A stretch of DNA of 64,000 nt. Origin: Aminobacter anthyllidis (GTDB lineage: Bacteria > Pseudomonadota > Alphaproteobacteria > Rhizobiales > Rhizobiaceae). Both the position numbers and the translations under genes were made by a program. The stretch lies in assembly GCF_018555685.1 (NCBI RefSeq), contig NZ_JAFLWW010000008.1, positions 1 through 64,000 of the forward strand, in the 5' to 3' direction. The notes under the pieces are model-generated. The model worked only from the letters and a program-made list of their open reading frames with translations. It was not told the DNA's origin and did no database searches. Positions within the stretch are counted from its first letter, which is position 1. Every line of letters begins with the position of its first letter. This document shows, one piece after another, positions 1 to 64,000 of this stretch.

Positions 1-83
1 TGTTTTACAAGGACGGCACCATGATGCTGCTCGGCGACGCCAAGAAGATGACCGAAGAAATCGTCAAGGCAATGGATCACTGA
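1..83 (+). CDS. pntB: NAD(P) transhydrogenase subunit beta, C-terminal end (partial)
   Basis: Only the last 26 or so codons are present; the gene enters from the left edge. The tail contains MMLLGDAKKM followed by a short amphipathic end, which matches the extreme C-terminus of PntB, where the NADP-binding domain III finishes with a conserved FGDAK-type segment. PntB is the membrane subunit that couples proton flow to hydride transfer between NADH and NADP. A strong intrinsic terminator follows directly, so this is the last gene of its operon. The call rests on a short segment and is therefore not certain. Confidence 0.72.
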   Translation, partial: FYKDGTMMLLGDAKKMTEEIVKAMDH

Positions 84-120
84 GCCTAAAGCTCAGCCAA
101 CCAAAACCACTGCTAACAAA

Positions 121-145
121 AGCCCGGTGCAAACCGGGCTTTTTT
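121..145 (+). terminator. Intrinsic terminator after pntB
   Basis: An 8-bp perfect stem (AGCCCGGT / ACCGGGCT) closes a GCAA tetraloop and is followed by a run of T. It begins 38 bases after the pntB stop codon and ends 70 bases before the next gene on the same strand. Confidence 0.9.
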
Positions 146-214
146 GTTGGCTTGAACTGACCTACGCTGTCTAGGCTGCTGAATAGTCTTCGCTCTTTTC
201 AGGGGGATGCGCGA

Positions 215-1711
215 ATGAAAGTCAGCCTTCCCGCAAAGCCGTCACCGACCGCGGCCGTTCCGCGCCAGGCCGTGGTCATCGTCCATGGCATGGGCGAGCA
301 ACGGCCGATGGACACCATCCGCAGCTTCGTCGCTGCTGTGTGGAGTTCCGATCTCAGCCGGACCGAGGGCAGGTTTGGCGCGCGCAAGCCGAACCCCGAT
401 GGCGAGGGGGTGATCAACAAGAGCTGGGTTCATCCCGACCGGCGGGCGCGCTCCTATGAGTTGCGCCGGATCACCACGCCCGACGACATCAACGGGCGGC
501 GGACCGAATTCTACGAGCTCTACTGGTCCGACATTACCCAGGGCACCACCGTTCAGCGCCTTGTGGCCTGGGTGAAGGGCCTTTTGCTGCGCAAGTGGTC
601 GGACGTTCCAGCCGATGCGCGCCGGCTCTACATCGCCGCCTGGGTGGTGTCAGTACTGATTGCGGCGCTGCTGGTCGTGCCCAACCTGATCGAGTGGTTC
701 GGGCTCGGGACATGGCTCGCGCCAGGCTGGGTGTGGAGCCTTGCCGCGGTCGTTGTCGGCTGGCTGGTCAGCAGCTTCCTGCTGCCGTATTTCGGCGACG
801 TCGCCATCTATGTCAGGGCCGAGCCCAACACCATCGCCAAGCGCACGGAGGTCCGGGAGAGGGGGCTTGCCCTGTTGCGCGGGCTGAATGACGACCCGGC
901 CTATGACCGCATCGTCGTGGTCGCTCACAGCCTTGGCACCATCGTCGCCTACGACATCCTGCAATTGCTGTGGGCCGAGCGTGCGCCGAGCGGCCGCAAC
1001 GACCGCACCGAGCCGGAATTGCTCAAGGCATTCCGTGCCGTCGGCAAGAAGGCGCTGCCCATCGACAGTGGCGAGCGGGCCAAGGTCACCATGGATGCGG
1101 CCGAGCTGGCTGAATTTCGCGGCCTGCAATGGCAGCTCTATCGCCAGCTTCGTACTGCACCGTCGGACAAGCTTGACAGCTGGAAGGTCAGCGACTTCGT
1201 CACTTTCGGCAGCCCGCTCACCCATGCCGAGTTCCTGGTCACGCACAATGCCGCCGACTTCGCCAAGGCTGTCGACGAACGGCTGCTTTCGACCTGCCCG
1301 CCAGTCGCGGAAACCAGGACCTCGGGCATCCTTTATCCCCAGAAGTCGCCGAAATATCCGCATCACGCGGCGGTCTTTGCGGCGACACGCTGGACCAACA
1401 TCCACGATAAGGGCAATGGCTGGCTGACCGGCGATCCGATTTCCGGCCCGCTGGCCGAGAATTTCGGCCCCGGCATCCTCAACATTCAGGTCAGGCTGAA
1501 CTGGGCGTTCGGCCGCATCTTCACCCACACGAATTACTGGTCGACCGCTGCCCAGGGCTGGGAGGTGCTGCCGTCGGGTGAACGCGGCCCGCGCAGCCAT
1601 CTCGACGTCCTGCGCGATGCCGTCGACCTTGGCCGCAAGGCCGACCCGCTGCTGCCTGTTCCAAAGCCCGCCACGCGCCGACGCAGGAAGCCGGCGGGCC
1701 CGATTGCCTAG
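215..1711 (+). CDS. Membrane-anchored alpha/beta-hydrolase family protein, function unknown
   Basis: This is a 498-aa protein. An N-terminal IVHGMGEQ segment (residues 22-29) resembles the oxyanion-side HG motif of alpha/beta hydrolases. VVVAHSLGT (residues 234-242) looks like the nucleophile elbow with Ser239. Between them lie two hydrophobic segments (about 139-158 and 172-192) that could form a membrane hairpin, an unusual insertion for this fold. The C-terminus is basic (RRRRK). The start is supported by AGGGGG at 201-206. It converges with the next gene, the two stop codons overlapping in CTAG. The substrate cannot be inferred; lipase or esterase-like chemistry is a guess from the fold. 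Confidence 0.7.
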   Translation: MKVSLPAKPSPTAAVPRQAVVIVHGMGEQRPMDTIRSFVAAVWSSDLSRTEGRFGARKPNPDGEGVINKSWVHPDRRARSYELRRITTPDDINGRRTEFYELYWSDITQGTTVQRLVAWVKGLLLRKWSDVPADARRLYIAAWVVSVLIAALLVVPNLIEWFGLGTWLAPGWVWSLAAVVVGWLVSSFLLPYFGDVAIYVRAEPNTIAKRTEVRERGLALLRGLNDDPAYDRIVVVAHSLGTIVAYDILQLLWAERAPSGRNDRTEPELLKAFRAVGKKALPIDSGERAKVTMDAAELAEFRGLQWQLYRQLRTAPSDKLDSWKVSDFVTFGSPLTHAEFLVTHNAADFAKAVDERLLSTCPPVAETRTSGILYPQKSPKYPHHAAVFAATRWTNIHDKGNGWLTGDPISGPLAENFGPGILNIQVRLNWAFGRIFTHTNYWSTAAQGWEVLPSGERGPRSHLDVLRDAVDLGRKADPLLPVPKPATRRRRKPAGPIA

Positions 1712-2340
1712 CGCTGGGCTTCGGTCGCCATCTTCACCGCCAGTCCGGCCAGCACCGTGCCCATCAGCCAGCGCTGCACCGCGACCCAGCCGGGGTTGCC
1801 GGCAAGGAAGGCCGAGATCGAGCCGGCAGAGATGGCGATGATGGCGTTGACGGTGATGCTGATCGAAATCTGGATAGAGCCGAGCACGAGCAACTGCATG
1901 AGCACGCTGCCGTCGGTCGGGTCGATGAATTGCGGCAGCAGTGACAGGTAAAGCACTGCTACCTTGGGGTTCAGCAGGTTGGTCACAAAGCCCATGGCGA
2001 ACAGCTTGCGCGGCGTGTCCTTGGGCAGCTGCCGCACCTGGAAGGGCGAGCGTCCACCTGGGCGCAGGGCCTGCCATGCGAGCCACAGCAGGTAGGCGGC
2101 ACCGGCGAAGCGGATGGCGTCATAGGCATAGGGCACGGCCAGCACGAGTGCCGTGATGCCGAAGGCCGCGCAGAGCATGTAGACGACAAAGCCGAGCGCC
2201 ACGCCGCCGAGCGAGATCAGGCCGGCCTTGGGACCCTGGCTGAGCGAACGCGACACGAGATAGATCATGTTGGGGCCGGGCGTCAGCACCATGCCGAGCG
2301 CGATCGCGGCGAACGCGATGAGATTTGCAGTCTCGGGCAT
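1708..2340 (-). CDS. LysE/RhtB family amino acid exporter
   Basis: This is a 210-aa, very hydrophobic inner-membrane protein with about six predicted membrane segments, the normal size for the family. The N-terminal signature LTPGPNMIYL, just after the first membrane span, is the hallmark of LysE/RhtB translocators, which export amino acids or their analogues by proton antiport. The substrate cannot be read from the sequence. The gene stands alone and converges with the hydrolase gene to its left. Confidence 0.92.
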   Translation of the reverse strand: MPETANLIAFAAIALGMVLTPGPNMIYLVSRSLSQGPKAGLISLGGVALGFVVYMLCAAFGITALVLAVPYAYDAIRFAGAAYLLWLAWQALRPGGRSPFQVRQLPKDTPRKLFAMGFVTNLLNPKVAVLYLSLLPQFIDPTDGSVLMQLLVLGSIQISISITVNAIIAISAGSISAFLAGNPGWVAVQRWLMGTVLAGLAVKMATEAQR

Positions 2341-2411
2341 GCTGTTCCCCTCGCGGTGCGATGATGTCGAGGGGAATCCCTATCGCCTCCGCGAAGGCTG
2401 CGACAGGGGCA

Positions 2412-2443
2412 GGTCGGGGCAACCAATTGCGGCAGCCCCGACC
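2412..2443 (-). other. Stem-loop downstream of the DUF992 gene
   Basis: A 9-bp perfect inverted repeat (GGTCGGGGC / GCCCCGACC) encloses a 14-base loop, 11 bases beyond the stop codon of the leftward DUF992 gene. It has no T-tract, so it is a weak terminator candidate or an RNA-stabilising hairpin. Confidence 0.45.
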
Positions 2444-2453
2444 GCCGTGATCT

Positions 2454-2930
2454 TTACTTGAGCGGCGCCGTCAGCTGCAGCGCGCCGATGGCGACTGCTG
2501 CGTTGAGGCCCGTCTGGTTGGTCAGGCTGACAGGCTGCAGCGCGATCGAGCGGCTCGAGCCGCCGACAAGCACGTTGGCGCCGAGGCCGACGGCGACGGT
2601 TGCTTCAGCCGTTGCGCCGAGATAGTTGCCGGCAAGCCCGCCCGGATCGTAGACGTCGCGGCTCGGGGCCAGCACCAGCCACTCCAGCGCACCGCCGGTC
2701 GTAGTGCCGATGTCGACGCCGTATTTGTTGATGCGGCCGGAATAGATCTCCTGCGCGCGGTTGCCGAAGGCCGGCGTGAAGGTGCACTGCATGTCCTTGC
2801 TCGAGCCGAGGACGAAGCCGGTGCCGCCGTTGACGGTGCAGCTGAGCATGCCGAGCTTGGCGCCGAACTGCGCGTGGGCAGGTGCCGCAAACGGCACAAG
2901 GGCAAGGGCGAGAATGGCGAGCTTTTTCAT
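2454..2930 (-). CDS. DUF992 family secreted protein
   Basis: This is a 158-aa protein. The first 20 residues are a clear Sec signal peptide ending AHA. The mature part begins by establishing GMLSCTV, followed by GSSKDMQCTF, so two cysteines are placed to form a disulfide. This layout and the glycine-rich C-terminal half are typical of DUF992, a periplasmic family restricted mainly to Rhizobiales with no established function. It is monocistronic, with no metabolic neighbours that would suggest a role. Confidence 0.85.
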   Translation of the reverse strand: MKKLAILALALVPFAAPAHAQFGAKLGMLSCTVNGGTGFVLGSSKDMQCTFTPAFGNRAQEIYSGRINKYGVDIGTTTGGALEWLVLAPSRDVYDPGGLAGNYLGATAEATVAVGLGANVLVGGSSRSIALQPVSLTNQTGLNAAVAIGALQLTAPLK

Positions 2931-3005
2931 AGAGTAATCCTTTCAGGCATGAAGCGATATCAACCGCATAGCCGCTGAAAGGTTCCCGTCTGAAGGGGCG
3001 CGCGG

Positions 3006-3599
3006 CTAGGCGATCTCACGCAATTGCCGGCGAATCGCGTCGGCGAAACGCATCACGCGCTCGGGCCGAGGCTTTTCTGCGGCATAAAACGACAGCATGG
3101 CGAAGCGGGCCTTCGGCGCGCAGGCCTTGAACAGGCCCCATTTCAGGATCCGGCGCACCGGACGACGCATGACCAGCCGGTCGACCCACCACGGGCTGCC
3201 GAGCGTAGTCACGACGACGACATGGCGGAGCTTGCCGAGCAGGGGCTTGATCGGGCCGAAGTCGCTGCCGTGGTCGAAGGCGATGCCTGGTGCGAACACC
3301 CGGTCGACCCAGCCCTTCAGCATGGCCGGCAGGCCGAACCACCAGGTCGGAAACACCAGCACCAGCATTTCCGCCTCGCGCAGTGCTTCGACATGGGCTT
3401 CGAGCGCGGCCGCGTCGAAGCTCCCGCCATAATAGGAGCCACGCTCGGCAGGCGTCAGGCGCGGGTCGAATTCGGTGCGGTATAGGTCGAGCAACTCGAC
3501 CTTGTGACCGGCGCTGGTGAGTTCAATGATTGCCGTTTCGGCGAAATGCCTGTTCAGGCTCTCGGGCAGCGGATGCGACAGGACGACGAGGCAGTTCAC
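3006..3599 (-). CDS. NAD(P)H:quinone oxidoreductase, flavodoxin-2 fold
   Basis: This is a 197-aa cytoplasmic flavoprotein of the MdaB/YwrO/NQO1 type. The N-terminus reads LVVLSHPLPESLN, the phosphate-binding start of the flavodoxin-like fold. FPTWWFGLPAMLKGWVDRVF around residues 84-104 is the conserved segment that covers the FMN or FAD and the substrate site. Such enzymes reduce quinones with two electrons from NAD(P)H to avoid semiquinone radicals. It lies 21 bases upstream of a TPR lipoprotein gene on the same strand and may be cotranscribed with it. Confidence 0.88.
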   Translation of the reverse strand: MNCLVVLSHPLPESLNRHFAETAIIELTSAGHKVELLDLYRTEFDPRLTPAERGSYYGGSFDAAALEAHVEALREAEMLVLVFPTWWFGLPAMLKGWVDRVFAPGIAFDHGSDFGPIKPLLGKLRHVVVVTTLGSPWWVDRLVMRRPVRRILKWGLFKACAPKARFAMLSFYAAEKPRPERVMRFADAIRRQLREIA

Positions 3600-3620
3600 G
3601 GCGATGCCTCGTCAGAAAAG

Positions 3621-4472
3621 TCAGGCGCCGCCGCGTGTGCGGGCGAGGCCGTCGACCGCCGGCTTGTAGTTGGGGTCGAGGCGGACCGCTTCGGAATAGG
3701 CCTTGGCAGCCTTGGCCTTTTCGCCGCGGCGCTCGTAGATCAGCGCCTGGTTTGCCCAGCTCTCGGCGATCTTGCCGTCGAGCTTGATCGCCATGTTGAA
3801 GTCGGCGAAGGCGTTGTCGTCGTCGCCGGTGGCAAGGTAGGAAAGGCCGCGGCCGTTATAGGGCTCGGCGGCGTCAGGCGACAGCGAGATCGCCTTCGAG
3901 AAGTCCTCCAGCGCAAAGGCGTGCTGGCCTTGCTGCTGATAGATCAGGCCGCGATTGTGGTAGGCGCGCGGGTCGGTGGTGTCGAGCTCGATCGCCTTCT
4001 GGAAATCGTTGAAGGCATCCTGGGTGCGGCCTGCCTTGCGATAGAGGTTGCCGCGGCCGATATAGGCGGCGTCGTAGGACGCGTTGAGCTGGATGGCCTT
4101 GTTGTAGTCGGCGAGTGCCGACGGCTGATTGCCCATGAAGCGATGGATCAGCGCGCGGTTGGAATAGGCCTGGTAGAAGTTCGGGTTGAGCTGCAGCGCC
4201 CGGTCGAAGTCCTGCAGGGCTTCGCGGTACTTGCCGCCGCGGCCATAGGCCGAGCCGCGCACATTGTAGCCTTCGGGGTCGTTCGGGTTGGCGGAGATGA
4301 CCGCGCTCAGCGACGAGATGTTCTCGCTCGAGCCCTGCATCGTGTCGATGCGCGTCAGCTCGCCGGCCGGGCCGCCAGACTGGCAACCGGCGACGGTCAT
4401 GGCGACCAGCACGAGAGCTGTCATGGCGCCGCTGCGCAGCAGAAAGTTGCGGTTGCTCATGACTGCATTCAT
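3621..4472 (-). CDS. TPR-repeat lipoprotein
   Basis: This is a 283-aa protein. The N-terminus has a hydrophobic stretch ending in a VAGC lipobox with Cys30, so it should be lipidated and anchored in the envelope. Residues of about 50-275 consist of six or so tandem tetratricopeptide repeats with the usual spacing (for example AYYNRG/AYIGRGNLYRKAG-type helices). TPR lipoproteins such as NlpI act as scaffolds for envelope enzymes; a partner here is not evident. A nearer ATG (residue 5) is possible and would leave the lipobox intact. Confidence 0.88.
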   Translation of the reverse strand: MNAVMSNRNFLLRSGAMTALVLVAMTVAGCQSGGPAGELTRIDTMQGSSENISSLSAVISANPNDPEGYNVRGSAYGRGGKYREALQDFDRALQLNPNFYQAYSNRALIHRFMGNQPSALADYNKAIQLNASYDAAYIGRGNLYRKAGRTQDAFNDFQKAIELDTTDPRAYHNRGLIYQQQGQHAFALEDFSKAISLSPDAAEPYNGRGLSYLATGDDDNAFADFNMAIKLDGKIAESWANQALIYERRGEKAKAAKAYSEAVRLDPNYKPAVDGLARTRGGA

Positions 4473-4532
4473 CGCTGCGTGTCCTCGCTTGCGCCTCTAC
4501 GGCTTGAGCGCCGCGTCCGGTGTAATCCGGAC

Positions 4533-4571
4533 AAAACAAAAAGGTGGCGGCGATTTTTGGTCGCCCCACCT
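4533..4571 (-). terminator. Intrinsic terminator of rpsU
   Basis: On the minus strand AGGTGG and GGCGA pair with TCGCC and CCACCT around a small loop with one bulged base. A T-rich tract (complement of 4533-4542) follows. It lies about 40 bases downstream of the rpsU stop codon. Confidence 0.65.
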
Positions 4572-4608
4572 CGTCGTTATCCTTCGAAAAGGACCAAAGA
4601 TTGGCAGA

Positions 4609-4875
4609 TCAACGTGCCGGACGTGCGCCAGCGCCTGCACCAGCGGCAGCTGCCGGGCGCGGCGTGCTGGGCAGCAGGCCTTCGCGCTGAGCGCGCTTGC
4701 GAGCCAGCTTGCGGGCGCGGCGAACAGCTTCAGCCTTTTCGCGAGCACGCTTTTCAGAAGGCTTCTCGTAGTGACCGCGCATCTTCATTTCACGGAAGAT
4801 GCCTTCGCGCTGCATTTTCTTCTTCAGCGCGCGAAGCGCCTGGTCAACATTGTTATCGCGGACGAGTACCTGCAC
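4609..4875 (-). CDS. rpsU: 30S ribosomal protein S21
   Basis: This is an 88-aa protein with the S21 core [18 protein letters not shown] and the basic helices that follow ([16 protein letters not shown]). The C-terminal tail is extended and rich in Ala and Pro, as in alphaproteobacteria. The reading frame stays open upstream, but the family N-terminus fixes the start at a GTG (4873-4875), preceded by AGGA six bases before it. S21 sits on the platform of the small ribosomal subunit and helps initiation. It is divergent from the glycosidase gene. Confidence 0.95.
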
Positions 4876-5114
4876 GTGTGATCCTGTCTTTCGGGTTCGA
4901 AATCCTAAGGCTAGCGGCAATAGCCACGATGCCTCCGCGATGGTTTCCACCGCGAATTGTGGGCGGCTGATAGCAGAATCAGCTCTGCTTGTCCACCACA
5001 AAGGCCGCATTTCCTGCGCTCTGTGCGAAAGGCGGTCGCGGCCCGTGCCCACTTCCGCCGCAATCCCCGCCGAGGAAGCCTCTCCCACTTTCGAATCTTA
5101 TATGCAAGGCTTTC

Positions 5115-6299
5115 ATGCGTTCACTGATTTTCGCCCTGGCGCTCAGCGCCGCCATCCCGCAGGCCCACGCCGCCGATCTCATAGGCTTCTGGGACAAGCC
5201 CCAACATGGCGGCAACAGCTTCAACCGCCTGCCGCCCGACCAGGTCTATTTCGACGCGCTGCGCGGCTATGGCGCGACCTGGGTGCGGCTGTCCTATGAC
5301 AAGTGGAAGCCGGAGAAGCGCGATTTTCTGATCGGCACCGCCGACAAGTATGACGGCCTCGTCGCTTCCGACGTGAAGACGCTGAAGCAAGTGCTCGACC
5401 GCGCCGACAAGGCCGGGCTCAAGGTGGTGATCGCGCCTTTGTCGCTGCCGGGCATGCGCTGGGCCCAGAACAACGACAAGAAGTTCGATGGCCGCCTGTG
5501 GAAGGACAAGGCCTACTGGGCCCAGGCCGCCGCCTTCTGGCGCGACCTCGCCGCCGAGCTCAAGGACCATCCGGCGGTCGCCGGCTACAACATCGTCAAC
5601 GAGCCGGCGCCGGAAAAGGGCAATGGCCTTGCTGAGCATGCCGATCCGGCCGCGATGAAGGCCTGGTACGACAAGCAGAAGGACAGCGCGAGCGACCTGC
5701 CGGCTTTCTACGAAACGGTGATCAAGGCGATCCGCGAAGTCGATCCGACGACACCCGTCATGGCCGACGCCGGCTGGTATGCAGCGGCCGACGCCTTCTC
5801 TTATTGGCCGTCCAAGCTCACCGACGAGCGCGTGCTCTACTCTTTCCACATGTACGAACCATACGCCGCCACCAGCGCCCCCAACATGAAGCGCGAGAAG
5901 CCCTACCAGTATCCTGGCATGGTGCCCTACGGCGATGTCGAGCAGAAATGGGACGCCGAGCGGGTCAAGGCTTATCTGGCCCAGCCGGTCGAATGGGCTG
6001 ACAGCCATGGCATCGCCCGCAACCGCGTCGTCGCTGGCGAATTCGGCTGCATGCGCCGTCTGCCGTTCTGCACGCAGTATCTCGAGGACGTGCTCGCCCC
6101 GCTCGATGCCGACAAGCTGCACTGGGCCTTCTACAGCTTCCGCGAGGACGCCTGGGATGGCATGGACTACGAGCTCGGCGCGGGCAAGGTGAACTGGAAG
6201 TACTGGGAAGCCCAGGAGAAGAACGAGCCGGATCCGGTCAAGCGCAAGTCGACATCTGAGTTCGCGCCGATCTCCAAGCGCCTGGCGGCCAGCAAGTAG
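5115..6299 (+). CDS. Secreted glycoside hydrolase family 5 (cellulase-like)
   Basis: This is a 394-aa protein. The Sec signal peptide (residues 1-19) ends AHA before ADLIGFW. The fold is a GH5 TIM barrel: conserved Arg58 in WVRLS, the catalytic acid/base Glu163 in IVNEPAP, His245 in HMYEP, and the nucleophile Glu309 in VVAGEFGC. It probably cleaves beta-1,4-glucan or a related polysaccharide in the periplasm or outside the cell. The start at 5115 was chosen because it begins the signal peptide; an upstream in-frame ATG would give an unlikely proline-rich leader. There is no carbohydrate-binding module. Confidence 0.88.
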   Translation: MRSLIFALALSAAIPQAHAADLIGFWDKPQHGGNSFNRLPPDQVYFDALRGYGATWVRLSYDKWKPEKRDFLIGTADKYDGLVASDVKTLKQVLDRADKAGLKVVIAPLSLPGMRWAQNNDKKFDGRLWKDKAYWAQAAAFWRDLAAELKDHPAVAGYNIVNEPAPEKGNGLAEHADPAAMKAWYDKQKDSASDLPAFYETVIKAIREVDPTTPVMADAGWYAAADAFSYWPSKLTDERVLYSFHMYEPYAATSAPNMKREKPYQYPGMVPYGDVEQKWDAERVKAYLAQPVEWADSHGIARNRVVAGEFGCMRRLPFCTQYLEDVLAPLDADKLHWAFYSFREDAWDGMDYELGAGKVNWKYWEAQEKNEPDPVKRKSTSEFAPISKRLAASK

Positions 6300-6305
6300 C
6301 AAACC

Positions 6306-6716
6306 TCACGCCAGGAACTTCAGGCCGTTGACGATCTTGTCGACGAGCTTGCGTTCGCCATGCAGGCCGAGCCCGACGATGTCGAGCTCGGCGGCCGGCG
6401 TCGCCGCCACCGAGGCGCGGTTGTCGGCATCGTTGCTGGTGGTAAACAGCGGCCGCGTATAGATCGAAAACGCCATCCCACGCGAACGCGCCCGCTCGAA
6501 TGTCCGCCTTATCGTCTGGCTGTCCGCGCCATAGACGAACACCGGCTCGCGGATCATCGCGAGGTAAAAGTTGTCGTCATTGTCGCGGTAGGGCCCGCCG
6601 GCCATCTCGGGAAAGCCGTGCATCAGCCCGCCGGTCAGGAAGGCTGAGACATTCACCTTCTGCCAGGCGGCGAGTTCGTCGAGGAGGATGAGGGCGGTCT
6701 TTGTCGGGTACATCAT
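6306..6716 (-). CDS. DUF2000 family protein
   Basis: This is a 136-aa protein of the DUF2000 family, recognised from LLDELAAWQKVNVSAFLTGG near the N-terminus and the MIREPVFVYGAD segment in the middle. Members have a peptidyl-tRNA-hydrolase-II-like fold, but no reaction is established. It is divergent from an AraC-type regulator 91 bases away, a pairing seen for this family, and is probably controlled by it. The gene converges with the GH5 gene, whose stop lies 6 bases away. Confidence 0.85.
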   Translation of the reverse strand: MMYPTKTALILLDELAAWQKVNVSAFLTGGLMHGFPEMAGGPYRDNDDNFYLAMIREPVFVYGADSQTIRRTFERARSRGMAFSIYTRPLFTTSNDADNRASVAATPAAELDIVGLGLHGERKLVDKIVNGLKFLA

Positions 6717-6807
6717 GGCCCAAGGCTAGCGCCCGCTCCCGACGGGGTCTTGAACGTTTGTGCAAGGGCCCCGACATTGCAGTCTCAGGCACTGCGGACC
6801 CGCTTTG

Positions 6808-7620
6808 ATGATCAAAGATTTCATCGCCACCGACGAACCGGTCGACGGGCTTCAGCGTCTCGTCGCGCGCTTCGGCGGCCATGCCTACGACCCGCACCGC
6901 CACGAAACCTATGCCGTCGGCCACACGCTGTCGGGAGCGCAGGCCTTCCGCTATCGCGGCAGCGACAGGATTAGCGTCCAGGACGAATGCATGGTCATCC
7001 ACCCCGACGAGGTGCATGACGGCCATGCCGGCGTGCCCGAAGGTTTTTCCTACCGCATGCTCTACATCGAGCCGTGGCTGATCTGCCGGGCACTCGGTCG
7101 CGACAGTCTCTTGCCCTTCGTGCCGGGCGTGGTCGAACGCGACGCCGAGCTTGCCGCCCTGATCGACGATGCCTTCACCGATTTCCCCAATCCGATGGAG
7201 CCGCTGCAGGCCGACGCCTTCATATCAGATGTCGCAGCGCATCCCGCCCGACGCAGCGACGACGCCAGGCCGCAGCGCGCGGCGGCGTTGCCCGTCGAAA
7301 AGGTTGCCGCGGCGCGTGCGTTCCTCGCCGAGGAACTCGACCGTCAGGTGACCTCAAGTGATCTCGAGCGCATCACCGGTCTCGACCGCTTCGAGCTTGC
7401 CCGCGCCTTCCGCCGTCTGGTTGGCACCTCGCCGCACCGCTATCTCGTCGGGCGCAGGCTGGCGCATGCCCGCTCCTGCATGGCGGCCGGCGAGGGGCTT
7501 GCCGAGACCGCCGCAGCCTCGGGCTTCGCCGACCAGAGCCACATGACGCGCCATTTCCGCGCCCGTTTCGGCATCACGCCGGGCCGCTTCGCCGCCCTGG
7601 CGGGTGCACGCCAGGCCTGA
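6808..7620 (+). CDS. AraC family transcriptional regulator
   Basis: This is a 270-aa protein. The N-terminal half is an AraC-type cupin sensor (HRHETYAVGHTLSG around residues 30-45). The C-terminal 100 residues hold two helix-turn-helix units, ending with the AraC signature FADQSHMTRHFRARFGITPG. It probably senses a small ligand and controls the divergent DUF2000 gene. The ATG at 6808 is preferred over one 48 bases upstream because it begins the conserved sensor region (MIKDFIATDEP), although no strong ribosome site is visible before either. Confidence 0.9.
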   Translation: MIKDFIATDEPVDGLQRLVARFGGHAYDPHRHETYAVGHTLSGAQAFRYRGSDRISVQDECMVIHPDEVHDGHAGVPEGFSYRMLYIEPWLICRALGRDSLLPFVPGVVERDAELAALIDDAFTDFPNPMEPLQADAFISDVAAHPARRSDDARPQRAAALPVEKVAAARAFLAEELDRQVTSSDLERITGLDRFELARAFRRLVGTSPHRYLVGRRLAHARSCMAAGEGLAETAAASGFADQSHMTRHFRARFGITPGRFAALAGARQA

Positions 7621-7715
7621 CAACTGGACCGTACAGTACCGCAGCGTGCACCATGAAAGGCGTGGCCTTCGGGTCTATGTCAGCCTGTCCTTGAAATGCG
7701 CCCGGAGTTTATGCC

Positions 7716-8930
7716 GTGACCGATACCGCCATGCCCGCCCGATCGTCGTCCGCCGATGGCACGGTGATGGCAATTCTTCTTGCGGTCAGCTTCAGCCATT
7801 TCCTCAACGACGTCATGCAGTCGCTGATCTCGTCGCTCTATCCGATGCTGAAGAACGACTACAAGCTCGACTTCTGGCAGATCGGCCTTTTGACCACGAC
7901 CTTCCAGGTCACCGCATCCCTGCTGCAGCCGGTCATCGGCATGTACACCGACAAGAAGCCGCTGCCGTTCTCGCTGCCCGTCGGCATGTGCCTGACACTG
8001 ATCGGCCTGCTGATGCTGGCCTTCGCGCATAGCTATGAGATGCTGCTTGTCGGCTCGGCCTTCGTCGGCCTGGGATCGGCGATCTTCCATCCCGAATCCT
8101 CGCGTGTCGCGCGCCTCGCTTCCGGCGGCCGCTTCGGCCTCGCCCAGTCGCTGTTCCAGGTCGGCGGCAATTTCGGCTCGGCGCTCGGCCCGCTGCTCGC
8201 CGCCTTCATCGTCGTGCCTTTGGGGCAGGGCGGCATCGCCTGGTTCTCGATCGCCGCCATGGTTGGCATCGTCGTTCTGATCCGCGTCAGCGTCTGGTAC
8301 AGCCGCCACATCGTCAGCGCCGCCAAGCGCGCCGCGCCAACGCTGTTCAACACGCTGCCGCGCAACAAGGTCATTTCGGCGCTGGTCGTGCTCGCCATCC
8401 TGGTCTGTTCCAAGCAGGCCTATACGGCGAGCCTGTCGAGCTACTACACCTTCTATGTCATCGAGCGCTTCGGCGTGTCGGTGCAGGAATCGCAATATCT
8501 GCTGTTCCTGTTCCTCGGCGCGGCGGCGCTCGGCACTTTCCTCGGCGGCCCGATCGGCGACCGCTTCGGCGCCAAGACGGTGATCTGGTTCTCGATCCTC
8601 GGCGTGCTGCCGTTCACCATCATGCTGCCCTATGCCGACCTGTTCTGGACCAAGGTGCTGACCGTGCTCATCGGCCTGATTCTGGCCTCCGCCTTCTCGG
8701 CCATCGTCGTCTTCGCGCAGGAGCTGGTGCCGGGCCGCGTCGGCCTCATCGCCGGCATCTTCTTCGGCTTCGCCTTCGGCATCGGCGGCATTGCCGCCGC
8801 CGTGCTCGGCGTGGTGGCAGATGCGCGCGGCATCGAATACGTCTTCAAGCTCTGCTCGTTCCTGCCGATGCTGGGCCTTTTGACGGTATTCCTCCCCAAC
8901 ATGAAGGCCGCGCGCCTCGGCACGGCCTGA
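7716..8930 (+). CDS. MFS efflux transporter, fosmidomycin-resistance (Fsr) type
   Basis: This is a 404-aa inner-membrane protein with about 12 membrane segments, the standard major-facilitator size. SLLQPVIGMYTDKKPLPFSL between segments 2 and 3 and the preceding FSHFLNDVMQ are typical of the Fsr branch, which exports fosmidomycin and related compounds by proton antiport. The gene lies downstream of araC with a 95-base gap and may be independent. Its real substrate in this organism is unknown. Confidence 0.87.
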   Translation: MTDTAMPARSSSADGTVMAILLAVSFSHFLNDVMQSLISSLYPMLKNDYKLDFWQIGLLTTTFQVTASLLQPVIGMYTDKKPLPFSLPVGMCLTLIGLLMLAFAHSYEMLLVGSAFVGLGSAIFHPESSRVARLASGGRFGLAQSLFQVGGNFGSALGPLLAAFIVVPLGQGGIAWFSIAAMVGIVVLIRVSVWYSRHIVSAAKRAAPTLFNTLPRNKVISALVVLAILVCSKQAYTASLSSYYTFYVIERFGVSVQESQYLLFLFLGAAALGTFLGGPIGDRFGAKTVIWFSILGVLPFTIMLPYADLFWTKVLTVLIGLILASAFSAIVVFAQELVPGRVGLIAGIFFGFAFGIGGIAAAVLGVVADARGIEYVFKLCSFLPMLGLLTVFLPNMKAARLGTA

Positions 8931-8944
8931 GCCTGGTCGCATTC

Positions 8945-9002
8945 GGAGCATGATCCCGAGCCAGAAGCCCGCACAGCGGGAACCGGTCGTCGATCATGCT
9001 CC
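8945..9002. repeat. Palindromic extragenic element overlapping the sigma factor stop codon
   Basis: Perfect 11-bp inverted arms GGAGCATGATC (8945-8955) and GATCATGCTCC (8992-9002) enclose 36 bases. Elements with GGAGCATGATC ends are common between genes in rhizobia. Here the right arm runs into the 3' end of the leftward ECF41 gene and contains its stop codon. Confidence 0.75.
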
Positions 9003-9875
9003 GGCGCCTGCCTCGCGATGGCCGACATTGCGCAGCTTGTCGGGATTGCGCGTCACGTAAATCGCAACGACCCTTCCGTCTTCGATGTTGAGCGCCGTTG
9101 TCTGGACCGTCGTACCCTCTTCCATGGTGATGAAACCCGGCAGGCCGTCGATGACCGCGTAGCGGATCAGCTGTGACGGACGCACGGCAAAGAGGCGGGC
9201 CAGCGCTGCATGGCGTGCCATGACGGCTTCGATCCCGACCAATGGTTGAGACGGCGCCGGGACCTGGCCGCCACCATCGGCATAGGTAACGACATCCTCG
9301 GCGAGCATCGTGCGCAACGCTTCAAGGTCGCCAGTCCGCGATGCATTGAAGAAGGCGGTGGCAAAGCGCAGTCCTTCTTCCTTCGGGATAGCGAAGCGCG
9401 GCCTGGCGTCATGGATATGCGTCCGCGCCCGGCTGGCGAGCTTGCGGCAGGTGCCGGCCTCGCGTCCGATCGCTTCGGCCACCGCGTCGAACTTCAACCC
9501 GAACACGTCGTGCAACAGAAACGCAGCTCGCTCCAGCGGCGACAGGCGTTCCAGCGCGATCATCAGCGGAAGCGTTATGTCATCTGCCGCCTCGCCGTCT
9601 TCGGGATCAAAGATCGGATCAGGCAGCCAGGGGCCGATATAGGTCTCGCGCAGGCGGCGGGTCGACTTGAGTTCGTTGAGGCACAGGCGCGTGACGATGG
9701 TGCGCAGATAGGCAGCTGGCTCATCCACCATGCTGCGGTCGGCGGCGAGCCAGCGCAGCCAGGCGTCATGAACGACATCCTCCGCGTCGGCGACGGATCC
9801 CAACATCCGATAGGCGAGCCGGACAAGGCCCGGACGCTGATCGGAAAAGGCTGTGGTCAACGAAATCTCGGTCAT
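8994..9875 (-). CDS. ECF41-group RNA polymerase sigma factor with fused SnoaL-like domain
   Basis: This is a 293-aa protein. Sigma region 2 spans about residues 12-80 (RLAYRMLGSVADAEDVVHDAW) and region 4 about 105-155. A SnoaL/NTF2-like C-terminal domain follows from about 165. It carries the two motifs that define ECF41: DGGG at 200-203 and NPDKL at 277-281. In this group the fused domain replaces a separate anti-sigma factor. The gene is 12 bases downstream of the flavodoxin gene and is last in a SDR-flavodoxin-sigma run, in line with ECF41 genes usually sitting next to oxidoreductases. The final residues are encoded by a palindromic repeat. Confidence 0.93.
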   Translation of the reverse strand: MTEISLTTAFSDQRPGLVRLAYRMLGSVADAEDVVHDAWLRWLAADRSMVDEPAAYLRTIVTRLCLNELKSTRRLRETYIGPWLPDPIFDPEDGEAADDITLPLMIALERLSPLERAAFLLHDVFGLKFDAVAEAIGREAGTCRKLASRARTHIHDARPRFAIPKEEGLRFATAFFNASRTGDLEALRTMLAEDVVTYADGGGQVPAPSQPLVGIEAVMARHAALARLFAVRPSQLIRYAVIDGLPGFITMEEGTTVQTTALNIEDGRVVAIYVTRNPDKLRNVGHREAGAGA

Positions 9876-9887
9876 CTGCGCTCCAGA

Positions 9888-10514
9888 CTAGGCCGCCGCC
9901 GAAACGACGTCACGCCCGCGCGCAAACTGCAGTGCTGCATTGGCCACCCGCTTTCCCAGATGGCGGGCGGTGGCGAGATCGGATTCGGGCGGGGCTGTTT
10001 CAGGGCCTTCGTCGGTGTTCGACTGCGCACCGGCTCCGAGCCAAAAGCCCAGCCTGTTCAGGTCGCCTTCCGATCCTGTCGAGGAGCTGTTTGACGGCGG
10101 CAGGTCGAGATTGATCCAGTGCATGCCGTGCTGCGCCGCAAACAGCGCGAACTGGATCAATGTGGAAAGCTTGTCTCCCGATCGCGCGCCCGAATTGGTA
10201 AAGCCTGCCGCGAGCTTGTCTTTCCAGAGATAGCCCTTGGCCATCACCGTTCTCGACGTCGCTTCCGAGAAGGTTTTGAACGGCGCGGATGCGGCGCCCA
10301 TGTAGGTTGGGGCACCAAAGATGATGGCTTGCGCGCTGTTGAGGTCGTCCCAATGCTGGTCGACGTTTTCGACCGGCAGCAGAAGTGCCTCGACCCCGGC
10401 GACGTCGCGGACCCCGGCTTCGACGGCCTCCGCCTGGCGCCGCGTGTGGCCGTAGCCGCTGTGATAGACGATCGCGATGCGCGTCGAGCCGCGGGCGGCA
10501 GAAAAGTTATCCAT
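9888..10514 (-). CDS. Flavodoxin-like NAD(P)H-dependent FMN oxidoreductase
   Basis: This is a 208-aa protein. IVYHSGYGHTRRQAEAVEAG near the N-terminus is the FMN phosphate loop of the flavodoxin/WrbA fold. IIFGAPTYMGAASAPFKTF is the second FMN-contacting loop. It probably reduces quinones or other small electrophiles. The open frame extends upstream, but the ATG at 10514 lies just before the conserved fold and 36 bases after a likely ECF41 promoter, so the longer start was rejected. It is followed at 12 bases by the ECF41 sigma gene, of which it is the likely target. Confidence 0.87.
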   Translation of the reverse strand: MDNFSAARGSTRIAIVYHSGYGHTRRQAEAVEAGVRDVAGVEALLLPVENVDQHWDDLNSAQAIIFGAPTYMGAASAPFKTFSEATSRTVMAKGYLWKDKLAAGFTNSGARSGDKLSTLIQFALFAAQHGMHWINLDLPPSNSSSTGSEGDLNRLGFWLGAGAQSNTDEGPETAPPESDLATARHLGKRVANAALQFARGRDVVSAAA

Positions 10515-10549
10515 GACAATGTCCTCTGTGATGCAGTTACAGAAGTCAT

Positions 10550-10576
10550 GACAAGCCAGCATCGCCAAATGTGACA
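10550..10576 (-). promoter_or_regulatory. Likely ECF41-dependent promoter of the flavodoxin-sigma operon
   Basis: On the minus strand TGTCACA (10576-10570) is followed after exactly 16 bases by TGTC (10553-10550). The motif I recall for ECF41 sigma factors is TGTCACA, 16 bases, CGTC, so the -35 is exact and the -10 matches three of four. It lies 36 bases before the flavodoxin start codon and would make the sigma gene autoregulated. Confidence 0.65.
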
Positions 10577-10622
10577 TGGCCTCCGAAAGCCGCGCCTCCC
10601 GGCGCGACCTTCGGGCGGGTGC

Positions 10623-11381
10623 TCAGAGCCGGTTGATCGAGACACCGCCATCGGCAAGCAATGCCGTGCCGGTGGTGAAGCTCGAGGCTTCAGAGGCGAG
10701 ATAGAGGGCCGAACGCGCGATCTCCTCGGGCCGGGCGATGCGCTTGAGGGCGTGCAGACCCTCGACGAAGGCGCGCTCGTCGGCGGTCTTGAACGTCGCC
10801 ATCGGCGTGTCGGTGCCGCCCGGCAGCAGCGCGTTCACGCGGATGCCCTGCGCACCGTACTCGGCCGCCAGCACCTGCGTCAGGCCGATCAACCCGGCCT
10901 TGCTTGCGGCATAGGCGGCCATGCCCGGCATGCCGACCGTGTAACCGACGAAGGTCGAGGTGAAGATCAGCGAACCTGCGCCGCGCTTCAGCATCGCCGG
11001 GACCTGGTACTTGGCGCCGAGATAGGCGCTGGTCAGGTTGGTCTCCATGACCTCGGTCCAGCTCGCCAGTTCCAACCCGGTGATCGGGCCCATCTCGCCG
11101 ACGAGGCCGACATTGTTGAAGGCGATGTCGAGGCCGCCAAACTCGGCTTCGGCAAGTTCGACCAGCGCCCGGGCGAACGCCTCGTCCCTGACGTCGCCGG
11201 CCAGCGCCAGCGCTTCGCCGCCGTCTCCCCGGATTTCCTCGGCCAGCGCTTCCAGACCCGCGGCCCCACGTGCGGCCAGCAACACGCTCGCGCCTTGCGC
11301 GGCGAACAACCTGGCCGTCGCCTTGCCAATGCCCGAGCTCGCCCCGGTGACGATCGCGACCTTTCCGTTCAAATCAAACAT
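10623..11381 (-). CDS. Short-chain dehydrogenase/reductase
   Basis: This is a 252-aa classical SDR. The cofactor motif is TGASSGIG near residue 13; NNVG is the variant NNAG motif. The catalytic Tyr-x-x-x-Lys lies in YAASKAG, with the Ser in FTSTF upstream. It oxidises or reduces an alcohol or ketone with NAD(P)H; the substrate is unknown. The gene precedes the flavodoxin and ECF41 genes on the same strand with a 108-base gap that holds its own promoter, so it may be only loosely linked to them. It is divergent from soxB. Confidence 0.88.
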
Positions 11382-11470
11382 CGTTCATGCTCCTGTATGA
11401 GTGCGGCTGGCTGTTGCCGGCCGCGTTCGCACAGGTCGCAATTCGTGCAGCCTCCAGCCACCCGATACAC

Positions 11471-11515
11471 GCGGCGCAAACTGGCGGCGCAAAACGGCAG
11501 GCGCCGTCGCAAACA
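11471..11515. promoter_or_regulatory. Direct repeats upstream of soxB
   Basis: GCGGCGCAAA occurs at 11471-11480 and again at 11484-11493, and a related GTCGCAAA lies about 13 bases further on. The repeats sit about 80-125 bases before soxB in the divergent promoter region. Direct repeats with this spacing could bind an AraC-type activator; this is an inference. Confidence 0.35.
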
Positions 11516-11594
11516 GTGCAAGGCTGGTCGTGAGATTTCGCTAGTGCTACACCTCGCGCTCCCAAGCTTCCGGCATCAGCGAGGCCCTGAAAAA

Positions 11595-12848
11595 ATGCGG
11601 AAATATTCGGTTTTTGCCATAGCCCGTGAGGCGATGCGCGGACACAAGGGCTGGGAGGAACAGTGGTCCTCGCCCGAGCCGAAGAGCGAATACGACGTCA
11701 TCATCGTCGGCGCCGGCGGCCATGGCCTCGCCACCGCCTACTATCTCGCCAAGGAGCACGGCATCACCAATGTCGCGGTGCTGGAAAAGGGCTGGCTCGG
11801 CGGCGGCAACACCGGCCGCAACACCACCATCATCCGCTCCAACTATCTCTATGACGAATCGGCCGGCATCTACGACCACGCCCTCAAGCTTTGGGACGGT
11901 CTCAGCCAGGACCTCAACTACAACGTCATGTATTCGGCGCGCGGCGTCATGATGCTGGCGCACAATGTCCACGACGTGCAGGTGCTGAAGCGTCACGTCC
12001 ATGCCAACCGGCTGAACGGCATCGACAATGAATGGCTGACGCCGGAGCAGGCGAGGGAGTTCTGCCCGCCGCTCAATATCTCGGCTTCGGCGCGCTATCC
12101 CGTCGTCGGCGCCTCGCTGCAGCGCCGCGGCGGCACCGCCCGCCACGATGCTGTCGCCTGGGGCTATGCCCGCGGCGCCTCGGATCGCGGCGTCCACATC
12201 ATCCAGAACTGCGAAGTCACCGGCGTGCGCCGCACGCCCGACGGCCGCGTCTCGGGCGTCGAGACCTCGAAGGGTTTCATCGGCGCCAAGAAGGTCGGCG
12301 TCGTTGCCGCCGGCCACACCTCGGTCATCATGAACATGGCCGGCGTGCGCATGCCGCTCGAAAGCTATCCGCTGCAGGCGCTGGTGTCGGAGCCGGTCAA
12401 GCCGGTGTTCCCGTGCGTGGTGATGTCCAACACCGTGCACGCCTACATCTCGCAGTCCGACAAGGGCGAACTGGTCATCGGCGCCGGCACCGACCAGTAC
12501 ATCTCCTATTCGCAGACCGGCGGCCTGCACATCATCAACCACACGCTCGACGCCATCTGCGAGATGTTCCCGATGTTCACGCGCATGAAGATGCTGCGCT
12601 CGTGGGGCGGCATCGTCGACGTCACGCCGGACCGTTCGCCGATCCTGGCCAAGACGCCGGTGCCGGGGCTCTACGTCAATTGCGGCTGGGGCACGGGCGG
12701 TTTCAAGGCGACGCCTGGTTCGGGCAACGTCTTTGCCCACACCATCGCACGTGACGAACCGCACCCGATCAATGCGCCTTTCACCATCGAGCGCTTCCGC
12801 ACCGGCCGCCTCATCGACGAAGCGGCAGCGGCGGCCGTCGCCCACTGA
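11595..12848 (+). CDS. soxB: Sarcosine oxidase subunit beta
   Basis: This is a 417-aa FAD-binding protein with a Rossmann motif [15 protein letters not shown] from residue 38. It forms the catalytic core of heterotetrameric sarcosine oxidase, which oxidises sarcosine to glycine, passing the methyl carbon to tetrahydrofolate and electrons to oxygen. Residues around [14 protein letters not shown] (about 178-190) are in the area of the known covalent-FMN histidine. The ATG at 11595 gives the family N-terminus [13 protein letters not shown]; the frame is open far upstream but overlaps the SDR gene on the other strand. It overlaps the next gene by one base. Confidence 0.95.
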
Positions 12849-13282
12849 TGGCCGTGCTCGCCGCCACCATAGCGGCAGTGGCCGCGCCGTTCGTCCTCGC
12901 CGACGAAAAGGGCATGTTCCACTTGCCCGACGCCAGCGAGGTCCGGCTGCAGGCGATCAGCCGCAACGGCAACGAAGCCGAATGGCCGTTCTCGGTCGCG
13001 TCGGGCCTGCTTGCCTGCGTCTGGAGTGGCGGGCGCAAGGTGGTCTCGTTCATCGAGCAGCCCGAGGATCCCGACGACGAGCACGACGCCCCGCCCGGGC
13101 GCCACGTCATCGTCTCGGCCAATCCGTTCGAACTCACCTTCCTCAACATCTCAAGCCGCGACCTCTTCCTGCCGGCCGACACCGTGGAGACGCTGGTCAA
13201 GCGTGTCGCCCCGTTCGAGGCATTGGGGCGCAGGCTCTGCGACCAGCCGCAAGGCTCCAACATCGGCCCCGGCGAACTCTAG
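12848..13282 (+). CDS. Unknown protein inserted in the sox operon
   Basis: This is a 144-aa protein I do not recognise. Its start codon overlaps the soxB stop (TGATG) and its stop lies 11 bases before soxD, so it is translated as part of the operon. The N-terminus is hydrophobic ([18 protein letters not shown]) and could be a signal or membrane segment, or a buried strand. The middle is mixed, with an acidic stretch EDPDDEHD near residues 72-79. Conserved operon position and normal codon use argue it is real. A role in assembly or cofactor loading of the oxidase is only a guess. Confidence 0.7.
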   Translation: MAVLAATIAAVAAPFVLADEKGMFHLPDASEVRLQAISRNGNEAEWPFSVASGLLACVWSGGRKVVSFIEQPEDPDDEHDAPPGRHVIVSANPFELTFLNISSRDLFLPADTVETLVKRVAPFEALGRRLCDQPQGSNIGPGEL

Positions 13283-13293
13283 GGATCATCCAG

Positions 13294-13674
13294 ATGCTTC
13301 TCATTCACTGCCCCTATTGCGACGAAGAGCGCCCGGAGCTCGAGTTCCGCAACGCCGGCGAGGCGCATATCGCGCGCTCGAACAACATTGCCGCCGAGAG
13401 CGACGAGGACTTCGAGAAGTTCTTCTTCATCCGCTCGAACCCGAAGGGCGTCATCTTCGAGCGCTGGCGCCACATCCATGGCTGCGCGCGCTTCTTCAAC
13501 GCCGCCCGCGACACCATCACCGACCGCTTCCTTTTGACCTACAAGGCGGGCGAGCCGAAGCCGGACCTGACGAAACTCGCGGCCGACGCCGGTCCCGCCG
13601 CCTGGGCCAACCGCCCGCCGGACCAGCTCAACGAAAAGCCCAAGGCAAAACGCCCGACCAAGGGAGAGGCATAA
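13294..13674 (+). CDS. soxD: Sarcosine oxidase subunit delta
   Basis: This is a 126-aa zinc-binding subunit. Cys6 and Cys9 (CPYC), His60 (RWRHIHGC) and Cys64 correspond to the four zinc ligands of the family. SoxD is structural in the alpha-beta-gamma-delta oxidase. The C-terminus carries a lysine- and proline-rich tail (KPKAKRPTK), longer than usual for the family. The start codon matches the family N-terminus MLLIHCPYC. The stop overlaps the soxA start (TAATG). Confidence 0.94.
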   Translation: MLLIHCPYCDEERPELEFRNAGEAHIARSNNIAAESDEDFEKFFFIRSNPKGVIFERWRHIHGCARFFNAARDTITDRFLLTYKAGEPKPDLTKLAADAGPAAWANRPPDQLNEKPKAKRPTKGEA

Positions 13675-16659
13675 TGGCCGGTTCGTACCGCATTTCCGGC
13701 CAGGGCCGCCTGACGCCCGCCAAGACCGCGCGCTTCACCTTCGACGGCAAGGCGATGACTGGCCTCTCCGGCGACACCGTGGCGTCGGCTCTGCTTGCCA
13801 ATGGCGTGCATCTCGTCGGCCGCTCGTTCAAGTATCACCGTCCGCGCGGCATTCTCTCCGCCGGGGCCGAGGAGCCGAACGCACTCGTCACCGTCGAGCG
13901 TGATGCCGCGCGCAAGACGCCCAACGTCCGCGCCACCGTGCAGGAGCTTTATGACGGGCTGACCGTCAACTCGCAGAACCGCTGGCCGTCGCTTTCCTTC
14001 GATGTCGGTGCTGTCAACGACCTGGCGTCGCCGATGTTTTCGGCCGGCTTCTACTACAAGACCTTCATGTGGCCGAAGGCCGCCTGGCACAAGTTCTACG
14101 AGCCCAACATCCGTGCCGCCGCCGGCCTTGGCGTTGCACCAGACCAGCCCGACCCCGACCACTATTCGGCCCGCTACGCCCATTGCGAGGTGCTGGTGCT
14201 CGGCGGCGGCGCTGCCGGCCTGGCTGCGGCTCTCGCTGCGGCCGAGACCGGCGTGCGCGTCATCATCTGCGACGAGCAGGCCGATTTCGGCGGCGCGCTG
14301 CGCTACGAAAAGGGCGCCGTCATCGACGGCCAGGATGGCTGGAGCTGGGCCCAGGCGACGGTGGCGAAGCTCGCCGCCATGGACAACGTCACCGTTTTGT
14401 CGCGTACCACGGCCTTCGGCTACTACGCCCAGAACTTCGTCGGCCTCGTCGAGCGCGTCACCGACCATCTCGCCCGTCCCGGCCGCGACGAACCGCGCGA
14501 ACGGCTGTGGCAGGTCCGCGCCAGGCGCGTCGTCATCGCCACCGGTGCCATCGAACGCCACATGGTGTTCGCCAACAACGACCGTCCGGGCGTCATGCTG
14601 GCCTCGGCCGCGCGCACCTTCCTCAACCATTACGGCGTCGTCGTTGGCAAGCAGGTCGGCGTCTACACCGCCAATGACAGCGCCTATGCCGCGGCGATCG
14701 ATCTCAAGAAGGCAGGCGTCGGCATCGCTGCCATCGTCGACCTGCGCGACAACCCCACTGGGCCGCTTGTCGACGAGGCGCGCGCGCTCGCCATCGAGGT
14801 CAATCATGGCCGCGCCGTCACCAGTGCCAATGGCAGCCAGCGCATCAAGTCGATGACCGTGCAGGCCAAGGGCGGCGGCGCCGAACGCACCATCGCCGTG
14901 GACGCACTCCTGATGTCGGCAGGCTGGACGCCGTCGGTGCACATGTTCTCGCAGTCGCGCGGCAAGGTCGCCTTCGACGACGCCACCAAGCGCTTCCTGC
15001 CCGGCACCTACGCCCAGGATTGCGTTTCGGTCGGCGCCTGCAACGGCTCCGACTCGCTTGAAGACAGCGTCGCGCAGGCGCTCGAAGCCGGTGCCAACGC
15101 CGCCCGCGACGCCGGCGCCAAGGTGTCGAAAGGCACGGCGCTCAAGGTCGAGGCTTCAGAAGGCTGGACCGGCGGCATGCTCGGCTCCGGTCCCGGCGCC
15201 GGTGCCGGAACCACGGTCAAGGCCTTCGTCGACTTCCAGAACGAGGTCACCGCCAAGGACATCCGCCAGGCGGTGCATGAGGGCATGCGCTCGATCGAGC
15301 ATGTCAAGCGCTTCACCACCAACGGCATGGCCACCGATCAGGGCAAGACGTCCAACATGCACGGCCTCGCCATCGCCGCCGAAGCGCTTGGCAAGGACAT
15401 CCCGCAGGTCGGCCTCACCACCTTCCGTGCGCCCTACACGCCGGTCACTTTCGGCGCCATCGTCAACCATGCCCGCCACGGCCTGTTCGACCCGACGCGC
15501 AAGACCCCGACCCACAGCTGGGCCGAAAGCCATGGTGCGGTGTTCGAGGATGTCGGCCAGTGGAAGCGCGCCTGGTACTTCCCGCGCTCGGGTGAGGACA
15601 TGCACGCCGCTGTCGACCGCGAATGTGTCACGGTGCGCAAAGCAGCCGGCCTGTTCGACGCCTCGACGCTCGGCAAGATCGAGGTCGTTGGCCCGGACGC
15701 TGCCAAGTTCATGGAGCTGCTCTACACCAATCCGTGGGAAAAGCTCGAGGTCGGCCGTTGCCGCTATGGCATCATGCTGCGCGAGGACGGCTTCATCTAT
15801 GACGACGGCGTCGTCGGCCGCCTTGCCGCCGACCGCTTCCACGTCACCACCACGACAGGCGGTGCGGCGCGCGTCATGAACCACATGGAGGACTACCTCC
15901 AGACCGAGTTCCCCAATCTCGACGTCTGGCTGACGTCGGTCTCCGAGCAGTGGGCGGTGATTGCGGTGCAAGGTCCCAACTCGCGTGACATCATCGCGCC
16001 GCTGGTCGAGGGCATCGACATGTCCGACGAGGCCATGCCGCACATGTCGGTGCGCGAGGGCAGGATTTGCGGCGTGCCGACTCGGCTGTTCCGCATGTCG
16101 TTCACCGGCGATCGCGGCTTCGAGGTCAACGTGCCGGCCGACTATGGCCGCGCCGTCTGGGAGGCGCTGTGGGCCGAGGGCCAGAAGCATGGCGCCTGCG
16201 CCTACGGCACCGAAGCGATGCACGTGCTGCGCGCCGAGAAGGGCTACATCATCGTCGGCCAGGACACCGACGGCACCGTCACGCCCAATGACGCCGGCCT
16301 CGACTGGGCCGTCGGCAAAAAGAAGACTGACTTCGTCGGCATTCGCGGCCTGACGCGCCCCGACCTTGTCGCCAAGGGCCGCAAGCAACTCGTTGGCCTC
16401 AGGACCAAGGATCCGCGCACGGTGCTCGAAGAGGGCGCCCAGATCGTCGAGAACCCCAAGCAGGCGATCCCGATGAAGATGATCGGCCATGTCACGTCGA
16501 GCTACTGGTCGGCCAATTGCGATCGCTCGATCGCCATGGGCCTCGTCCTCGGTGGCCGTGACCGCATCGGCGAGACGCTCTACGTGCCGATGCCCGACGG
16601 CGTCATCGAGGTGGAAGTCACCGGAACCGTGTTCTTCGACGAGAAGGGAGACCGCCTCA

Positions 16660-16667
<8 letters not shown>
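13674..16667 (+). CDS. soxA: Sarcosine oxidase subunit alpha
   Basis: This is a 997-aa protein, the normal family length. An N-terminal region of about residues 15-100 resembles a 2Fe-2S ferredoxin-like domain without iron ligands. An NAD-binding Rossmann motif LVLGGGAAGLAAALAAA begins near 174. The C-terminal 380 residues are a glycine-cleavage T-protein-like tetrahydrofolate domain, starting near TFRAPYTPVTFGAI. It channels the methyl group from sarcosine to form methylene-tetrahydrofolate. It overlaps soxG by 8 bases. Confidence 0.95.
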
Positions 16668-17539
<872 letters not shown>

Positions 17540-17644
17540 GCCTCGTCGCGCAATCCATGACAGCTTATGTGGCAACGCCAGCAACCCTGGGCGACGGCCG
17601 GATGATGCCTACTGCGTGCTCGGCAAAGCACTAGCCCGGAAACG

Positions 17645-17673
17645 AAAAAGCCGCCCTGGGATGGGCGGCTTTT
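17645..17673. terminator. Bidirectional intrinsic terminator
   Basis: AAAGCCGCCC and GGGCGGCTTT form a 10-bp stem around a six-base loop (TGGGAT), with an A-run on the left and a T-run on the right. It can end transcription from both the 17312-17539 gene and the leftward gene at 17695. Confidence 0.88.
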
Positions 17674-17694
17674 CTGGAGGTACTGAGAAAACAC

Positions 17695-17943
17695 TCAGTT
17701 GAAGGTCGGCACGATCCACGGGTTGACGTCGATGCCGATGCGCGGCTTTTCCGCGCTGATCGAGTTGGTCGTTTGCGGGCCTTTGTCATCCTTGATGGAG
17801 CCGGTCGAACCACAGTCGAGCTTCTGGCCCGAGATGGTCTGGCTGCACGCAACAGGCGCGTGCGTCGTCTTGTGGGTGTCGTTTGCCATTGCAAAGCCGC
17901 TCGTCGCGGCGAGAGCCGCGAGCGCCAGAATAGTCCGTCGCAT
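17695..17943 (-). CDS. Small secreted protein, unknown function
   Basis: This is an 82-aa protein. Residues 1-20 form a Sec signal peptide (RRTILALAALAATSGFAMA). The mature part holds two cysteines (ACSQTI and KLDCGS) that could form a disulfide, and ends in a proline-rich VNPWIVPTFN. Two ATGs are possible. GGAG is directly adjacent to the first but six bases before the second, so the second (17943) was chosen. Two strong palindromes lie upstream. I do not recognise a family. Confidence 0.6.
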   Translation of the reverse strand: MRRTILALAALAATSGFAMANDTHKTTHAPVACSQTISGQKLDCGSTGSIKDDKGPQTTNSISAEKPRIGIDVNPWIVPTFN

Positions 17944-17964
17944 TGTCATCTCCGTAAATTTTTG

Positions 17965-17978
17965 CCGTACGTGTACGG
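17965..17978. promoter_or_regulatory. Palindromic operator candidate 1
   Basis: CCGTACGTGTACGG has 6-bp perfect arms (CCGTAC / GTACGG) around GT. It lies 22 bases before the start of the small secreted protein gene, where a repressor would block transcription. Confidence 0.6.
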
Positions 17979-18025
17979 TACAACTTACAGATACGGCCGC
18001 ACCTTGCGTTTTGCAAGGGGTAAGC

Positions 18026-18037
18026 CGTACGCGTACG
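18026..18037. promoter_or_regulatory. Palindromic operator candidate 2
   Basis: CGTACGCGTACG is a perfect 12-bp palindrome with the same core as the site at 17965-17978. The two centres are 60 bases apart, close to six helical turns, which would suit cooperative binding of a TetR-type dimer. The TetR gene ends 30 bases away. Confidence 0.55.
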
Positions 18038-18066
18038 AAATTAATTTGGATGCACTGACTGCACTG

Positions 18067-18717
18067 CTACCCAGGACACATGCCGGGTTCGTCGGTGAGC
18101 GGCGGGGTCTCGCTGACGGCAAGGCCTGCCATGGCGAGGTCGCCCATCCGCATCACATAGGCCTTCGGATCGCCGAAGGGGTAAAAAGGGAAGGTGATCA
18201 GCAGCGAAACCGAGCCGTGTGCCACGGTCCACAGCGCGGTTGCGATGGCGCGGGCGTCGCCCTTCAGCACGCCGGCGGCGAGGCAGGCCTGCACCCGTTC
18301 GATGATGATCTGGAAAGCGGGGTTCTCGCGCTCCATCTGCTCGAACGTCTCTTCGGGCGGGTGCTTCTGCTTCTCGGTCATGAACACGGTGCGGTATTCG
18401 TTGGGATTGCCGAGGCCGAACTCGGCATATTCGGCGAGTGCTGCCCGCATCGCCTCGATGGGGTCGTCGGGCTGGTTCTGCCGCATCCGACGCGCCAGGT
18501 CGGCGAAGGCGTCTTCGGCCAGCGCCATCAGGATTTCCTGCTTGTCGGCAAAGTAGGAATAGACCGACATCGGGGCATAACCGACCCTTGTCGCCAGCTT
18601 GCGGATGGTCAGGCCGTCATAACCTTCCTCCCGCACGAGCGCGTGGGCTGCCGCAACCAGCTCGGCCCTCAGTTCGGCCTTCTGGAGCTCGCGTCGTTGT
18701 GCTGCACTGCTGGACAA
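18067..18717 (-). CDS. TetR family transcriptional regulator with WHG-type C-terminal domain
   Basis: This is a 216-aa protein. The N-terminal helix-turn-helix covers about residues 20-65 (GLTIRKLATRVGYAPMSVYSYFADKQ). The C-terminal ligand domain contains ALWTVAHGSVSLLI, the WHG signature. It probably represses nearby genes and releases DNA on binding a hydrophobic ligand. It sits just upstream of the small secreted protein gene on the same strand, with two CGTAC palindromes between them that may be its operators. No copy of that palindrome is visible before its own start. Confidence 0.88.
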   Translation of the reverse strand: MSSSAAQRRELQKAELRAELVAAAHALVREEGYDGLTIRKLATRVGYAPMSVYSYFADKQEILMALAEDAFADLARRMRQNQPDDPIEAMRAALAEYAEFGLGNPNEYRTVFMTEKQKHPPEETFEQMERENPAFQIIIERVQACLAAGVLKGDARAIATALWTVAHGSVSLLITFPFYPFGDPKAYVMRMGDLAMAGLAVSETPPLTDEPGMCPG

Positions 18718-18841
18718 GAACCCGCCCTACTGCTTCCCTTGATCAGATCGGACGAGTCTATACGCCGGCCAATGACGCGGCAAGGCGAGCGACGACGTAG
18801 CTCATCGGGACTAAGGCCGGCAGCGGACTAAGACGGAAGGG

Positions 18842-19327
18842 TCAGGCGGTTTCGCGCTTGGGCTCGACGAACGTCATGGTCAGCCAGCGCGCGGTGAGCG
18901 CCGGCTTCTTCTGGTCCTCGATCTCGATCGTCACGTCATGCGTGGCCTGGATCCAGCCGGACGGGCGGATCTTAAGCCCGGAGAGCACGAAGCGGGTGCG
19001 GATGCGCGAGCCGGTCTTGACCGGGGCGACGAATTTCAGCTCCTCGAAACCCTGGTTGATGCCCATGCTGCCACCCTCGACCGAAGGCAGCGTGTCGAAG
19101 GTCATGGCCGAAAGCAGCGACAAGGTCAGGAAGCCATGGGCGATGGTGCCGCCGAAGGGCGTCTCGGCCGCGGCGCGGTCGGGGTCGCAATGGATGAACT
19201 GGTGGTCGTCGGTGGCATCGGCGAACTGGTCGATCATCAACTGGGTGACGGTGCGCCAGGGCGAGACGCCAACCTCCTTGCCGAGGTTGGCCTGAAGTTC
19301 GTCGAGGGTGATCGATTTCAGGCTCAT
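18842..19327 (-). CDS. MaoC family (R)-specific enoyl-CoA hydratase-like protein
   Basis: This is a 161-aa hot-dog fold protein. The catalytic motif D-x4-H lies in ATDDHQFIHCDPDRA, followed by GGTIAHGFLTLSLL, typical of MaoC and NodN-like dehydratases. It probably hydrates an enoyl-CoA or related thioester. The ATG at 19327 follows AGGA at good distance and begins the conserved MSLKSITLDEL; the frame is open 25 codons further upstream without a better site. The substrate is not indicated by its neighbours. Confidence 0.86.
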   Translation of the reverse strand: MSLKSITLDELQANLGKEVGVSPWRTVTQLMIDQFADATDDHQFIHCDPDRAAAETPFGGTIAHGFLTLSLLSAMTFDTLPSVEGGSMGINQGFEELKFVAPVKTGSRIRTRFVLSGLKIRPSGWIQATHDVTIEIEDQKKPALTARWLTMTFVEPKRETA

Positions 19328-19460
19328 TGCATCCTGTCCTGCATAAGAAAAAGTCATGCGGCGCTGTAACTGCGAGGACTGATACAGAATCAGACACGCC
19401 ATGTCATCGCTTGGCGCGGCAAATCAGTCGCAGATTGGCCAGTATCAGCAGACGATGTTG

Positions 19461-22400
19461 CTATTCCGCCGGTTCGACGCCGGTATAGGCGGCTTCCTCG
19501 AGCTCGCGCTTCAGGCGGCTCTCCTCGGCAACCTTGGGCGTGATGAAGCGGCCGAGCAGCAGATAGGCCACCGGCGTCAGGAACAGCGTCGAGATCGTCG
19601 CAAGCCCAAGACCACCGACGATCACCCAGCCAAGCGCGATGCGGGCCTCCGCGCCGGCACCTTGCGCCAACACCAGCGGCAGGCCGCCGAGCACGGTACA
19701 GATCATCGTCATCATCACAGGCCGCAGGCGGATCGTCGCTGCTTCCTCGATCGCCTGGCGCACGCCCATGCCACGGTCGCGCAGCTGGTTGGCGAACTCG
19801 ACCACCAGGATGCCGTTCTTGGCCATGACTCCGACAAGCAGCACCAGGCCGATCTGGCTGTAGGCATTGAGCGAGGTTCCGGTCAAAATCAGCGCGAAGA
19901 CGGCGCAGGCAAGGCCGAGCGGCACGGTCGCCATGATGATCACCGCCGAGACGAAGCTTTCGAACTGTGCTGCCAGCACCAGCAGGATGATGACGATGGC
20001 AAAGCCGAAGATCGTCAGCATGCTGCCGCTGGTCTCGTTCAGCGTCGCGGCTTCCGCGAGCGGCAGCAGCCGGCTGCCTGCGGGCAGCACCGGTGCTGCG
20101 ATCTGTTCGACTTCCTTCAGCGCGTCGCCAAGGGCGAAGTCGTCGGCGAGGCCGGCGGTGATTGCCACCGAACGCTGCTGCTGTTCGCGCGACAGCGACG
20201 GCGGCACGGCGCGTTCGGACAGCGTGGCGATCGTCGACACCGGCACGAAGCGGCCGTCCGTCGTCCTGATGAAGATGTTTTCGAGGTCGGTCGAATCGTT
20301 GATCGGGTTGGTGGTCGAGACCAGCTTCACGTCGTAGCTGCGGTCCTCGATGAACACGGAGGTGATCTTGCGGCCGTCGAGCATCGCCTGCAGCGCCGGC
20401 GACAGCCCCTTGATGTCGATGCCGAGGTCGGAGGCGCGCTCGCGGTCGACGGTGACGAACAGCTGCGGCTGGTTGGCGTCGGTCGAAAGCCGCGGCTGGC
20501 GGAAGCGCGGGTCCTTCTCCATCTCGGCCAGCACCTTCGCGGCTGCGGTGCCGAGGTCGGCGTAGCTGTTGCCGATCAGCGCGAATTGCAGGCCGTTGCC
20601 GGCGCCGCGGATGCCGAGGCTGTTGGGCTGGCCGACGGTTGTGCGCACGCCCGGCACCTGGCTGGTGCGGGACAGGATGTCGGCGGCGATCTCCTGCTGG
20701 GTGCGGCTGCGCTCGCTCCACGGCGCCAGCGACAGCACCATGAAGCCGCTGTTGTTGTTGTTGCCCATGCCGGCGCTGACGAAGGTGCTCTCGATCTCGC
20801 CCGACTTGCGCAGCGGCTCGATCAGCCCCTCGATGCGGCGCAGCTGCGAGGCGGTGTAGTCGAGGCTGACGCCCTGCGGGGCGGAGACACGCAGCATCAC
20901 CAGCGAGCGGTCCTCGGTCGGCGTCAGTTCCTGGCGCACATTGCCGAAGGCGACATAGGCAGCACCGGCAAACAGCAGCGACACCAAAATGACGATGGCC
21001 GGCGCGTTGAGGCAGGCATGCAGGCAGCGCTTGTAGAGCGCTGCGAGCTTCGTGCCGAGCTTGCCAAGCACGCCGCCATGGCTGTGCTCGATGCTCTTTT
21101 CGGTCAGCATGCGCGAGGCCAGCATCGGGCACAGCGACAGCGCCACGATCGACGACAGCAGCACCGAAATCGCCAGCACGAAGCCGAATTCGCGGAACAG
21201 GCCGCCGGTCTGGCCGGGCAGGAACGAGATCGGGATGAACACCGCGGCAAGCGTCGCCGTCGTTGCCACCACGGCGAAGAACACCTCCTGGGTGCCGAGC
21301 ACGGCAGCAGCGCGCGGGCCCATGCCTTCGTTGCGGCGGCGCACGATGTTTTCGAGCACGACGATGGCGTCATCGACGACAAGGCCCGTCGCCAGCACCA
21401 GCGCCAGAAGTGTCAGTATGTTGACCGAGAAGCCGGCGAGATAGATGCCGGCGATGGTGCCGATCATCGCCACCGGCATGGCAAAGCCCGGGATCAGCGT
21501 CGCGCGCCAGTCCTGCAGGAAGGCGTAGATGACGATCAAGACGATCGTCACCGACAGGATCAGCGCGATCTCGACCTCGTGGATGGCGCCCTGGACGAAG
21601 GTCGCGTCATCCGACGTCACCCGGATGGTCATGCCGGCGGGCAAGGTGGTCTGGATCTTTTCGGCCGCCGCGCGCACGCCCTTGGAGATGTCGAGCGTGC
21701 TCGACTGGGCCTGGCGCACGATGCCGATGCCGATGCCGGTCTTGCCGTCGGAACGCAGCGAGGTCGAGCCGGGGTCCCCGCCGAGCGTGACGGTGGCGAC
21801 GTCGCCGAGCTTGGTCTTGCCGTTGATGATGATGCTTTCGAAGGCCTCGGGCGTCGTCACCGCGGCACTGGCGCGCACGATCAGGTCCTGGTTGCCGACG
21901 GTCAGCGAGCCCGCCGGCGCGTCGAAGGAGACGCTCGCCAGCGCGTTGGAGATGTCGGCCAGCGTCAGCCCGAGGCTTGCCACCTTGGCCTGATCGATGT
22001 CGACGCGGAATATCTTGGCGCGGTCGCCATAGGTCTGCACGTCGGCGACGCCGTCGACGGCGGCCAAAGTGTCGACGATCTGGTCCTCGACGAGGATGGA
22101 CATGTCCTCGACAGGCATGGTGTCGGAGGTCACCGCCAGGCGCATCACCGCGTCGGCATTGGCATCGGCCTTGACGATGCGCGGCGCGTCCGCATCGTCG
22201 GGCAGCGAATTGGTCACCCGCCCGACGGCGTCGCGCATGTCGGATGCCGCGACGTTGAGGTCGACGCCGTCGTTGAACTCGACCGTGACGCGGCTGTTGC
22301 CGTAGGACGAACTCGACGAGATCGACTTGACGCCGGTGACGCGCGCCACGGCACCCTCGACCACCGCCGTCACCTCGCGGTCGACGATCTCGGCCGCGGC

Positions 22401-22589
22401 ATCGGAATAGCTCGTCGACACCGTGATGACGGGCCGGTCGACGTCGGGCAGCTCACGCACCTCGACGCCGTAGAAGGCGGCGAGGCCGGCAACCACGATC
22501 AGCGTGTTGATGACGAAGGCCAGCACCGGCCGGCGCACGAAAAGTGCCGTGATGCCTTTTTCGGCGTTGTCGTTCTGCATGGTGCTCAT
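19461..22589 (-). CDS. RND efflux pump, inner-membrane subunit
   Basis: This is a 1042-aa protein of the AcrB/MdtB size. The N-terminus FVRRPVLAFVINTLIVVAG is the first membrane segment; twelve are expected, with two large periplasmic loops. VLATGLVVDDAIVVLENI carries the pair of aspartates in segment 4 that relay protons. The start follows GGGAG. It exports hydrophobic compounds by proton antiport together with the adaptor gene 14 bases upstream. No outer-membrane channel gene is present nearby, so a distant TolC-like protein would be needed. Confidence 0.94.
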   Translation of the reverse strand: MSTMQNDNAEKGITALFVRRPVLAFVINTLIVVAGLAAFYGVEVRELPDVDRPVITVSTSYSDAAAEIVDREVTAVVEGAVARVTGVKSISSSSSYGNSRVTVEFNDGVDLNVAASDMRDAVGRVTNSLPDDADAPRIVKADANADAVMRLAVTSDTMPVEDMSILVEDQIVDTLAAVDGVADVQTYGDRAKIFRVDIDQAKVASLGLTLADISNALASVSFDAPAGSLTVGNQDLIVRASAAVTTPEAFESIIINGKTKLGDVATVTLGGDPGSTSLRSDGKTGIGIGIVRQAQSSTLDISKGVRAAAEKIQTTLPAGMTIRVTSDDATFVQGAIHEVEIALILSVTIVLIVIYAFLQDWRATLIPGFAMPVAMIGTIAGIYLAGFSVNILTLLALVLATGLVVDDAIVVLENIVRRRNEGMGPRAAAVLGTQEVFFAVVATTATLAAVFIPISFLPGQTGGLFREFGFVLAISVLLSSIVALSLCPMLASRMLTEKSIEHSHGGVLGKLGTKLAALYKRCLHACLNAPAIVILVSLLFAGAAYVAFGNVRQELTPTEDRSLVMLRVSAPQGVSLDYTASQLRRIEGLIEPLRKSGEIESTFVSAGMGNNNNSGFMVLSLAPWSERSRTQQEIAADILSRTSQVPGVRTTVGQPNSLGIRGAGNGLQFALIGNSYADLGTAAAKVLAEMEKDPRFRQPRLSTDANQPQLFVTVDRERASDLGIDIKGLSPALQAMLDGRKITSVFIEDRSYDVKLVSTTNPINDSTDLENIFIRTTDGRFVPVSTIATLSERAVPPSLSREQQQRSVAITAGLADDFALGDALKEVEQIAAPVLPAGSRLLPLAEAATLNETSGSMLTIFGFAIVIILLVLAAQFESFVSAVIIMATVPLGLACAVFALILTGTSLNAYSQIGLVLLVGVMAKNGILVVEFANQLRDRGMGVRQAIEEAATIRLRPVMMTMICTVLGGLPLVLAQGAGAEARIALGWVIVGGLGLATISTLFLTPVAYLLLGRFITPKVAEESRLKRELEEAAYTGVEPAE

Positions 22590-22603
22590 ATCGGCGCTCC
22601 CGC

Positions 22604-23761
22604 TCAGGAGCCGCTGCCGGCGGGCTCGCGGCCGGCAATCAAAAGCTCTGCCCCTTCGCGCACCGTGTGGATGCCTTCGGTCACGACCTTGTCGCCGGCG
22701 GTCAGTGCCGCCTGCACCAGCACGCTGTCGGTGTTGCGCTGGATGATGCGCACAGGCACGCGCTTGGCCTTGCCGTTGTCGAGCGCCCAGACGAAGGCGC
22801 CGTCGCCGCCCCACTGGATCGCCAGCGGGTCGACCGATGGATAGGTGTCGCCGGGAAACTGCATCGCGACCTGGAACGACATGCCGGCGCGCAGCATGTC
22901 GCCGTCATTGTCGAGGCGGGCCTGGATACGCAGCGTCCGGCTCTGTTCGTCGAGCCGGTTGTCGACAGCGCTGACAACGCCTTCGATGACCTGGCCGGGA
23001 CGGGCGACAGAGTTGGCCGTCAGCGGTGCGCCGACCGCAATCAGGCCGGTGAAACGCTCCGGCACCCAGAAGTCGACGATGATGCGCGAGCGATCGTCGA
23101 TGGTGGCGATGGTGGTCTGGCTGGTGACGTAGTTGCCGGCCTCGACCGGCAGGATGCCGACGATGCCGGCGATGGGGGCGATGATGGTGCGGCGGTCGAG
23201 CGCGAGTGCTGCGTCGCGCACCGCAAGGCGCGCGTTCTCGAGCGCCAGTTCCGCTTCCTTGAGCTGCACCGTGGTCGCCGTGTTGGTGGCGCGCAGCGCC
23301 TTGATACGCTCCAGCGATGCCTCGGCATCGCCCTGCGCGATGCGGGCGCGTTCGAGCGCGATCTCTTCTGAATCCGAATCGAGCTTGGCTATGACCCCGC
23401 CAGCCTCGACCTTCTCGCCGGCGCCGACCGCGATCTCGGTCAGCCGCCCGGAGGCGTAAGGGTTGATGACGACCGAGTTGAGCGCCCGGCCGGTGCCGAT
23501 TGCCGACAGCCGGTCGTTGATCGTGCCCGAAGCTACTGTCTGGGTGACGACAGGTGTCTGCGGCTGGCCGCCGCGATTGCCGCCCTGGCGGTTGCCGCCG
23601 CTGCCGCCGCGCGCCGTCTGCGGCTGTTCCGTCTTGGCCTGGGCCCAGTCGATGCCCCAACTGGCGAGAACCGTGCGCGAACTCGGCACCAGCAGCACCC
23701 AACCGGCGGCTGCCGCAAGTACAATGCCAATTGCCAAGACAATCTGCTTCCAGGCGGCCAT
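22604..23761 (-). CDS. RND efflux pump periplasmic adaptor (HlyD/AcrA family)
   Basis: This is a 385-aa protein. An N-terminal membrane anchor (IVLAIGIVLAAAAGWVLLV) is followed by a Gly/Gln-rich linker with a GGNRQGGNRGG run (about 50-70). Next come the lipoyl-like domain (INPYASGRLTEIAVGAGEKVEAG), a short coiled coil (about 150-200) and beta-barrel domains. It links the pump to an outer-membrane channel. The ATG at 23761 is preceded by GGAG six bases before it, which favours it over two upstream ATGs. The gene starts the two-gene efflux operon. Confidence 0.92.
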   Translation of the reverse strand: MAAWKQIVLAIGIVLAAAAGWVLLVPSSRTVLASWGIDWAQAKTEQPQTARGGSGGNRQGGNRGGQPQTPVVTQTVASGTINDRLSAIGTGRALNSVVINPYASGRLTEIAVGAGEKVEAGGVIAKLDSDSEEIALERARIAQGDAEASLERIKALRATNTATTVQLKEAELALENARLAVRDAALALDRRTIIAPIAGIVGILPVEAGNYVTSQTTIATIDDRSRIIVDFWVPERFTGLIAVGAPLTANSVARPGQVIEGVVSAVDNRLDEQSRTLRIQARLDNDGDMLRAGMSFQVAMQFPGDTYPSVDPLAIQWGGDGAFVWALDNGKAKRVPVRIIQRNTDSVLVQAALTAGDKVVTEGIHTVREGAELLIAGREPAGSGS

Positions 23762-23988
23762 GCGTACTCCGGTCTGCTGCGTTTTCGTTCCGCTCGGGAA
23801 CACGTGGCTTCTCATCGCTGGCAAAGCACTGCGCCGTCGCCGCACCTCGCCAAGGATCGTTCGTCGGCAACCGGGCGCAAGCCCGCAAGGGCGCGCCAGT
23901 ATAGCCTAGTTCGTCAGCCGAGGCTTAGGGCAATTCTCGGCCCGTAGCACATTAAATCTGCGTAATATTTGCGGGATTGTCTCTTGGT

Positions 23989-24816
23989 TCAGCGCAGATC
24001 CTCGATCGCGCGGATGCGCTTTGCGCCTTCGCTTTCGAGCTGGCGCGTCAGGGCGCCGATCACCGCTTCGGCGGCGACGAACAGCGATGCCGACGAATCC
24101 CAGGCCGAAGGCACGGCCGTGCGCCCGGCAATGACGTGGCGGGCGAAACGTGCGATCGGCGACAGCCACTGGTCGGTGAACAGGACGATCGTCGCGCCCC
24201 TGTTGTGTGCCTTCTCGGCGAAGCGGATCAGGCTGTCCTGGTAGCGGCGGATGTCAAAGATCAGCAGCGTGTCGCGCTTGCCCATGTCGATCAGCCTGTC
24301 GCGCCACAGGCTTTCCTGGCCGACGAGATGGGTGACGTTGGGCCGGATCAGGTTGAGATGGGCTGCCATGTAGCGTGCCAGCGGATCGGTGAAGCGGCCA
24401 CCGACGAGGTAGACATGTGCCTTCGGGCTGGCGAGCTGGGCAACGATGTCGGCCAGCTGCCGCTCGGAAATATGCCTGAATGTCTCGCGGATGTTTTCAA
24501 GCACCGCTTCCAGGATGGGGGCTGTCGAAGCGGGCAGGGGCGATTGGGTGGTGTTGGTGCGCGACGCCGGCGACTGCAGCTGGGCTGCCAGCTCGTCCTG
24601 CAGTGCCGACTGGAACTCGGGATAGTTCTGGAATCCGAGCCTGGCAACGAAGCGCAGGATCGTCGGTGACGAAACGCCGGCCTGCTGCGAGAATTCGGCC
24701 ACCGTCTTCAGCCCGATCAGCGGGTAGGATGCGATCAGCGTCTGCGCTGCCCGGCGCTCGCCGGCAGGCATCGTGTCGATCTTTTCGGTGATCAGTTCGG
24801 CAACGCTCGAAACCAT
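23989..24816 (-). CDS. RpiR/MurR family transcriptional regulator
   Basis: This is a 275-aa protein. An N-terminal HTH_6 domain (residues about 1-80, with TVAEFSQQAGVSSPTILRFVARLGF) is joined to a C-terminal SIS domain (about 125-265) that normally binds a phosphosugar. The ATG at 24816 follows AGGGGATGAG and was chosen over one 25 codons upstream. It diverges from the FGase-permease-ligase cluster and probably controls it. An SIS regulator on an amine cluster is unusual, though such sensors do bind other ligands. Confidence 0.87.
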   Translation of the reverse strand: MVSSVAELITEKIDTMPAGERRAAQTLIASYPLIGLKTVAEFSQQAGVSSPTILRFVARLGFQNYPEFQSALQDELAAQLQSPASRTNTTQSPLPASTAPILEAVLENIRETFRHISERQLADIVAQLASPKAHVYLVGGRFTDPLARYMAAHLNLIRPNVTHLVGQESLWRDRLIDMGKRDTLLIFDIRRYQDSLIRFAEKAHNRGATIVLFTDQWLSPIARFARHVIAGRTAVPSAWDSSASLFVAAEAVIGALTRQLESEGAKRIRAIEDLR

Positions 24817-24884
24817 CTCATCCCCTGCTGTATTGGTTGACGCCCTGGCCCAGCGCACAGTCTGGCTCAGGCCTGAAATGACAT

Positions 24885-24911
24885 TTGACAAACTCCTGCA
24901 AAGTGTATGAA
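24885..24911 (+). promoter_or_regulatory. Possible promoter of the amine-catabolism cluster
   Basis: TTGACA at 24885-24890 is a perfect -35 box; TATGAA at 24906-24911 is a fair -10, but the 15-base spacing is short. It lies 65 bases before the FGase gene in the region divergent from the RpiR regulator. Confidence 0.4.
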
Positions 24912-24975
24912 ATCATCCACAGGGGCGCAATGAACAAAAATACGTAACATACGATACGGCCCCGGGGATGACTGA

Positions 24976-25797
24976 ATGGGATCGGGCCAGGCCGCTGCGC
25001 GTGCAATGTCGAATGCCGTCCGGGTTACAAACCGGGCCGGGCGCAGCCCCTTTGTCATCCTGTGCGATCATGCCTCCAATCATCTGCCCGCAAGCTTTGG
25101 CACGCTCGGCCTCGATGCGTCCGAGATGCTGCGCCACATCGCCTGGGATCCCGGCGCCTTGCCTGTCGCCCAGCGCCTGGCCGAGGGTCTCGATGCCACG
25201 CTTGTCGAATCCTGCGTCTCGCGGCTCGCCATCGACTGCAACCGCCCGCTCGGCGCCCACGACCTGATCCCGGAGATCAGCGAAACCACCGCCATTCCGG
25301 GAAACGCGGCACTTTCGGCCACTCAGCGCGAGGCGCGAATCGCGCTATCATGGCGCCCGTTCCACGATGCGATCGACGAGGTCGTTGCGGAACGGCTCCG
25401 CGAGGGGCGGGAGACGAGACTGGTGTCTGTCCATTCCTTCACTCCTGTCTACAAGGGCGTTTCGCGCCCCTGGCACATTGGCATCATCCATGACGAGGAC
25501 TCCCGGCTCGCCGCTCCGCTGATCGCGGCGCTGCAGGGGCTCGACGGCATAACAGTCGGCGTCAACGAGCCCTATGCTCCAGCCGACCGCGTCTACTTCA
25601 CCCTGGAACACCACGGCAGGTCGCGCGGCCTGCCGTGCGCGATGATCGAAATCCGCAACGACGAAATCTCGGCGCAGACCGGGCAGCGGAAATGGGCGGA
25701 TCTGCTCACGGGCATCTTTGCGGAGCTCGAACCGGAGGCGGGTGACGCAGCCCCCTTCCAGGCGAGCCCCGGCCGCGCAGCTCAATCAAAGGCATAA
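24976..25797 (+). CDS. N-formylglutamate amidohydrolase family protein
   Basis: This is a 273-aa protein. VILCDHASNHLPASFG (about residues 27-42), RLAIDCNRP and the later HSFTPVYKG are the family's metal and substrate motifs. Classical members cleave N-formylglutamate in histidine breakdown, but no hut gene is present here. It lies beside a gamma-glutamyl ligase-like gene and two dehydrogenases, so it may instead hydrolyse a gamma-glutamyl amide, a role filled by PuuD in putrescine breakdown. The start follows GGGGATG; a second ATG 30 bases later is possible. Confidence 0.85.
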   Translation: MGSGQAAARAMSNAVRVTNRAGRSPFVILCDHASNHLPASFGTLGLDASEMLRHIAWDPGALPVAQRLAEGLDATLVESCVSRLAIDCNRPLGAHDLIPEISETTAIPGNAALSATQREARIALSWRPFHDAIDEVVAERLREGRETRLVSVHSFTPVYKGVSRPWHIGIIHDEDSRLAAPLIAALQGLDGITVGVNEPYAPADRVYFTLEHHGRSRGLPCAMIEIRNDEISAQTGQRKWADLLTGIFAELEPEAGDAAPFQASPGRAAQSKA

Positions 25798-25815
25798 CAA
25801 TAAGGGGACACTGAA

Positions 25816-27375
25816 ATGGCAGCACCTGGTTATTCCGAGAAAGACAAGAGCGAGGACGTCCAAGTCCTCCACAGCATGGGCTACGCCCAGGAACTCGAAC
25901 GGCGAATGAGCCAGTTCTCGAATTTCGCGGTTTCGTTCTCCATCATCTGCATCCTGTCAGGCGGCATCAATTCGCTGGCGCAGGCGACCTCAGGCGCCGG
26001 CGGTGCCGCCATCGGCATCGGCTGGCCGCTCGGCTGCTTCGTGTCGCTGGTGTTCGCGGTGGCCATGGCGCAGATCAGCTCGGCCTATCCAACGGCCGGC
26101 GGCCTCTATCACTGGGGTTCGATCCTCGGCAACCGCTTCACCGGCTGGCTGACCGCCTGGTTCAACCTGCTCGGTCTCGTCACCGTGCTCGGCGCCATCA
26201 ATGTCGGCACCTACTACTTCTTCATGGGCGCCTTCGGCACGTCCTACCTCGGGCTCGAAGACACCACCACCACCCGCATCATCTTCCTAGCCATCATCAC
26301 CGGGTTGCAGGCGCTGGTGAATCACATGGGCATCGGCCTCACCGCCAAGCTCACTGATTTCTCCGGCTATCTCATCTTCGCAACCGCGATCGCGCTCGCC
26401 GTCGTCTGCCTGGCAGCCGCCGACAGCTATGAAGTCAGCCGGCTGTTCACCTTCTCCAACTATTCGGGCGAAGCGGGCGGCAATGTCTGGCCGACCAACT
26501 CGTCGATGTGGGTGTTCCTGCTCGGCCTGTTGCTGCCGATCTACACCATCACCGGCTACGATGCCTCGGCGCATACCTCGGAAGAGACGCTGAAGGCGGC
26601 TCATTCGGTGCCGCGCGCCATGATCGGTTCGGTGCTGTGGTCGGCTCTGTTCGGCTACATCATGCTGTGCTCGTTCGTGCTGATGCTGCCGAGCATGGAT
26701 GCGGCAGCAGCCCAGGGCTGGAACGTGTTCTTCTGGGCGATGACCGAACAGGTCAACCCGGTGGTCAAGGACCTGCTCTATCTCGCCATCTTCGTCGCCC
26801 AGTGGCTTTGCGGTCTGGCGACCGTGACGTCGGTGTCGCGCATGATCTTCGCCTTCTCGCGTGACGGCGGCCTGCCGGGCTCCAAGGCACTTGCCAAGGT
26901 CAGCCCGACCTATCGCACGCCGGTGGCTGCGATCTGGACCGGCTCCATCCTGTCTGTCCTGTTCGTCTGGGGTTCGTCGCTGGTCTCCATCGGCGAGACG
27001 CCGGTCTACACCATCGTCGTCGCCTGCACGGTCATCTTCCTGTTCTTCTCCTTCACAATTCCGATCGCGCTTGGCCTGGTGGCCTGGGGCACCTCGAAGT
27101 GGGACAAGATGGGTCCGTTCAATCTCGGCGAAGGTGTCTTCAAGCTGTTCGCCGTGCTTTCGATCATCGCCATGATCCTGATCTTCGTGATCGGCATCCA
27201 GCCGCCGAACGACTGGGCGCTCTATATCACCGTCGGCTTCCTGATCGTCACCGGCGTTGTCTGGTTCGGCTTCGAAGCACGCCGCTTCCAGGGGCCTCCG
27301 ATCGGTGACCAGGTGGCCAAGCGCGCTGCCGAGATCGCAGCGGCCGAACGCGCCGTCGGCGAAACCGGACACTGA
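25816..27375 (+). CDS. APC superfamily amino acid/amine permease
   Basis: This is a 519-aa inner-membrane protein with 12 expected membrane segments. FSNFAVSFSIICILSGGINSL in segment 1 and AYPTAGGLYHWGSILGNRFTGWLTAWFN in the following loop match the amino acid/choline (AAT/ACT) branch, which includes GABA, choline and ethanolamine permeases. It imports a substrate by proton or sodium symport. It stands 18 bases after the FGase gene and 108 bases before the ligase gene, so it probably supplies their substrate. Confidence 0.9.
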   Translation: MAAPGYSEKDKSEDVQVLHSMGYAQELERRMSQFSNFAVSFSIICILSGGINSLAQATSGAGGAAIGIGWPLGCFVSLVFAVAMAQISSAYPTAGGLYHWGSILGNRFTGWLTAWFNLLGLVTVLGAINVGTYYFFMGAFGTSYLGLEDTTTTRIIFLAIITGLQALVNHMGIGLTAKLTDFSGYLIFATAIALAVVCLAAADSYEVSRLFTFSNYSGEAGGNVWPTNSSMWVFLLGLLLPIYTITGYDASAHTSEETLKAAHSVPRAMIGSVLWSALFGYIMLCSFVLMLPSMDAAAAQGWNVFFWAMTEQVNPVVKDLLYLAIFVAQWLCGLATVTSVSRMIFAFSRDGGLPGSKALAKVSPTYRTPVAAIWTGSILSVLFVWGSSLVSIGETPVYTIVVACTVIFLFFSFTIPIALGLVAWGTSKWDKMGPFNLGEGVFKLFAVLSIIAMILIFVIGIQPPNDWALYITVGFLIVTGVVWFGFEARRFQGPPIGDQVAKRAAEIAAAERAVGETGH

Positions 27376-27483
27376 CAGTCCTCGATATGGCCGTGGCCGG
27401 CCAAGTGCCGGCCACGTCTCGTTTCAACCCTCAGAACGATCTTCCAAAAACCTGAAAGTGGCATTGCCCGGAGCGGAACAAAA

Positions 27484-28854
27484 ATGGCTGGAAATCTCTC
27501 ATTCGATCAGTTGAAGAAGGCTGTCGCCTCAGGCGAGATCGACACGGTGCTTGCCTGCGCCGTCGACATGCAGGGCCGTCTGGTCGGCAAGCGGTTTTTG
27601 GCCAAGTACTTCGTTGAGTCCGCCTATGACGAGACCCATGGCTGCAACTATTTGCTGGCCAACGACATCGATATGGAGCCGGTGCCCGGCTACAAGGCCG
27701 CAAGCTGGTCGAAAGGCTATGGCGACTTCGTCATGAAGCCCGACCTCAACACCATCCGCAACGTGCCTTGGCTCGAAAAGACGGCGCTGCTGCTCTGCGA
27801 CTTGCAGGATCACCACACGCATGAGGATCTGGCGCATTCGCCGCGCGGCATCCTGCGCAAGCAGGTCAAGCGGCTGCAGGATCGCGGCTATCTCGCCTAT
27901 TTCGCCTCCGAGCTCGAATTCTACCTGTTCTCCGAAACCTACGATTCGGCCCGCGCCAAGCACTGGCAGAACCTCGACACCGCCTCGCCCTATATCGGCG
28001 ACTACCTGATCGGCATCACCACCAAGGAAGAAGGCGTCATGCGCCGGCTTCGCAACGAGATGGAAGCCGCCGGCATCCCGATCGAGAACTCCAAGGGCGA
28101 GTGGGGCCCGGGCCAGGAAGAGATCAACGTCCGCTACGCCGAAGTGCTTGAGATGGCCGACCGCCATGTCATCCTGAAGAACGGCGCCAAGGAGATCGCG
28201 GCTTCGGAAGGCAAGGCGATCTCATTCATGTCCAAGTACAATTACGGTCTCGCCGGCAACTCCAGCCACATCCACAATTCGCTGTGGAGTGCCGACGGCA
28301 AGACACCGCTGTTCTACGAAAAGGGTGCTGAGTGGACGCTGTCCAAGCTCGGCCAGCAATGGTCGGCCGGCCAGCTCAAATATGCCAAGGAGTTCACCTG
28401 GTTCCTGGCGCCCTACATCAATTCCTACAAGCGCTTCCAGTCGGGCACTTTTGCGCCGACCAAGATCATGTGGAGCGAGGACAACCGCACCGCCGGCTTC
28501 CGCCTCTGCGGCGAAGGCACCAAGGGCATCCGCATGGAATGCCGCATCGGCGGCGCCGACCTCAATCCCTATCTCGCTTTTGCCGCACTGATCGCCGCCG
28601 GCCTCGCCGGCATTGATGAAAAGCTCGAGCTGCAGAAGCCGTTCGTCGGCGACGCGTATCAGGCGGCCAGCCTGCCCGAGATTCCAAAGACCCTGCGCGA
28701 TGCCACCGAGACCCTGGCATCGTCCAAGATGCTACGGGAAGCCCTCGGCGAGGAGGTTGTCGACCACTACGTCCACACCGCGCGCTGGGAACAGTTCGAA
28801 TACGACCGCCGCATCACCGACTGGGAGCTGCACAGAGGCTTCGAGCGGTACTAA
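27484..28854 (+). CDS. Glutamine synthetase family ligase (PuuA/gamma-glutamyl-amine synthetase-like)
   Basis: This is a 456-aa protein with the glutamine synthetase catalytic fold. Visible parts are the acidic metal site in LAYFASELEFYLF, the histidine segment NSSHIHNSLWSADG and RMECRIGGADLNPYLAFAALIAAG near the end. Its length and sequence are like PuuA-type enzymes that join glutamate to an amine rather than to ammonia; the adenylylation site of GlnA is not evident. The start is at an ATG after GGAACAAAA. It probably activates an amine as a gamma-glutamyl amide for oxidation by the dehydrogenases that follow. Confidence 0.87.
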   Translation: MAGNLSFDQLKKAVASGEIDTVLACAVDMQGRLVGKRFLAKYFVESAYDETHGCNYLLANDIDMEPVPGYKAASWSKGYGDFVMKPDLNTIRNVPWLEKTALLLCDLQDHHTHEDLAHSPRGILRKQVKRLQDRGYLAYFASELEFYLFSETYDSARAKHWQNLDTASPYIGDYLIGITTKEEGVMRRLRNEMEAAGIPIENSKGEWGPGQEEINVRYAEVLEMADRHVILKNGAKEIAASEGKAISFMSKYNYGLAGNSSHIHNSLWSADGKTPLFYEKGAEWTLSKLGQQWSAGQLKYAKEFTWFLAPYINSYKRFQSGTFAPTKIMWSEDNRTAGFRLCGEGTKGIRMECRIGGADLNPYLAFAALIAAGLAGIDEKLELQKPFVGDAYQAASLPEIPKTLRDATETLASSKMLREALGEEVVDHYVHTARWEQFEYDRRITDWELHRGFERY

Positions 28855-28872
28855 AGTCATCATCATTGCGTG

Positions 28873-28904
28873 ACCCTCCTTTGGCCTGCCGGCCAGGGGA
28901 GGGT
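28873..28904. repeat. Imperfect intergenic hairpin
   Basis: ACCCTCC pairs with GGAGGGT around an inner TGGC-CTGC-CGGCCA stem, between the ligase and aldehyde dehydrogenase genes. It resembles a worn copy of the GC-rich extragenic elements elsewhere in the window. Confidence 0.5.
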
Positions 28905-28928
28905 GTTGAACTTGGAAGGACAAAAAAC

Positions 28929-30317
28929 ATGACCGAGACGGTCAAACTCAAATCCCCCATCGATGGCTCGATCTTTGTCGAGCGGCCGGTCGCTTCCGAC
29001 CAGGCGATCAATGCCGCGGTCGAGCGCGCGCGCGCAGCACAAGCCGACTGGGCCAAGGTGCCGGTCGCCGAGCGCGCCGCCTACATGCTCAAGATGCTCG
29101 AAGCACTCGTTGCCATGAGCGACGAGATCGTGCCTGAGCTGGCCTGGCAGATGGGCCGGCCGACCCGCTATGGCGGCGAGTTCGGCGGCGTCAGGGAACG
29201 CACCCAATATATGGTCGAGATCGCCGAGCAGGCGCTCAAGCCGGTTCTCGCGTCCAATCCCAAGGACGGCTTCCTCCGCTACGTGAAGAAGGACCCGCTC
29301 GGCGTGGTCATGGTCATCGCGCCGTGGAATTACCCCTATCTCACCGCCGTCAACACCATCGTGCCTGCACTGATCGCCGGCTCGACCGTCATCCTCAAGC
29401 ATGCCGCGCAGACGCTGCTCGTCGGCGAACGCTTCGCCAAGGCTTTTGAAGTCGCCGGCCTTCCGAAGTACGTTTTCCAGAACCTGGTGCTCAACCATGC
29501 CCAGACCGAGAAGCTGCTCGGCTCGGGCAAGATCGACCACGTCAACTTCACTGGCTCGGTGGCTGGCGGCCGCGCCATCGAGAAGGCCGCGGCCGGTACC
29601 TTCATGACGCTCGGTCTCGAGCTCGGCGGCAAGGACCCGGCCTATGTCCTGCCGGACGCCAAGCTCGACCATGCGGTTGCCAATCTGGTCGAAGGCGCGT
29701 TCTTCAACTCGGGCCAGTGCTGCTGCGGCATCGAGCGCGTCTACGTCCACGAGAAGATCTACGACCAGTTCGTCGAGGGCTTCATCGCCGAGACCAGGAG
29801 CTACGTGCTCGGTAACCCGCTCGAACAGGCAACGACGATGGGGCCGATGGCCCAGGCGCGCCTCGCCGACTTCATCCGCGAGCAGAAGGCCGAAGCCCTG
29901 CGCAAGGGTGCGGTCGCGCACATGAACACCAAAGACGCCCAAGACAAGGAAGGTTCGCCCTACCTGCCGGCGGAGGTGCTGACCAATGTCGACCACCAGA
30001 TGTCCGTCATGCGTGACGAAAGCTTCGGCCCCGTCGTCGGCATCATGAAGGTGCGCAATGACGAAGAGGCGATCGCGTTGATGAACGACAGCCCCTACGG
30101 CCTGACCGCCTCGATCTGGACCGCCGACACCGAGCACGCCATCTCGGTCGGCGACCGCGTCGAGACGGGCACCGTGTTCATGAACCGCTGCGACTATCTC
30201 GATCCGGCACTCGTGTGGACCGGCGTCAAGGACACCGGCAAGGGTGCTGCCCTGTCGCAGATCGGCTACGACAACCTGACCCGGCCGAAGTCCTATCACC
30301 TGCGCGAAAAGATCTGA
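28929..30317 (+). CDS. Aldehyde dehydrogenase
   Basis: This is a 462-aa NAD(P)-dependent aldehyde dehydrogenase. APWNYPYL carries the catalytic Asn, LELGGKDP the general-base Glu, and NSGQCCCG (residues 260-267) the nucleophile Cys265, flanked by two further cysteines, which is uncommon. The start ATG gives the family N-terminus MTETVKLKSPIDGS. It lies between the gamma-glutamyl ligase and the iron alcohol dehydrogenase, so it probably oxidises the aldehyde that the latter makes. Its length is slightly short for the family but complete. Confidence 0.92.
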   Translation: MTETVKLKSPIDGSIFVERPVASDQAINAAVERARAAQADWAKVPVAERAAYMLKMLEALVAMSDEIVPELAWQMGRPTRYGGEFGGVRERTQYMVEIAEQALKPVLASNPKDGFLRYVKKDPLGVVMVIAPWNYPYLTAVNTIVPALIAGSTVILKHAAQTLLVGERFAKAFEVAGLPKYVFQNLVLNHAQTEKLLGSGKIDHVNFTGSVAGGRAIEKAAAGTFMTLGLELGGKDPAYVLPDAKLDHAVANLVEGAFFNSGQCCCGIERVYVHEKIYDQFVEGFIAETRSYVLGNPLEQATTMGPMAQARLADFIREQKAEALRKGAVAHMNTKDAQDKEGSPYLPAEVLTNVDHQMSVMRDESFGPVVGIMKVRNDEEAIALMNDSPYGLTASIWTADTEHAISVGDRVETGTVFMNRCDYLDPALVWTGVKDTGKGAALSQIGYDNLTRPKSYHLREKI

Positions 30318-30355
30318 TTTCCCGAACACCAATCTGATTTCCTGAAAGCGAAGAC

Positions 30356-31528
30356 ATGTCCAAACTCGTTTCCAAGTGGAACTACCCGACAACAGTTCGT
30401 TTCGGCGCCGGCCGCATCTCCGAGCTGCCCGATGTGCTTGCCGCCACCGGCATCAAGAAGCCGCTGTTCGTCACCGATCCGGGCCTTGCCAAACTGCCGG
30501 TCGTGGCCTCGACGCTGAAGATCCTCGACGACGCCAAGGTGCCCTACGGCGTCTTCTCCGACGTCAAGCCGAACCCGGTCGAATCGAACCTCACCGCCGG
30601 CATCGCGGTATTCAAGAAGGGCAAGCATGACGGCGTCATCGCCTTCGGCGGCGGCTCGGCGCTCGATTTGGGCAAGCTGATCGCCTTCCAGGCCGGACAG
30701 ACGCTTCCAGTGTGGGATTTCGAGGACGTCGGCGACTGGTGGACCCGCGCAAACTCGGATGCGATCGCCCCGATCATCGCCGTGCCGACCACGGCCGGCA
30801 CCGGTTCCGAAGTCGGCCGCGCCGGCGTCATCACCAATGAAGAGACCCACACCAAGAAGGTCATCTTCCATCCCAAGCTTTTGCCGGCGATCGTCATCGC
30901 CGATCCGGAGCTTTCGGTCGGCATGCCGTCCTTCATCACCGCCGGCACCGGCATGGACGCCTTCGCGCACTGCCTCGAAGCCTATTGCGCGCCTGGCTAC
31001 CATCCGATGGCCGACGGCATCGCGGTTGAAGGCATCCGGCTGGTGTTCGAGAACCTGCCCAAGGCCTATGCCAACGGCAAGGACTTGGCGGCGCGCGCCC
31101 ACATGATGAGCGCTGCCGCGATGGGTGCCGCCGCCTTCCAGAAAGGCCTGGGCGCGATCCATTCGCTGTCGCATCCGATCGGCGCGCTCTACGACACCCA
31201 CCACGGCATGACCAACGCCGTGTTCATGCCCTATGTGCTCGCCTTCAACCGCGACGCCATCGAGGAGCGCATCGCGCGCCTGTCCGCCTATTGCGGCATC
31301 AAGGGCGGCTTCGACGGTTTCGCCAAGGCGGTGATCAAGCTGCGCAAGGAACTCAAGGTGCCGCACGCGCTGCCCGGCCTGATCAAGGGCCTCGACATGG
31401 ACAAGAAGCGCAAGGCCCTGATCGCCGACATGGCGGTCGTCGATCCGACCGCTGGCGGCAACCCGGTCAAGCTCAGCAAGAAGGCGGCGCTCGGCTTGCT
31501 TGAAAACGCCATCGAAGGGACGGTTTGA
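30356..31528 (+). CDS. Iron-containing alcohol dehydrogenase
   Basis: This is a 390-aa group III alcohol dehydrogenase. GGGSALDLGK (98-107) binds NAD. The metal ligands appear as Asp201, His205, His269 and His283, within GTGMDAFAHCLEAY and HSLSHPIGALYDTHHG. It converts a primary alcohol to an aldehyde. It is 38 bases downstream of the aldehyde dehydrogenase gene, and together they would turn a hydroxyl group into a carboxylate. Its presence, instead of a PuuB-type amine oxidase, points to an amino alcohol rather than putrescine. Confidence 0.92.
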   Translation: MSKLVSKWNYPTTVRFGAGRISELPDVLAATGIKKPLFVTDPGLAKLPVVASTLKILDDAKVPYGVFSDVKPNPVESNLTAGIAVFKKGKHDGVIAFGGGSALDLGKLIAFQAGQTLPVWDFEDVGDWWTRANSDAIAPIIAVPTTAGTGSEVGRAGVITNEETHTKKVIFHPKLLPAIVIADPELSVGMPSFITAGTGMDAFAHCLEAYCAPGYHPMADGIAVEGIRLVFENLPKAYANGKDLAARAHMMSAAAMGAAAFQKGLGAIHSLSHPIGALYDTHHGMTNAVFMPYVLAFNRDAIEERIARLSAYCGIKGGFDGFAKAVIKLRKELKVPHALPGLIKGLDMDKKRKALIADMAVVDPTAGGNPVKLSKKAALGLLENAIEGTV

Positions 31529-31646
31529 GACTAGTGCTGGGACACGATCCCGAATTGTATAGTCGGCAAAACAAAGGGGAGGGGTTTGGGAGGCATCCGG
31601 AATTTAATTAGCCGGTAAACAACGGCGACGATTGCGACAACCGATT

Positions 31647-31663
31647 AAAAGTAGTTAACTTTT
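31647..31663. promoter_or_regulatory. AT-rich palindrome upstream of the ABC operon
   Basis: AAAAGT and ACTTTT are perfect 6-bp arms around AGTTA. It lies 104 bases before the substrate-binding protein gene and is a candidate operator or promoter element. Confidence 0.35.
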
Positions 31664-31695
31664 TTCCACTGCGGGCGCCGGCTTCATGGAACTTT

Positions 31696-31712
31696 CATGT
31701 GACTGTCACATG
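31696..31712. promoter_or_regulatory. 17-bp palindrome before the ABC operon
   Basis: CATGTGACTGTCACATG has perfect 8-bp arms around a single T, 55 bases before the start of the substrate-binding protein. Such odd-length dyads are typical operators for dimeric regulators; it could also form a leader hairpin. Confidence 0.6.
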
Positions 31713-31767
31713 GAGTCGATACCGCATCGCAGGCGTCTCATGGCGTCAGTTCAACGGAGAGAACAAC

Positions 31768-32874
31768 ATGTTCAAGTTTGCAGGGAAAGTGCTTTCCCTA
31801 AGCGCGGCGTCGCTGATGGTGACGACGGCTTTTGTGTCGGCCCAGGATATGGCCGCACTCGAAGCCGCCGCGAAGGCGGAGGGCCAGCTGACCACGATCG
31901 CGCTGCCGCATGACTGGTGCGGCTATGGCGCCGTCATCGAAGGTTTCAAGAAGAAGTATCCCGAGATCACCGTCAACGAGCTGAACCCCGACGCGGGCTC
32001 CAGCGACGAGATCGAAGCCATTAAGGCGAACAAGGACAACAAGGGCCCGCAGGCGCCTGACGTCATCGACGTCGGTCTCTCCTACGGCCCGCAGGCCAAG
32101 GCCGATGGCCTGATCCAGCCTTACAAGGTCGCGACCTGGGATTCGATCCCGGACACCGCCAAGGATGCTGACGGCTTCTGGTACGGCGACTATTACGGCG
32201 TGCTGTCCTTCGAAGTGAACAAGGACCTCGTCAAGAACGTGCCGGCCGACTGGGCCGACCTGCTCAAGGACGAATACAAGAACTCGGTTGCGCTCGCCGG
32301 TGACCCGCGCGCGTCCAACCAGGCGATCCAGGGCGTCTATGCCGCCGGTCTCGGCTCGGGTGCCACCGACGCCGCTTCGGCTGCCGAGAAGGGCCTCGCC
32401 TTCTTCAAGGAACTGAACGCCAAGGGCAACTTCGTGCCGGTCATCGGCAAGTCGGCCACCCTCGCACAGGGCCAGACCCCGATCCTGATCACCTGGGACT
32501 ACAACGCCCTTGCTGGCCGCGACACGCTCAACGGCAACCCGCCGGTCGACGTCGTCGTCCCGGCTTCGGGCGTCGTTGCCGGCGTCTATGTCCAGGCGAT
32601 CAGCGCCTATGCGCCGCATCCGAACGCAGCCAAGCTGTGGATGGAGTATCTCTACTCCGACGAAGGTCAGCTCGGCTGGCTGAAGGGCTACTGCCACCCG
32701 ATCCGCTTCAACGATCTCGCCAAGAACGGCAAGATCCCGCAGGAGATGCTCGACAAGCTGCCGCCGGCCGCTGCCTATGAAAAGGCCGTGTTCCCGACGC
32801 TTGACGACCAGGCCAAGGGCAAGGAAGCGATCACCAAGCAGTGGGATGCCGTTGTCGGCGCCAACGTTCAGTAA
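31768..32874 (+). CDS. ABC transporter substrate-binding protein, Fe/polyamine type
   Basis: This is a 368-aa periplasmic protein. The Sec signal peptide covers about residues 1-25 (ending VSAQ). The mature part has the type II binding-protein fold seen in iron, polyamine and aminoalkylphosphonate importers. Two cysteines (HDWCGYG and KGYCHP) may form a disulfide. GGAGAG before the ATG supports this start. It heads an operon with two permeases and an ATPase. The ligand is unknown; the amine genes upstream make an amine or aminophosphonate plausible. Confidence 0.86.
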   Translation: MFKFAGKVLSLSAASLMVTTAFVSAQDMAALEAAAKAEGQLTTIALPHDWCGYGAVIEGFKKKYPEITVNELNPDAGSSDEIEAIKANKDNKGPQAPDVIDVGLSYGPQAKADGLIQPYKVATWDSIPDTAKDADGFWYGDYYGVLSFEVNKDLVKNVPADWADLLKDEYKNSVALAGDPRASNQAIQGVYAAGLGSGATDAASAAEKGLAFFKELNAKGNFVPVIGKSATLAQGQTPILITWDYNALAGRDTLNGNPPVDVVVPASGVVAGVYVQAISAYAPHPNAAKLWMEYLYSDEGQLGWLKGYCHPIRFNDLAKNGKIPQEMLDKLPPAAAYEKAVFPTLDDQAKGKEAITKQWDAVVGANVQ

Positions 32875-32890
32875 CTGAACATCTGCTATC

Positions 32891-32919
32891 GCGGGCGGCT
32901 TCGCGGCCGCCCGCTTTTT
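32891..32919 (+). terminator. Attenuating terminator after the substrate-binding protein
   Basis: GCGGGCGGC and GCCGCCCGC form a 9-bp stem with a TTCGCG loop followed by TTTTT. It sits between the binding-protein gene and the first permease, so most transcripts should stop here and favour the binding protein. Confidence 0.85.
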
Positions 32920-32938
32920 CTCTCAAGACGGCGCCCCG

Positions 32939-33853
32939 ATGACCCAAGCCAGCATATCAGACACGGCCATCGCCTCACGCTCCGCTCCGCCGGACGCTCG
33001 CAGCGGTTTCCGCTTGCCGACCCATTGGCTCGGCGTTGCGCCATTCTTCATCTTCGCCCTGATGTTTTTGATCCTGCCGACGCTCTATCTCGTCGTCGGC
33101 GCGTTCCAGAACGACCAGGGCCAGTACACGCTCGACAACATCCGCCAGCTCTTCATCGACAAGTCGATCCGCGATGCCTACTGGGTATCGATCAAGATCA
33201 GCTTCTGGTCGGCCACCGTCGGCGCCTTCATCGGCCTGGCCATGGCGATCGCCATCGTGCGCGGTGGCTTGCCCGCCTGGGTGCGCTCGTCGACGATGAC
33301 GTTTTCGGGCGTCGCCTCCAATTTCGCCGGCGTGCCGCTGGCATTCGCCTTCCTCGCCACGCTCGGGCGTCTCGGCTTGGTTACCGTGCTTCTGCGTGGC
33401 ATCGGCATCGACATCTACGCGCTGGGCTTCAACGTGCTCACGTCGTGGGGCCTCATCATCGTCTACCTGTTCTTCCAGATCCCGCTGATGATCGTCATCA
33501 TCACGCCGGCGATCGATGGGCTGAAGCGTGAATGGGGCGAGGCGGCTGCCACGCTCGGCGCCACCACCTGGCAGTACTGGCGCATGGTCGTCATCCCGGT
33601 GCTGTGGCCGAGCTTCCTCGGCACCGTCATCCTGCTGTTCGCCAATTCCTTCGGCGCCATCGCCACGGCTTATGCCTTCACCGGCTCGTCGCTCAACATC
33701 GTGCCGATCAAGCTCTATGCCCAGATCCGCGGCGACGTGCTGCACAATCCGCATCTCGGCTACGCGCTGGCCTTCGGCATGATCGTCGTCACCGGCCTCG
33801 CCAACATCTTCTACATCTGGTTCCGCACCCGCAGCGAGAGGTGGCTGAAATGA
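32939..33853 (+). CDS. ABC transporter permease
   Basis: This is a 304-aa inner-membrane protein with six or so spans. The EAA loop that docks with the ATPase reads EWGEAAATLGATTWQYWRMVVIPVL (part). It belongs to the PotB/FbpB-like BPD permeases. The N-terminal 30 residues are hydrophilic and precede the first span (LGVAPFFIFALMFLILPTLYLVV). The stop overlaps the start of the second permease (ATGA). Confidence 0.9.
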   Translation: MTQASISDTAIASRSAPPDARSGFRLPTHWLGVAPFFIFALMFLILPTLYLVVGAFQNDQGQYTLDNIRQLFIDKSIRDAYWVSIKISFWSATVGAFIGLAMAIAIVRGGLPAWVRSSTMTFSGVASNFAGVPLAFAFLATLGRLGLVTVLLRGIGIDIYALGFNVLTSWGLIIVYLFFQIPLMIVIITPAIDGLKREWGEAAATLGATTWQYWRMVVIPVLWPSFLGTVILLFANSFGAIATAYAFTGSSLNIVPIKLYAQIRGDVLHNPHLGYALAFGMIVVTGLANIFYIWFRTRSERWLK

Positions 33854-34641
33854 AGACCAGTCGCTTCTGGGCCTGGCTCGTCTTTGTCGTCGGTGCCGCC
33901 TATTTCTTCATTCCGCTGATCGCCACCTTCGAGTTCTCGCTGCGCATGCGCCGCGGCGTCTATTCCTTTGACGCCTACCGCGTCGTGCTCGGCGATGCGC
34001 GTTTCCAGGAGACCTTCGCCTATTCGGTGACGGTCGCCGTGTTCACCATCCTGCTCGGCGTGTTCCTCGTCGTGCCGACCGCCTACTGGATCAGGCTGCG
34101 CATGCCGCAGCTGAGGCCTATCGTCGAGTTCATCACGCTTTTGCCGCTGGTCATCCCGGCGATCGTCATCGTCTTCGGCTACATCAGGATGTACGGCTCG
34201 AACTCGCCGCTGCCGTTCCTCGGCTCGGCGCGCGGCACCGACGCGCTCCTGGTCATCGGCTATGCGACGCTGGCACTGCCTTACATGTACCGGGCCGTCG
34301 ACACCGGCCTGCGCACCATCGACGTGCGCACGCTGACCGAGGCGGCCCAGATTCTCGGTGCCGGCTGGACCACGATCATCGCCCGCGTCATCCTGCCCAA
34401 CGTGCTGATCGCCGTGCTGTCGGGCGCCTTCCTGACCTTCGCCATCGTCATCGGCGAGTTCACCCTGGCCAGCCTGCTCAACCGCCCGGCCTTCGGTCCT
34501 TATCTGCAGAACATCGGCGCCAACCGCGCCTATGAGCCGGCCGCGCTTGCGGTCATCGCGTTTGCCATCACCTGGGGCTGCATGTCGGTGATCCAGATCC
34601 TCGCACGTTTCGCGCCGAAGTCGGCAAACCGCCCGAACTGA
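33850..34641 (+). CDS. ABC transporter permease
   Basis: This is a 263-aa inner-membrane protein of the PotC/FbpB half type, with six expected spans. The EAA-like segment is TLTEAAQILGAGWTTIIARVILPNV. The start is fixed by ATGA overlap with the upstream permease; a longer open frame upstream was rejected. It pairs with the other permease to form the translocation channel and ends 19 bases before the ATPase gene. Confidence 0.9.
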   Translation: MKTSRFWAWLVFVVGAAYFFIPLIATFEFSLRMRRGVYSFDAYRVVLGDARFQETFAYSVTVAVFTILLGVFLVVPTAYWIRLRMPQLRPIVEFITLLPLVIPAIVIVFGYIRMYGSNSPLPFLGSARGTDALLVIGYATLALPYMYRAVDTGLRTIDVRTLTEAAQILGAGWTTIIARVILPNVLIAVLSGAFLTFAIVIGEFTLASLLNRPAFGPYLQNIGANRAYEPAALAVIAFAITWGCMSVIQILARFAPKSANRPN

Positions 34642-34660
34642 ACAAGAAGAGCACAAGCCA

Positions 34661-35725
34661 ATGGCCGATCCCTTTCTCAGCATCCAGAACGTCAAGAAGT
34701 CTTTCGGCAACGTCGCCGTGGTCAAGGACTTCAACCTCGACGTCGGTGCCGGCGAGTTCGTCTCCTTCCTCGGGCCATCGGGCTGCGGCAAGACCACCAT
34801 GCTGCGCATCGTCGCCGGCTTCGAGGAGCCCAGCGCCGGCAAGGTGCTGATCGGCGGCAAGGACGTCACCGGCCTCAAGCCCAACCAGCGCAACATCGGC
34901 ATGGTGTTCCAGGCCTACGCGCTGTTCCCCAATCTGACCGTCGCCCAGAACATCGGCTTCGGCCTCAAGGTCGCCGGCATGCCCAAGGCCGAGGCCCAGG
35001 CGCGCATCGACGAGATGCTCGGCATCATCAAGCTGCCCGACTTCGGCGATCGCTATCCCTACCAGCTCTCCGGCGGCCAGCAGCAGCGCATTGCGCTCGC
35101 GCGCGCCCTTGCGCCGAAGCCCAAGCTCTTGCTGCTCGACGAGCCGCTGTCGGCGCTCGACGCCAAGGTGCGCATCTCGCTGCGCGAGGAAATCCGCTCG
35201 ATCCAGAAGAAGCTAGGCATCACCACCATCTTCGTCACCCACGACCAGGAAGAGGCGCTGTCGATGTCCGACCGCATCGTGGTGATGAACGAGGGCCGCG
35301 CCGACCAGACCGGCACGCCGTTCGAGATCTACAACCGCCCGTCGACCAAGTTCGTCGCCAATTTCGTCGGCACGCTCAACGTGCTCGAAGGCACGATCAG
35401 CGACGCGGCTTCCGGCACCGTCAAGATCAACGCTGAGGAGATCGGCCTCAAGGGCAAGCTCAACGGCTCCAAGTCTGGCGACACGCTGTCGCTCGCGCTG
35501 CGTCCCGAGGCGATCTCGCTTGGCCGCAAGGCCGGCAACGATTCGAACCTCACCGGCCAGATCGCCGACGTGCATTTCCTGGGCTCGGTCATCCGCGTCC
35601 GCGTCGGCGTCGGCCAGAACGTCGTCTCGCTCGACACCTTCAACAGCCCGAGCAGCCCGCCGCCGGTCGTCGGCCAGAAGACCGAGATCAGTTTTTCCTC
35701 CGGCGACGTGCTGGTGCTGCACTAG
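34661..35725 (+). CDS. ABC transporter ATP-binding protein (PotA-like)
   Basis: This is a 354-aa protein. Walker A is GPSGCGKT (38-45), the signature LSGGQQQR lies near 133-140 and Walker B reads LLLLDEPLSALD. A C-terminal TOBE domain (about 270-350) is typical of PotA, MalK and FbpC-type ATPases. It powers the importer encoded by the three genes upstream and closes the operon; a strong terminator follows 28 bases later. Confidence 0.93.
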   Translation: MADPFLSIQNVKKSFGNVAVVKDFNLDVGAGEFVSFLGPSGCGKTTMLRIVAGFEEPSAGKVLIGGKDVTGLKPNQRNIGMVFQAYALFPNLTVAQNIGFGLKVAGMPKAEAQARIDEMLGIIKLPDFGDRYPYQLSGGQQQRIALARALAPKPKLLLLDEPLSALDAKVRISLREEIRSIQKKLGITTIFVTHDQEEALSMSDRIVVMNEGRADQTGTPFEIYNRPSTKFVANFVGTLNVLEGTISDAASGTVKINAEEIGLKGKLNGSKSGDTLSLALRPEAISLGRKAGNDSNLTGQIADVHFLGSVIRVRVGVGQNVVSLDTFNSPSSPPPVVGQKTEISFSSGDVLVLH

Positions 35726-35753
35726 GGGGCTTTGTATCGAACAAATCCCAAGC

Positions 35754-35787
35754 AAAGCGGGGAAGGCTTTCCCCGCTTTTTGCTTTT
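35754..35787 (+). terminator. Intrinsic terminator of the ABC operon
   Basis: An 11-bp perfect stem (AAAGCGGGGAA / TTCCCCGCTTT) closes a GGCT loop and is followed by a T-rich tract. Confidence 0.9.
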
Positions 35788-36099
35788 TTGGCTGGCGCTG
35801 CCTTGGGCTTTCGCCGCAGCCCGGCAGTTCGGCGCAGATCGCCATGCGCCTCATTCCTTCGCACCCCTCTCTGGCCTGCCGGCGTTCGACGCTCGAAAAG
35901 CCAAGCAATTGGCTTTTCGTCCGCTACGCGGACTGCGTCTCACCCCCCACAAGGAGGGAGATTAGTCTCGTCGCCGGCGGCGCTCATCCTGGAACATCGT
36001 AGGGATTAGCCTAGCGATGTTGGCGATTGGCCGAGAGGTCGATGACGGACGGCCCCGAGCCCCCTTCCCAAACCCGCCGCCGCCCTGTTTAGTCCCGAC
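35788..36099. other. Intergenic stretch with one strong hairpin
   Basis: There is no credible gene between the ABC terminator and lysR. The notable element is a perfect 11-bp hairpin with a GCAA (GNRA) loop at 35894-35919 (CGAAAAGCCAA / TTGGCTTTTCG). The flanks are GC-rich and look like remnants of rhizobial extragenic repeats. The lysR promoter must lie near the right end, but no clear boxes are visible. Confidence 0.5.
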
Positions 36100-37011
36100 A
36101 TGGCCTTCACGCTTCGTCAGCTTCAGTTCTTCGTCGCCGTCGCCGAGCAGGGCACGATTTCGCGCGCGGCGCAGAACCTGTCGATCTCGCAGTCGTCGGT
36201 CACCGAGGCGATCAAGGAACTGGAGGGCGACCTCGGCGTCGAGCTGTTCGAGCGCCATCCGCGCGGCCTCAACATCACCCACAAGGGCCACCAGTTCCTG
36301 CGCCACGCCACCAAGATCCTCGCCGACGTCTCGGACGCCCGGCGTACCTTCTTTGGCGGCCAGACGGCAACGACTGGCCAGCTCAAGCTCGGCGTCACTT
36401 CGCTTGTCGCCGGCTACGTCCTGTCCGACCTGCTGGCGCGCTACCGTCGCGCCCATCCGGCGGTCGAGATTTCGGCGATCGAGGACAATGGCGACTATCT
36501 CGAGCACCTTTTGGTCGGCGGCAAGCTCGACCTTGCCGTCATGGTGACCTCCAATCTGCGCGACCGCATGGCGCTGCAGTCGGAAATTCTCGAGGTCTCG
36601 GCCTACAGGCTGTGGCTGCCGCTCGGCCACCGGCTCGCTTCGGCCGAGATCATCAGCGTCGGCGACATCGCGTCCGAGCAGCTGATCATGCTGACGGTCG
36701 ACGAGATCGAGGAGAACACCGGCAAGCTGCTTGCCGCCATCGGCGCCAAGCCGCATGTCGCCTTCCGCACGCGCTCGGTCGAGGCCGTGCGCTCACTGGT
36801 GGCGACCGGGGCAGGGGTGGCACTTTTGCCCGACCTCGTCTACCGGCCGTGGTCGCTCGAAGGCGACCGAATCGAATCCCGCGACGTCTCCGGTTCGCTG
36901 CCCGTGGTGCAGGTCGGCATGGTGTGGCGGCGCGGCTCGTCGCTGCCGGCGGCGGCGCGCGATTTCATCGGCATCGCCCAGGCGCAGCGCGCCGTCCGCC
37001 AGAAGCTTTGA
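36100..37011 (+). CDS. LysR family transcriptional regulator
   Basis: This is a 303-aa protein. The N-terminal winged helix-turn-helix covers residues 4-62 (LRQLQFFVAVAEQGTISRAAQ, part). The effector-binding domain begins near 90 (TGQLKLGVTSLVAGYVL). It is transcribed in the same direction as the following polyamine-type importer, unlike the usual divergent layout. A symmetric T-N11-A site lies in the short gap between it and that operon, so it probably controls the importer and the aminobutyraldehyde dehydrogenase. Confidence 0.9.
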   Translation: MAFTLRQLQFFVAVAEQGTISRAAQNLSISQSSVTEAIKELEGDLGVELFERHPRGLNITHKGHQFLRHATKILADVSDARRTFFGGQTATTGQLKLGVTSLVAGYVLSDLLARYRRAHPAVEISAIEDNGDYLEHLLVGGKLDLAVMVTSNLRDRMALQSEILEVSAYRLWLPLGHRLASAEIISVGDIASEQLIMLTVDEIEENTGKLLAAIGAKPHVAFRTRSVEAVRSLVATGAGVALLPDLVYRPWSLEGDRIESRDVSGSLPVVQVGMVWRRGSSLPAAARDFIGIAQAQRAVRQKL

Positions 37012-37020
37012 CGTAGCCGT

Positions 37021-37045
37021 CAGATATCGGAAAAACCGATATCAC
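37021..37045. promoter_or_regulatory. Probable LysR-type binding box (T-N11-A)
   Basis: GATATCGG and CCGATATC are perfect 8-bp arms around AAAAA (37023-37043). Read as a LysR box, it contains T-N11-A (TCGG, five A, CCGA) in a perfect dyad. It is 105 bases before the binding-protein gene. A simple hairpin ending lysR is the alternative, but there is no T-run. Confidence 0.6.
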
Positions 37046-37147
37046 CCTTCTTTCGAATGAATTTGCGAAACCTGCGCTTTGGCAGCACCTTTCGTTTCAG
37101 GGCAATGCCGCCGGTCGAGAGCGGCTCCTGCAAATGGGAGGATCGAG

Positions 37148-38302
37148 ATGAAGGCATTTCTGAAGTCCTGCACGGCAATCGCCTTGGCCTGCAGCTTTTC
37201 CGGCCAGGCGGTGGCGCAGGTCAAGGAAATCGGCGCCGGCGAAGGCCAGGTCAACATCATCGCCTGGCCGGGCTATATCGAGCGCGGCGAGACTGACAAG
37301 AATTACGACTGGGTGACGGAGTTCGAGAAGGCGTCGGGCTGCAAGGTCAACGTAAAGACCGCCGCCACCTCGGACGAAATGGTGGCGCTGATGAACGAGG
37401 GCGGCTTCGACCTCGTCACCGCCTCGGGCGATGCCTCGCTGCGCCTCGTCGCCGGCAAGCGCGTCCAGCCCATCAATACAGATCTCGTCAAGAGCTGGTC
37501 GACCGTCGACGAGCGCCTCAAGGATGCGCCGTGGTTCACCGTCGATGGCCAGCATTACGGCGTGCCCTATCAGTGGGGCCCGAACGTCTTGATGTACAAC
37601 ACCAGCGTCTTCAAGGAAGCGCCCAAGAGCTGGAACGTCGTGTTCGAGCCGATGGACCTGCCCGACGGCAAGCCCAACAAGGGCCGCGTCCAGGCCTATG
37701 ACGGCGCGATCCACATCGCGGACGCCGCCAACTATTTGATGGCGCACAAGCCCGACCTCGGCATCAAGGATCCCTACGAGCTCAACGAGGACCAGTACAA
37801 GGCAGCGCTCGACCTGCTGCGCGTCCAGCGCACGCTTGTCGGCCGCTACTGGCACGACGCCATGATCCAGATCGACGACTTCAAGAACGAAGGCGTGGTT
37901 GCCTCGGGTTCCTGGCCGTTCCAGGTCAACCTGCTCGGCTCGGAAAAGCAGCCGGTGGGCTCGACCATTCCGGAGGAAGGCGCCACCGGCTGGGCCGATA
38001 CCACGATGATGCATGCCGAGGCCGCCAATCCGAACTGCGCCTACATGTGGCTCGAGCATTCGCTGAACCCCAAGCTGCAGGGCGACCTTGCTGCCTGGTT
38101 CGGCTCGAACCCGGCAGTACCCGCGGCCTGCAAGGGCAACGAACTGCTGACCGACGCAGGCTGCAAGGCCAACGGCTTCGAGGACTTCGCCAAGATCAAG
38201 TTCTGGCGGACCCCGGTGTCGAAATGCGCCAGCCAGAACGACCAGTGCGTGCCCTACTACCGCTGGGTGTCGGACTATATCGGCGTTATCGGCGGCCGCT
38301 GA
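37148..38302 (+). CDS. ABC transporter substrate-binding protein, polyamine type
   Basis: This is a 384-aa periplasmic protein with a Sec signal peptide (residues 1-24, ending AVAQ). It belongs to the PotD/PotF/YdcS class, with NIIAWPGYIERGE at the N-terminus of the mature part and YGVPYQWGPNVLMYNT, the usual segment near the binding cleft. Several cysteines near the C-terminus (ACKG, DAGCKANG, KCASQNDQC) may form disulfides. GGGAGG before the ATG supports the start. It heads a four-gene importer followed by an aminobutyraldehyde dehydrogenase gene, so a polyamine such as putrescine is a likely ligand. Confidence 0.88.
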   Translation: MKAFLKSCTAIALACSFSGQAVAQVKEIGAGEGQVNIIAWPGYIERGETDKNYDWVTEFEKASGCKVNVKTAATSDEMVALMNEGGFDLVTASGDASLRLVAGKRVQPINTDLVKSWSTVDERLKDAPWFTVDGQHYGVPYQWGPNVLMYNTSVFKEAPKSWNVVFEPMDLPDGKPNKGRVQAYDGAIHIADAANYLMAHKPDLGIKDPYELNEDQYKAALDLLRVQRTLVGRYWHDAMIQIDDFKNEGVVASGSWPFQVNLLGSEKQPVGSTIPEEGATGWADTTMMHAEAANPNCAYMWLEHSLNPKLQGDLAAWFGSNPAVPAACKGNELLTDAGCKANGFEDFAKIKFWRTPVSKCASQNDQCVPYYRWVSDYIGVIGGR

Positions 38303-38348
38303 GGCCGGCAACGAACGATGCCCCCCTCGCCAGGCCGCGTTGCGGCCG

Positions 38349-38370
38349 CCCTCTCCCCCAGGGGAGAGGG
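38349..38370. repeat. GC-rich extragenic hairpin
   Basis: CCCTCTCCCC and GGGGAGAGGG form a perfect 10-bp stem with a two-base loop, between the binding protein and its ATPase gene. It resembles the cores of rhizobial mosaic elements found at 40495 and 42998. The rest of the 208-base gap is GC-rich and holds no gene. Confidence 0.7.
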
Positions 38371-38510
38371 GGTGGAGGGCACCAACCGACCTGAAACGAC
38401 CGCCTGACGGCGGCAGACAAGCATCGGCGGCCGTGGGTCGGCCGGACGCGCAGCCATGGCCAGGCTATTTCACCTGGCCGCACATGGCCCAGACATCGGA
38501 AGCTTGAACG

Positions 38511-39509
38511 ATGACCCCTGCAGTCGCCTTTCAGAAAACCTCACGCCACTTCGGCGCGGTGCGCGCGGTCGATGCGGTCGACCTCGAGATCCAGCAGGGC
38601 GAGTTCTTTGCCATGCTGGGGCCGTCGGGTTCGGGCAAGACGACCTGTCTCAGGCTGATTGCCGGTTTCGAGCAGCCGACCTCGGGCAGCATCTCGATCT
38701 TCGGCGAACGCGCCGAGGGCGTGCCGCCCTACCGGCGCAACGTCAACACGGTGTTCCAGGACTATGCGCTGTTCCCGCATCTCAACGTGCTCGACAACGT
38801 CGCCTACGGCCTGATGGTCAAGGGCATCAACCGGGACGAGCGCCACCGCGCCGCCGAGGATGCGCTCAAGCTGGTGCAGCTGCCTGGCTACGGCGGCCGC
38901 AAGCCGGGCCAGTTGTCGGGCGGCCAGCGGCAGCGCGTGGCGCTGGCGCGTGCGCTGGTCAACAAGCCCAAGGTGCTGCTGCTCGACGAGCCGCTCGGCG
39001 CGCTCGACCTCAAACTGCGGGAGAGCATGCAGGAAGAGCTCAAGCAGTTGCAGAAGGCACTCGGCATCACCTTCGTCTTCGTCACCCACGACCAGGGCGA
39101 GGCGCTGTCGATGGCCGACCGGGTCGCCGTCTTCAACGACGGCCGCATCAAGCAGGTCGGCGCGCCGGAGGATATCTACCAGCGCCCGGCGTCCCGTTTC
39201 GTCGCCGATTTCGTCGGCTCGTCCAACGTGCTGCCGCCCGATTTCGTCCAGCGCTATGCCGGCGAGCGGCGCTGGGGCAGCCTCAGGCCGGAGCAGATCC
39301 GCGTTCGCCGCGACACATCAGGCGACGGGGTCGCCGCGCGTGTCGTCTCGCGCCACTACCTCGGCGCTGCCACAAAACTTTCGCTCGACGCCGACGGCCT
39401 CAAGCTGCACGCAACGGTGCCGTCGGGCACTGCAGTTCCCGAAGACGGCGCGCATGTCATGCTGACCTTTAACCGCGACCAGCTGCACCTCATGGAGGAG
39501 CAGGCATGA
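38511..39509 (+). CDS. ABC transporter ATP-binding protein (PotA/YdcT-like)
   Basis: This is a 332-aa protein. Walker A is GPSGSGKT (37-44), the signature is LSGGQRQR, and Walker B LLLLDEPLGALD. A TOBE domain follows in the last 70 residues. It energises the polyamine-type importer. Its stop overlaps the start of the first permease (ATGA). Confidence 0.93.
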   Translation: MTPAVAFQKTSRHFGAVRAVDAVDLEIQQGEFFAMLGPSGSGKTTCLRLIAGFEQPTSGSISIFGERAEGVPPYRRNVNTVFQDYALFPHLNVLDNVAYGLMVKGINRDERHRAAEDALKLVQLPGYGGRKPGQLSGGQRQRVALARALVNKPKVLLLDEPLGALDLKLRESMQEELKQLQKALGITFVFVTHDQGEALSMADRVAVFNDGRIKQVGAPEDIYQRPASRFVADFVGSSNVLPPDFVQRYAGERRWGSLRPEQIRVRRDTSGDGVAARVVSRHYLGAATKLSLDADGLKLHATVPSGTAVPEDGAHVMLTFNRDQLHLMEEQA

Positions 39510-40477
39510 GCGTCCAGGCTGTCACCGGCGCGACCGACGTGGCTGCCGCGATCCTGCCCAGGCGCGGCGGCCTGGCCGGTTCGCTGTCGGACCTGTTGTG
39601 GCGCCGGCCCGGCCTGCTGCTGTTGCTGATGCTGGGTCCGCCGCTGCTCTGGCTTGGCATTGTCTATGTCGGCTCGCTGATCGCCCTTCTGGCGCAGAGC
39701 TTCTTTTCGATCGACGAGTTCTCCGGGCTGATCAGCCGTGAGCTGACGCTCAAGACCTATGGCGACCTGCTTCGGCCGGCCAATCTCGACATCATCGTGC
39801 GCACGGTGACGATGGCGGCGGTGGTGACTTTGGCCTCGGCGGTCATCGCATTCCCGATCGCCTACTACGCCGCGCGCTATGCCCGCGGCACCTGGAAGGC
39901 GCTGTTTTATCTCGGCGTCATGCTGCCCTTGTGGTCGAGCTACTTGGTCAAGATCTATGCCTGGAAGCTGATCCTCGCCAAGGAGGGCATCCTCACCTGG
40001 CTGTTCGCCAAGCTGCATCTGTCGTGGCTGCTCGACGGCTGGCTGTCGCTGCCCGTGGTCGGCGGCAACTCGCTCTCGGTGTCGTTCACCGGCACTTTCA
40101 TCGTTTTCGTCTATGTCTGGCTGCCGTTCATGATCCTGCCGATCCAGGCAGCCCTCGAACGCGTGCCCGGCAACCTCGTCGAGGCGTCGTCCGATCTCGG
40201 TGCCTCGCCCGGCCAGACGTTCCGCAACGTGCTGTTTCCGCTGGCGCTGCCCGGCATCGTCGCCGGCTCGATCTTCACCTTCTCGCTGACGCTCGGCGAC
40301 TACATCATCCCGCAGATCATCGGCACGTCCCGGCTGTTCATCGGCCAGGCCGTCTATGCCCAACAGGGCACCGCCGGCAACATCCCGCTCGCCGCCGCCT
40401 TCACCGTGGTGCCCGTCGTCATCATGGGCTTCTACCTCTGGGGCGCCAAACGCATGGGGGCCTTCGATGCGCTGTGA
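39506..40477 (+). CDS. ABC transporter permease (PotB/YdcU-like)
   Basis: This is a 323-aa inner-membrane protein. A cytoplasmic N-terminal 35 residues are followed by six expected spans. The EAA loop is VEASSDLGASPGQTFRNVLFPL (part). It is translationally coupled to the ATPase gene and separated from the second permease by an extragenic repeat of about 116 bases. Confidence 0.92.
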   Translation: MSVQAVTGATDVAAAILPRRGGLAGSLSDLLWRRPGLLLLLMLGPPLLWLGIVYVGSLIALLAQSFFSIDEFSGLISRELTLKTYGDLLRPANLDIIVRTVTMAAVVTLASAVIAFPIAYYAARYARGTWKALFYLGVMLPLWSSYLVKIYAWKLILAKEGILTWLFAKLHLSWLLDGWLSLPVVGGNSLSVSFTGTFIVFVYVWLPFMILPIQAALERVPGNLVEASSDLGASPGQTFRNVLFPLALPGIVAGSIFTFSLTLGDYIIPQIIGTSRLFIGQAVYAQQGTAGNIPLAAAFTVVPVVIMGFYLWGAKRMGAFDAL

Positions 40478-40494
40478 TGTCGTAAGTCGGCGCT

Positions 40495-40610
40495 GCCCCT
40501 CACCCTTACCCTCCCCCCGTAAGGACGGGGAGAGGGGGGCTTGGACGTTCCTGCAGTGTATCCTCTCCCCGTTGTTACGGGGAGAGGATGCCGGCAGGCA
40601 GGTGAGGGGC
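40495..40610. repeat. RIME-like mosaic extragenic element 1
   Basis: Outer arms GCCCCTCACC (40495-40504) and GGTGAGGGGC (40601-40610) enclose two inner hairpins built on CTCCCC/GGGGAG. The structure and core sequence are like rhizobial intergenic mosaic elements. It lies inside the importer operon, between the two permease genes. Confidence 0.8.
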
Positions 40611-40638
40611 GGCGCAAGCCTGGAAGAAGGAGGCATCC

Positions 40639-41454
40639 ATGCGCTCTGACCGTTCGCAATCAGCACCCCTCGGCATCAAGATCGCGGCCGCCGCGGGCCT
40701 TGCCTTCCTGCACCTGCCGATCCTTTTGATCTTCGTCTACGCCTTCACGACGGAAGAGAAGAGCTATCAGTGGCCGCCACCCGGCCTGACGACGCAGTGG
40801 TTCGCAGCCACCTGGGCTAGGCCCGATGTCTGGCAGGCGCTTGGCCTTTCAGTACAGGTCGCGGCAATCTCGACGGCGATCGCCCTGGTGCTCGGGACTT
40901 TGTGCGCCGCCGCGGTCAGCCAGACGAGGTTCTTCGGCCGCGAGGCGATCTCGCTGCTGGTCATCCTGCCCATCGCGCTGCCCGGCATCATTACCGGCAT
41001 CGCCCTGCGCTCGGCCTTCAGCCTGGCGGAAATCCCGTTCTCGTTCTGGACGATCGTGCTCGGCCACGCCACCTTCTGCGTCGTGGTTGTCTACAACAAC
41101 GCGGTGGCGCGATTCCGCCGCACCTCGGGCTCGCTGATCGAGGCGTCGATGGATCTCGGCGCCGACGGCTTCCAGACGTTCAGGCATGTGATCCTGCCCA
41201 ACATCGGCACTGCGCTTCTGGCTGGCGGCATGCTGGCGTTCGCACTTTCGTTCGACGAGGTCATCGTCACCACCTTCACCGCCGGACAGCAGCAGACGCT
41301 GCCGATCTGGATGCTCGAGGAACTGGTGCGCCCGCGCCAGCGCCCGGTCACCAATGTCGTCGCCATGGTCGTGGTTCTCGCGACCCTGCTGCCTATCCTC
41401 GCCGCCTACTACCTGACCCGCGAAGGCGACCAGATCGCCGGGGCGGGGAAATGA
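40639..41454 (+). CDS. ABC transporter permease (PotC/YdcV-like)
   Basis: This is a 271-aa inner-membrane protein with six expected spans and the EAA loop [30 protein letters not shown] lies before the ATG. It completes the channel of the polyamine-type importer. A palindromic repeat and the aldehyde dehydrogenase gene follow. Confidence 0.92.
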
Positions 41455-41458
41455 CAAT

Positions 41459-41535
41459 GAGCGAATAGGGAATAGTGAGTAGCGAATAGTTCGAATGTCT
41501 TTTTCTACTCCCTATTCGCTACTCCCTATTCGCTC
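41459..41535. repeat. Inverted repeat of GCGAATAG units
   Basis: Arms beginning GAGCGAATAGGG (41459-41470) and ending CCCTATTCGCTC (41524-41535) are perfect at the tips. Inside, GAATAG and GAGTAGC units repeat two to three times on each side. It is AT-richer than the surroundings and lies between the permease and aldehyde dehydrogenase genes. Confidence 0.8.
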
Positions 41536-41565
41536 CCAAAAGACACTGATCCAGGGAGAAGTTAC

Positions 41566-42993
41566 ATGGACACCCAAATGCTGATCGGCTCGAAGTTCGA
41601 GCGGGGAACCGAGACGGAAGAAGCGATCCTCAACCCGCGCACCGGCGAGACGATCCTCAGCCTGCCGGAGGCTTCGCCGGTGCAGATCGAGGCGGCGGTG
41701 GCGGCGGCCCAGAAGGCGTTCGTGACCTGGTCGAAGACCACGCCGGCGCAACGCTCGGGTTACCTGCTCAAAATCGCCGACCGCATCGAGGCCGAGGCGG
41801 AAGGCTTTGCCAAGCTTGAGGCGCTCAACTGCGGCAAGCCGATCAATGCCGTGCTCAACGACGAGATCCCGGCGATCGTCGACTGCTACCGCTTCTTTGC
41901 CGGTGCGGTGCGTTCGATGCCCGGGCTGGTGGCGGGCGAGTATCTGCCCGGACACACCTCGATGATCCGCCGCGACCCCGTCGGTATCGTCGCCTCGATC
42001 GCGCCGTGGAACTATCCCCTGATGATGATGGCTTGGAAGCTGGCGCCGGCGATTGCCGGCGGCAACACTGTCGTCTTCAAGCCGTCGGAACAGACGCCGC
42101 TGACAGCGCTGAAGCTCGCCAGGATACTTGCCGACGTGCTGCCTGAAGGGGTTGTCAATGTCGTGCTCGGTCGTGGCGAAAGCGTCGGCAATGCGCTGAT
42201 CAACCACGCGGCGGTCAGCATGATCTCGATCACCGGCGATGTCGCCACCGGCAAGAAGGTGCTGCAGGCGGCGGCCAAGTCGGTCAAGCGCACCCATCTC
42301 GAGCTTGGCGGCAAGGCGCCGGTCATCGTCTTCGACGATGCCGACATCGACGCCGTCGTAAGCGGCCTGCGCGCCTTCGGTTACTACAATGCCGGCCAGG
42401 ACTGCACCGCCGCCTGCCGCATCTATGCCGGCAAGAAGGTCTACGACAAGCTCGTCGCCGACCTGTCGTCGGCGGTGTCGACCATTCGCTTCGGCCAGGC
42501 CGACGACACCGAAAACGAGATCGGACCGTTGATCTCCCGACGCCAGCGCGACCGCGTCGCCTCCTTCGTCGAGCGTGCTTCCGAACTCAAGCATATCGAG
42601 ATCACCACCGGCGGCAAGCCGGGCGAGGGCGGTGGTTTTTATTACCAGCCGACGGTCGTTGCCGGCGCCCTACAGGAAGACGAGATCGTGCGTCGCGAGG
42701 TGTTCGGCCCGGTGGTTTCGGTGACGCGCTTCTCCGACGTCGACGAGGCGGTCAACTGGGCCAATGACAGCGACTACGGCCTGGCGTCGTCGGTGTGGAC
42801 CAAGGACATCTCGCGCGGCATGTCGACGGCTGCCCGGCTGCAATATGGCTGCACCTGGATCAACACGCATTTCATGCTGACCAACGAGATGCCGCATGGC
42901 GGCCTCAAGCAGTCCGGCTACGGCAAGGACATGTCGGTCTATGCGCTGGAGGATTACACCGCCGTGCGCCACATCATGATCGCGCATGGGTAG
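41566..42993 (+). CDS. Gamma-aminobutyraldehyde dehydrogenase-like aldehyde dehydrogenase
   Basis: This is a 475-aa NAD-dependent dehydrogenase. Catalytic Asn is in APWNYPL, Glu in LELGGKAP, and the nucleophile Cys280 in [11 protein letters not shown]. The sequence, with [27 protein letters not shown] in the middle, is like the PatD/YdcW group, which oxidises 4-aminobutanal from putrescine to GABA. Following an SBP-ATPase-permease-permease set, it reproduces the gene order of E. coli ydcSTUVW. The identity of the true aldehyde is an inference from this. Confidence 0.87.
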
Positions 42994-42997
42994 CTCT

Positions 42998-43122
42998 CTT
43001 CTCCCCGTGAACGGGGAGAAGATGCCGGCAGGCAGATGAGGGGCAGTGCTTACCGCTCCGAATTTGGAGCTGCCCCTCATCCGGCCCTTTGGGCCACCTT
43101 CTCCCCGTGAACGGGGAGAAGG
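42998..43122. repeat. RIME-like mosaic extragenic element 2
   Basis: Two near-identical hairpins (CTTCTCCCCGT / ACGGGGAGAAG) at 42998-43021 and 43097-43122 flank a central inverted repeat (ATGAGGGGCAG / CTGCCCCTCAT). It shares GCCGGCAGGCAG with the element at 40495. It separates two convergent genes and may also end their transcripts. Confidence 0.85.
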
Positions 43123-43135
43123 AAGAGGTCGCAGT

Positions 43136-44302
43136 TCAGCCTACCCCGTACTGCGTCATCAGCGCTGTCATGCGTTCGGCCGCAAGCTCCGGCCGGTCGA
43201 GCACATTGGCCTGGTCGGCGAGGCGGAAGATGTCGGCGTAGTGCACCGCACCTCGCGCGGACTGCATGCCCGCAGGCATGGTGAAATGGTTTTGGTGGCC
43301 GTTGAGCCAGGCGAGGAAGACGACGCCGGCCTTGTAGTACTGCGTCGGTGCCTCGAAGATCTTTCGCGACAGCGGCACCGTTGGCTCGATGGTGTCGCGG
43401 AAAGTGGCGAGGTCGCCCATGGCCAGCGCAGAAAGGGCCTTGGCGGCCTGAGGCGCCACCGCGTCGAAGATGCCAAGCAAGGCGTGGCTGTGATGCGTGC
43501 CGTCGCCCTCGATCAGGGCGGCATAGTTGAAATCGTCGCCGGTGAAGCAGATCACGCCTTCGGGCAGGCGGCGGCGCAGCTCGACCTCACAGGCCTGGTC
43601 GAGCAGCGAGATCTTGATGCCCTCGACCTTGTCCTTGTGATCGGCGATGACGGCGAGCACGGTCTCCAGCGCATCCTCGAACCGCGTGCTGCCCCAGTAG
43701 CCCGCCAGTTCGGCATCGAACATGTCGCCCAGCCAGTGCAGCACGACCTTGTCCTTGGCCTGGCCGAGGATGCGGCCATAGACCTTGCGATAGTCGTCGG
43801 GGGACTTCGCCACATGCGCAAGCGCGCGGCTGGCCATCATGACGGCGCGGCCGCCATGCTTTTCGATGAAGCCGAACTGTTCCTCGTAAGCCGCGATCAC
43901 GTTGTCGAGCGCGCGTGCGTCGCGCTTGTCGAGCTGGTCGGTGCCGGCTCCACAAGCGAGGTCGGCACCCGCAACCGTGCGCGCCTCTGCCAGCGAACGG
44001 CGGATCAGCTCCTGCGCGCCGGCCCAATCAAGCCCCATGCCGCGCTGCGAGGTGTCCATCGCCTCGGCGATCCTGAAGCCCAGCGACCAGAGATGATGGC
44101 GGAAGGCCATCGTCGCATCCCAGTCGATGGCCGGGTTGTTCCAGGGCGTCGCATCGGCCCACGGGTCTGAGACGACATGGGCCGCGGCGTAGGCGATGCG
44201 GTTGAAGACGGGGGCGGCTTCAGGCCGTTCGGTGGGCGTGCCGACAAGGGCGTAGGTCTCGATCGCGCGGTTCGCCCGCGGAAGTTTCATTGCCTTGGCC
44301 AT
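43136..44302 (-). CDS. DUF993 family, dihydrodipicolinate synthase-like aldolase
   Basis: This is a 388-aa protein of the DUF993 family, related to the DapA/NAL class of TIM-barrel lyases. KVEGIKISLLDQ contains Lys230 at the place of the Schiff-base lysine of DapA, so aldolase chemistry is plausible, but the reaction is unknown. GGGGAGG supports the first ATG. The gene diverges from a lacI gene and has a degenerate LacI palindrome 34 bases upstream, so it is probably part of the same regulon. Confidence 0.85.
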   Translation of the reverse strand: MAKAMKLPRANRAIETYALVGTPTERPEAAPVFNRIAYAAAHVVSDPWADATPWNNPAIDWDATMAFRHHLWSLGFRIAEAMDTSQRGMGLDWAGAQELIRRSLAEARTVAGADLACGAGTDQLDKRDARALDNVIAAYEEQFGFIEKHGGRAVMMASRALAHVAKSPDDYRKVYGRILGQAKDKVVLHWLGDMFDAELAGYWGSTRFEDALETVLAVIADHKDKVEGIKISLLDQACEVELRRRLPEGVICFTGDDFNYAALIEGDGTHHSHALLGIFDAVAPQAAKALSALAMGDLATFRDTIEPTVPLSRKIFEAPTQYYKAGVVFLAWLNGHQNHFTMPAGMQSARGAVHYADIFRLADQANVLDRPELAAERMTALMTQYGVG

Positions 44303-44335
44303 GGGTTCCTCCCCTGATCGGCTGAATCTCGTAAT

Positions 44336-44349
44336 TTAGATCGTTCCAA
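44336..44349. promoter_or_regulatory. Degenerate LacI-type operator before the DUF993 gene
   Basis: TTAGATCGTTCCAA matches the perfect palindrome at 44555-44568 in 12 of 14 positions, including the central CG. It lies 34 bases upstream of the DUF993 start codon. Confidence 0.6.
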
Positions 44350-44369
44350 ATTTCAAGTTGGAATTTTGT

Positions 44370-44546
44370 GCGTCATTCACGATGGCGTTGGATTCGCCGG
44401 TGGCGCGGTGTGTCGGAGCACTTGGACGTTAAGAAATGTAGTAAATCGTTTGAAATGCTCGAATTGTGTACAAAACAGGCATTCCGGCGACCTGCATTGC
44501 GGAGTGCATCCATTGTGAAATCGGCGGCATCTGCATTCTTCCATGC
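44370..44546. other. Divergent spacer between DUF993 gene and lacI
   Basis: This part of the 315-base divergent region holds no gene. It is AT-richer than the surroundings, which suits a regulatory region, but apart from the two LacI-type sites at its ends I see no further motif that I can support. Confidence 0.4.
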
Positions 44547-44575
44547 TTGACAGTTTGGAACGTTCCAATTATTTG
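44547..44575 (+). promoter_or_regulatory. lacI promoter with embedded operator
   Basis: TTGACA (44547-44552) is a perfect -35; 17 bases later comes TATTTG (44570-44575). The operator TTGGAACGTTCCAA (44555-44568) fills the spacer exactly. A repressor bound there would exclude RNA polymerase. Confidence 0.8.
44555..44568. promoter_or_regulatory. Perfect LacI-family operator
   Basis: TTGGAACGTTCCAA is a perfect 14-bp palindrome with the central CG step typical of LacI/GalR operators. It lies between the -35 and -10 boxes of the lacI promoter. Confidence 0.8.
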
Positions 44576-44617
44576 AATCGGAAAAGGGAGCCGAAGACGC
44601 TTCCCGGGAGGATCGTT

Positions 44618-46653
<2,036 letters not shown>

Positions 46654-46657
46654 GGCG

Positions 46658-48268
46658 ATGGGCAAGCACATCACGCCTGCTGAAGCAGCGGCACTCATAC
46701 CCGACGGCGCAGTGGTCTCCGTCTCGTCGTCGAGCGGGCTTGGCTGTCCTGATCTCATGCTGAAGGCGATCGGCGAGCGCTTCGAGACGACAGGGCATCC
46801 GCGCGACCTGACGACGCTGCACCCGATCGCCGCCGGCGATATGAGCGGCATCAAGGGTGTCGATCACATCGCCAGGAAGGGCCTGCTGAAGAAGATCATC
46901 GGCGGCTCCTATCCCTCGGGACCGTCGAGTTCCGAACCCCCGTTGATCTGGCAGATGATCGGCAATGAGGAGGTGGCAGCCTACAACGTGCCATCAGGCA
47001 TCATGTTCGACATGCACCGTGAAGCTGCCGCCAAGCGGCCGGGCGTGCTGACCAAGGTCGGGCTCGACACCTTCGTCGATCCTGATCGGCAGGGCTGCGC
47101 GATGAACGCGAAAGCCACTGCCGAGCCGGTGGTCAAGAAGGTCAGCTTCGAGGGCGAGGATTGGCTGTTCTTTCCCGCGATCGCACCGCAAGTCGCGATC
47201 ATCCGCGCAACGACCGCCGACGAACGCGGCAACCTGACCTATGAACACGAGGGTGCCTATCTCGGTGGTCTCGACCAGGCGCTTGCCGCGCGCAACAATG
47301 GCGGCATCGTCATTGCCCAGGTCAAGCGCATCACCAAGGACGGCTCGCTCAGGCCGCACGATGTGCGCGTGCCGGGCATGCTGGTCGACTACATCGTCGT
47401 CGATCCCGAGCAGAAGCAGACGACCCAGACTGCCTACGACCCGGCGATTTCGGGCGAGATCATGCGTCCGCTCGACAGTTTCCGCGTGCCGGAGTTCAAC
47501 ATCCAGAAGGTCATCGCCCGGCGCGTGGCGCAGGAACTCGAGGCCGGCAGCGCCGTCAATCTCGGATTCGGCATCTCGGCCAACGTGCCGCGCATTTTGC
47601 TGGAAGAGGGGCTGCATGGCGAGGTCACCTGGGTGATCGAACAGGGGGCTGTCGGCGGCGTGCCGCTGCTCGATTTCGCTTTCGGCTGCGCCTCGAATGC
47701 CGACGCCTTCATGCCGTCGCCCTATCAGTTCACCTATTTCCAGGGTGCTGGCTTCGATGCCTCGCTGTTGTCGTTCCTGGAGATTGACCGCAGCGGTTCG
47801 GTCAATGTCTCCAAGCTCAGCTTCCGGCCGCATGTGACGGCAGGCGCTGGCGGCTTCGTCGACATCACGGCGCGGGCGAAGAAGATCGTCTTTTCCGGCA
47901 TGTTCAATGCCGGTGCTAAGCTCGACGTTGCCGATGGCAAGCTCGTCATCGACAAGGAGGGTAAGCTCAAGAAGCTGGTCAACGAGGTCGAGCACGTCAC
48001 CTTCTCTGGCCGGCGCGGCGTCGAGCAGGGCCAGGACATCACGTATGTCACCGAGCGCTGCGTGATGAAGCTGACGCGTCAAGGCATCATGCTGACCGAG
48101 ATCGCGCCCGGCGTCGACCTCACGGCGAATATCCTCGACCAGTCGGAATTCCCGCTGATCGTTTCGGACAAGCTCAAGCAGATGGACGCGGCCTTGTTTG
48201 CCGACGCGCCGATCAGGCTCAAGCTGCCGCGTAAGGCTACGCTTACCCTTGGTGGTGCCCATGGCTGA
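46658..48268 (+). CDS. Acyl-CoA:carboxylate CoA-transferase (YdiF/propionate CoA-transferase type)
   Basis: This is a 536-aa class I CoA-transferase with alpha and beta parts fused. The catalytic Glu328 lies in WVIEQGAVGG. NLGFGISANVPRIL precedes it, the start of the second half. It moves CoA between short acyl-CoAs and free acids, thereby activating an acid formed in the pathway. It is part of the lacI operon and overlaps the enoyl-CoA hydratase gene by 8 bases. Confidence 0.9.
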   Translation: MGKHITPAEAAALIPDGAVVSVSSSSGLGCPDLMLKAIGERFETTGHPRDLTTLHPIAAGDMSGIKGVDHIARKGLLKKIIGGSYPSGPSSSEPPLIWQMIGNEEVAAYNVPSGIMFDMHREAAAKRPGVLTKVGLDTFVDPDRQGCAMNAKATAEPVVKKVSFEGEDWLFFPAIAPQVAIIRATTADERGNLTYEHEGAYLGGLDQALAARNNGGIVIAQVKRITKDGSLRPHDVRVPGMLVDYIVVDPEQKQTTQTAYDPAISGEIMRPLDSFRVPEFNIQKVIARRVAQELEAGSAVNLGFGISANVPRILLEEGLHGEVTWVIEQGAVGGVPLLDFAFGCASNADAFMPSPYQFTYFQGAGFDASLLSFLEIDRSGSVNVSKLSFRPHVTAGAGGFVDITARAKKIVFSGMFNAGAKLDVADGKLVIDKEGKLKKLVNEVEHVTFSGRRGVEQGQDITYVTERCVMKLTRQGIMLTEIAPGVDLTANILDQSEFPLIVSDKLKQMDAALFADAPIRLKLPRKATLTLGGAHG

Positions 48269-49040
48269 CCAGCGCATCAAGGTCGACTTCGATGGCCATA
48301 TCGCCGTCATCACCGCGGCCCGGCCCGACAAGCTCAACGCCTTCGACATCGACATGCTCAAGGCATTGTCGGCGGCGTGCGACGAGGTCGAGGCCAATGC
48401 GGAGATCCGCGTCGCCATCCTGACCGGCGAAGGCAAGGCCTTTTCGGCCGGCGGCGACATCAAGGCCTGGGGCGCAATGACGCCCAACGAATTCGGCCAT
48501 GCCTGGGTGCGCTTCGGCCACCGGGTGTTCGAGCGGCTGGCGACGCTGCGCGTGCCGCTGATCGCTGCCATTAACGGGCATGCGCTGGGCGGCGGGCTGG
48601 AGCTGGCGATTGCCGCCGACATCCGCATCGCCGAACGGCATGTGAAGATCGGCCTGCCGGAGACCGGGCTCGGCATGGTGCCAGGCTGGTCGGGCACGCA
48701 GCGGCTGGTGCGCCGTGCCGGTGCGCAGGTGGTGCGGCGCATGGCGCTGGGCGGCGAGGTCTTTTCCGCCGACGAAGCGGCATCGCTTGGGCTGATCGAC
48801 CATGTGGTCGAGACAGGCGAGGCGGTGACTGCGGCTCGCGACTATGCGGCGCGGATCGCGGCGCGCGGCCCGGCGGCTGTCGAGGTCGCAAAACTGATGA
48901 TCGCCACTGCGAGCGGCGAAGACAATGGCACCGCCGTCGAGGCGCTGGGCTCGATTCTCGTGGCCAAGACCGGGGACCTCAAGGAGGGGATCGCTGCCTT
49001 CAGCGAGAAGCGTGCCGCCAAATTTGCAGGAGAATGGTAA
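48261..49040 (+). CDS. Enoyl-CoA hydratase/isomerase (crotonase family)
   Basis: This is a 259-aa crotonase. GKAFSAGGDIKAW and NGHALGGGLELAIAADIRIA form the oxyanion hole. A Glu in LPETGLGMVPGWSGTQRL is at the site of the second catalytic glutamate. It adds water to, or isomerises, an enoyl-CoA; with the CoA-transferase just upstream it suggests that an acid in this pathway is processed as a CoA ester. The stop overlaps the next start (TAATG). Confidence 0.91.
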   Translation: MADQRIKVDFDGHIAVITAARPDKLNAFDIDMLKALSAACDEVEANAEIRVAILTGEGKAFSAGGDIKAWGAMTPNEFGHAWVRFGHRVFERLATLRVPLIAAINGHALGGGLELAIAADIRIAERHVKIGLPETGLGMVPGWSGTQRLVRRAGAQVVRRMALGGEVFSADEAASLGLIDHVVETGEAVTAARDYAARIAARGPAAVEVAKLMIATASGEDNGTAVEALGSILVAKTGDLKEGIAAFSEKRAAKFAGEW

Positions 49041-50560
49041 TGACGGTCCTGATGCGCCCCAAGCCGCTCGACGGCTTCAAGGTCCGCGAGTTCAAGATGC
49101 TGATCGACGGCAAGTGGACCGCCGGCGCCGAAGGCAAGATTCTTGAGCGTTCCAGCCCCGGCCACGGCACCGTTGTTAGCCGCTACGAGGCTGCGACGGC
49201 GGTCGACTCCGAGCGCGCCATCGCAGCGGCTCGTCGCGCGTTTCATGACGGCCACTGGCCGCGCATGACCGGTGCCGAACGCTCGCTGATCCTGTTGCGC
49301 GCCGCCGACATGATTGCCGCAAGGGCGGACGAGCTCGCCTTCCTCGACTGTATCGAATCCGGCAAGCCGATCTCGCAGGCCAAGGGTGAACTGGCCGGCG
49401 CTGCCGACATCTGGCGCTATGCTGCTGCCCTTGCGCGTGACCTGCATGGCGAAAGCTACAACACGCTCGGCGACGGCACGCTGGGCGTGGTGCTGCGCGA
49501 AGCGATCGGCGTGGTGTCGATCATCACGCCATGGAATTTCCCGTTCCTGATCGTCAGCCAGAAGCTGCCTTTCGCGCTCGCCGCCGGATGCACGGCAGTG
49601 GTCAAGCCGTCCGAGCTGACGTCAGGTTCGACCCTGGTGCTGGGCGAAATCCTCGAAGCCGCAGGTGTGCCTGAAGGCGTGGTCAACATCATCGTCGGCA
49701 CCGGCCCGGAAGCCGGCGCGCCACTGACCAGCCACCCCGACATCGACATGGTGTCGTTCACCGGCTCGACCGGCATCGGCCGGCTGACCATGGCCAATGC
49801 CGCGCAGACACTGAAGAAGGTGTCGCTGGAGTTAGGCGGCAAGAACCCGCAGATCGTCTTCCCCGACGCCAATCTCGACGACTTCATCGATGCGGCGGTG
49901 TTCGGTGCCTACTTCAACGCCGGCGAATGCTGCAATGCCGGTTCGCGGCTGATCGTGCATCGTGACGTTCTGGACGAGGTGACCAGCCGCGTCGCCGCAC
50001 TTGCGGCCAAGGTCAAGGTTGGCGATCCGCTCGACCCCGCGACGCAGGTTGGTGCTATCATCACACCGCAGCATCTTGCGAAGATCGTCACTTACGTGAA
50101 AGGTGCGAGCGACAGTGGCGCGAGTGTCGCCATCGGTGGATCTGCCGCCGATCTCGGCCTCGGCCAGTTCATGGAACCGACGATCCTGTCGTCGGTCGCC
50201 CCCGACATGGCGGTGGCGCGCGAGGAGGTGTTCGGGCCGGTGCTTTCGGTGCTTGCCTTCGAGACCACTGACGAGGCGATCCGCATCGCCAATTCGATCG
50301 ACTATGGCTTGTCGGCCGGCGTGTGGAGCCGCGACTTCGACACCTGCCTGACGGTGGGCCGTCGCGTCCGCGCCGGCACCATCTGGATGAACACCTTCAT
50401 GGACGGCGCGTCGGAACTGCCGTTCGGCGGCTACCGCCAGTCGGGCATCGGCCGCGAACTCGGCCGCCATGCGGTAGAGGACTACACAGAGACCAAGACG
50501 CTCAACATGCATATCGGACCGCGCACCGGCCACTGGATGCCGAAGGAGGCGCGGGCCTGA
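49040..50560 (+). CDS. Aldehyde dehydrogenase
   Basis: This is a 506-aa NAD(P)-dependent aldehyde dehydrogenase. ITPWNFPFL has the catalytic Asn, LELGGKNP the Glu, and NAGECCNAG the nucleophile Cys298; the usual Gln two residues before the nucleophile is Glu here. Overlap with the enoyl-CoA hydratase stop (TAATG) and AGGAG eight bases before favour the start at 49040 over an ATG six bases upstream. It probably makes the acid that is later activated by the CoA-transferase. Confidence 0.92.
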   Translation: MTVLMRPKPLDGFKVREFKMLIDGKWTAGAEGKILERSSPGHGTVVSRYEAATAVDSERAIAAARRAFHDGHWPRMTGAERSLILLRAADMIAARADELAFLDCIESGKPISQAKGELAGAADIWRYAAALARDLHGESYNTLGDGTLGVVLREAIGVVSIITPWNFPFLIVSQKLPFALAAGCTAVVKPSELTSGSTLVLGEILEAAGVPEGVVNIIVGTGPEAGAPLTSHPDIDMVSFTGSTGIGRLTMANAAQTLKKVSLELGGKNPQIVFPDANLDDFIDAAVFGAYFNAGECCNAGSRLIVHRDVLDEVTSRVAALAAKVKVGDPLDPATQVGAIITPQHLAKIVTYVKGASDSGASVAIGGSAADLGLGQFMEPTILSSVAPDMAVAREEVFGPVLSVLAFETTDEAIRIANSIDYGLSAGVWSRDFDTCLTVGRRVRAGTIWMNTFMDGASELPFGGYRQSGIGRELGRHAVEDYTETKTLNMHIGPRTGHWMPKEARA

Positions 50561-50643
50561 GAAGGAATTCCCCGAGGCGGGGCCAAGGGGAACTTATGTC
50601 ACGCGATGACGCGTGAAGAACTTGCAACCCGGGAGGAACTGGA

Positions 50644-51897
50644 ATGCGTAAGTTTTTGATGAGTACGGCAGCTGTGGCGGCATTGTTTGCCGCGCCGATG
50701 CCGATGGCACATGCCGAAGATAGCGTCGAAGTGCTGCACTGGTGGACCTCGGGCGGTGAAGCTGCCGCCCTCGACGTGCTGAAGAAGAACCTCGAAAGCC
50801 AGGGCGTGACCTGGAAAGACATGCCGGTTGCCGGCGGCGGCGGCGAAGCGGCGATGACCGCGCTGCGCGCCCGCGTCACCGCAGGCGATCCGCCCACCGC
50901 GGTGCAGGCGCTTGGCTTCGACATCACCGACTGGGCCAACCAGGGCGTCGTCGGCGATCTCGGCGAAGTGGCCGACAAGGAAGGCTGGGACAAGGTCGTT
51001 CCCGCAGCGCTGCAGAACTTCGCCAAGCATGACGGCAAGTGGATTGCTGCTCCCGTGAACGTGCACTCGACAAACTGGGTGTGGATCTCCAAGAAAGCGC
51101 TCGACGCCGCCGGCGGCAAGGCGCCCGAGACCTGGGACGAGTTGGTCGCCGTGCTCGACAAGATGCAGGCCAATGGCATCACCCCGCTCGGCCATGGCGG
51201 CCAGGCCTGGCAGGACGCGACGATCTTCGACGCCGTCGTGCTGTCGCTCGGCACCGACTTCTACAAGTCGTCGATGATCGATCTCGATCCGGCGGCACTG
51301 GGTGGCGACAAGATGGTCGAAGCCTTCGACCGCATGGCCAAGCTCAAGAGCTATGTCGACAAGGACTTCTCCGGCCGCGACTGGAACCTTGCTTCGGCGA
51401 TGGTCATCGAGGGCAAGGCCGGCATGCAGATGATGGGTGACTGGGCCAAGGGCGAGTTCCTCAAGGCTGGCCAGAAGCCGGGCACGGACTTCGTCTGCAT
51501 CCGCTTCCCCGGCACGCAGGGCGCTGTGACCTTCAACTCGGACATGTTCATGATGTTCAAGGTCGGCGACGACAAGAAGAAGGCCCAGATGCAGATGGCC
51601 GCGGACATCGAGGATCCGGCCTTCCAGTCGTCGTTCAACGTGGTCAAGGGCTCGGTCCCGGCGCGTACCGACGTGCCTGACACCGCCTTCGACGATTGCG
51701 GCAAGAAGGGCATCAAGGACCTGGCCGAAGCCAGCACCGGCGGCAAGCTGTTTGGCTCCATGGCTCATGGCTATGCCGCACCGGCAGCGGTCAAGAACGC
51801 GCTCTATGACGTGGTGACACGCCACTTCAACGGCGAGATCGACTCCAAGGCCGCTGCCAAGGCCCTGGTCGAGGCGGTTGCCGCCGCCAAGGGGTGA
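50644..51897 (+). CDS. ABC sugar transporter substrate-binding protein (CUT1)
   Basis: This is a 417-aa periplasmic protein with a Sec signal peptide ending AHA (about residue 24). The mature start [20 protein letters not shown] is typical of the glucose/mannose (GtsA-like) and related carbohydrate-binding proteins of rhizobia. GGGAGGAACT lies before the ATG. It delivers a carbohydrate or polyol-like ligand to the two permeases downstream; the exact ligand cannot be read. Confidence 0.9.
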
Positions 51898-51919
51898 GAC
51901 GCCGGTTTGCGCAGCAAAT

Positions 51920-52028
51920 CCATCGTGCCGGTGGCACGATGGAAGGCAGCGAACGCCGGGGAGCTGCGTAGCAGCGGGGGCACGGCGGCCCTTCAGCGAA
52001 CTTTGTGCCCCGGCTTCGGCCGGGGCAC
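51920..52028. other. Two strong hairpins between binding protein and permease
   Basis: CCATCGTGCC/GGCACGATGG (51920-51942) has a 10-bp stem and GGT loop. GTGCCCCGGC/GCCGGGGCAC (52005-52028) has a 10-bp stem and a TTCG tetraloop. Neither has a T-run, so they are more likely RNA-stability elements protecting the binding-protein mRNA than terminators. Confidence 0.75.
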
Positions 52029-52058
52029 GCCTGACCTGACAACCCAGAGGCTGGACCC

Positions 52059-52976
52059 ATGGCCGATATCACCACGACCGCACCCCGCGCGGTAACGAAC
52101 CCGCGCGCGACGCTGCAGGACCTTCTGCCGAAGCTCGTGCTGGCGCCGAGCTTCGCGGTGATCCTCATCTTCGTTTATGGCTTCATCATCTTCACGGCCT
52201 TCCTGTCGTTTTCCGGCTCGAAGCTTTTGCCCGATTTTTCGACCTGGGTCGGCTTCGGCAACTATGTCAGGCTGTTCAATCATCCCAACTGGATCACGGC
52301 GCTCAAGAACCTCGCCATCTTCTCGGTGCTGTACATCGTTGTCTGCAGCTTCATCGGCCTGGCGCTGGCCATCTTCCTCGACCAGAAGATCCGCGGCGAA
52401 GGTTTCCTCAGGCCGATCTACCTCTACCCGATGGCGCTGTCCTTCATCGTCACCGGCGTCGCCTGGAAGTGGTTCCTCGACCCCGGCATCGGCCTCGAGC
52501 ATGTGATGCAGTCGTGGGGCTGGGAGAGCTTTTCGTTCCGCTGGATCAAGGAAGGCCAGATGGCGATCTACACCATCGTCATCGCGGCGGTCTGGCAATC
52601 GTCGGGCTTCGTCATGGCGATGTTCCTCGCCGGCCTGCGCGGCGTCGACAACGAGATCATCAAGGCGGCCCAGATCGACGGCGCCTCGACCCTGACCATC
52701 TACCGCCGCATCATCATTCCGCTGATGCGGCCGGTGTTCCTGTCGGCCTTCGTGGTGCTCGCCCACCTCGCCATCAAGTCCTACGACCTTGTCGTGGCGA
52801 TGACCGACGGCGGCCCCGGCACCGCGACCTGGACCCCGGCATTGTTCATGCAGAAATTCACCTTCGGCCGCAACGAAATGGGCATGGGCGCGGCGTCCGC
52901 GATCATCATGATGATGATGATCTTCACCATCATCGTGCCCTATCTCTACTCCGAGCTCGGGGGGAAGAAGAAATGA
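52059..52976 (+). CDS. ABC sugar transporter permease (CUT1, MalF-like)
   Basis: This is a 305-aa inner-membrane protein with six expected spans. The EAA loop is IIKAAQIDGASTLTIYRRIIIP. It is of the GtsB/UgpA type. Its stop overlaps the next permease gene's start (ATGA). The N-terminal 25 residues are cytoplasmic and poorly conserved. Confidence 0.92.
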   Translation: MADITTTAPRAVTNPRATLQDLLPKLVLAPSFAVILIFVYGFIIFTAFLSFSGSKLLPDFSTWVGFGNYVRLFNHPNWITALKNLAIFSVLYIVVCSFIGLALAIFLDQKIRGEGFLRPIYLYPMALSFIVTGVAWKWFLDPGIGLEHVMQSWGWESFSFRWIKEGQMAIYTIVIAAVWQSSGFVMAMFLAGLRGVDNEIIKAAQIDGASTLTIYRRIIIPLMRPVFLSAFVVLAHLAIKSYDLVVAMTDGGPGTATWTPALFMQKFTFGRNEMGMGAASAIIMMMMIFTIIVPYLYSELGGKKK

Positions 52977-53854
52977 GCGCCGCTTCACAAGACGTCGCCA
53001 CCCGCAACAGCATCTTCGCCCGCGCCATCATCTATGTCGTGCTGATCCTGTTTGCGATCTACTACCTGCTGCCGCTCTACGTCATGGTGGTCAATTCTCT
53101 GAAACCGCTCGACGAGATCCGGCAGGGCAACATGCTGGCGCTGCCCCAGCAATGGACGATCGCGCCCTGGTTGTCGGCCTGGTCGACGGCGCAGATCGGC
53201 GTGCAGCCGGTCGGACTGAAGCCCTATTTCATCAACTCGATGCTGATGGTCGTGCCCGCGGTTGCCATCTCGACGATGCTCGGCGCGCTCAACGGTTATG
53301 TGCTGACCAAGTGGCGCTTCAAGGGCGACAGCATCGTCTTCGGCATGATGCTGCTGGCCTGCTTCATCCCGTTCCAGATCGTGCTGATCCCCTCGGCCCG
53401 CATCCTCGGCCTGACCGGGCTTGCCGGCACCATCACCGGGCTGGTGCTGATCCACGCCATCTATGGTCTCGGCTTCACCACGCTGTTCTTCCGCAATTAC
53501 TACGAGGCATTTCCGACCGAACTGATCCGCGCCGCGCAGATCGACGGCGCCAGCTTCTTCCAGATCTTCCGCCGCATCCTCTTGCCGTCGTCGGGGCCGA
53601 TCATCGTCGTCACCGTCATCTGGCAGTTCACCAACATCTGGAACGACTTCCTGTTCGGCTCGTCCTTCTCGGGCTTCAATTCGATCCCGCTGACGGTGGC
53701 GCTGAACAACCTCGTTAACTCGTCGACCGGCGTGAAGGAATACAACGTCCACTTCGCCGGCGCGATCCTCGCCGCCCTGCCCACCCTCATCGTCTACATC
53801 GTCTCCGGACGCTACTTCGTGCGCGGCCTGATGGCCGGCGCGGTCAAGGGGTAA
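52973..53854 (+). CDS. ABC sugar transporter permease (CUT1, MalG-like)
   Basis: This is a 293-aa inner-membrane protein with six expected spans and the EAA loop ELIRAAQIDGASFFQIFRRI. It is of the GtsC/UgpE type. Start fixed by ATGA overlap; the longer open frame upstream is in another gene. It ends four bases before the ATPase gene. Confidence 0.92.
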   Translation: MSAASQDVATRNSIFARAIIYVVLILFAIYYLLPLYVMVVNSLKPLDEIRQGNMLALPQQWTIAPWLSAWSTAQIGVQPVGLKPYFINSMLMVVPAVAISTMLGALNGYVLTKWRFKGDSIVFGMMLLACFIPFQIVLIPSARILGLTGLAGTITGLVLIHAIYGLGFTTLFFRNYYEAFPTELIRAAQIDGASFFQIFRRILLPSSGPIIVVTVIWQFTNIWNDFLFGSSFSGFNSIPLTVALNNLVNSSTGVKEYNVHFAGAILAALPTLIVYIVSGRYFVRGLMAGAVKG

Positions 53855-53858
53855 GCCC

Positions 53859-54974
53859 ATGTCGTTTCTCAAGATCAGCAATCTCTACAAGAACTACGGC
53901 CAGGTAGAGATCCTCAAGGACATCAACATCGAGATCGACAAGGGCGGCTTCCTGGTGCTCGTCGGCCCGTCCGGCTGCGGCAAGTCCACGCTGCTCAACA
54001 CCATCGCCGGGCTCGAGCCGATCACCTCGGGCGAGATCTCCATCAACGGCAATTCGGTGGCCGGGCTGCATCCATCCAAGCGCGACATCGCCATGGTGTT
54101 CCAGTCCTACGCGCTCTACCCGAACATGACCGTAGCGGGGAACATTGCGTTCGGCATGGAAATCCGCGGGGTGCCCAAGGACGAGCGCGACAAGGCGATC
54201 AAGCAGGTATCCGACATCCTGCAGATCGGCCACCTGCTCGACCGCAAGCCGAGCCAACTTTCCGGCGGCCAGCGCCAGCGTGTCGCCATGGGTCGGGCGC
54301 TGGTGCGCGATCCGCAGGTGTTTTTGTTCGACGAACCGCTGTCCAATCTCGACGCCAAGCTGCGCGTCGACATGCGCACCGAGATCAAGCGCCTGCACCA
54401 GCGCATGAAGACGACGATCGTCTATGTCACGCACGACCAGATCGAGGCGATGACGCTGGCAAGCAAGATCGCCGTGCTGAAGGATGGCATGCTGCAGCAG
54501 TTCGGCACGCCGGCGGAGATTTACAACAGCCCGGCCAACATGTTCGTTGCCGACTTCATGGGCTCTCCGGCGATGAATCTGCTCAACTGCCGCCTCGAAG
54601 GCGGGGCGGGCGGGCTCAGCGTCATACTCGCTCGACCCGACGATCAGCCGCTGGCGCTGCCAATCAAGATGCCCAATGGCGCGCTCGACGCCTATTCCGG
54701 CAAGGAGATCATCTTCGGTGTTCGCCCGGAAGCGCTGACCGACCCTGACGGTGCCGACCGCAACGCCAAGTCCATCGCCGAAGGCGAATGCCTGATCGAG
54801 GTGGTCGAGCCGGCAGGCTCCGACACCTTCGCGGTGACCAAGCTCGGCGGCAAGGAAGTGGTGGCGCGGCTGCGTGCCGACGCGGCCATCCATGCCGGCC
54901 AGAAGACCAAGCTCGCCTTCAATCTCGACAAGGCGGTGTTCTTCGACCCGAAGAGCCAGCTGCGCATCGCTTGA
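53859..54974 (+). CDS. ABC sugar transporter ATP-binding protein (MalK/UgpC-like)
   Basis: This is a 371-aa protein. Walker A is GPSGCGKS (36-43), the signature LSGGQRQR, and Walker B FLFDEPLSNLDAKLR, typical of MalK/UgpC. A C-terminal TOBE-like regulatory domain follows from about 240. It powers the CUT1 importer. The gap to the next gene is one base, so importer and catabolic genes form one transcription unit. Confidence 0.94.
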   Translation: MSFLKISNLYKNYGQVEILKDINIEIDKGGFLVLVGPSGCGKSTLLNTIAGLEPITSGEISINGNSVAGLHPSKRDIAMVFQSYALYPNMTVAGNIAFGMEIRGVPKDERDKAIKQVSDILQIGHLLDRKPSQLSGGQRQRVAMGRALVRDPQVFLFDEPLSNLDAKLRVDMRTEIKRLHQRMKTTIVYVTHDQIEAMTLASKIAVLKDGMLQQFGTPAEIYNSPANMFVADFMGSPAMNLLNCRLEGGAGGLSVILARPDDQPLALPIKMPNGALDAYSGKEIIFGVRPEALTDPDGADRNAKSIAEGECLIEVVEPAGSDTFAVTKLGGKEVVARLRADAAIHAGQKTKLAFNLDKAVFFDPKSQLRIA

Positions 54975-54975
54975 C

Positions 54976-56484
54976 ATGTCGAGACAGCCTGACATCGTCA
55001 TCATCGGTTCGGGTATCGGCGGCGCGACTGTCGCCGCCGGCCTCGCCGCGACCGGTGCCGAAATCCTGATCCTGGAGACCGGTGGGCATATAGAGGATCG
55101 CCCGGAGAACCGCGACCAGCGCGCCATCTTCCAGCGCGGCCATTTTCGACCCGACGAGACCTGGTATGAGGCCGACGGCACCGGCTTCAACCCGGGTAAC
55201 TACTACAATGTCGGTGGCAATTCGAAATTCTATGGTGCAGTGCTGACGCGCTATCGCGGCGAGGATTTTGCCGAGATGCAGCATCTCGACGGCGTGTCGC
55301 CGGCATGGCCGATTGCCTATGAAGAACTGGAGCCGTGGTACGCTCTCGCCGAAGAGCTTTTTCAGGTGCGCGGGGCGTTGGGGGAGGATCCGACCGAACC
55401 CGTGCATTCAACCGGCTATTCGCACGGGCCTGTTGCCGACGAGCCGGCAATCGCCGCAGTGCGGGCGAAGCTGAGGGCCAAGGGCGTACATCCCTTCTCG
55501 TTGCCGCTCGGCGTCGACATCGAGCGCTGGCTGGCCAAGGGCAAGACGCCTTGGGACGCGCATCCCAATAGCTTCGACGGCAAGATGGACGCCGAGACGG
55601 CGGCACTTGCGGCGGCGCTGGAGTATGACAACGTCAAGCTGCAGACTGGCTCGCGGGTGACGCGGCTGGAGACCGGTCCGGACGGGCGTGACATCGCTGC
55701 CGTGCACTACGTCCAGGACGGTGAGAACCGGGTGCTGAGGCCCAACCTGGTCATCCTGTCGGCGGGTGCGGTTCAGTCAGCCGTGCTCCTGCTGCGCTCG
55801 GCCAATGACGCCAATCCCAACGGCCTTGCCAACAGCTCCGACCAGGTCGGCCGCAACTTCATGAACCACAACTCGACGGCGGTGATCGCCATGAGCCCAT
55901 GGTTCCGCAACGACTCGGTCTACCAGAAGACCTTCGGGTTCAACGATTTCTACCTCTCCGACGGCGAGGGCGGACCGCCGCTCGGCAATGTTCAGTTGCT
56001 TGGGCGCATCTCGGGCACGATCCTGAAAGGGGCGATGCCGGCAGTGCCCGAGTGGCTGCTGAACCGGGTGACCGCGCATTCGATCGACTTCTACGCCATG
56101 AGCGAGGACCTGCCGTCGCCGGAAAGCCGGGTCATGGTCGACGGCGAGCGCATCGTGCTGAAATGGGTGCGCAGCAACTGGCAGGCGCACGAGCGGCTTG
56201 TTGCCAAGCTCAAGCAGGTGCTGCGCAGTGCCGGCTTTCCGCTCGTGGTCTCCCGCGCCTTCGACAAGCGCACACCCTCGCACCAGTGCGGTACGGTGCG
56301 GATGGGCACCGACCCCAAGGACGCGCCGCTCGATGTCTTCTGCCGTGCCTTCGACCATCCGAACCTGTTCGTCGTCGATGCGAGCTTCCTGCCGACATCG
56401 GCGGCGGTCAATCCGGCACTGACAATCGCGGCCCAGGCGTTGCGGGTTGCCGACCACATCGCGCAAAAGGATCTGGCGGCATGA
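54976..56484 (+). CDS. GMC family FAD-dependent oxidoreductase 1
   Basis: This is a 502-aa flavoprotein. The FAD motif IVIIGSGIGGATVAAGLA begins at residue 7. GGNSKFYGAVL follows the usual flavin-contacting loop. HQCGTVRMG and VNPALTIAAQALR near the end carry the catalytic His and Asn. It is shorter and clearly distinct from the second GMC protein of the operon and looks more like sugar-oxidising members. It probably oxidises a hydroxyl of the imported compound. Its stop overlaps the SDR start (ATGA). Confidence 0.88.
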   Translation: MSRQPDIVIIGSGIGGATVAAGLAATGAEILILETGGHIEDRPENRDQRAIFQRGHFRPDETWYEADGTGFNPGNYYNVGGNSKFYGAVLTRYRGEDFAEMQHLDGVSPAWPIAYEELEPWYALAEELFQVRGALGEDPTEPVHSTGYSHGPVADEPAIAAVRAKLRAKGVHPFSLPLGVDIERWLAKGKTPWDAHPNSFDGKMDAETAALAAALEYDNVKLQTGSRVTRLETGPDGRDIAAVHYVQDGENRVLRPNLVILSAGAVQSAVLLLRSANDANPNGLANSSDQVGRNFMNHNSTAVIAMSPWFRNDSVYQKTFGFNDFYLSDGEGGPPLGNVQLLGRISGTILKGAMPAVPEWLLNRVTAHSIDFYAMSEDLPSPESRVMVDGERIVLKWVRSNWQAHERLVAKLKQVLRSAGFPLVVSRAFDKRTPSHQCGTVRMGTDPKDAPLDVFCRAFDHPNLFVVDASFLPTSAAVNPALTIAAQALRVADHIAQKDLAA

Positions 56485-57257
56485 AGGCGCAGGCAAAACC
56501 CGTAGCGCTGGTGACCGGCGCGCGGCGCGGCATCGGCCTCGCGGTTGCCGAGGCGCTCGCCAGGGCGGGCTTCGATCTCGCGATTACCGACCGCGAAGCA
56601 GACGCAACCTCGACTGAGGCGGTTTCGGGCCTGGAAAAGCATGGCGCGCGCGTGCTGTTCGTCGCCTCCGACCTCGCCGACCTCGATGGCCATGCCAAGA
56701 CGGTCGAGACAATCGTCGGGCACTTCGGACGGATCGACTGCCTTGTCAACAATGCCGGCGTCGCGTCCAGCGTGCGCGGCGACTTCCTCGAACTGACGCC
56801 CGAGAATTATAACGCCATCATGGCGGTCAATCTGCGCGGCACCGTGTTCTTCACCCAGGCGGTGCTGCGCTCCATGCTCATCGCCCCACCCACATTGCAT
56901 CCGCGCTCGGTGATCAACATCACCTCGATCTCGGCCGAGATGACGTCGCCCGACAGGCTCGACTATTGCATGTCGAAGGCCGGGCTCGCCGCCTTCACGC
57001 AAGGGCTGACGCTGCGGCTCGCTGGTACCGGCATCGACGTGTTCGAGATCAGGCCCGGCATCATCCGCTCCGACATGACGGCAAAGGTTTCGGAAAAATA
57101 CGACCGGCTGATCGCAGACGGGCTCGTGCCGATCAAACGCTGGGGCGAGCCCGATGACATCGGCCGCATAGCGGCAGCACTTGCCAGCGGCGCCTTCGGT
57201 TTCGCCACCGGTTCCATCATCAGGGCTGACGGCGCGCTGTCGGTCGCGCGACTTTGA
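56481..57257 (+). CDS. Short-chain dehydrogenase/reductase
   Basis: This is a 258-aa SDR with VTGARRGIG at residues 11-19, NNAG, and the catalytic Tyr-x-x-x-Lys in DYCMSKAG. Ser of the triad is in NITSIS. RPGIIRSDM after the active site is standard. Such proteins reduce ketones or oxidise secondary alcohols with NAD(P). It is wedged between two GMC flavoprotein genes, which suggests that it acts on the same carbon skeleton. Confidence 0.9.
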   Translation: MKAQAKPVALVTGARRGIGLAVAEALARAGFDLAITDREADATSTEAVSGLEKHGARVLFVASDLADLDGHAKTVETIVGHFGRIDCLVNNAGVASSVRGDFLELTPENYNAIMAVNLRGTVFFTQAVLRSMLIAPPTLHPRSVINITSISAEMTSPDRLDYCMSKAGLAAFTQGLTLRLAGTGIDVFEIRPGIIRSDMTAKVSEKYDRLIADGLVPIKRWGEPDDIGRIAAALASGAFGFATGSIIRADGALSVARL

Positions 57258-57265
57258 GATCAGAG

Positions 57266-58921
57266 ATGACCTACGACTACATCATCACAGGTGCAGGTCC
57301 AGCCGGTTGCGTGCTTGCCAACCGGCTGAGTGAGGATTCGGATGTCCGCGTGCTGCTGCTCGAAGCGGGTGGCGGCGACTGGAACCCGCTGTTTCACATG
57401 CCGGCGGGTTTTGCCAAGATGACCAAGGGCGTGGCGAGCTGGGGCTGGGAGACCGTGCCGCAGAAGCATATGAAGAACCGCGTGCTGCGCTATACCCAGG
57501 CCAAGGTGATAGGCGGCGGTTCGAGCATTAACGCCCAGCTCTACACGCGCGGCAACGCCGCCGACTACGATCTGTGGGCGAGCGAGGACGGCTGCACCGG
57601 CTGGGACTACCGCTCGGTGCTGCCCTATTTCAAGCGTTCGGAAGACAATCAGCGCTTCGCCGATGACTATCATGGCTATGGCGGGCCGCTGGGCGTGTCG
57701 ATGCCGTCGGCGGCCTTGCCGATCTGCGACGCCTATATCCGCGCCGGCCAGGAGCTAGGCATTCCCTACAACCACGATTTCAACGGCAAGCAACAGGCTG
57801 GCGTCGGCTTCTACCAGCTGACCCAGCGCAACAAGCGGCGCTCTTCGGCTTCGATGGCCTATCTCAGCCCGATCAAGGACCGGCGCAACCTGACCGTCCG
57901 CCTGGGCGCGCGGGTGACGCGCATCGTGGTCGAAAAGGGCAGGGCCGCGGGCGTCGAAGTGGCGACCGGCAAGGGCACCGAGATCATTCGCGCCGAGCGC
58001 GAGGTCCTCGTATCCTCCGGCGCCATTGGCTCGCCCAAGTTGCTGCTCCAGTCGGGCATCGGCCCCGCCGATCACCTGAAGAGCGTCGGCGTTCCTGTGG
58101 TCCACGACCTCAAGGGCGTCGGCGAAAACATGCAGGATCATCTCGACCTGTTCGTGATCTCCGAATGCACGGGGGATCACACCTACGACAATGTCGCCAA
58201 GCTGCACCGCACGCTGTGGGCCGGGCTGCAATATGTGCTGTTTCGCACCGGGCCGGTGACGTCGAGCCTCTTTGAGACAGGCGGCTTCTGGTATGCCGAT
58301 CCCGATGCGCGTTCGCCCGACATCCAGTTCCATCTCGGTCTGGGCTCGGGCATCGAGGCCGGCGTCGCCAGGCTTAAGAACGCCGGCGTGACCCTGAATT
58401 CGGCCTATCTGCATCCGCGCTCGCGGGGCACGGTGCGGCTTGCCTCGAATGACCCGGCGGCAGCCCCGCTGATCGACCCGAACTACTGGAGCGATCCGCA
58501 CGACCGCAAGATGTCGATCGAAGGCCTGAGGATCGCGCGCGAGATCATGCAGCAGGCGGCACTCAAGCCCTTCGTCCTGGCCGAGCGGCTGCCGGGACCG
58601 GGCAAGGTCTCGGACGAGGACCTGTTCGAATATAGCTGTGCCAACGCCAAGACCGACCATCACCCCGTCGGCACCTGCAAGATGGGTACCGATGACATGG
58701 CCGTTGTCGACCTCGAACTCAAGGTGCGCGGCATCGAGGGCCTGCGCGTCTGCGACAGCTCGGTGATGCCGCGCGTGCCGTCCTGCAACACCAACGGCCC
58801 GACGATCATGATGGGCGAAAAGGGCGCCGACATCATCCGTAACCGCGATCCCCTGCCGCCAGCGATCTTCACCCACGAGCGCAACGACGCGCGGCCACGC
58901 GCCCGTGCCGAGGTGCGGTGA
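57266..58921 (+). CDS. GMC family FAD-dependent oxidoreductase 2 (choline dehydrogenase-like)
   Basis: This is a 551-aa flavoprotein of the choline/alcohol dehydrogenase class. DYIITGAGPAGCVLANRLS binds FAD; GGSSINAQLYTRGN is the second GMC signature. HHPVGTCKMG and SCNTNGPTIMMG hold the catalytic His and Asn. It oxidises a primary alcohol to aldehyde or acid. The ATG at 57266 begins the conserved fold; a TTG 12 bases upstream is possible. It is the last gene of the lacI operon; a hairpin follows. Confidence 0.92.
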   Translation: MTYDYIITGAGPAGCVLANRLSEDSDVRVLLLEAGGGDWNPLFHMPAGFAKMTKGVASWGWETVPQKHMKNRVLRYTQAKVIGGGSSINAQLYTRGNAADYDLWASEDGCTGWDYRSVLPYFKRSEDNQRFADDYHGYGGPLGVSMPSAALPICDAYIRAGQELGIPYNHDFNGKQQAGVGFYQLTQRNKRRSSASMAYLSPIKDRRNLTVRLGARVTRIVVEKGRAAGVEVATGKGTEIIRAEREVLVSSGAIGSPKLLLQSGIGPADHLKSVGVPVVHDLKGVGENMQDHLDLFVISECTGDHTYDNVAKLHRTLWAGLQYVLFRTGPVTSSLFETGGFWYADPDARSPDIQFHLGLGSGIEAGVARLKNAGVTLNSAYLHPRSRGTVRLASNDPAAAPLIDPNYWSDPHDRKMSIEGLRIAREIMQQAALKPFVLAERLPGPGKVSDEDLFEYSCANAKTDHHPVGTCKMGTDDMAVVDLELKVRGIEGLRVCDSSVMPRVPSCNTNGPTIMMGEKGADIIRNRDPLPPAIFTHERNDARPRARAEVR

Positions 58922-58950
58922 GCTGAGCCAAGCAATCTGGTCAAAGCGAA

Positions 58951-58979
58951 AGGCCACGGGCGCAAGGCGCCCGTGGCCT
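58951..58979. terminator. Hairpin between convergent genes
   Basis: AGGCCACGGGCGC and GCGCCCGTGGCCT form a perfect 13-bp stem around an AAG loop. It lies 29 bases past the GMC stop and 28 bases past the stop of the leftward DUF1344 gene, so it can end both transcripts although the T-tracts are weak. Confidence 0.75.
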
Positions 58980-59007
58980 GAATTGTATTTCTTCGAGAAG
59001 CAATCCG

Positions 59008-59250
59008 TTAGGGATTGACGAGGACGCTCGACACCTTGGTGCTGTCGCTCTTGTCCATCTCGACCGTAACCTTGGCGCCCGGCTTCACTTCAGGCGGCAC
59101 CGCGAGATCGGCGGGAATGGTGAAGCTCGTGCCATCCTCAAGCATGAGGACATGCGTTTCCGCGTTGTATTCCTTGACGACGCCATCGGCGGCGAAGGCG
59201 GGAAACAGCATGAAGCTTGCGGCGGCTGCGGCGAGAATGAATCTTTTCAT
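59008..59250 (-). CDS. DUF1344 family small secreted protein
   Basis: This is an 80-aa protein with a Sec signal peptide (residues 1-20, ending AFA). The mature part, ADGVVKEYNAETHVLMLEDG, then SFTIPADL and KPGAKVTVEMD, forms the small beta fold of DUF1344, found mainly in Rhizobiales and with no known function. The start is taken at the signal peptide; the frame is open 58 codons further upstream without family similarity. It is monocistronic. Confidence 0.87.
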   Translation of the reverse strand: MKRFILAAAAASFMLFPAFAADGVVKEYNAETHVLMLEDGTSFTIPADLAVPPEVKPGAKVTVEMDKSDSTKVSSVLVNP

Positions 59251-59445
59251 CAAAGTGCTCCTTGGTGTTTGGCAAAATGCCCAGTTTCTGCAGGGATTTG
59301 CTCCACCCCCAGGGTAGCTAAACCTTCGGTGCGAGGATCGGTTCCGGTGCCAAGCCGCCAATCTGAGTTGTGCTTGATTGGGCCGGTGTGCGGAAGAGCA
59401 CGAAAAATGCCGCACGCAGTTCATCGAACGCCGATAGCGCTCCGC

Positions 59446-60417
59446 TCAATCGATTTGGCCAATTGCCGCATGGCAGGCGACGTTGGCGCCGCTGGACGAA
59501 CGCTTCAGTTCCGGCCGCTCCTTGCTGCAGATATCCATCGCCAGCGGGCAGCGCGGGTGGAAGGTGCAGCCGCTCGGCGGGTTGAGCGGGCTTGGGATAT
59601 CGCCACCCAGAGGCGCGCGGTTGCGCTTCGGCGCCTCAAGGTCGGGCACGGTTTCGAGCAGCAGCCTGGTGTAGGGGTGCTGCGGATTTTCGAGGATGAT
59701 TTCGCTCGGACCCTCCTCGACGAGGCGGCCGAGATACATCACGCCGATGCGGTCGGTGAGATAGCGCACCACCGACAGATTGTGGCTGATGAACAAATAG
59801 GTCAGGCCCAGTTTCTGCTGCAAATCCTTGAGCAGGTTGAGCACCTGCGCCTGCACCGAAACGTCGAGTGCCGAGGTCGGCTCGTCGAGCAACAGCAGTT
59901 CGGCCTCGGCGGCGAGGGCGCGGGCGATCGAGATGCGCTGGCGCTGGCCGCCGGAGAACTCGTGCGGGTACTTGTCGGCATCGCTGGGCGCCAGGCCGAC
60001 AGTGACAAGCAGTTCGGCGATGCGCTTGCGGCGCTCAGTGCGGCCAAGCTTTCGCGCCACCGGCTCGAGGATGCTCTGGCCGATGCGCCAGCGCGGGTTC
60101 AGGCTGCCGACGGGATCCTGGAACACCATCTGCAGGCGGACACGCTCGCCGCCCGGCTTGCGGATTTCGACCGAACCGCTTGTCGGCCTTTCCAGGCCGG
60201 CGACGAGGCGAGCGACGGTCGACTTGCCGCAGCCGGATTCGCCGACCAGCGAGAAGGTGGTGCCGGGGCGGATCGCGAAGCTGACACCATCGACAGCCTT
60301 GACGCTGCGACGCGGCGCCCGGGTTACGAGGCGTTGCAGGAATGGCGCCGAGACGTCGAAGGTGCGGCCGAGATTGGCGACCTTGAGCAGGGGCAGTTCG
60401 GTGACGACTGCGTTCAT
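59446..60417 (-). CDS. Peptide/nickel-type ABC transporter ATP-binding protein (OppF/DppF-like)
   Basis: This is a 323-aa protein. Walker A is GESGCGKS (59-66), Walker B LLLLDEPTSALD, and the signature FSGGQRQR. The C-terminal Cys-rich segment SGCTFHPRCPLAMDIC is the oligopeptide transporter tail that may hold an iron-sulfur cluster. It is the only ATPase gene in this cluster, while importers of this type usually have two (D and F). Start overlaps the amidohydrolase stop (ATGA on the minus strand). Confidence 0.92.
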   Translation of the reverse strand: MNAVVTELPLLKVANLGRTFDVSAPFLQRLVTRAPRRSVKAVDGVSFAIRPGTTFSLVGESGCGKSTVARLVAGLERPTSGSVEIRKPGGERVRLQMVFQDPVGSLNPRWRIGQSILEPVARKLGRTERRKRIAELLVTVGLAPSDADKYPHEFSGGQRQRISIARALAAEAELLLLDEPTSALDVSVQAQVLNLLKDLQQKLGLTYLFISHNLSVVRYLTDRIGVMYLGRLVEEGPSEIILENPQHPYTRLLLETVPDLEAPKRNRAPLGGDIPSPLNPPSGCTFHPRCPLAMDICSKERPELKRSSSGANVACHAAIGQID

Positions 60418-61616
60418 GCGTCGCCACCGTCGATCCAGGCGCCGTCTTTGGCAACGATCAGGCCACGCTTGACCACAAGCGACCGCTTCGGCCGGTCGAC
60501 GACGATCTGGGCCAGGTTCTCGCCTTCGATCAGGACGAGGCTGCCGTCGCAACCGACTTCCAGCCCATGGCCGGCGAGGTCGAGCAGGTCGGCGCCGCGC
60601 CTGGTGCCCATGTCGAGCGCAGCGGTCAACTCGGCGTCGGTGCGGCAGTTGCTGCGCCACGACAGCAGCCAGCAGCGTTCGAGCATGTCGCCATTGCCAT
60701 GCGGGTTCCAGGTGTCGCGCAAGGAGTCCGAGGCCACCGCGCAACGGACACCGTACTCGGCGAGCTCGAACATCGGCGGGAAGGGGATGTCGCCCGGAAC
60801 CGCCGAGATGATGCCGATGCCGGCCTCCGCCAGCAGGTCCATCATGCGGGCGAGCTCGTCGCGCGACGCCGTGCCGAGGCAGAAGGCATGGCTGACGATG
60901 ACCTTGTCCTGCATGCCGAGCGCCCTGGCGCGTTCGGCGATCAGGCCGAGTTCGTAGAGACCGAGCTCGCCGCGCTCATGCAGATGGATGTCGATCTTGG
61001 CCTGCTTGCGATGGGCGATGTCGAAGATGGTGTCGAGGTGACCCTTGGCGTCGCCGTCGACGCTGGCAGGGTCGATGCCGCCGATGATCGAGGCGCCTTC
61101 GTCGAGAGCGGCTTCCATCAACTCCGCGGTGCCCGGCTCGATCAGCATGCCGAGCTGCGGGAAGGCGACGATTTCGAGGTCGACGGCGTGCTTGGTCTTT
61201 TCCCAGGCGGCGAGCACGCCATGCAGATTGTCGAGCTTGTATTCGGGCGAGATGTCGACATGGCTGCGGATATGGGTCGAGCCGTTGGCGACGCATTGGC
61301 GTATGAGATTGCCGGCGCGCTCGGTGACCGACCATGGCAAGCTGCGGCGGATCTCGACCTCGTTGTCGATCATCGCACGGAGCGAATCTGGGACGTTGAT
61401 GCCGTGCCAGGGCAGGCCCCACAGGATTTTGTCGAGATGGACGTGTGCCTCGACGAAGGGCGCGATGGCGATCGCGCCCTTGCCGTCGATGACCTTGATG
61501 CCGTCGCGAGTTGCCTTGACGTCAGTGCCGATGGCCGAGATGCGGCCATTCTCGATCAGTATGTTACTGGCTGTCCCGGCGTCGGGGCGGACATTGGTGA
61601 GCAGAAGGTCGGTCAT
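60414..61616 (-). CDS. Amidohydrolase, cytosine deaminase-like
   Basis: This is a 400-aa metal-dependent hydrolase. AHVHLDK gives metal ligands His58 and His60; HLHE gives His211 and Glu214; SHAFCLG gives His243; and ASDSLRD gives Asp297. This spacing is close to that of cytosine deaminase CodA, and the HVHLDK form also occurs in triazine-type aminohydrolases. It probably deaminates or hydrolyses an N-heterocycle or amide brought in by the importer in whose operon it lies. Confidence 0.88.
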   Translation of the reverse strand: MTDLLLTNVRPDAGTASNILIENGRISAIGTDVKATRDGIKVIDGKGAIAIAPFVEAHVHLDKILWGLPWHGINVPDSLRAMIDNEVEIRRSLPWSVTERAGNLIRQCVANGSTHIRSHVDISPEYKLDNLHGVLAAWEKTKHAVDLEIVAFPQLGMLIEPGTAELMEAALDEGASIIGGIDPASVDGDAKGHLDTIFDIAHRKQAKIDIHLHERGELGLYELGLIAERARALGMQDKVIVSHAFCLGTASRDELARMMDLLAEAGIGIISAVPGDIPFPPMFELAEYGVRCAVASDSLRDTWNPHGNGDMLERCWLLSWRSNCRTDAELTAALDMGTRRGADLLDLAGHGLEVGCDGSLVLIEGENLAQIVVDRPKRSLVVKRGLIVAKDGAWIDGGDA

Positions 61617-61633
61617 GATGCGGTTCCGTGGTC

Positions 61634-62557
61634 TTAGCGGAGGCGAGGATTGAGCACGTCGCGCAGCCAGTCGCCGACGATGTTGACGGCCAGCACCAGA
61701 AGCACAAGTGCCGCGCCGGGGAAGAGCGAGATCCACCATTCGCCTGACAGCAGCAGGTCGTTGCCGGCGCGGATCAGGGTTCCGAGCGAGGGTTGCGACG
61801 GCGGCATGCCGAGGCCGAGGAACGACAAAATTGCTTCGGTGAGGATGGCGACGCCGAGGCCGAGCGTGGCCAGAACCAGCACCGGGCCGATGGTGTTGGG
61901 CAGGATATGGGTAAGCAGGATGCGCACGCCGCCGACCTGGCTGATACGGGCGGCTGCGACATAGTCCTTGCGGCGCTCGATCATGGTGGCGGCGCGTACG
62001 GTACGGGCGAACTGCACCCAATCGGCGACGCCGATGGCCAGGATGACGACGTAAAAGCGCATCTCCTCGCGCATGCCGATCGGCATGACGATCTTGGCGA
62101 CGCCGTCGATGAAGAAGGCGATCATGATCGTGGGGAAGCTGAGCTGGATGTCGCCGAGCCGCATGATGACGGTATCGACCCAGCCGCCGAGATAACCGGC
62201 GATCAGGCCAAGCGCCACGCCGATGGTCATCGAGGAGGCAACGGCGGCGATGCCGACCAGGATCGACACGCGCATGCCGTAGAAGATGGTTGAGAGGATG
62301 TCGCGGCCCTGCTCGTCGGTGCCGAGCAGGTAGGTCGAGGTGCCGCCGTCAATCCACACCGGCGGCAAGCGCGCATCCATGATGTTGAGCGTTGCCGGAT
62401 CGAAAGGATTGTGCGGGGCGATCAGGCTGGCAGCTGCGGCGCAGAACACCAGAACGACGAGCACGATCGCGGCGAAGATGACCGGCGGCGAGTTCCTGAA
62501 GCGCCAGGCCAGTTCGCTGTTGCCGAGGGCTTTGAGTCTGAGGACAAGCTGGTTCAT
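61634..62557 (-). CDS. Peptide/nickel-type ABC transporter permease (DppC/OppC-like)
   Basis: This is a 307-aa inner-membrane protein with six expected spans. LLGTDEQGRDILSTIFYG is the typical DppC N-terminal periplasmic signature, and the EAA loop lies near KDYVAAARISQVGGVRILLTHIL (part). It forms the channel with the DppB-like protein. Start overlaps that gene's stop (ATGA on the minus strand). Confidence 0.93.
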   Translation of the reverse strand: MNQLVLRLKALGNSELAWRFRNSPPVIFAAIVLVVLVFCAAAASLIAPHNPFDPATLNIMDARLPPVWIDGGTSTYLLGTDEQGRDILSTIFYGMRVSILVGIAAVASSMTIGVALGLIAGYLGGWVDTVIMRLGDIQLSFPTIMIAFFIDGVAKIVMPIGMREEMRFYVVILAIGVADWVQFARTVRAATMIERRKDYVAAARISQVGGVRILLTHILPNTIGPVLVLATLGLGVAILTEAILSFLGLGMPPSQPSLGTLIRAGNDLLLSGEWWISLFPGAALVLLVLAVNIVGDWLRDVLNPRLR

Positions 62558-63519
62558 TTTGCACGCAACCTTGGATCGACAGCGAGATAGATCAGGTCGA
62601 CGATCAGGTTGATCGTGACGAAGCTGAAGCCGACAAAGGCGAGATAGGCCGCCATGACGGGGAAGTCGGCGAATTCGATGGCCTGCAGGATCAGCATGCC
62701 CATGCCGGGCCACTGGAACACCGCCTCGACGACGATGGCGAAGGCGATCAGCGAGCCGATCTGCAGGCCGGTGATGGTGATGACTGGCAGCAGGCTGTTG
62801 CGCAGCGCGTGCGTCAGATAGACGGCGCGATCGGAGAGGCCGCGGGCGCGGGCGAACTTGACGAAATCGGTGCGTATCACCTCAAGCATCTCGCCACGCA
62901 CAAGCCGCATGATCATCGACACCTGGAACACGGCCAGCGTGATTGTCGGCATGATCAGCGCTTTGAGTCCCGATGTGGTGAGCATGCCGGTCGTCCACCA
63001 ACCGAGCTTGACGACCTCGCCGCGGCCAAAGGCCGAGAGCCAGCGCAGCTCGACGGAAAAGACCAGGATCAGCAGCATGCCGATCAGGAACTGCGGCATC
63101 GAGATGCCGAGCAGCGACCCGAACTGCAGGCTGCGACTGAGCAGGCCGCGTGGCTTGAGCGCGGTGTAGACGCCCATCGGGATGCCGACGGCAAGGGCGA
63201 TGATGGTGGCGCAAAGAACCAGCTCCAGCGTCGCCGGCAGCCGGGCGAGTATCAGGTCGACCACAGGCTGGCGGTTGCGATAGGAGACGCCGAAGTCGCC
63301 GACCACCGCGCGTTCGACGAAGCGCCAGAACTGGACGAATGTCGACTGATCGAGGCCGAGTGCGACCCGCAGTTCATCACGCTGGGCAAGCGTGGCGTTG
63401 ACGCCGAGGATGTTGTTCACCGGGTCGCCAAGGAAGTTGAAGATCGAAAACGAAAGTGCCGACACCACCAGCATCACGAGGATGACGCTGGTCAGTCGCG
63501 TGGCGAGCAAGGAAATCAT
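62554..63519 (-). CDS. Peptide/nickel-type ABC transporter permease (DppB/OppB-like)
   Basis: This is a 321-aa inner-membrane protein with six expected spans. The N-terminal span (LTSVILVMLVVSALSFSIFN) and VPMGVYTALKPRG-like segment later are typical of DppB. The EAA-like loop is in DFVKFARARGLSDRAVYLTHAL. It is the first permease gene after the binding-protein gene in the leftward operon. Confidence 0.92.
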   Translation of the reverse strand: MISLLATRLTSVILVMLVVSALSFSIFNFLGDPVNNILGVNATLAQRDELRVALGLDQSTFVQFWRFVERAVVGDFGVSYRNRQPVVDLILARLPATLELVLCATIIALAVGIPMGVYTALKPRGLLSRSLQFGSLLGISMPQFLIGMLLILVFSVELRWLSAFGRGEVVKLGWWTTGMLTTSGLKALIMPTITLAVFQVSMIMRLVRGEMLEVIRTDFVKFARARGLSDRAVYLTHALRNSLLPVITITGLQIGSLIAFAIVVEAVFQWPGMGMLILQAIEFADFPVMAAYLAFVGFSFVTINLIVDLIYLAVDPRLRAK

Positions 63520-63540
63520 CTCAGCCTCTGAAACGGAGAG

Positions 63541-63566
63541 AGGCCGGGCGCGCGTGCGCCCAGCCT
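63541..63566 (-). other. Hairpin between binding-protein and permease genes
   Basis: An 11-bp stem with one mismatch (AGGC, then GGGCGC, pairing with GCGCCC and GCCT) closes a four-base loop. It lies 12 bases past the binding-protein stop and could stabilise that part of the mRNA. Confidence 0.6.
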
Positions 63567-63577
63567 CCGATCAATCG

Positions 63578-64000
63578 TCAGTCCATCGTGTAGTACCAGA
63601 ACCGCGTATACTCGTCGGCCGGTACGATGGCGTGGACCTTGTCGCTCATGCCCCAGGTCAGGAACTGCTGGTGCAGCATGATCTTGCCGACCTCGTCGCG
63701 ATGCAGCTTCATAACTTCGGAGATCATCTCCTGGCGCTTTTCCGAATCGTATTCGGTGCCGATCTGCGGGATCAGCTCATCGACCCGGGCGTTGGAATAG
63801 CCCTTCGGGTTCCAGGCGCCGAGGTCGCCGGTGGGCGTATGGAAGGTTGCCGAGATGATGTTGTAGGCGTCGAGCGTCGGCAGGCCGGCCCAGCCCAGCA
63901 TGTAGAAGGAATACTTGCCGGCCGGCAGTTCGGTGTCGAACTGCACGGGTGGGTGCATCGTCAACTGCGCCTTGATACCGACCTTGGCAAGCATGCCAAC
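63578..64000 (-). CDS. Peptide/nickel-type ABC substrate-binding protein, C-terminal part (partial)
   Basis: Only the last 140 or so residues lie in the window; the gene continues past the right edge. WAGLPTLDAYNIISATFHT and KGYSNARVDELI are typical of the C-terminal lobe of DppA/OppA-like (SBP_bac_5) proteins. It heads the leftward operon with two permeases, an amidohydrolase and one ATPase. The ligand is unknown; the amidohydrolase suggests a nitrogen compound rather than a peptide. Confidence 0.87.
   Translation of the reverse strand, partial: VGMLAKVGIKAQLTMHPPVQFDTELPAGKYSFYMLGWAGLPTLDAYNIISATFHTPTGDLGAWNPKGYSNARVDELIPQIGTEYDSEKRQEMISEVMKLHRDEVGKIMLHQQFLTWGMSDKVHAIVPADEYTRFWYYTMD

Follow-up and report, generated by a model that had tools for sequence, protein, structure and literature searches.

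A LacI-headed gene run of Aminobacter anthyllidis as a candidate operon for aerobic 1,5-anhydrohexitol catabolism

Gene content and layout

What kind of substrate would call for sugar-type oxidoreductases and CoA-ester enzymes in the same run of genes? The question is raised by a 64,000-nucleotide stretch of the Aminobacter anthyllidis genome (contig NZ_JAFLWW010000008.1, positions 1 to 64,000; hereafter the window). Family searches and reading frames agree with a preliminary description of this locus on the positions and kinds of 13 genes, on the co-directional arrangement of 12 of them from lacI to the second GMC gene with DUF993 diverging, and on a catabolic run with lacI at its head that combines sugar-type and CoA-type enzymes:

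43136 to 44302, - strand, DUF993 protein (PF06187), predicted class I aldolase-like TIM barrel with invariant K230 on strand 226-232
44618 to 45655, + strand, lacI-family regulator, TTG start
45652 to 46653, + strand, gfo (Gfo/Idh/MocA), 1,5-anhydro-D-fructose reductase orthologue with K94, D176 and H180
46658 to 48268, + strand, CoA-transferase, fused class I, YdiF/FadX-like, E328 aligned with YdiF E333
48261 to 49040, + strand, enoyl-CoA hydratase (crotonase), the two catalytic glutamates present (E114, E134)
49040 to 50560, + strand, aldehyde dehydrogenase (ALDH), BADH-like, E264 and C297/C298
50644 to 51897, + strand, CUT1 solute-binding protein (sbp), kin to glucose-binding proteins
52059 to 52976, + strand, CUT1 permease 1, GlcT/UgpA-like
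52973 to 53854, + strand, CUT1 permease 2, GlcU/UgpE-like
53859 to 54974, + strand, CUT1 ABC ATPase, UgpC/MalK type
54976 to 56484, + strand, GMC oxidoreductase 1 (GMC1), like glucose/fructose dehydrogenases and pyranose oxidases, H436/N479
56481 to 57257, + strand, SDR oxidoreductase, PRK12745 family
57266 to 58921, + strand, GMC oxidoreductase 2 (GMC2), choline-dehydrogenase/alcohol-oxidase-like, H466/N510

The genes are tightly packed as described, but the statement that most junctions overlap was slightly generous: 5 of the 11 junctions among the 12 genes overlap (by 1 to 8 bases), 4 have gaps of 1 to 8 bases, and two larger gaps separate aldh from sbp (83 bases) and sbp from the first permease gene (161 bases). 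We predict that the run from lacI to GMC2 is probably one LacI-controlled operon, with the following candidate control elements:

44555 to 44568, palindrome TTGGAACGTTCCAA, 5' of lacI, probable LacI operator
44336 to 44349, no strand assigned, second and weaker palindrome copy TTAGATCGTTCCAA with 2 mismatches, upstream of DUF993 and conserved in the alignment
44547 to 44575, + strand, predicted lacI/operon promoter (TTGACA, TTGGAACGTTCCAA in the spacer, TTATTT/TATTTG)
58951 to 58979, + strand, terminator-like hairpin of 13 pairs after GMC2, the last gene

The exact palindrome is conserved in the alignment of relatives and occurs a single time in the 6.7-Mb genome; LacI would bind it. A genome-wide search revealed no further palindromes, as apart from the exact site every match had 2 mismatches (the reversed pattern, as control, gave 11 matches versus 9), and the case for the second copy comes from its conservation since a match with 2 mismatches is by itself not above chance. 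Similarly, the lacI promoter is predicted from conservation and reading, because a scan of the region found no sigma-70-type promoter against 2.7 expected. The ATG listed for lacI at 44543 lies upstream of the palindrome, and TTG at 44618 with GGGAGG immediately 5' is the better start. The scan that picked out the hairpin found 12 terminator-like sites in the region compared to 9.8 (sd 2.8) in shuffles. By inference, the S. meliloti counterpart of this LacI is SMc04401, whose predicted regulon averages 4 genes in a published network paper (PMC4560400).

Conservation of the gene run

To follow the run elsewhere, we took the best 80 among 532 or more relatives, a sample biased to near kin, and scored presence at ≥ 50% identity by tblastn. 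The crotonase gene directly follows the CoA-transferase gene in all 80 loci and a longer run recurs in most of them, which argues against a chance arrangement. As the preliminary description had proposed to check, the same run recurs in Rhizobiales; it is also found, more divergent, in other Alphaproteobacteria and in one genome outside the class. Among the best 80, gmc2 was seen in 36 loci and sdr in 54, numbers that do not count absences because the 10-kb flank often ends before gmc2. Loci without sdr do exist, and SDR appears to be dispensable as well as the Gfo protein (see below).

Nearly half of the relatives with both aldh and sbp (34 of 71) carry an insert of 1.4 to 1.7 kb between them, and an opposite-strand frame with a LacI-type HTH lies in 33 of these 34 inserts (one seen whole); in the remaining one, of locus L073, this motif was missed, yet a lacI-like stretch was flagged. 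The transport block can therefore be a separately controlled unit, so that independent control of sub-blocks, named earlier as evidence against a single operon, is suggested for these relatives but not for the window. Together with two loci where the enzymes stand with no importer (L072 and L084, the former also without ALDH), this separation of the importer from the rest in about half of the loci would suit a happenstance joining of a sugar importer and sugar dehydrogenases to an unrelated acyl-CoA module. We regard such a joining as very improbable, given that the joint order reappears in genomes that are divergent and belong to other families (L147, L150, L182, L188, and L189).

The Gfo protein as a predicted 1,5-anhydrofructose reductase

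By sequence, the gfo product is closely orthologous to a characterised enzyme, the 1,5-anhydro-D-fructose reductase (AFR; PDB 2GLX and 4KOA) of Sinorhizobium, a member of the same order of bacteria, with gap-free alignments of 331 to 333 residues (E 9e-176 against 2glx and 1e-175 against 4koa). K94, D176, and H180, which we take to be the AFR catalytic residues, are present in the window protein and in every aligned relative (95, 94, and 94 rows, respectively). From this orthology we predict NADPH-dependent reduction of 1,5-anhydrofructose to 1,5-anhydromannitol, a reaction reported as first step in Rhizobiaceae in a 2025 review (PMC12441222). The earlier view that no described pathway has this gene set thus has to be given up in part: the operon is not wholly undescribed, as the AFR step is known; the later steps are proposals.

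According to the same review, Rhizobiaceae (S. morelense) convert 1,5-anhydromannitol onward to mannose by an unidentified P450-like C1 hydroxylation (PMC12441222). If this route applied here, the CoA enzymes of the operon would serve a different compound, and the reported hydroxylation indeed needs no CoA. We consider this unlikely: the operon has CoA enzymes instead, family searches among the 13 genes found no recognisable oxygenase and no mannose enzyme, and the CoA-transferase, crotonase, ALDH, importer, GMC1, and GMC2 genes stand together in 6 of 11 gfo-less loci (L041, L052, L058, L070, L076, and L078; of the others, L064 has lacI and the CoA-transferase and crotonase genes only and four end too early).

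These loci come from a comparison of 78, in 11 of which gfo and DUF993 are both absent (≥ 50% identity, tblastn), and 10 of the 11 genomes lack AFR genome-wide at E ≤ 1e-60. AFR therefore seems dispensable for the core of the operon, which counts against the explanation that we prefer below. The ten operon-bearing genomes without AFR would suit a glucopyranose-like substrate (a glycoside, C-glycoside, or 2-keto aldose) for which the 1,5-anhydrofructose activity is incidental. AFR is reported to reduce other 2-keto aldoses too, GMC1 resembles broad sugar dehydrogenases, and a second LacI-type regulator stands at the transport block in about half of the relatives. However, family searches found no glycosidase or eliminase gene in the window operon, and the xylose-isomerase-like barrel seen in three divergent clusters (G117, G404, and G272) is missing from it, making this substrate rather improbable. 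A 3-ketoglycoside catabolic operon was considered too, but neither a xylose-isomerase-like protein nor a DUF1080 eliminase/hydrolase is encoded among the 13 window genes.

A possible CoA-dependent route for 1,5-anhydrohexitols

The substrate class for which the genes argue, with moderate support, is that of the 1,5-anhydrohexitols (1,5-anhydroglucitol, 1,5-anhydrofructose, and 1,5-anhydromannitol), which are barred from normal sugar metabolism because they have no anomeric hydroxyl. Their aerobic use by the steps that follow is our best explanation of the operon, though we hold it at somewhat below even confidence. After CUT1 import through the glucose-type binding protein, GMC1 would oxidise 1,5-anhydroglucitol at C2 to 1,5-anhydrofructose and AFR would reduce this to 1,5-anhydromannitol, so that C2 would be inverted. 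GMC2 and ALDH may then convert C6 to an acid, and the substrate need not already carry an acid part as had been supposed. The CoA-transferase would form the thioester, the crotonase would take off C5-H and C4-OH, and water added at C5 of the resulting cyclic enol ether would open the ring to a 2-keto-3-deoxy-hexonate. This opening to a KDG-type acid is a tentative part of the scheme: the water that crotonases add goes to the beta carbon and not to the alpha carbon that bears the ring oxygen, so the step needs a further activity, and we infer rather than observe which enzyme adds water at C5. The manno compound would yield the D-2-keto-3-deoxygluconate configuration and the gluco compound the L-threo one, which would give AFR's manno selectivity a purpose. 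Finally, DUF993 or a host KDG kinase and KDPG aldolase may produce pyruvate and glyceraldehyde, and then glycerate.

CoA tagging is better known for fats and aromatics than for sugars, and here it would act on a sugar-derived acid. The CoA-transferase, a fused alpha/beta chain of class I (PF01144), aligns over its full length with 2ahu; its E328 stands opposite YdiF E333, and all but one of 148 aligned rows (147) carry this catalytic glutamate. E114 and E134 of the crotonase are each present in 125 of 125 rows. No relatives of the CoA-transferase were found in viral contigs. The two enzymes could form an ATP-free dehydratase since CoA can move from the product to the next substrate. The same pairing works as a CoA-recycling dehydratase in CaiB/CaiD carnitine dehydratase, but CaiB belongs to class III while the transferase of the operon is of class I and would act on a sugar acid. 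PaaZ and BoxC/BoxD cleave rings hydrolytically at the CoA-ester level by a hydratase/crotonase and ALDH, as the proposal has it, though their rings are aromatic-derived; to our knowledge, there is no sugar case of such cleavage. The 3,6-anhydro-L-galactose pathway of agar degraders shares the logic from anhydro-acid (made by an ALDH) to 2-keto-3-deoxy acid, but its cycloisomerase opens the ring without CoA, which the operon proposal uses.

Other uses of these enzymes were dropped. For choline/betaine use by GMC2 and ALDH, ALDH scored 479 bits versus a cut-off of 669 (TIGR01804) and GMC2 505 versus 732 (TIGR01810), with 594 versus 605 for the broader choline-dehydrogenase model PRK02106. A CoA pathway like that for ferulate, which combines CoA activation, a crotonase lyase, and ALDH, was considered because of the order of the CoA-transferase, crotonase, and ALDH genes, but importer, AFR, and GMC1 indicate a sugar. 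Polyethylene-glycol and furfural schemes were weighed by gene content only. We found no description of the proposed pathway, and no growth phenotype, in the literature searched, a weak negative as subscription journals are poorly covered.

DUF993 and the end of the route

The DUF993 protein had been called aldolase-like, in line with its predicted structure: the model is a (beta/alpha)8 barrel of dihydrodipicolinate-synthase (DHDPS/DapA) type, and K230, invariant among relatives, pairs with the DapA lysine, which forms the Schiff base on strand 6 in that superfamily, in a weak profile match (probability 13%, E 0.002). By reading, the protein has no GxxGE, with which DapA-type aldolases bind a carboxylate after strand 2, but EAMDTSQRG at residues 80-88 after strand 77-79, outside the aligned range of this match. 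We predict a class I aldolase-like TIM barrel from the model, while an FAH-type hydrolase beside DUF993 in G117 and G404 raises the possibility that DUF993 is not what cleaves the C-C bond. DUF993 and gfo are associated (Fisher 1.6e-9, a value that ignores shared descent). Among 14 searched genomes with a DUF993-less operon locus, 13 have a copy elsewhere, and the genome of L078 has none; these copies are paralogues as they show 53-59% identity and mostly stand beside another Gfo. A literature text search found no papers on DUF993.

In the non-phosphorylative Entner-Doudoroff branch, a DapA-fold KDG-type aldolase works together with an aldehyde dehydrogenase and a MOFRL glycerate 2-kinase. In the operon the aldolase candidate is DUF993, whereas the glycerate kinase of the window genome lies elsewhere, outside the operon. 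Of 16 divergent genomes that can be read beyond the end of the cluster, 8 (6 genera) have a linked glycerate 2-kinase and 8 do not, and the lack in the latter counts against our best explanation; a KDG-kinase-like gene is linked in one divergent genome and diketo-acid-hydrolase-like genes in three. The scores for KDG kinase, FAH, and glycerate kinase are all below the NCBIfam curated cut-offs. Three pairs of divergent genomes (G117/G404, G568/G593, and G622/G693) each represent a single genus, and G709 and L041 are apparently one genome. These linked genes and the DapA fold of DUF993 lend support to the 2-keto-3-deoxy-acid route.

The glycerate kinase linkage would also fit if other enzymes opened the sugar and DUF993 released glyceraldehyde and a C3 acid (e.g., 3-hydroxypropionate) for the CoA-transferase and crotonase. 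The YdiF/FadX type of the CoA-transferase agrees with this, as does an acyl-CoA dehydrogenase in the G272 cluster with acryloyl-CoA reductase as best NCBIfam match. Yet that gene occurs in 1 of 19 loci searched and scores 389 bits versus a curated cut-off of 640, and the run has no obvious enzyme for prior ring opening, leaving the C3-acid route a decidedly slim prospect.

Implications for 1,5-anhydroglucitol metabolism

1,5-Anhydroglucitol ranks among the main polyols in humans. In GSDIb and G6PC3 deficiency, neutropenia is caused by its phosphate. The gut-bacterial anaerobic pathway for 1,5-anhydroglucitol-6-phosphate employs PTS phosphorylation and a glycyl radical enzyme and is oxygen-sensitive, as laid out in the review (PMC12441222). 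It would have its substrate class in common with the operon, and family searches found no PTS or glycyl radical enzyme gene among the 13 window genes. The same review states that lowering 1,5-anhydroglucitol by gut bacteria would need an aerobically working enzyme and that an oxidative pathway has not been described so far (PMC12441222).

It is possible, if doubtful, that the operon represents an undescribed, Alphaproteobacteria-wide class of sugar catabolism, an aerobic 1,5-anhydroglucitol pathway in which a CoA-recycling CoA-transferase/crotonase dehydratase opens the 1,5-anhydrohexitol ring to a 2-keto-3-deoxy acid and DUF993 is a new family of terminal class I aldolases. The operon offers a concrete, testable gene set for aerobic use of 1,5-anhydroglucitol. 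If true, the proposal would supply the steps that the route lacks beyond AFR, assign a role to the conserved domain DUF993, and mean that ring opening of CoA esters is used on a sugar.

Gene organization and probable control by LacI

The gene calls in the window bear out a run of 12 genes in one direction, from lacI to the second GMC gene, with a diverging, aldolase-like DUF993 gene. The overlap of stop and start codons that the preliminary description gives for most of this run holds in part: 5 of the 11 junctions overlap, and a further 4 are gaps of 1 to 8 bases. The relevant features of the window are as follows:

43000-43130, intergenic gap: palindromic repeat-like sequence of the CTTCTCCCCGTGAACGGGGAGAAG type
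43136-44302 (-): DUF993 gene
44618-58921 (+): run of 12 genes from lacI (TTG start) to the second GMC gene
51900-52050, between the binding protein gene sbp and the first permease gene: another palindromic repeat-like sequence
58951-58979, 3' end of the run: hairpin of 13 pairs from the terminator-type scan
59446-62713 (-): convergent downstream gene run; read by eye, its genes resemble those of a dipeptide-type ABC transporter and of an amidohydrolase

The terminator-type hairpins of the region show no excess over shuffled sequences (12 found versus 9.8). Upstream of lacI lies the palindrome TTGGAACGTTCCAA, flanked by TTGACA and TTATTT; an ATG at 44543 is located upstream of this palindrome and is probably not the true lacI start. 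Scanning genome contigs with the CoA-transferase yielded at least 532 relatives, and among the best 80 of these the palindrome is kept as TTGGAWCGWTCCAA in 78 loci and absent from L041 and L074. The exact palindrome occurs only once in the window's own genome, where a copy with 2 mismatches precedes DUF993 and the remaining 2-mismatch matches are not above control level. This conservation, the single exact site, and the copy before DUF993 suggest that the operon is most likely under LacI control and that DUF993 probably is as well. Of 71 relatives holding both aldh and sbp, 34 carry an insert of 1.4 to 1.7 kb between them, with a LacI-type frame on the opposite strand in 33 of these 34, so that the transport block would sometimes be under separate control. 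This second LacI-type regulator (e.g., L014, 13996-15060, opposite strand) is absent from the window and present in about half of the relatives.

Conservation among relatives

The record titles of the best 80 loci name genera that we take to be Rhizobiales. Among these best 80 of at least 532, Aminobacter is nearest, followed by Ensifer/Sinorhizobium, Rhizobium, Agrobacterium, Mesorhizobium, and others, and two loci bear Brucella names. The run recurs in these other Rhizobiales, and the genes of the CoA-transferase (coaT) and crotonase (ech) are present and adjacent in all 80 of these best loci. Counting genes as present at ≥50% identity, the same best 80 of at least 532 include lacI in 79, ALDH in 78, GMC1 in 73, the binding protein in 71, gfo in 68, and DUF993 in 62 loci; the flank stops short of sdr and gmc2 in many of them.

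Among the 78 of these best 80 (of at least 532) with enough upstream DNA, 61 have DUF993 and gfo, 6 gfo only, none DUF993 only, and 11 neither. In 10 of the 11 genomes without operon gfo and DUF993, 1,5-anhydro-D-fructose reductase (AFR) is missing genome-wide at E ≤ 1e-60, and in the eleventh it is present in a second operon copy, L031. Rhizobium sp. P32RR-XVIII has the operon start twice, with gfo in L031 and without it in L064, which comprises lacI, coaT, and ech only. Four of the 11 loci (L052, L058, L076, and L078) also have no sdr between gmc1 and gmc2. Taken together, these patterns give gfo and DUF993 the look of an accessory module and leave lacI, coaT, ech, aldh, the importer, gmc1, and gmc2 as the smallest complete set.

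A class-wide search matched 25 of 385 genomes at E ≤ 1e-100 and a phylum-wide search 22 of 398 at E ≤ 1e-180, own genome counted in both, and gene neighborhoods were inspected in 21 matching and related genomes. Near-complete operons are found in another alphaproteobacterial family (G164, loci L147/L213), several genomes of family f25, G645, and one genome outside the class (G581).

Gene orders in divergent genomes
G164: lacI, gfo, coaT, ech, aldh, CUT1, gmc1, sdr, gmc2, small protein, DUF993, glycerate kinase
G693, G568, G593 (3' of gmc2): DUF993, lacI-like gene, MOFRL glycerate 2-kinase
G716 (3' of gmc2): lacI-like gene, MOFRL glycerate 2-kinase
G117/G404: coaT, ech, sdr, DUF993, xylose-isomerase-like barrel, gmc2, FAA hydrolase, glycerate kinase
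G699: coaT, ech, glycerate kinase, sdr, DUF993

Divergent genomes repeatedly carry a small protein of some 102 residues by the cluster (L205, 2419-2727; L211, L212, L213, and L214); for the one of L205, no NCBIfam model gave a match at E 0.001. Region 7960-12376 of L155 is a second DUF993 system, with a paralogous DUF993 (57%), two Gfo genes, a xylose-isomerase-like barrel, and a CUT1 importer.

Half of the 16 genomes readable past the cluster end, from 6 genera and 3 families, have a glycerate 2-kinase in or beside it (G164, G593, G568, G693, G716, G117, G404, and G699); it is not linked in the other 8 (G154, G610, G645, G581, G468, G148, G355, where it lies 34 kb away, and G327), and G272, G514, G454, G709, and G622 are left out of this count. 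A MOFRL kinase is found anywhere in the genome in 18 of 20 searched, as a single copy in 15 of the 18. The kinases reach 172 to 209 bits against a cut-off of 550 for the nearest NCBIfam model, and that of G117 was assigned by domain content. G154 has an alternative kinase four genes 3' of gmc2, nearest to 2-dehydro-3-deoxygluconokinase (261 bits, cut-off 400), while the FAA hydrolase of G117 is nearest to 2,4-didehydro-3-deoxy-L-rhamnonate hydrolase (366 bits, cut-off 500) and has relatives in G404 (92%) and about 2 kb past the cluster in G593 (55%).

Enzyme identities

The Gfo protein matches Sinorhizobium AFR over its full length without gaps, and the binding protein groups with glucose-type binding proteins. 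Of the two GMC proteins, GMC1 has its matches among glucose/fructose dehydrogenases and pyranose oxidases, and GMC2 among enzymes of the choline-dehydrogenase and alcohol-oxidase types. The fused CoA-transferase is of the YdiF type and retains the catalytic glutamate, and the checked catalytic residues are conserved in all aligned relatives save 1 of 148 CoA-transferase rows. The predicted DUF993 structure (pLDDT 89.7) is nearest to the solved structure of SMc04132 (4dnh), the other matches in two lists of 50 rows each being DHDPS/DapA-family chains. Its invariant K230, on strand 226-232, aligns weakly with the Schiff-base lysine of DapA. Reading the DUF993 sequence by eye, we did not find the GxxGE motif, and we therefore expect DUF993 to act on a different substrate than DapA or the usual 2-keto-3-deoxygluconate (KDG) aldolases.

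The counterpart of the run in S. meliloti 1021 should be SMc04401 (lacI) down to SMc04390 (GMC2), because a LeuB-like gene (read by eye) lies 5' of DUF993 in L044, leuB is SMc04405 in S. meliloti, and SMc04390-04392 form one module as sorbose dehydrogenase, SDR, and dehydrogenase (log2 changes -1.98, -2.38, and -1.80; PMC12542648). Dextrin induces smc04396 (PMC4960864), which by position would encode the operon binding protein.

A proposed route for 1,5-anhydromannitol

According to the review PMC12441222, Rhizobiaceae reduce 1,5-anhydrofructose to 1,5-anhydromannitol, which is converted to mannose via C1 hydroxylation by a P450-like enzyme of undefined identity; the same review attributes an anaerobic radical pathway to gut bacteria and states that no oxidative 1,5-anhydroglucitol pathway has yet been described. 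None of the 13 window genes of the operon is a recognizable oxygenase, and a route via an acid and CoA ester therefore fits the gene content better. In such a route, derived on paper as to its stereochemistry, C6 of 1,5-anhydromannitol would be oxidized to give 2,6-anhydrohexonate, whose thioester would make C5-H acidic, with C5-H and C4-OH on one face as a crotonase requires. Once water is lost, its addition at C5 of the resulting enol ether would open the ring to a 2-keto-3-deoxy-hexonate. Drawn in Fischer projection, the manno compound would supply its C3 and C2 as C4 and C5 of D-KDG, while the gluco compound would yield the L-threo isomer instead. The scheme is weak at its hydration step, and the unusual pocket of DUF993, the operons that lack AFR, and the mannose route of the review also tell against it.

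The observation made in the preliminary description is thus confirmed and its interpretation supported in part: a described pathway does exist for the first step (AFR), but the remaining conserved gene set has no assigned one. If true, the acid and CoA-ester scheme would explain why C2 should be inverted by a dehydrogenase and AFR as well as the presence of the glycerate 2-kinase, KDG-kinase-like, and diketo-acid-hydrolase-like genes around the cluster. The operon is a known first step within a conserved gene set of testable, unusual chemistry.
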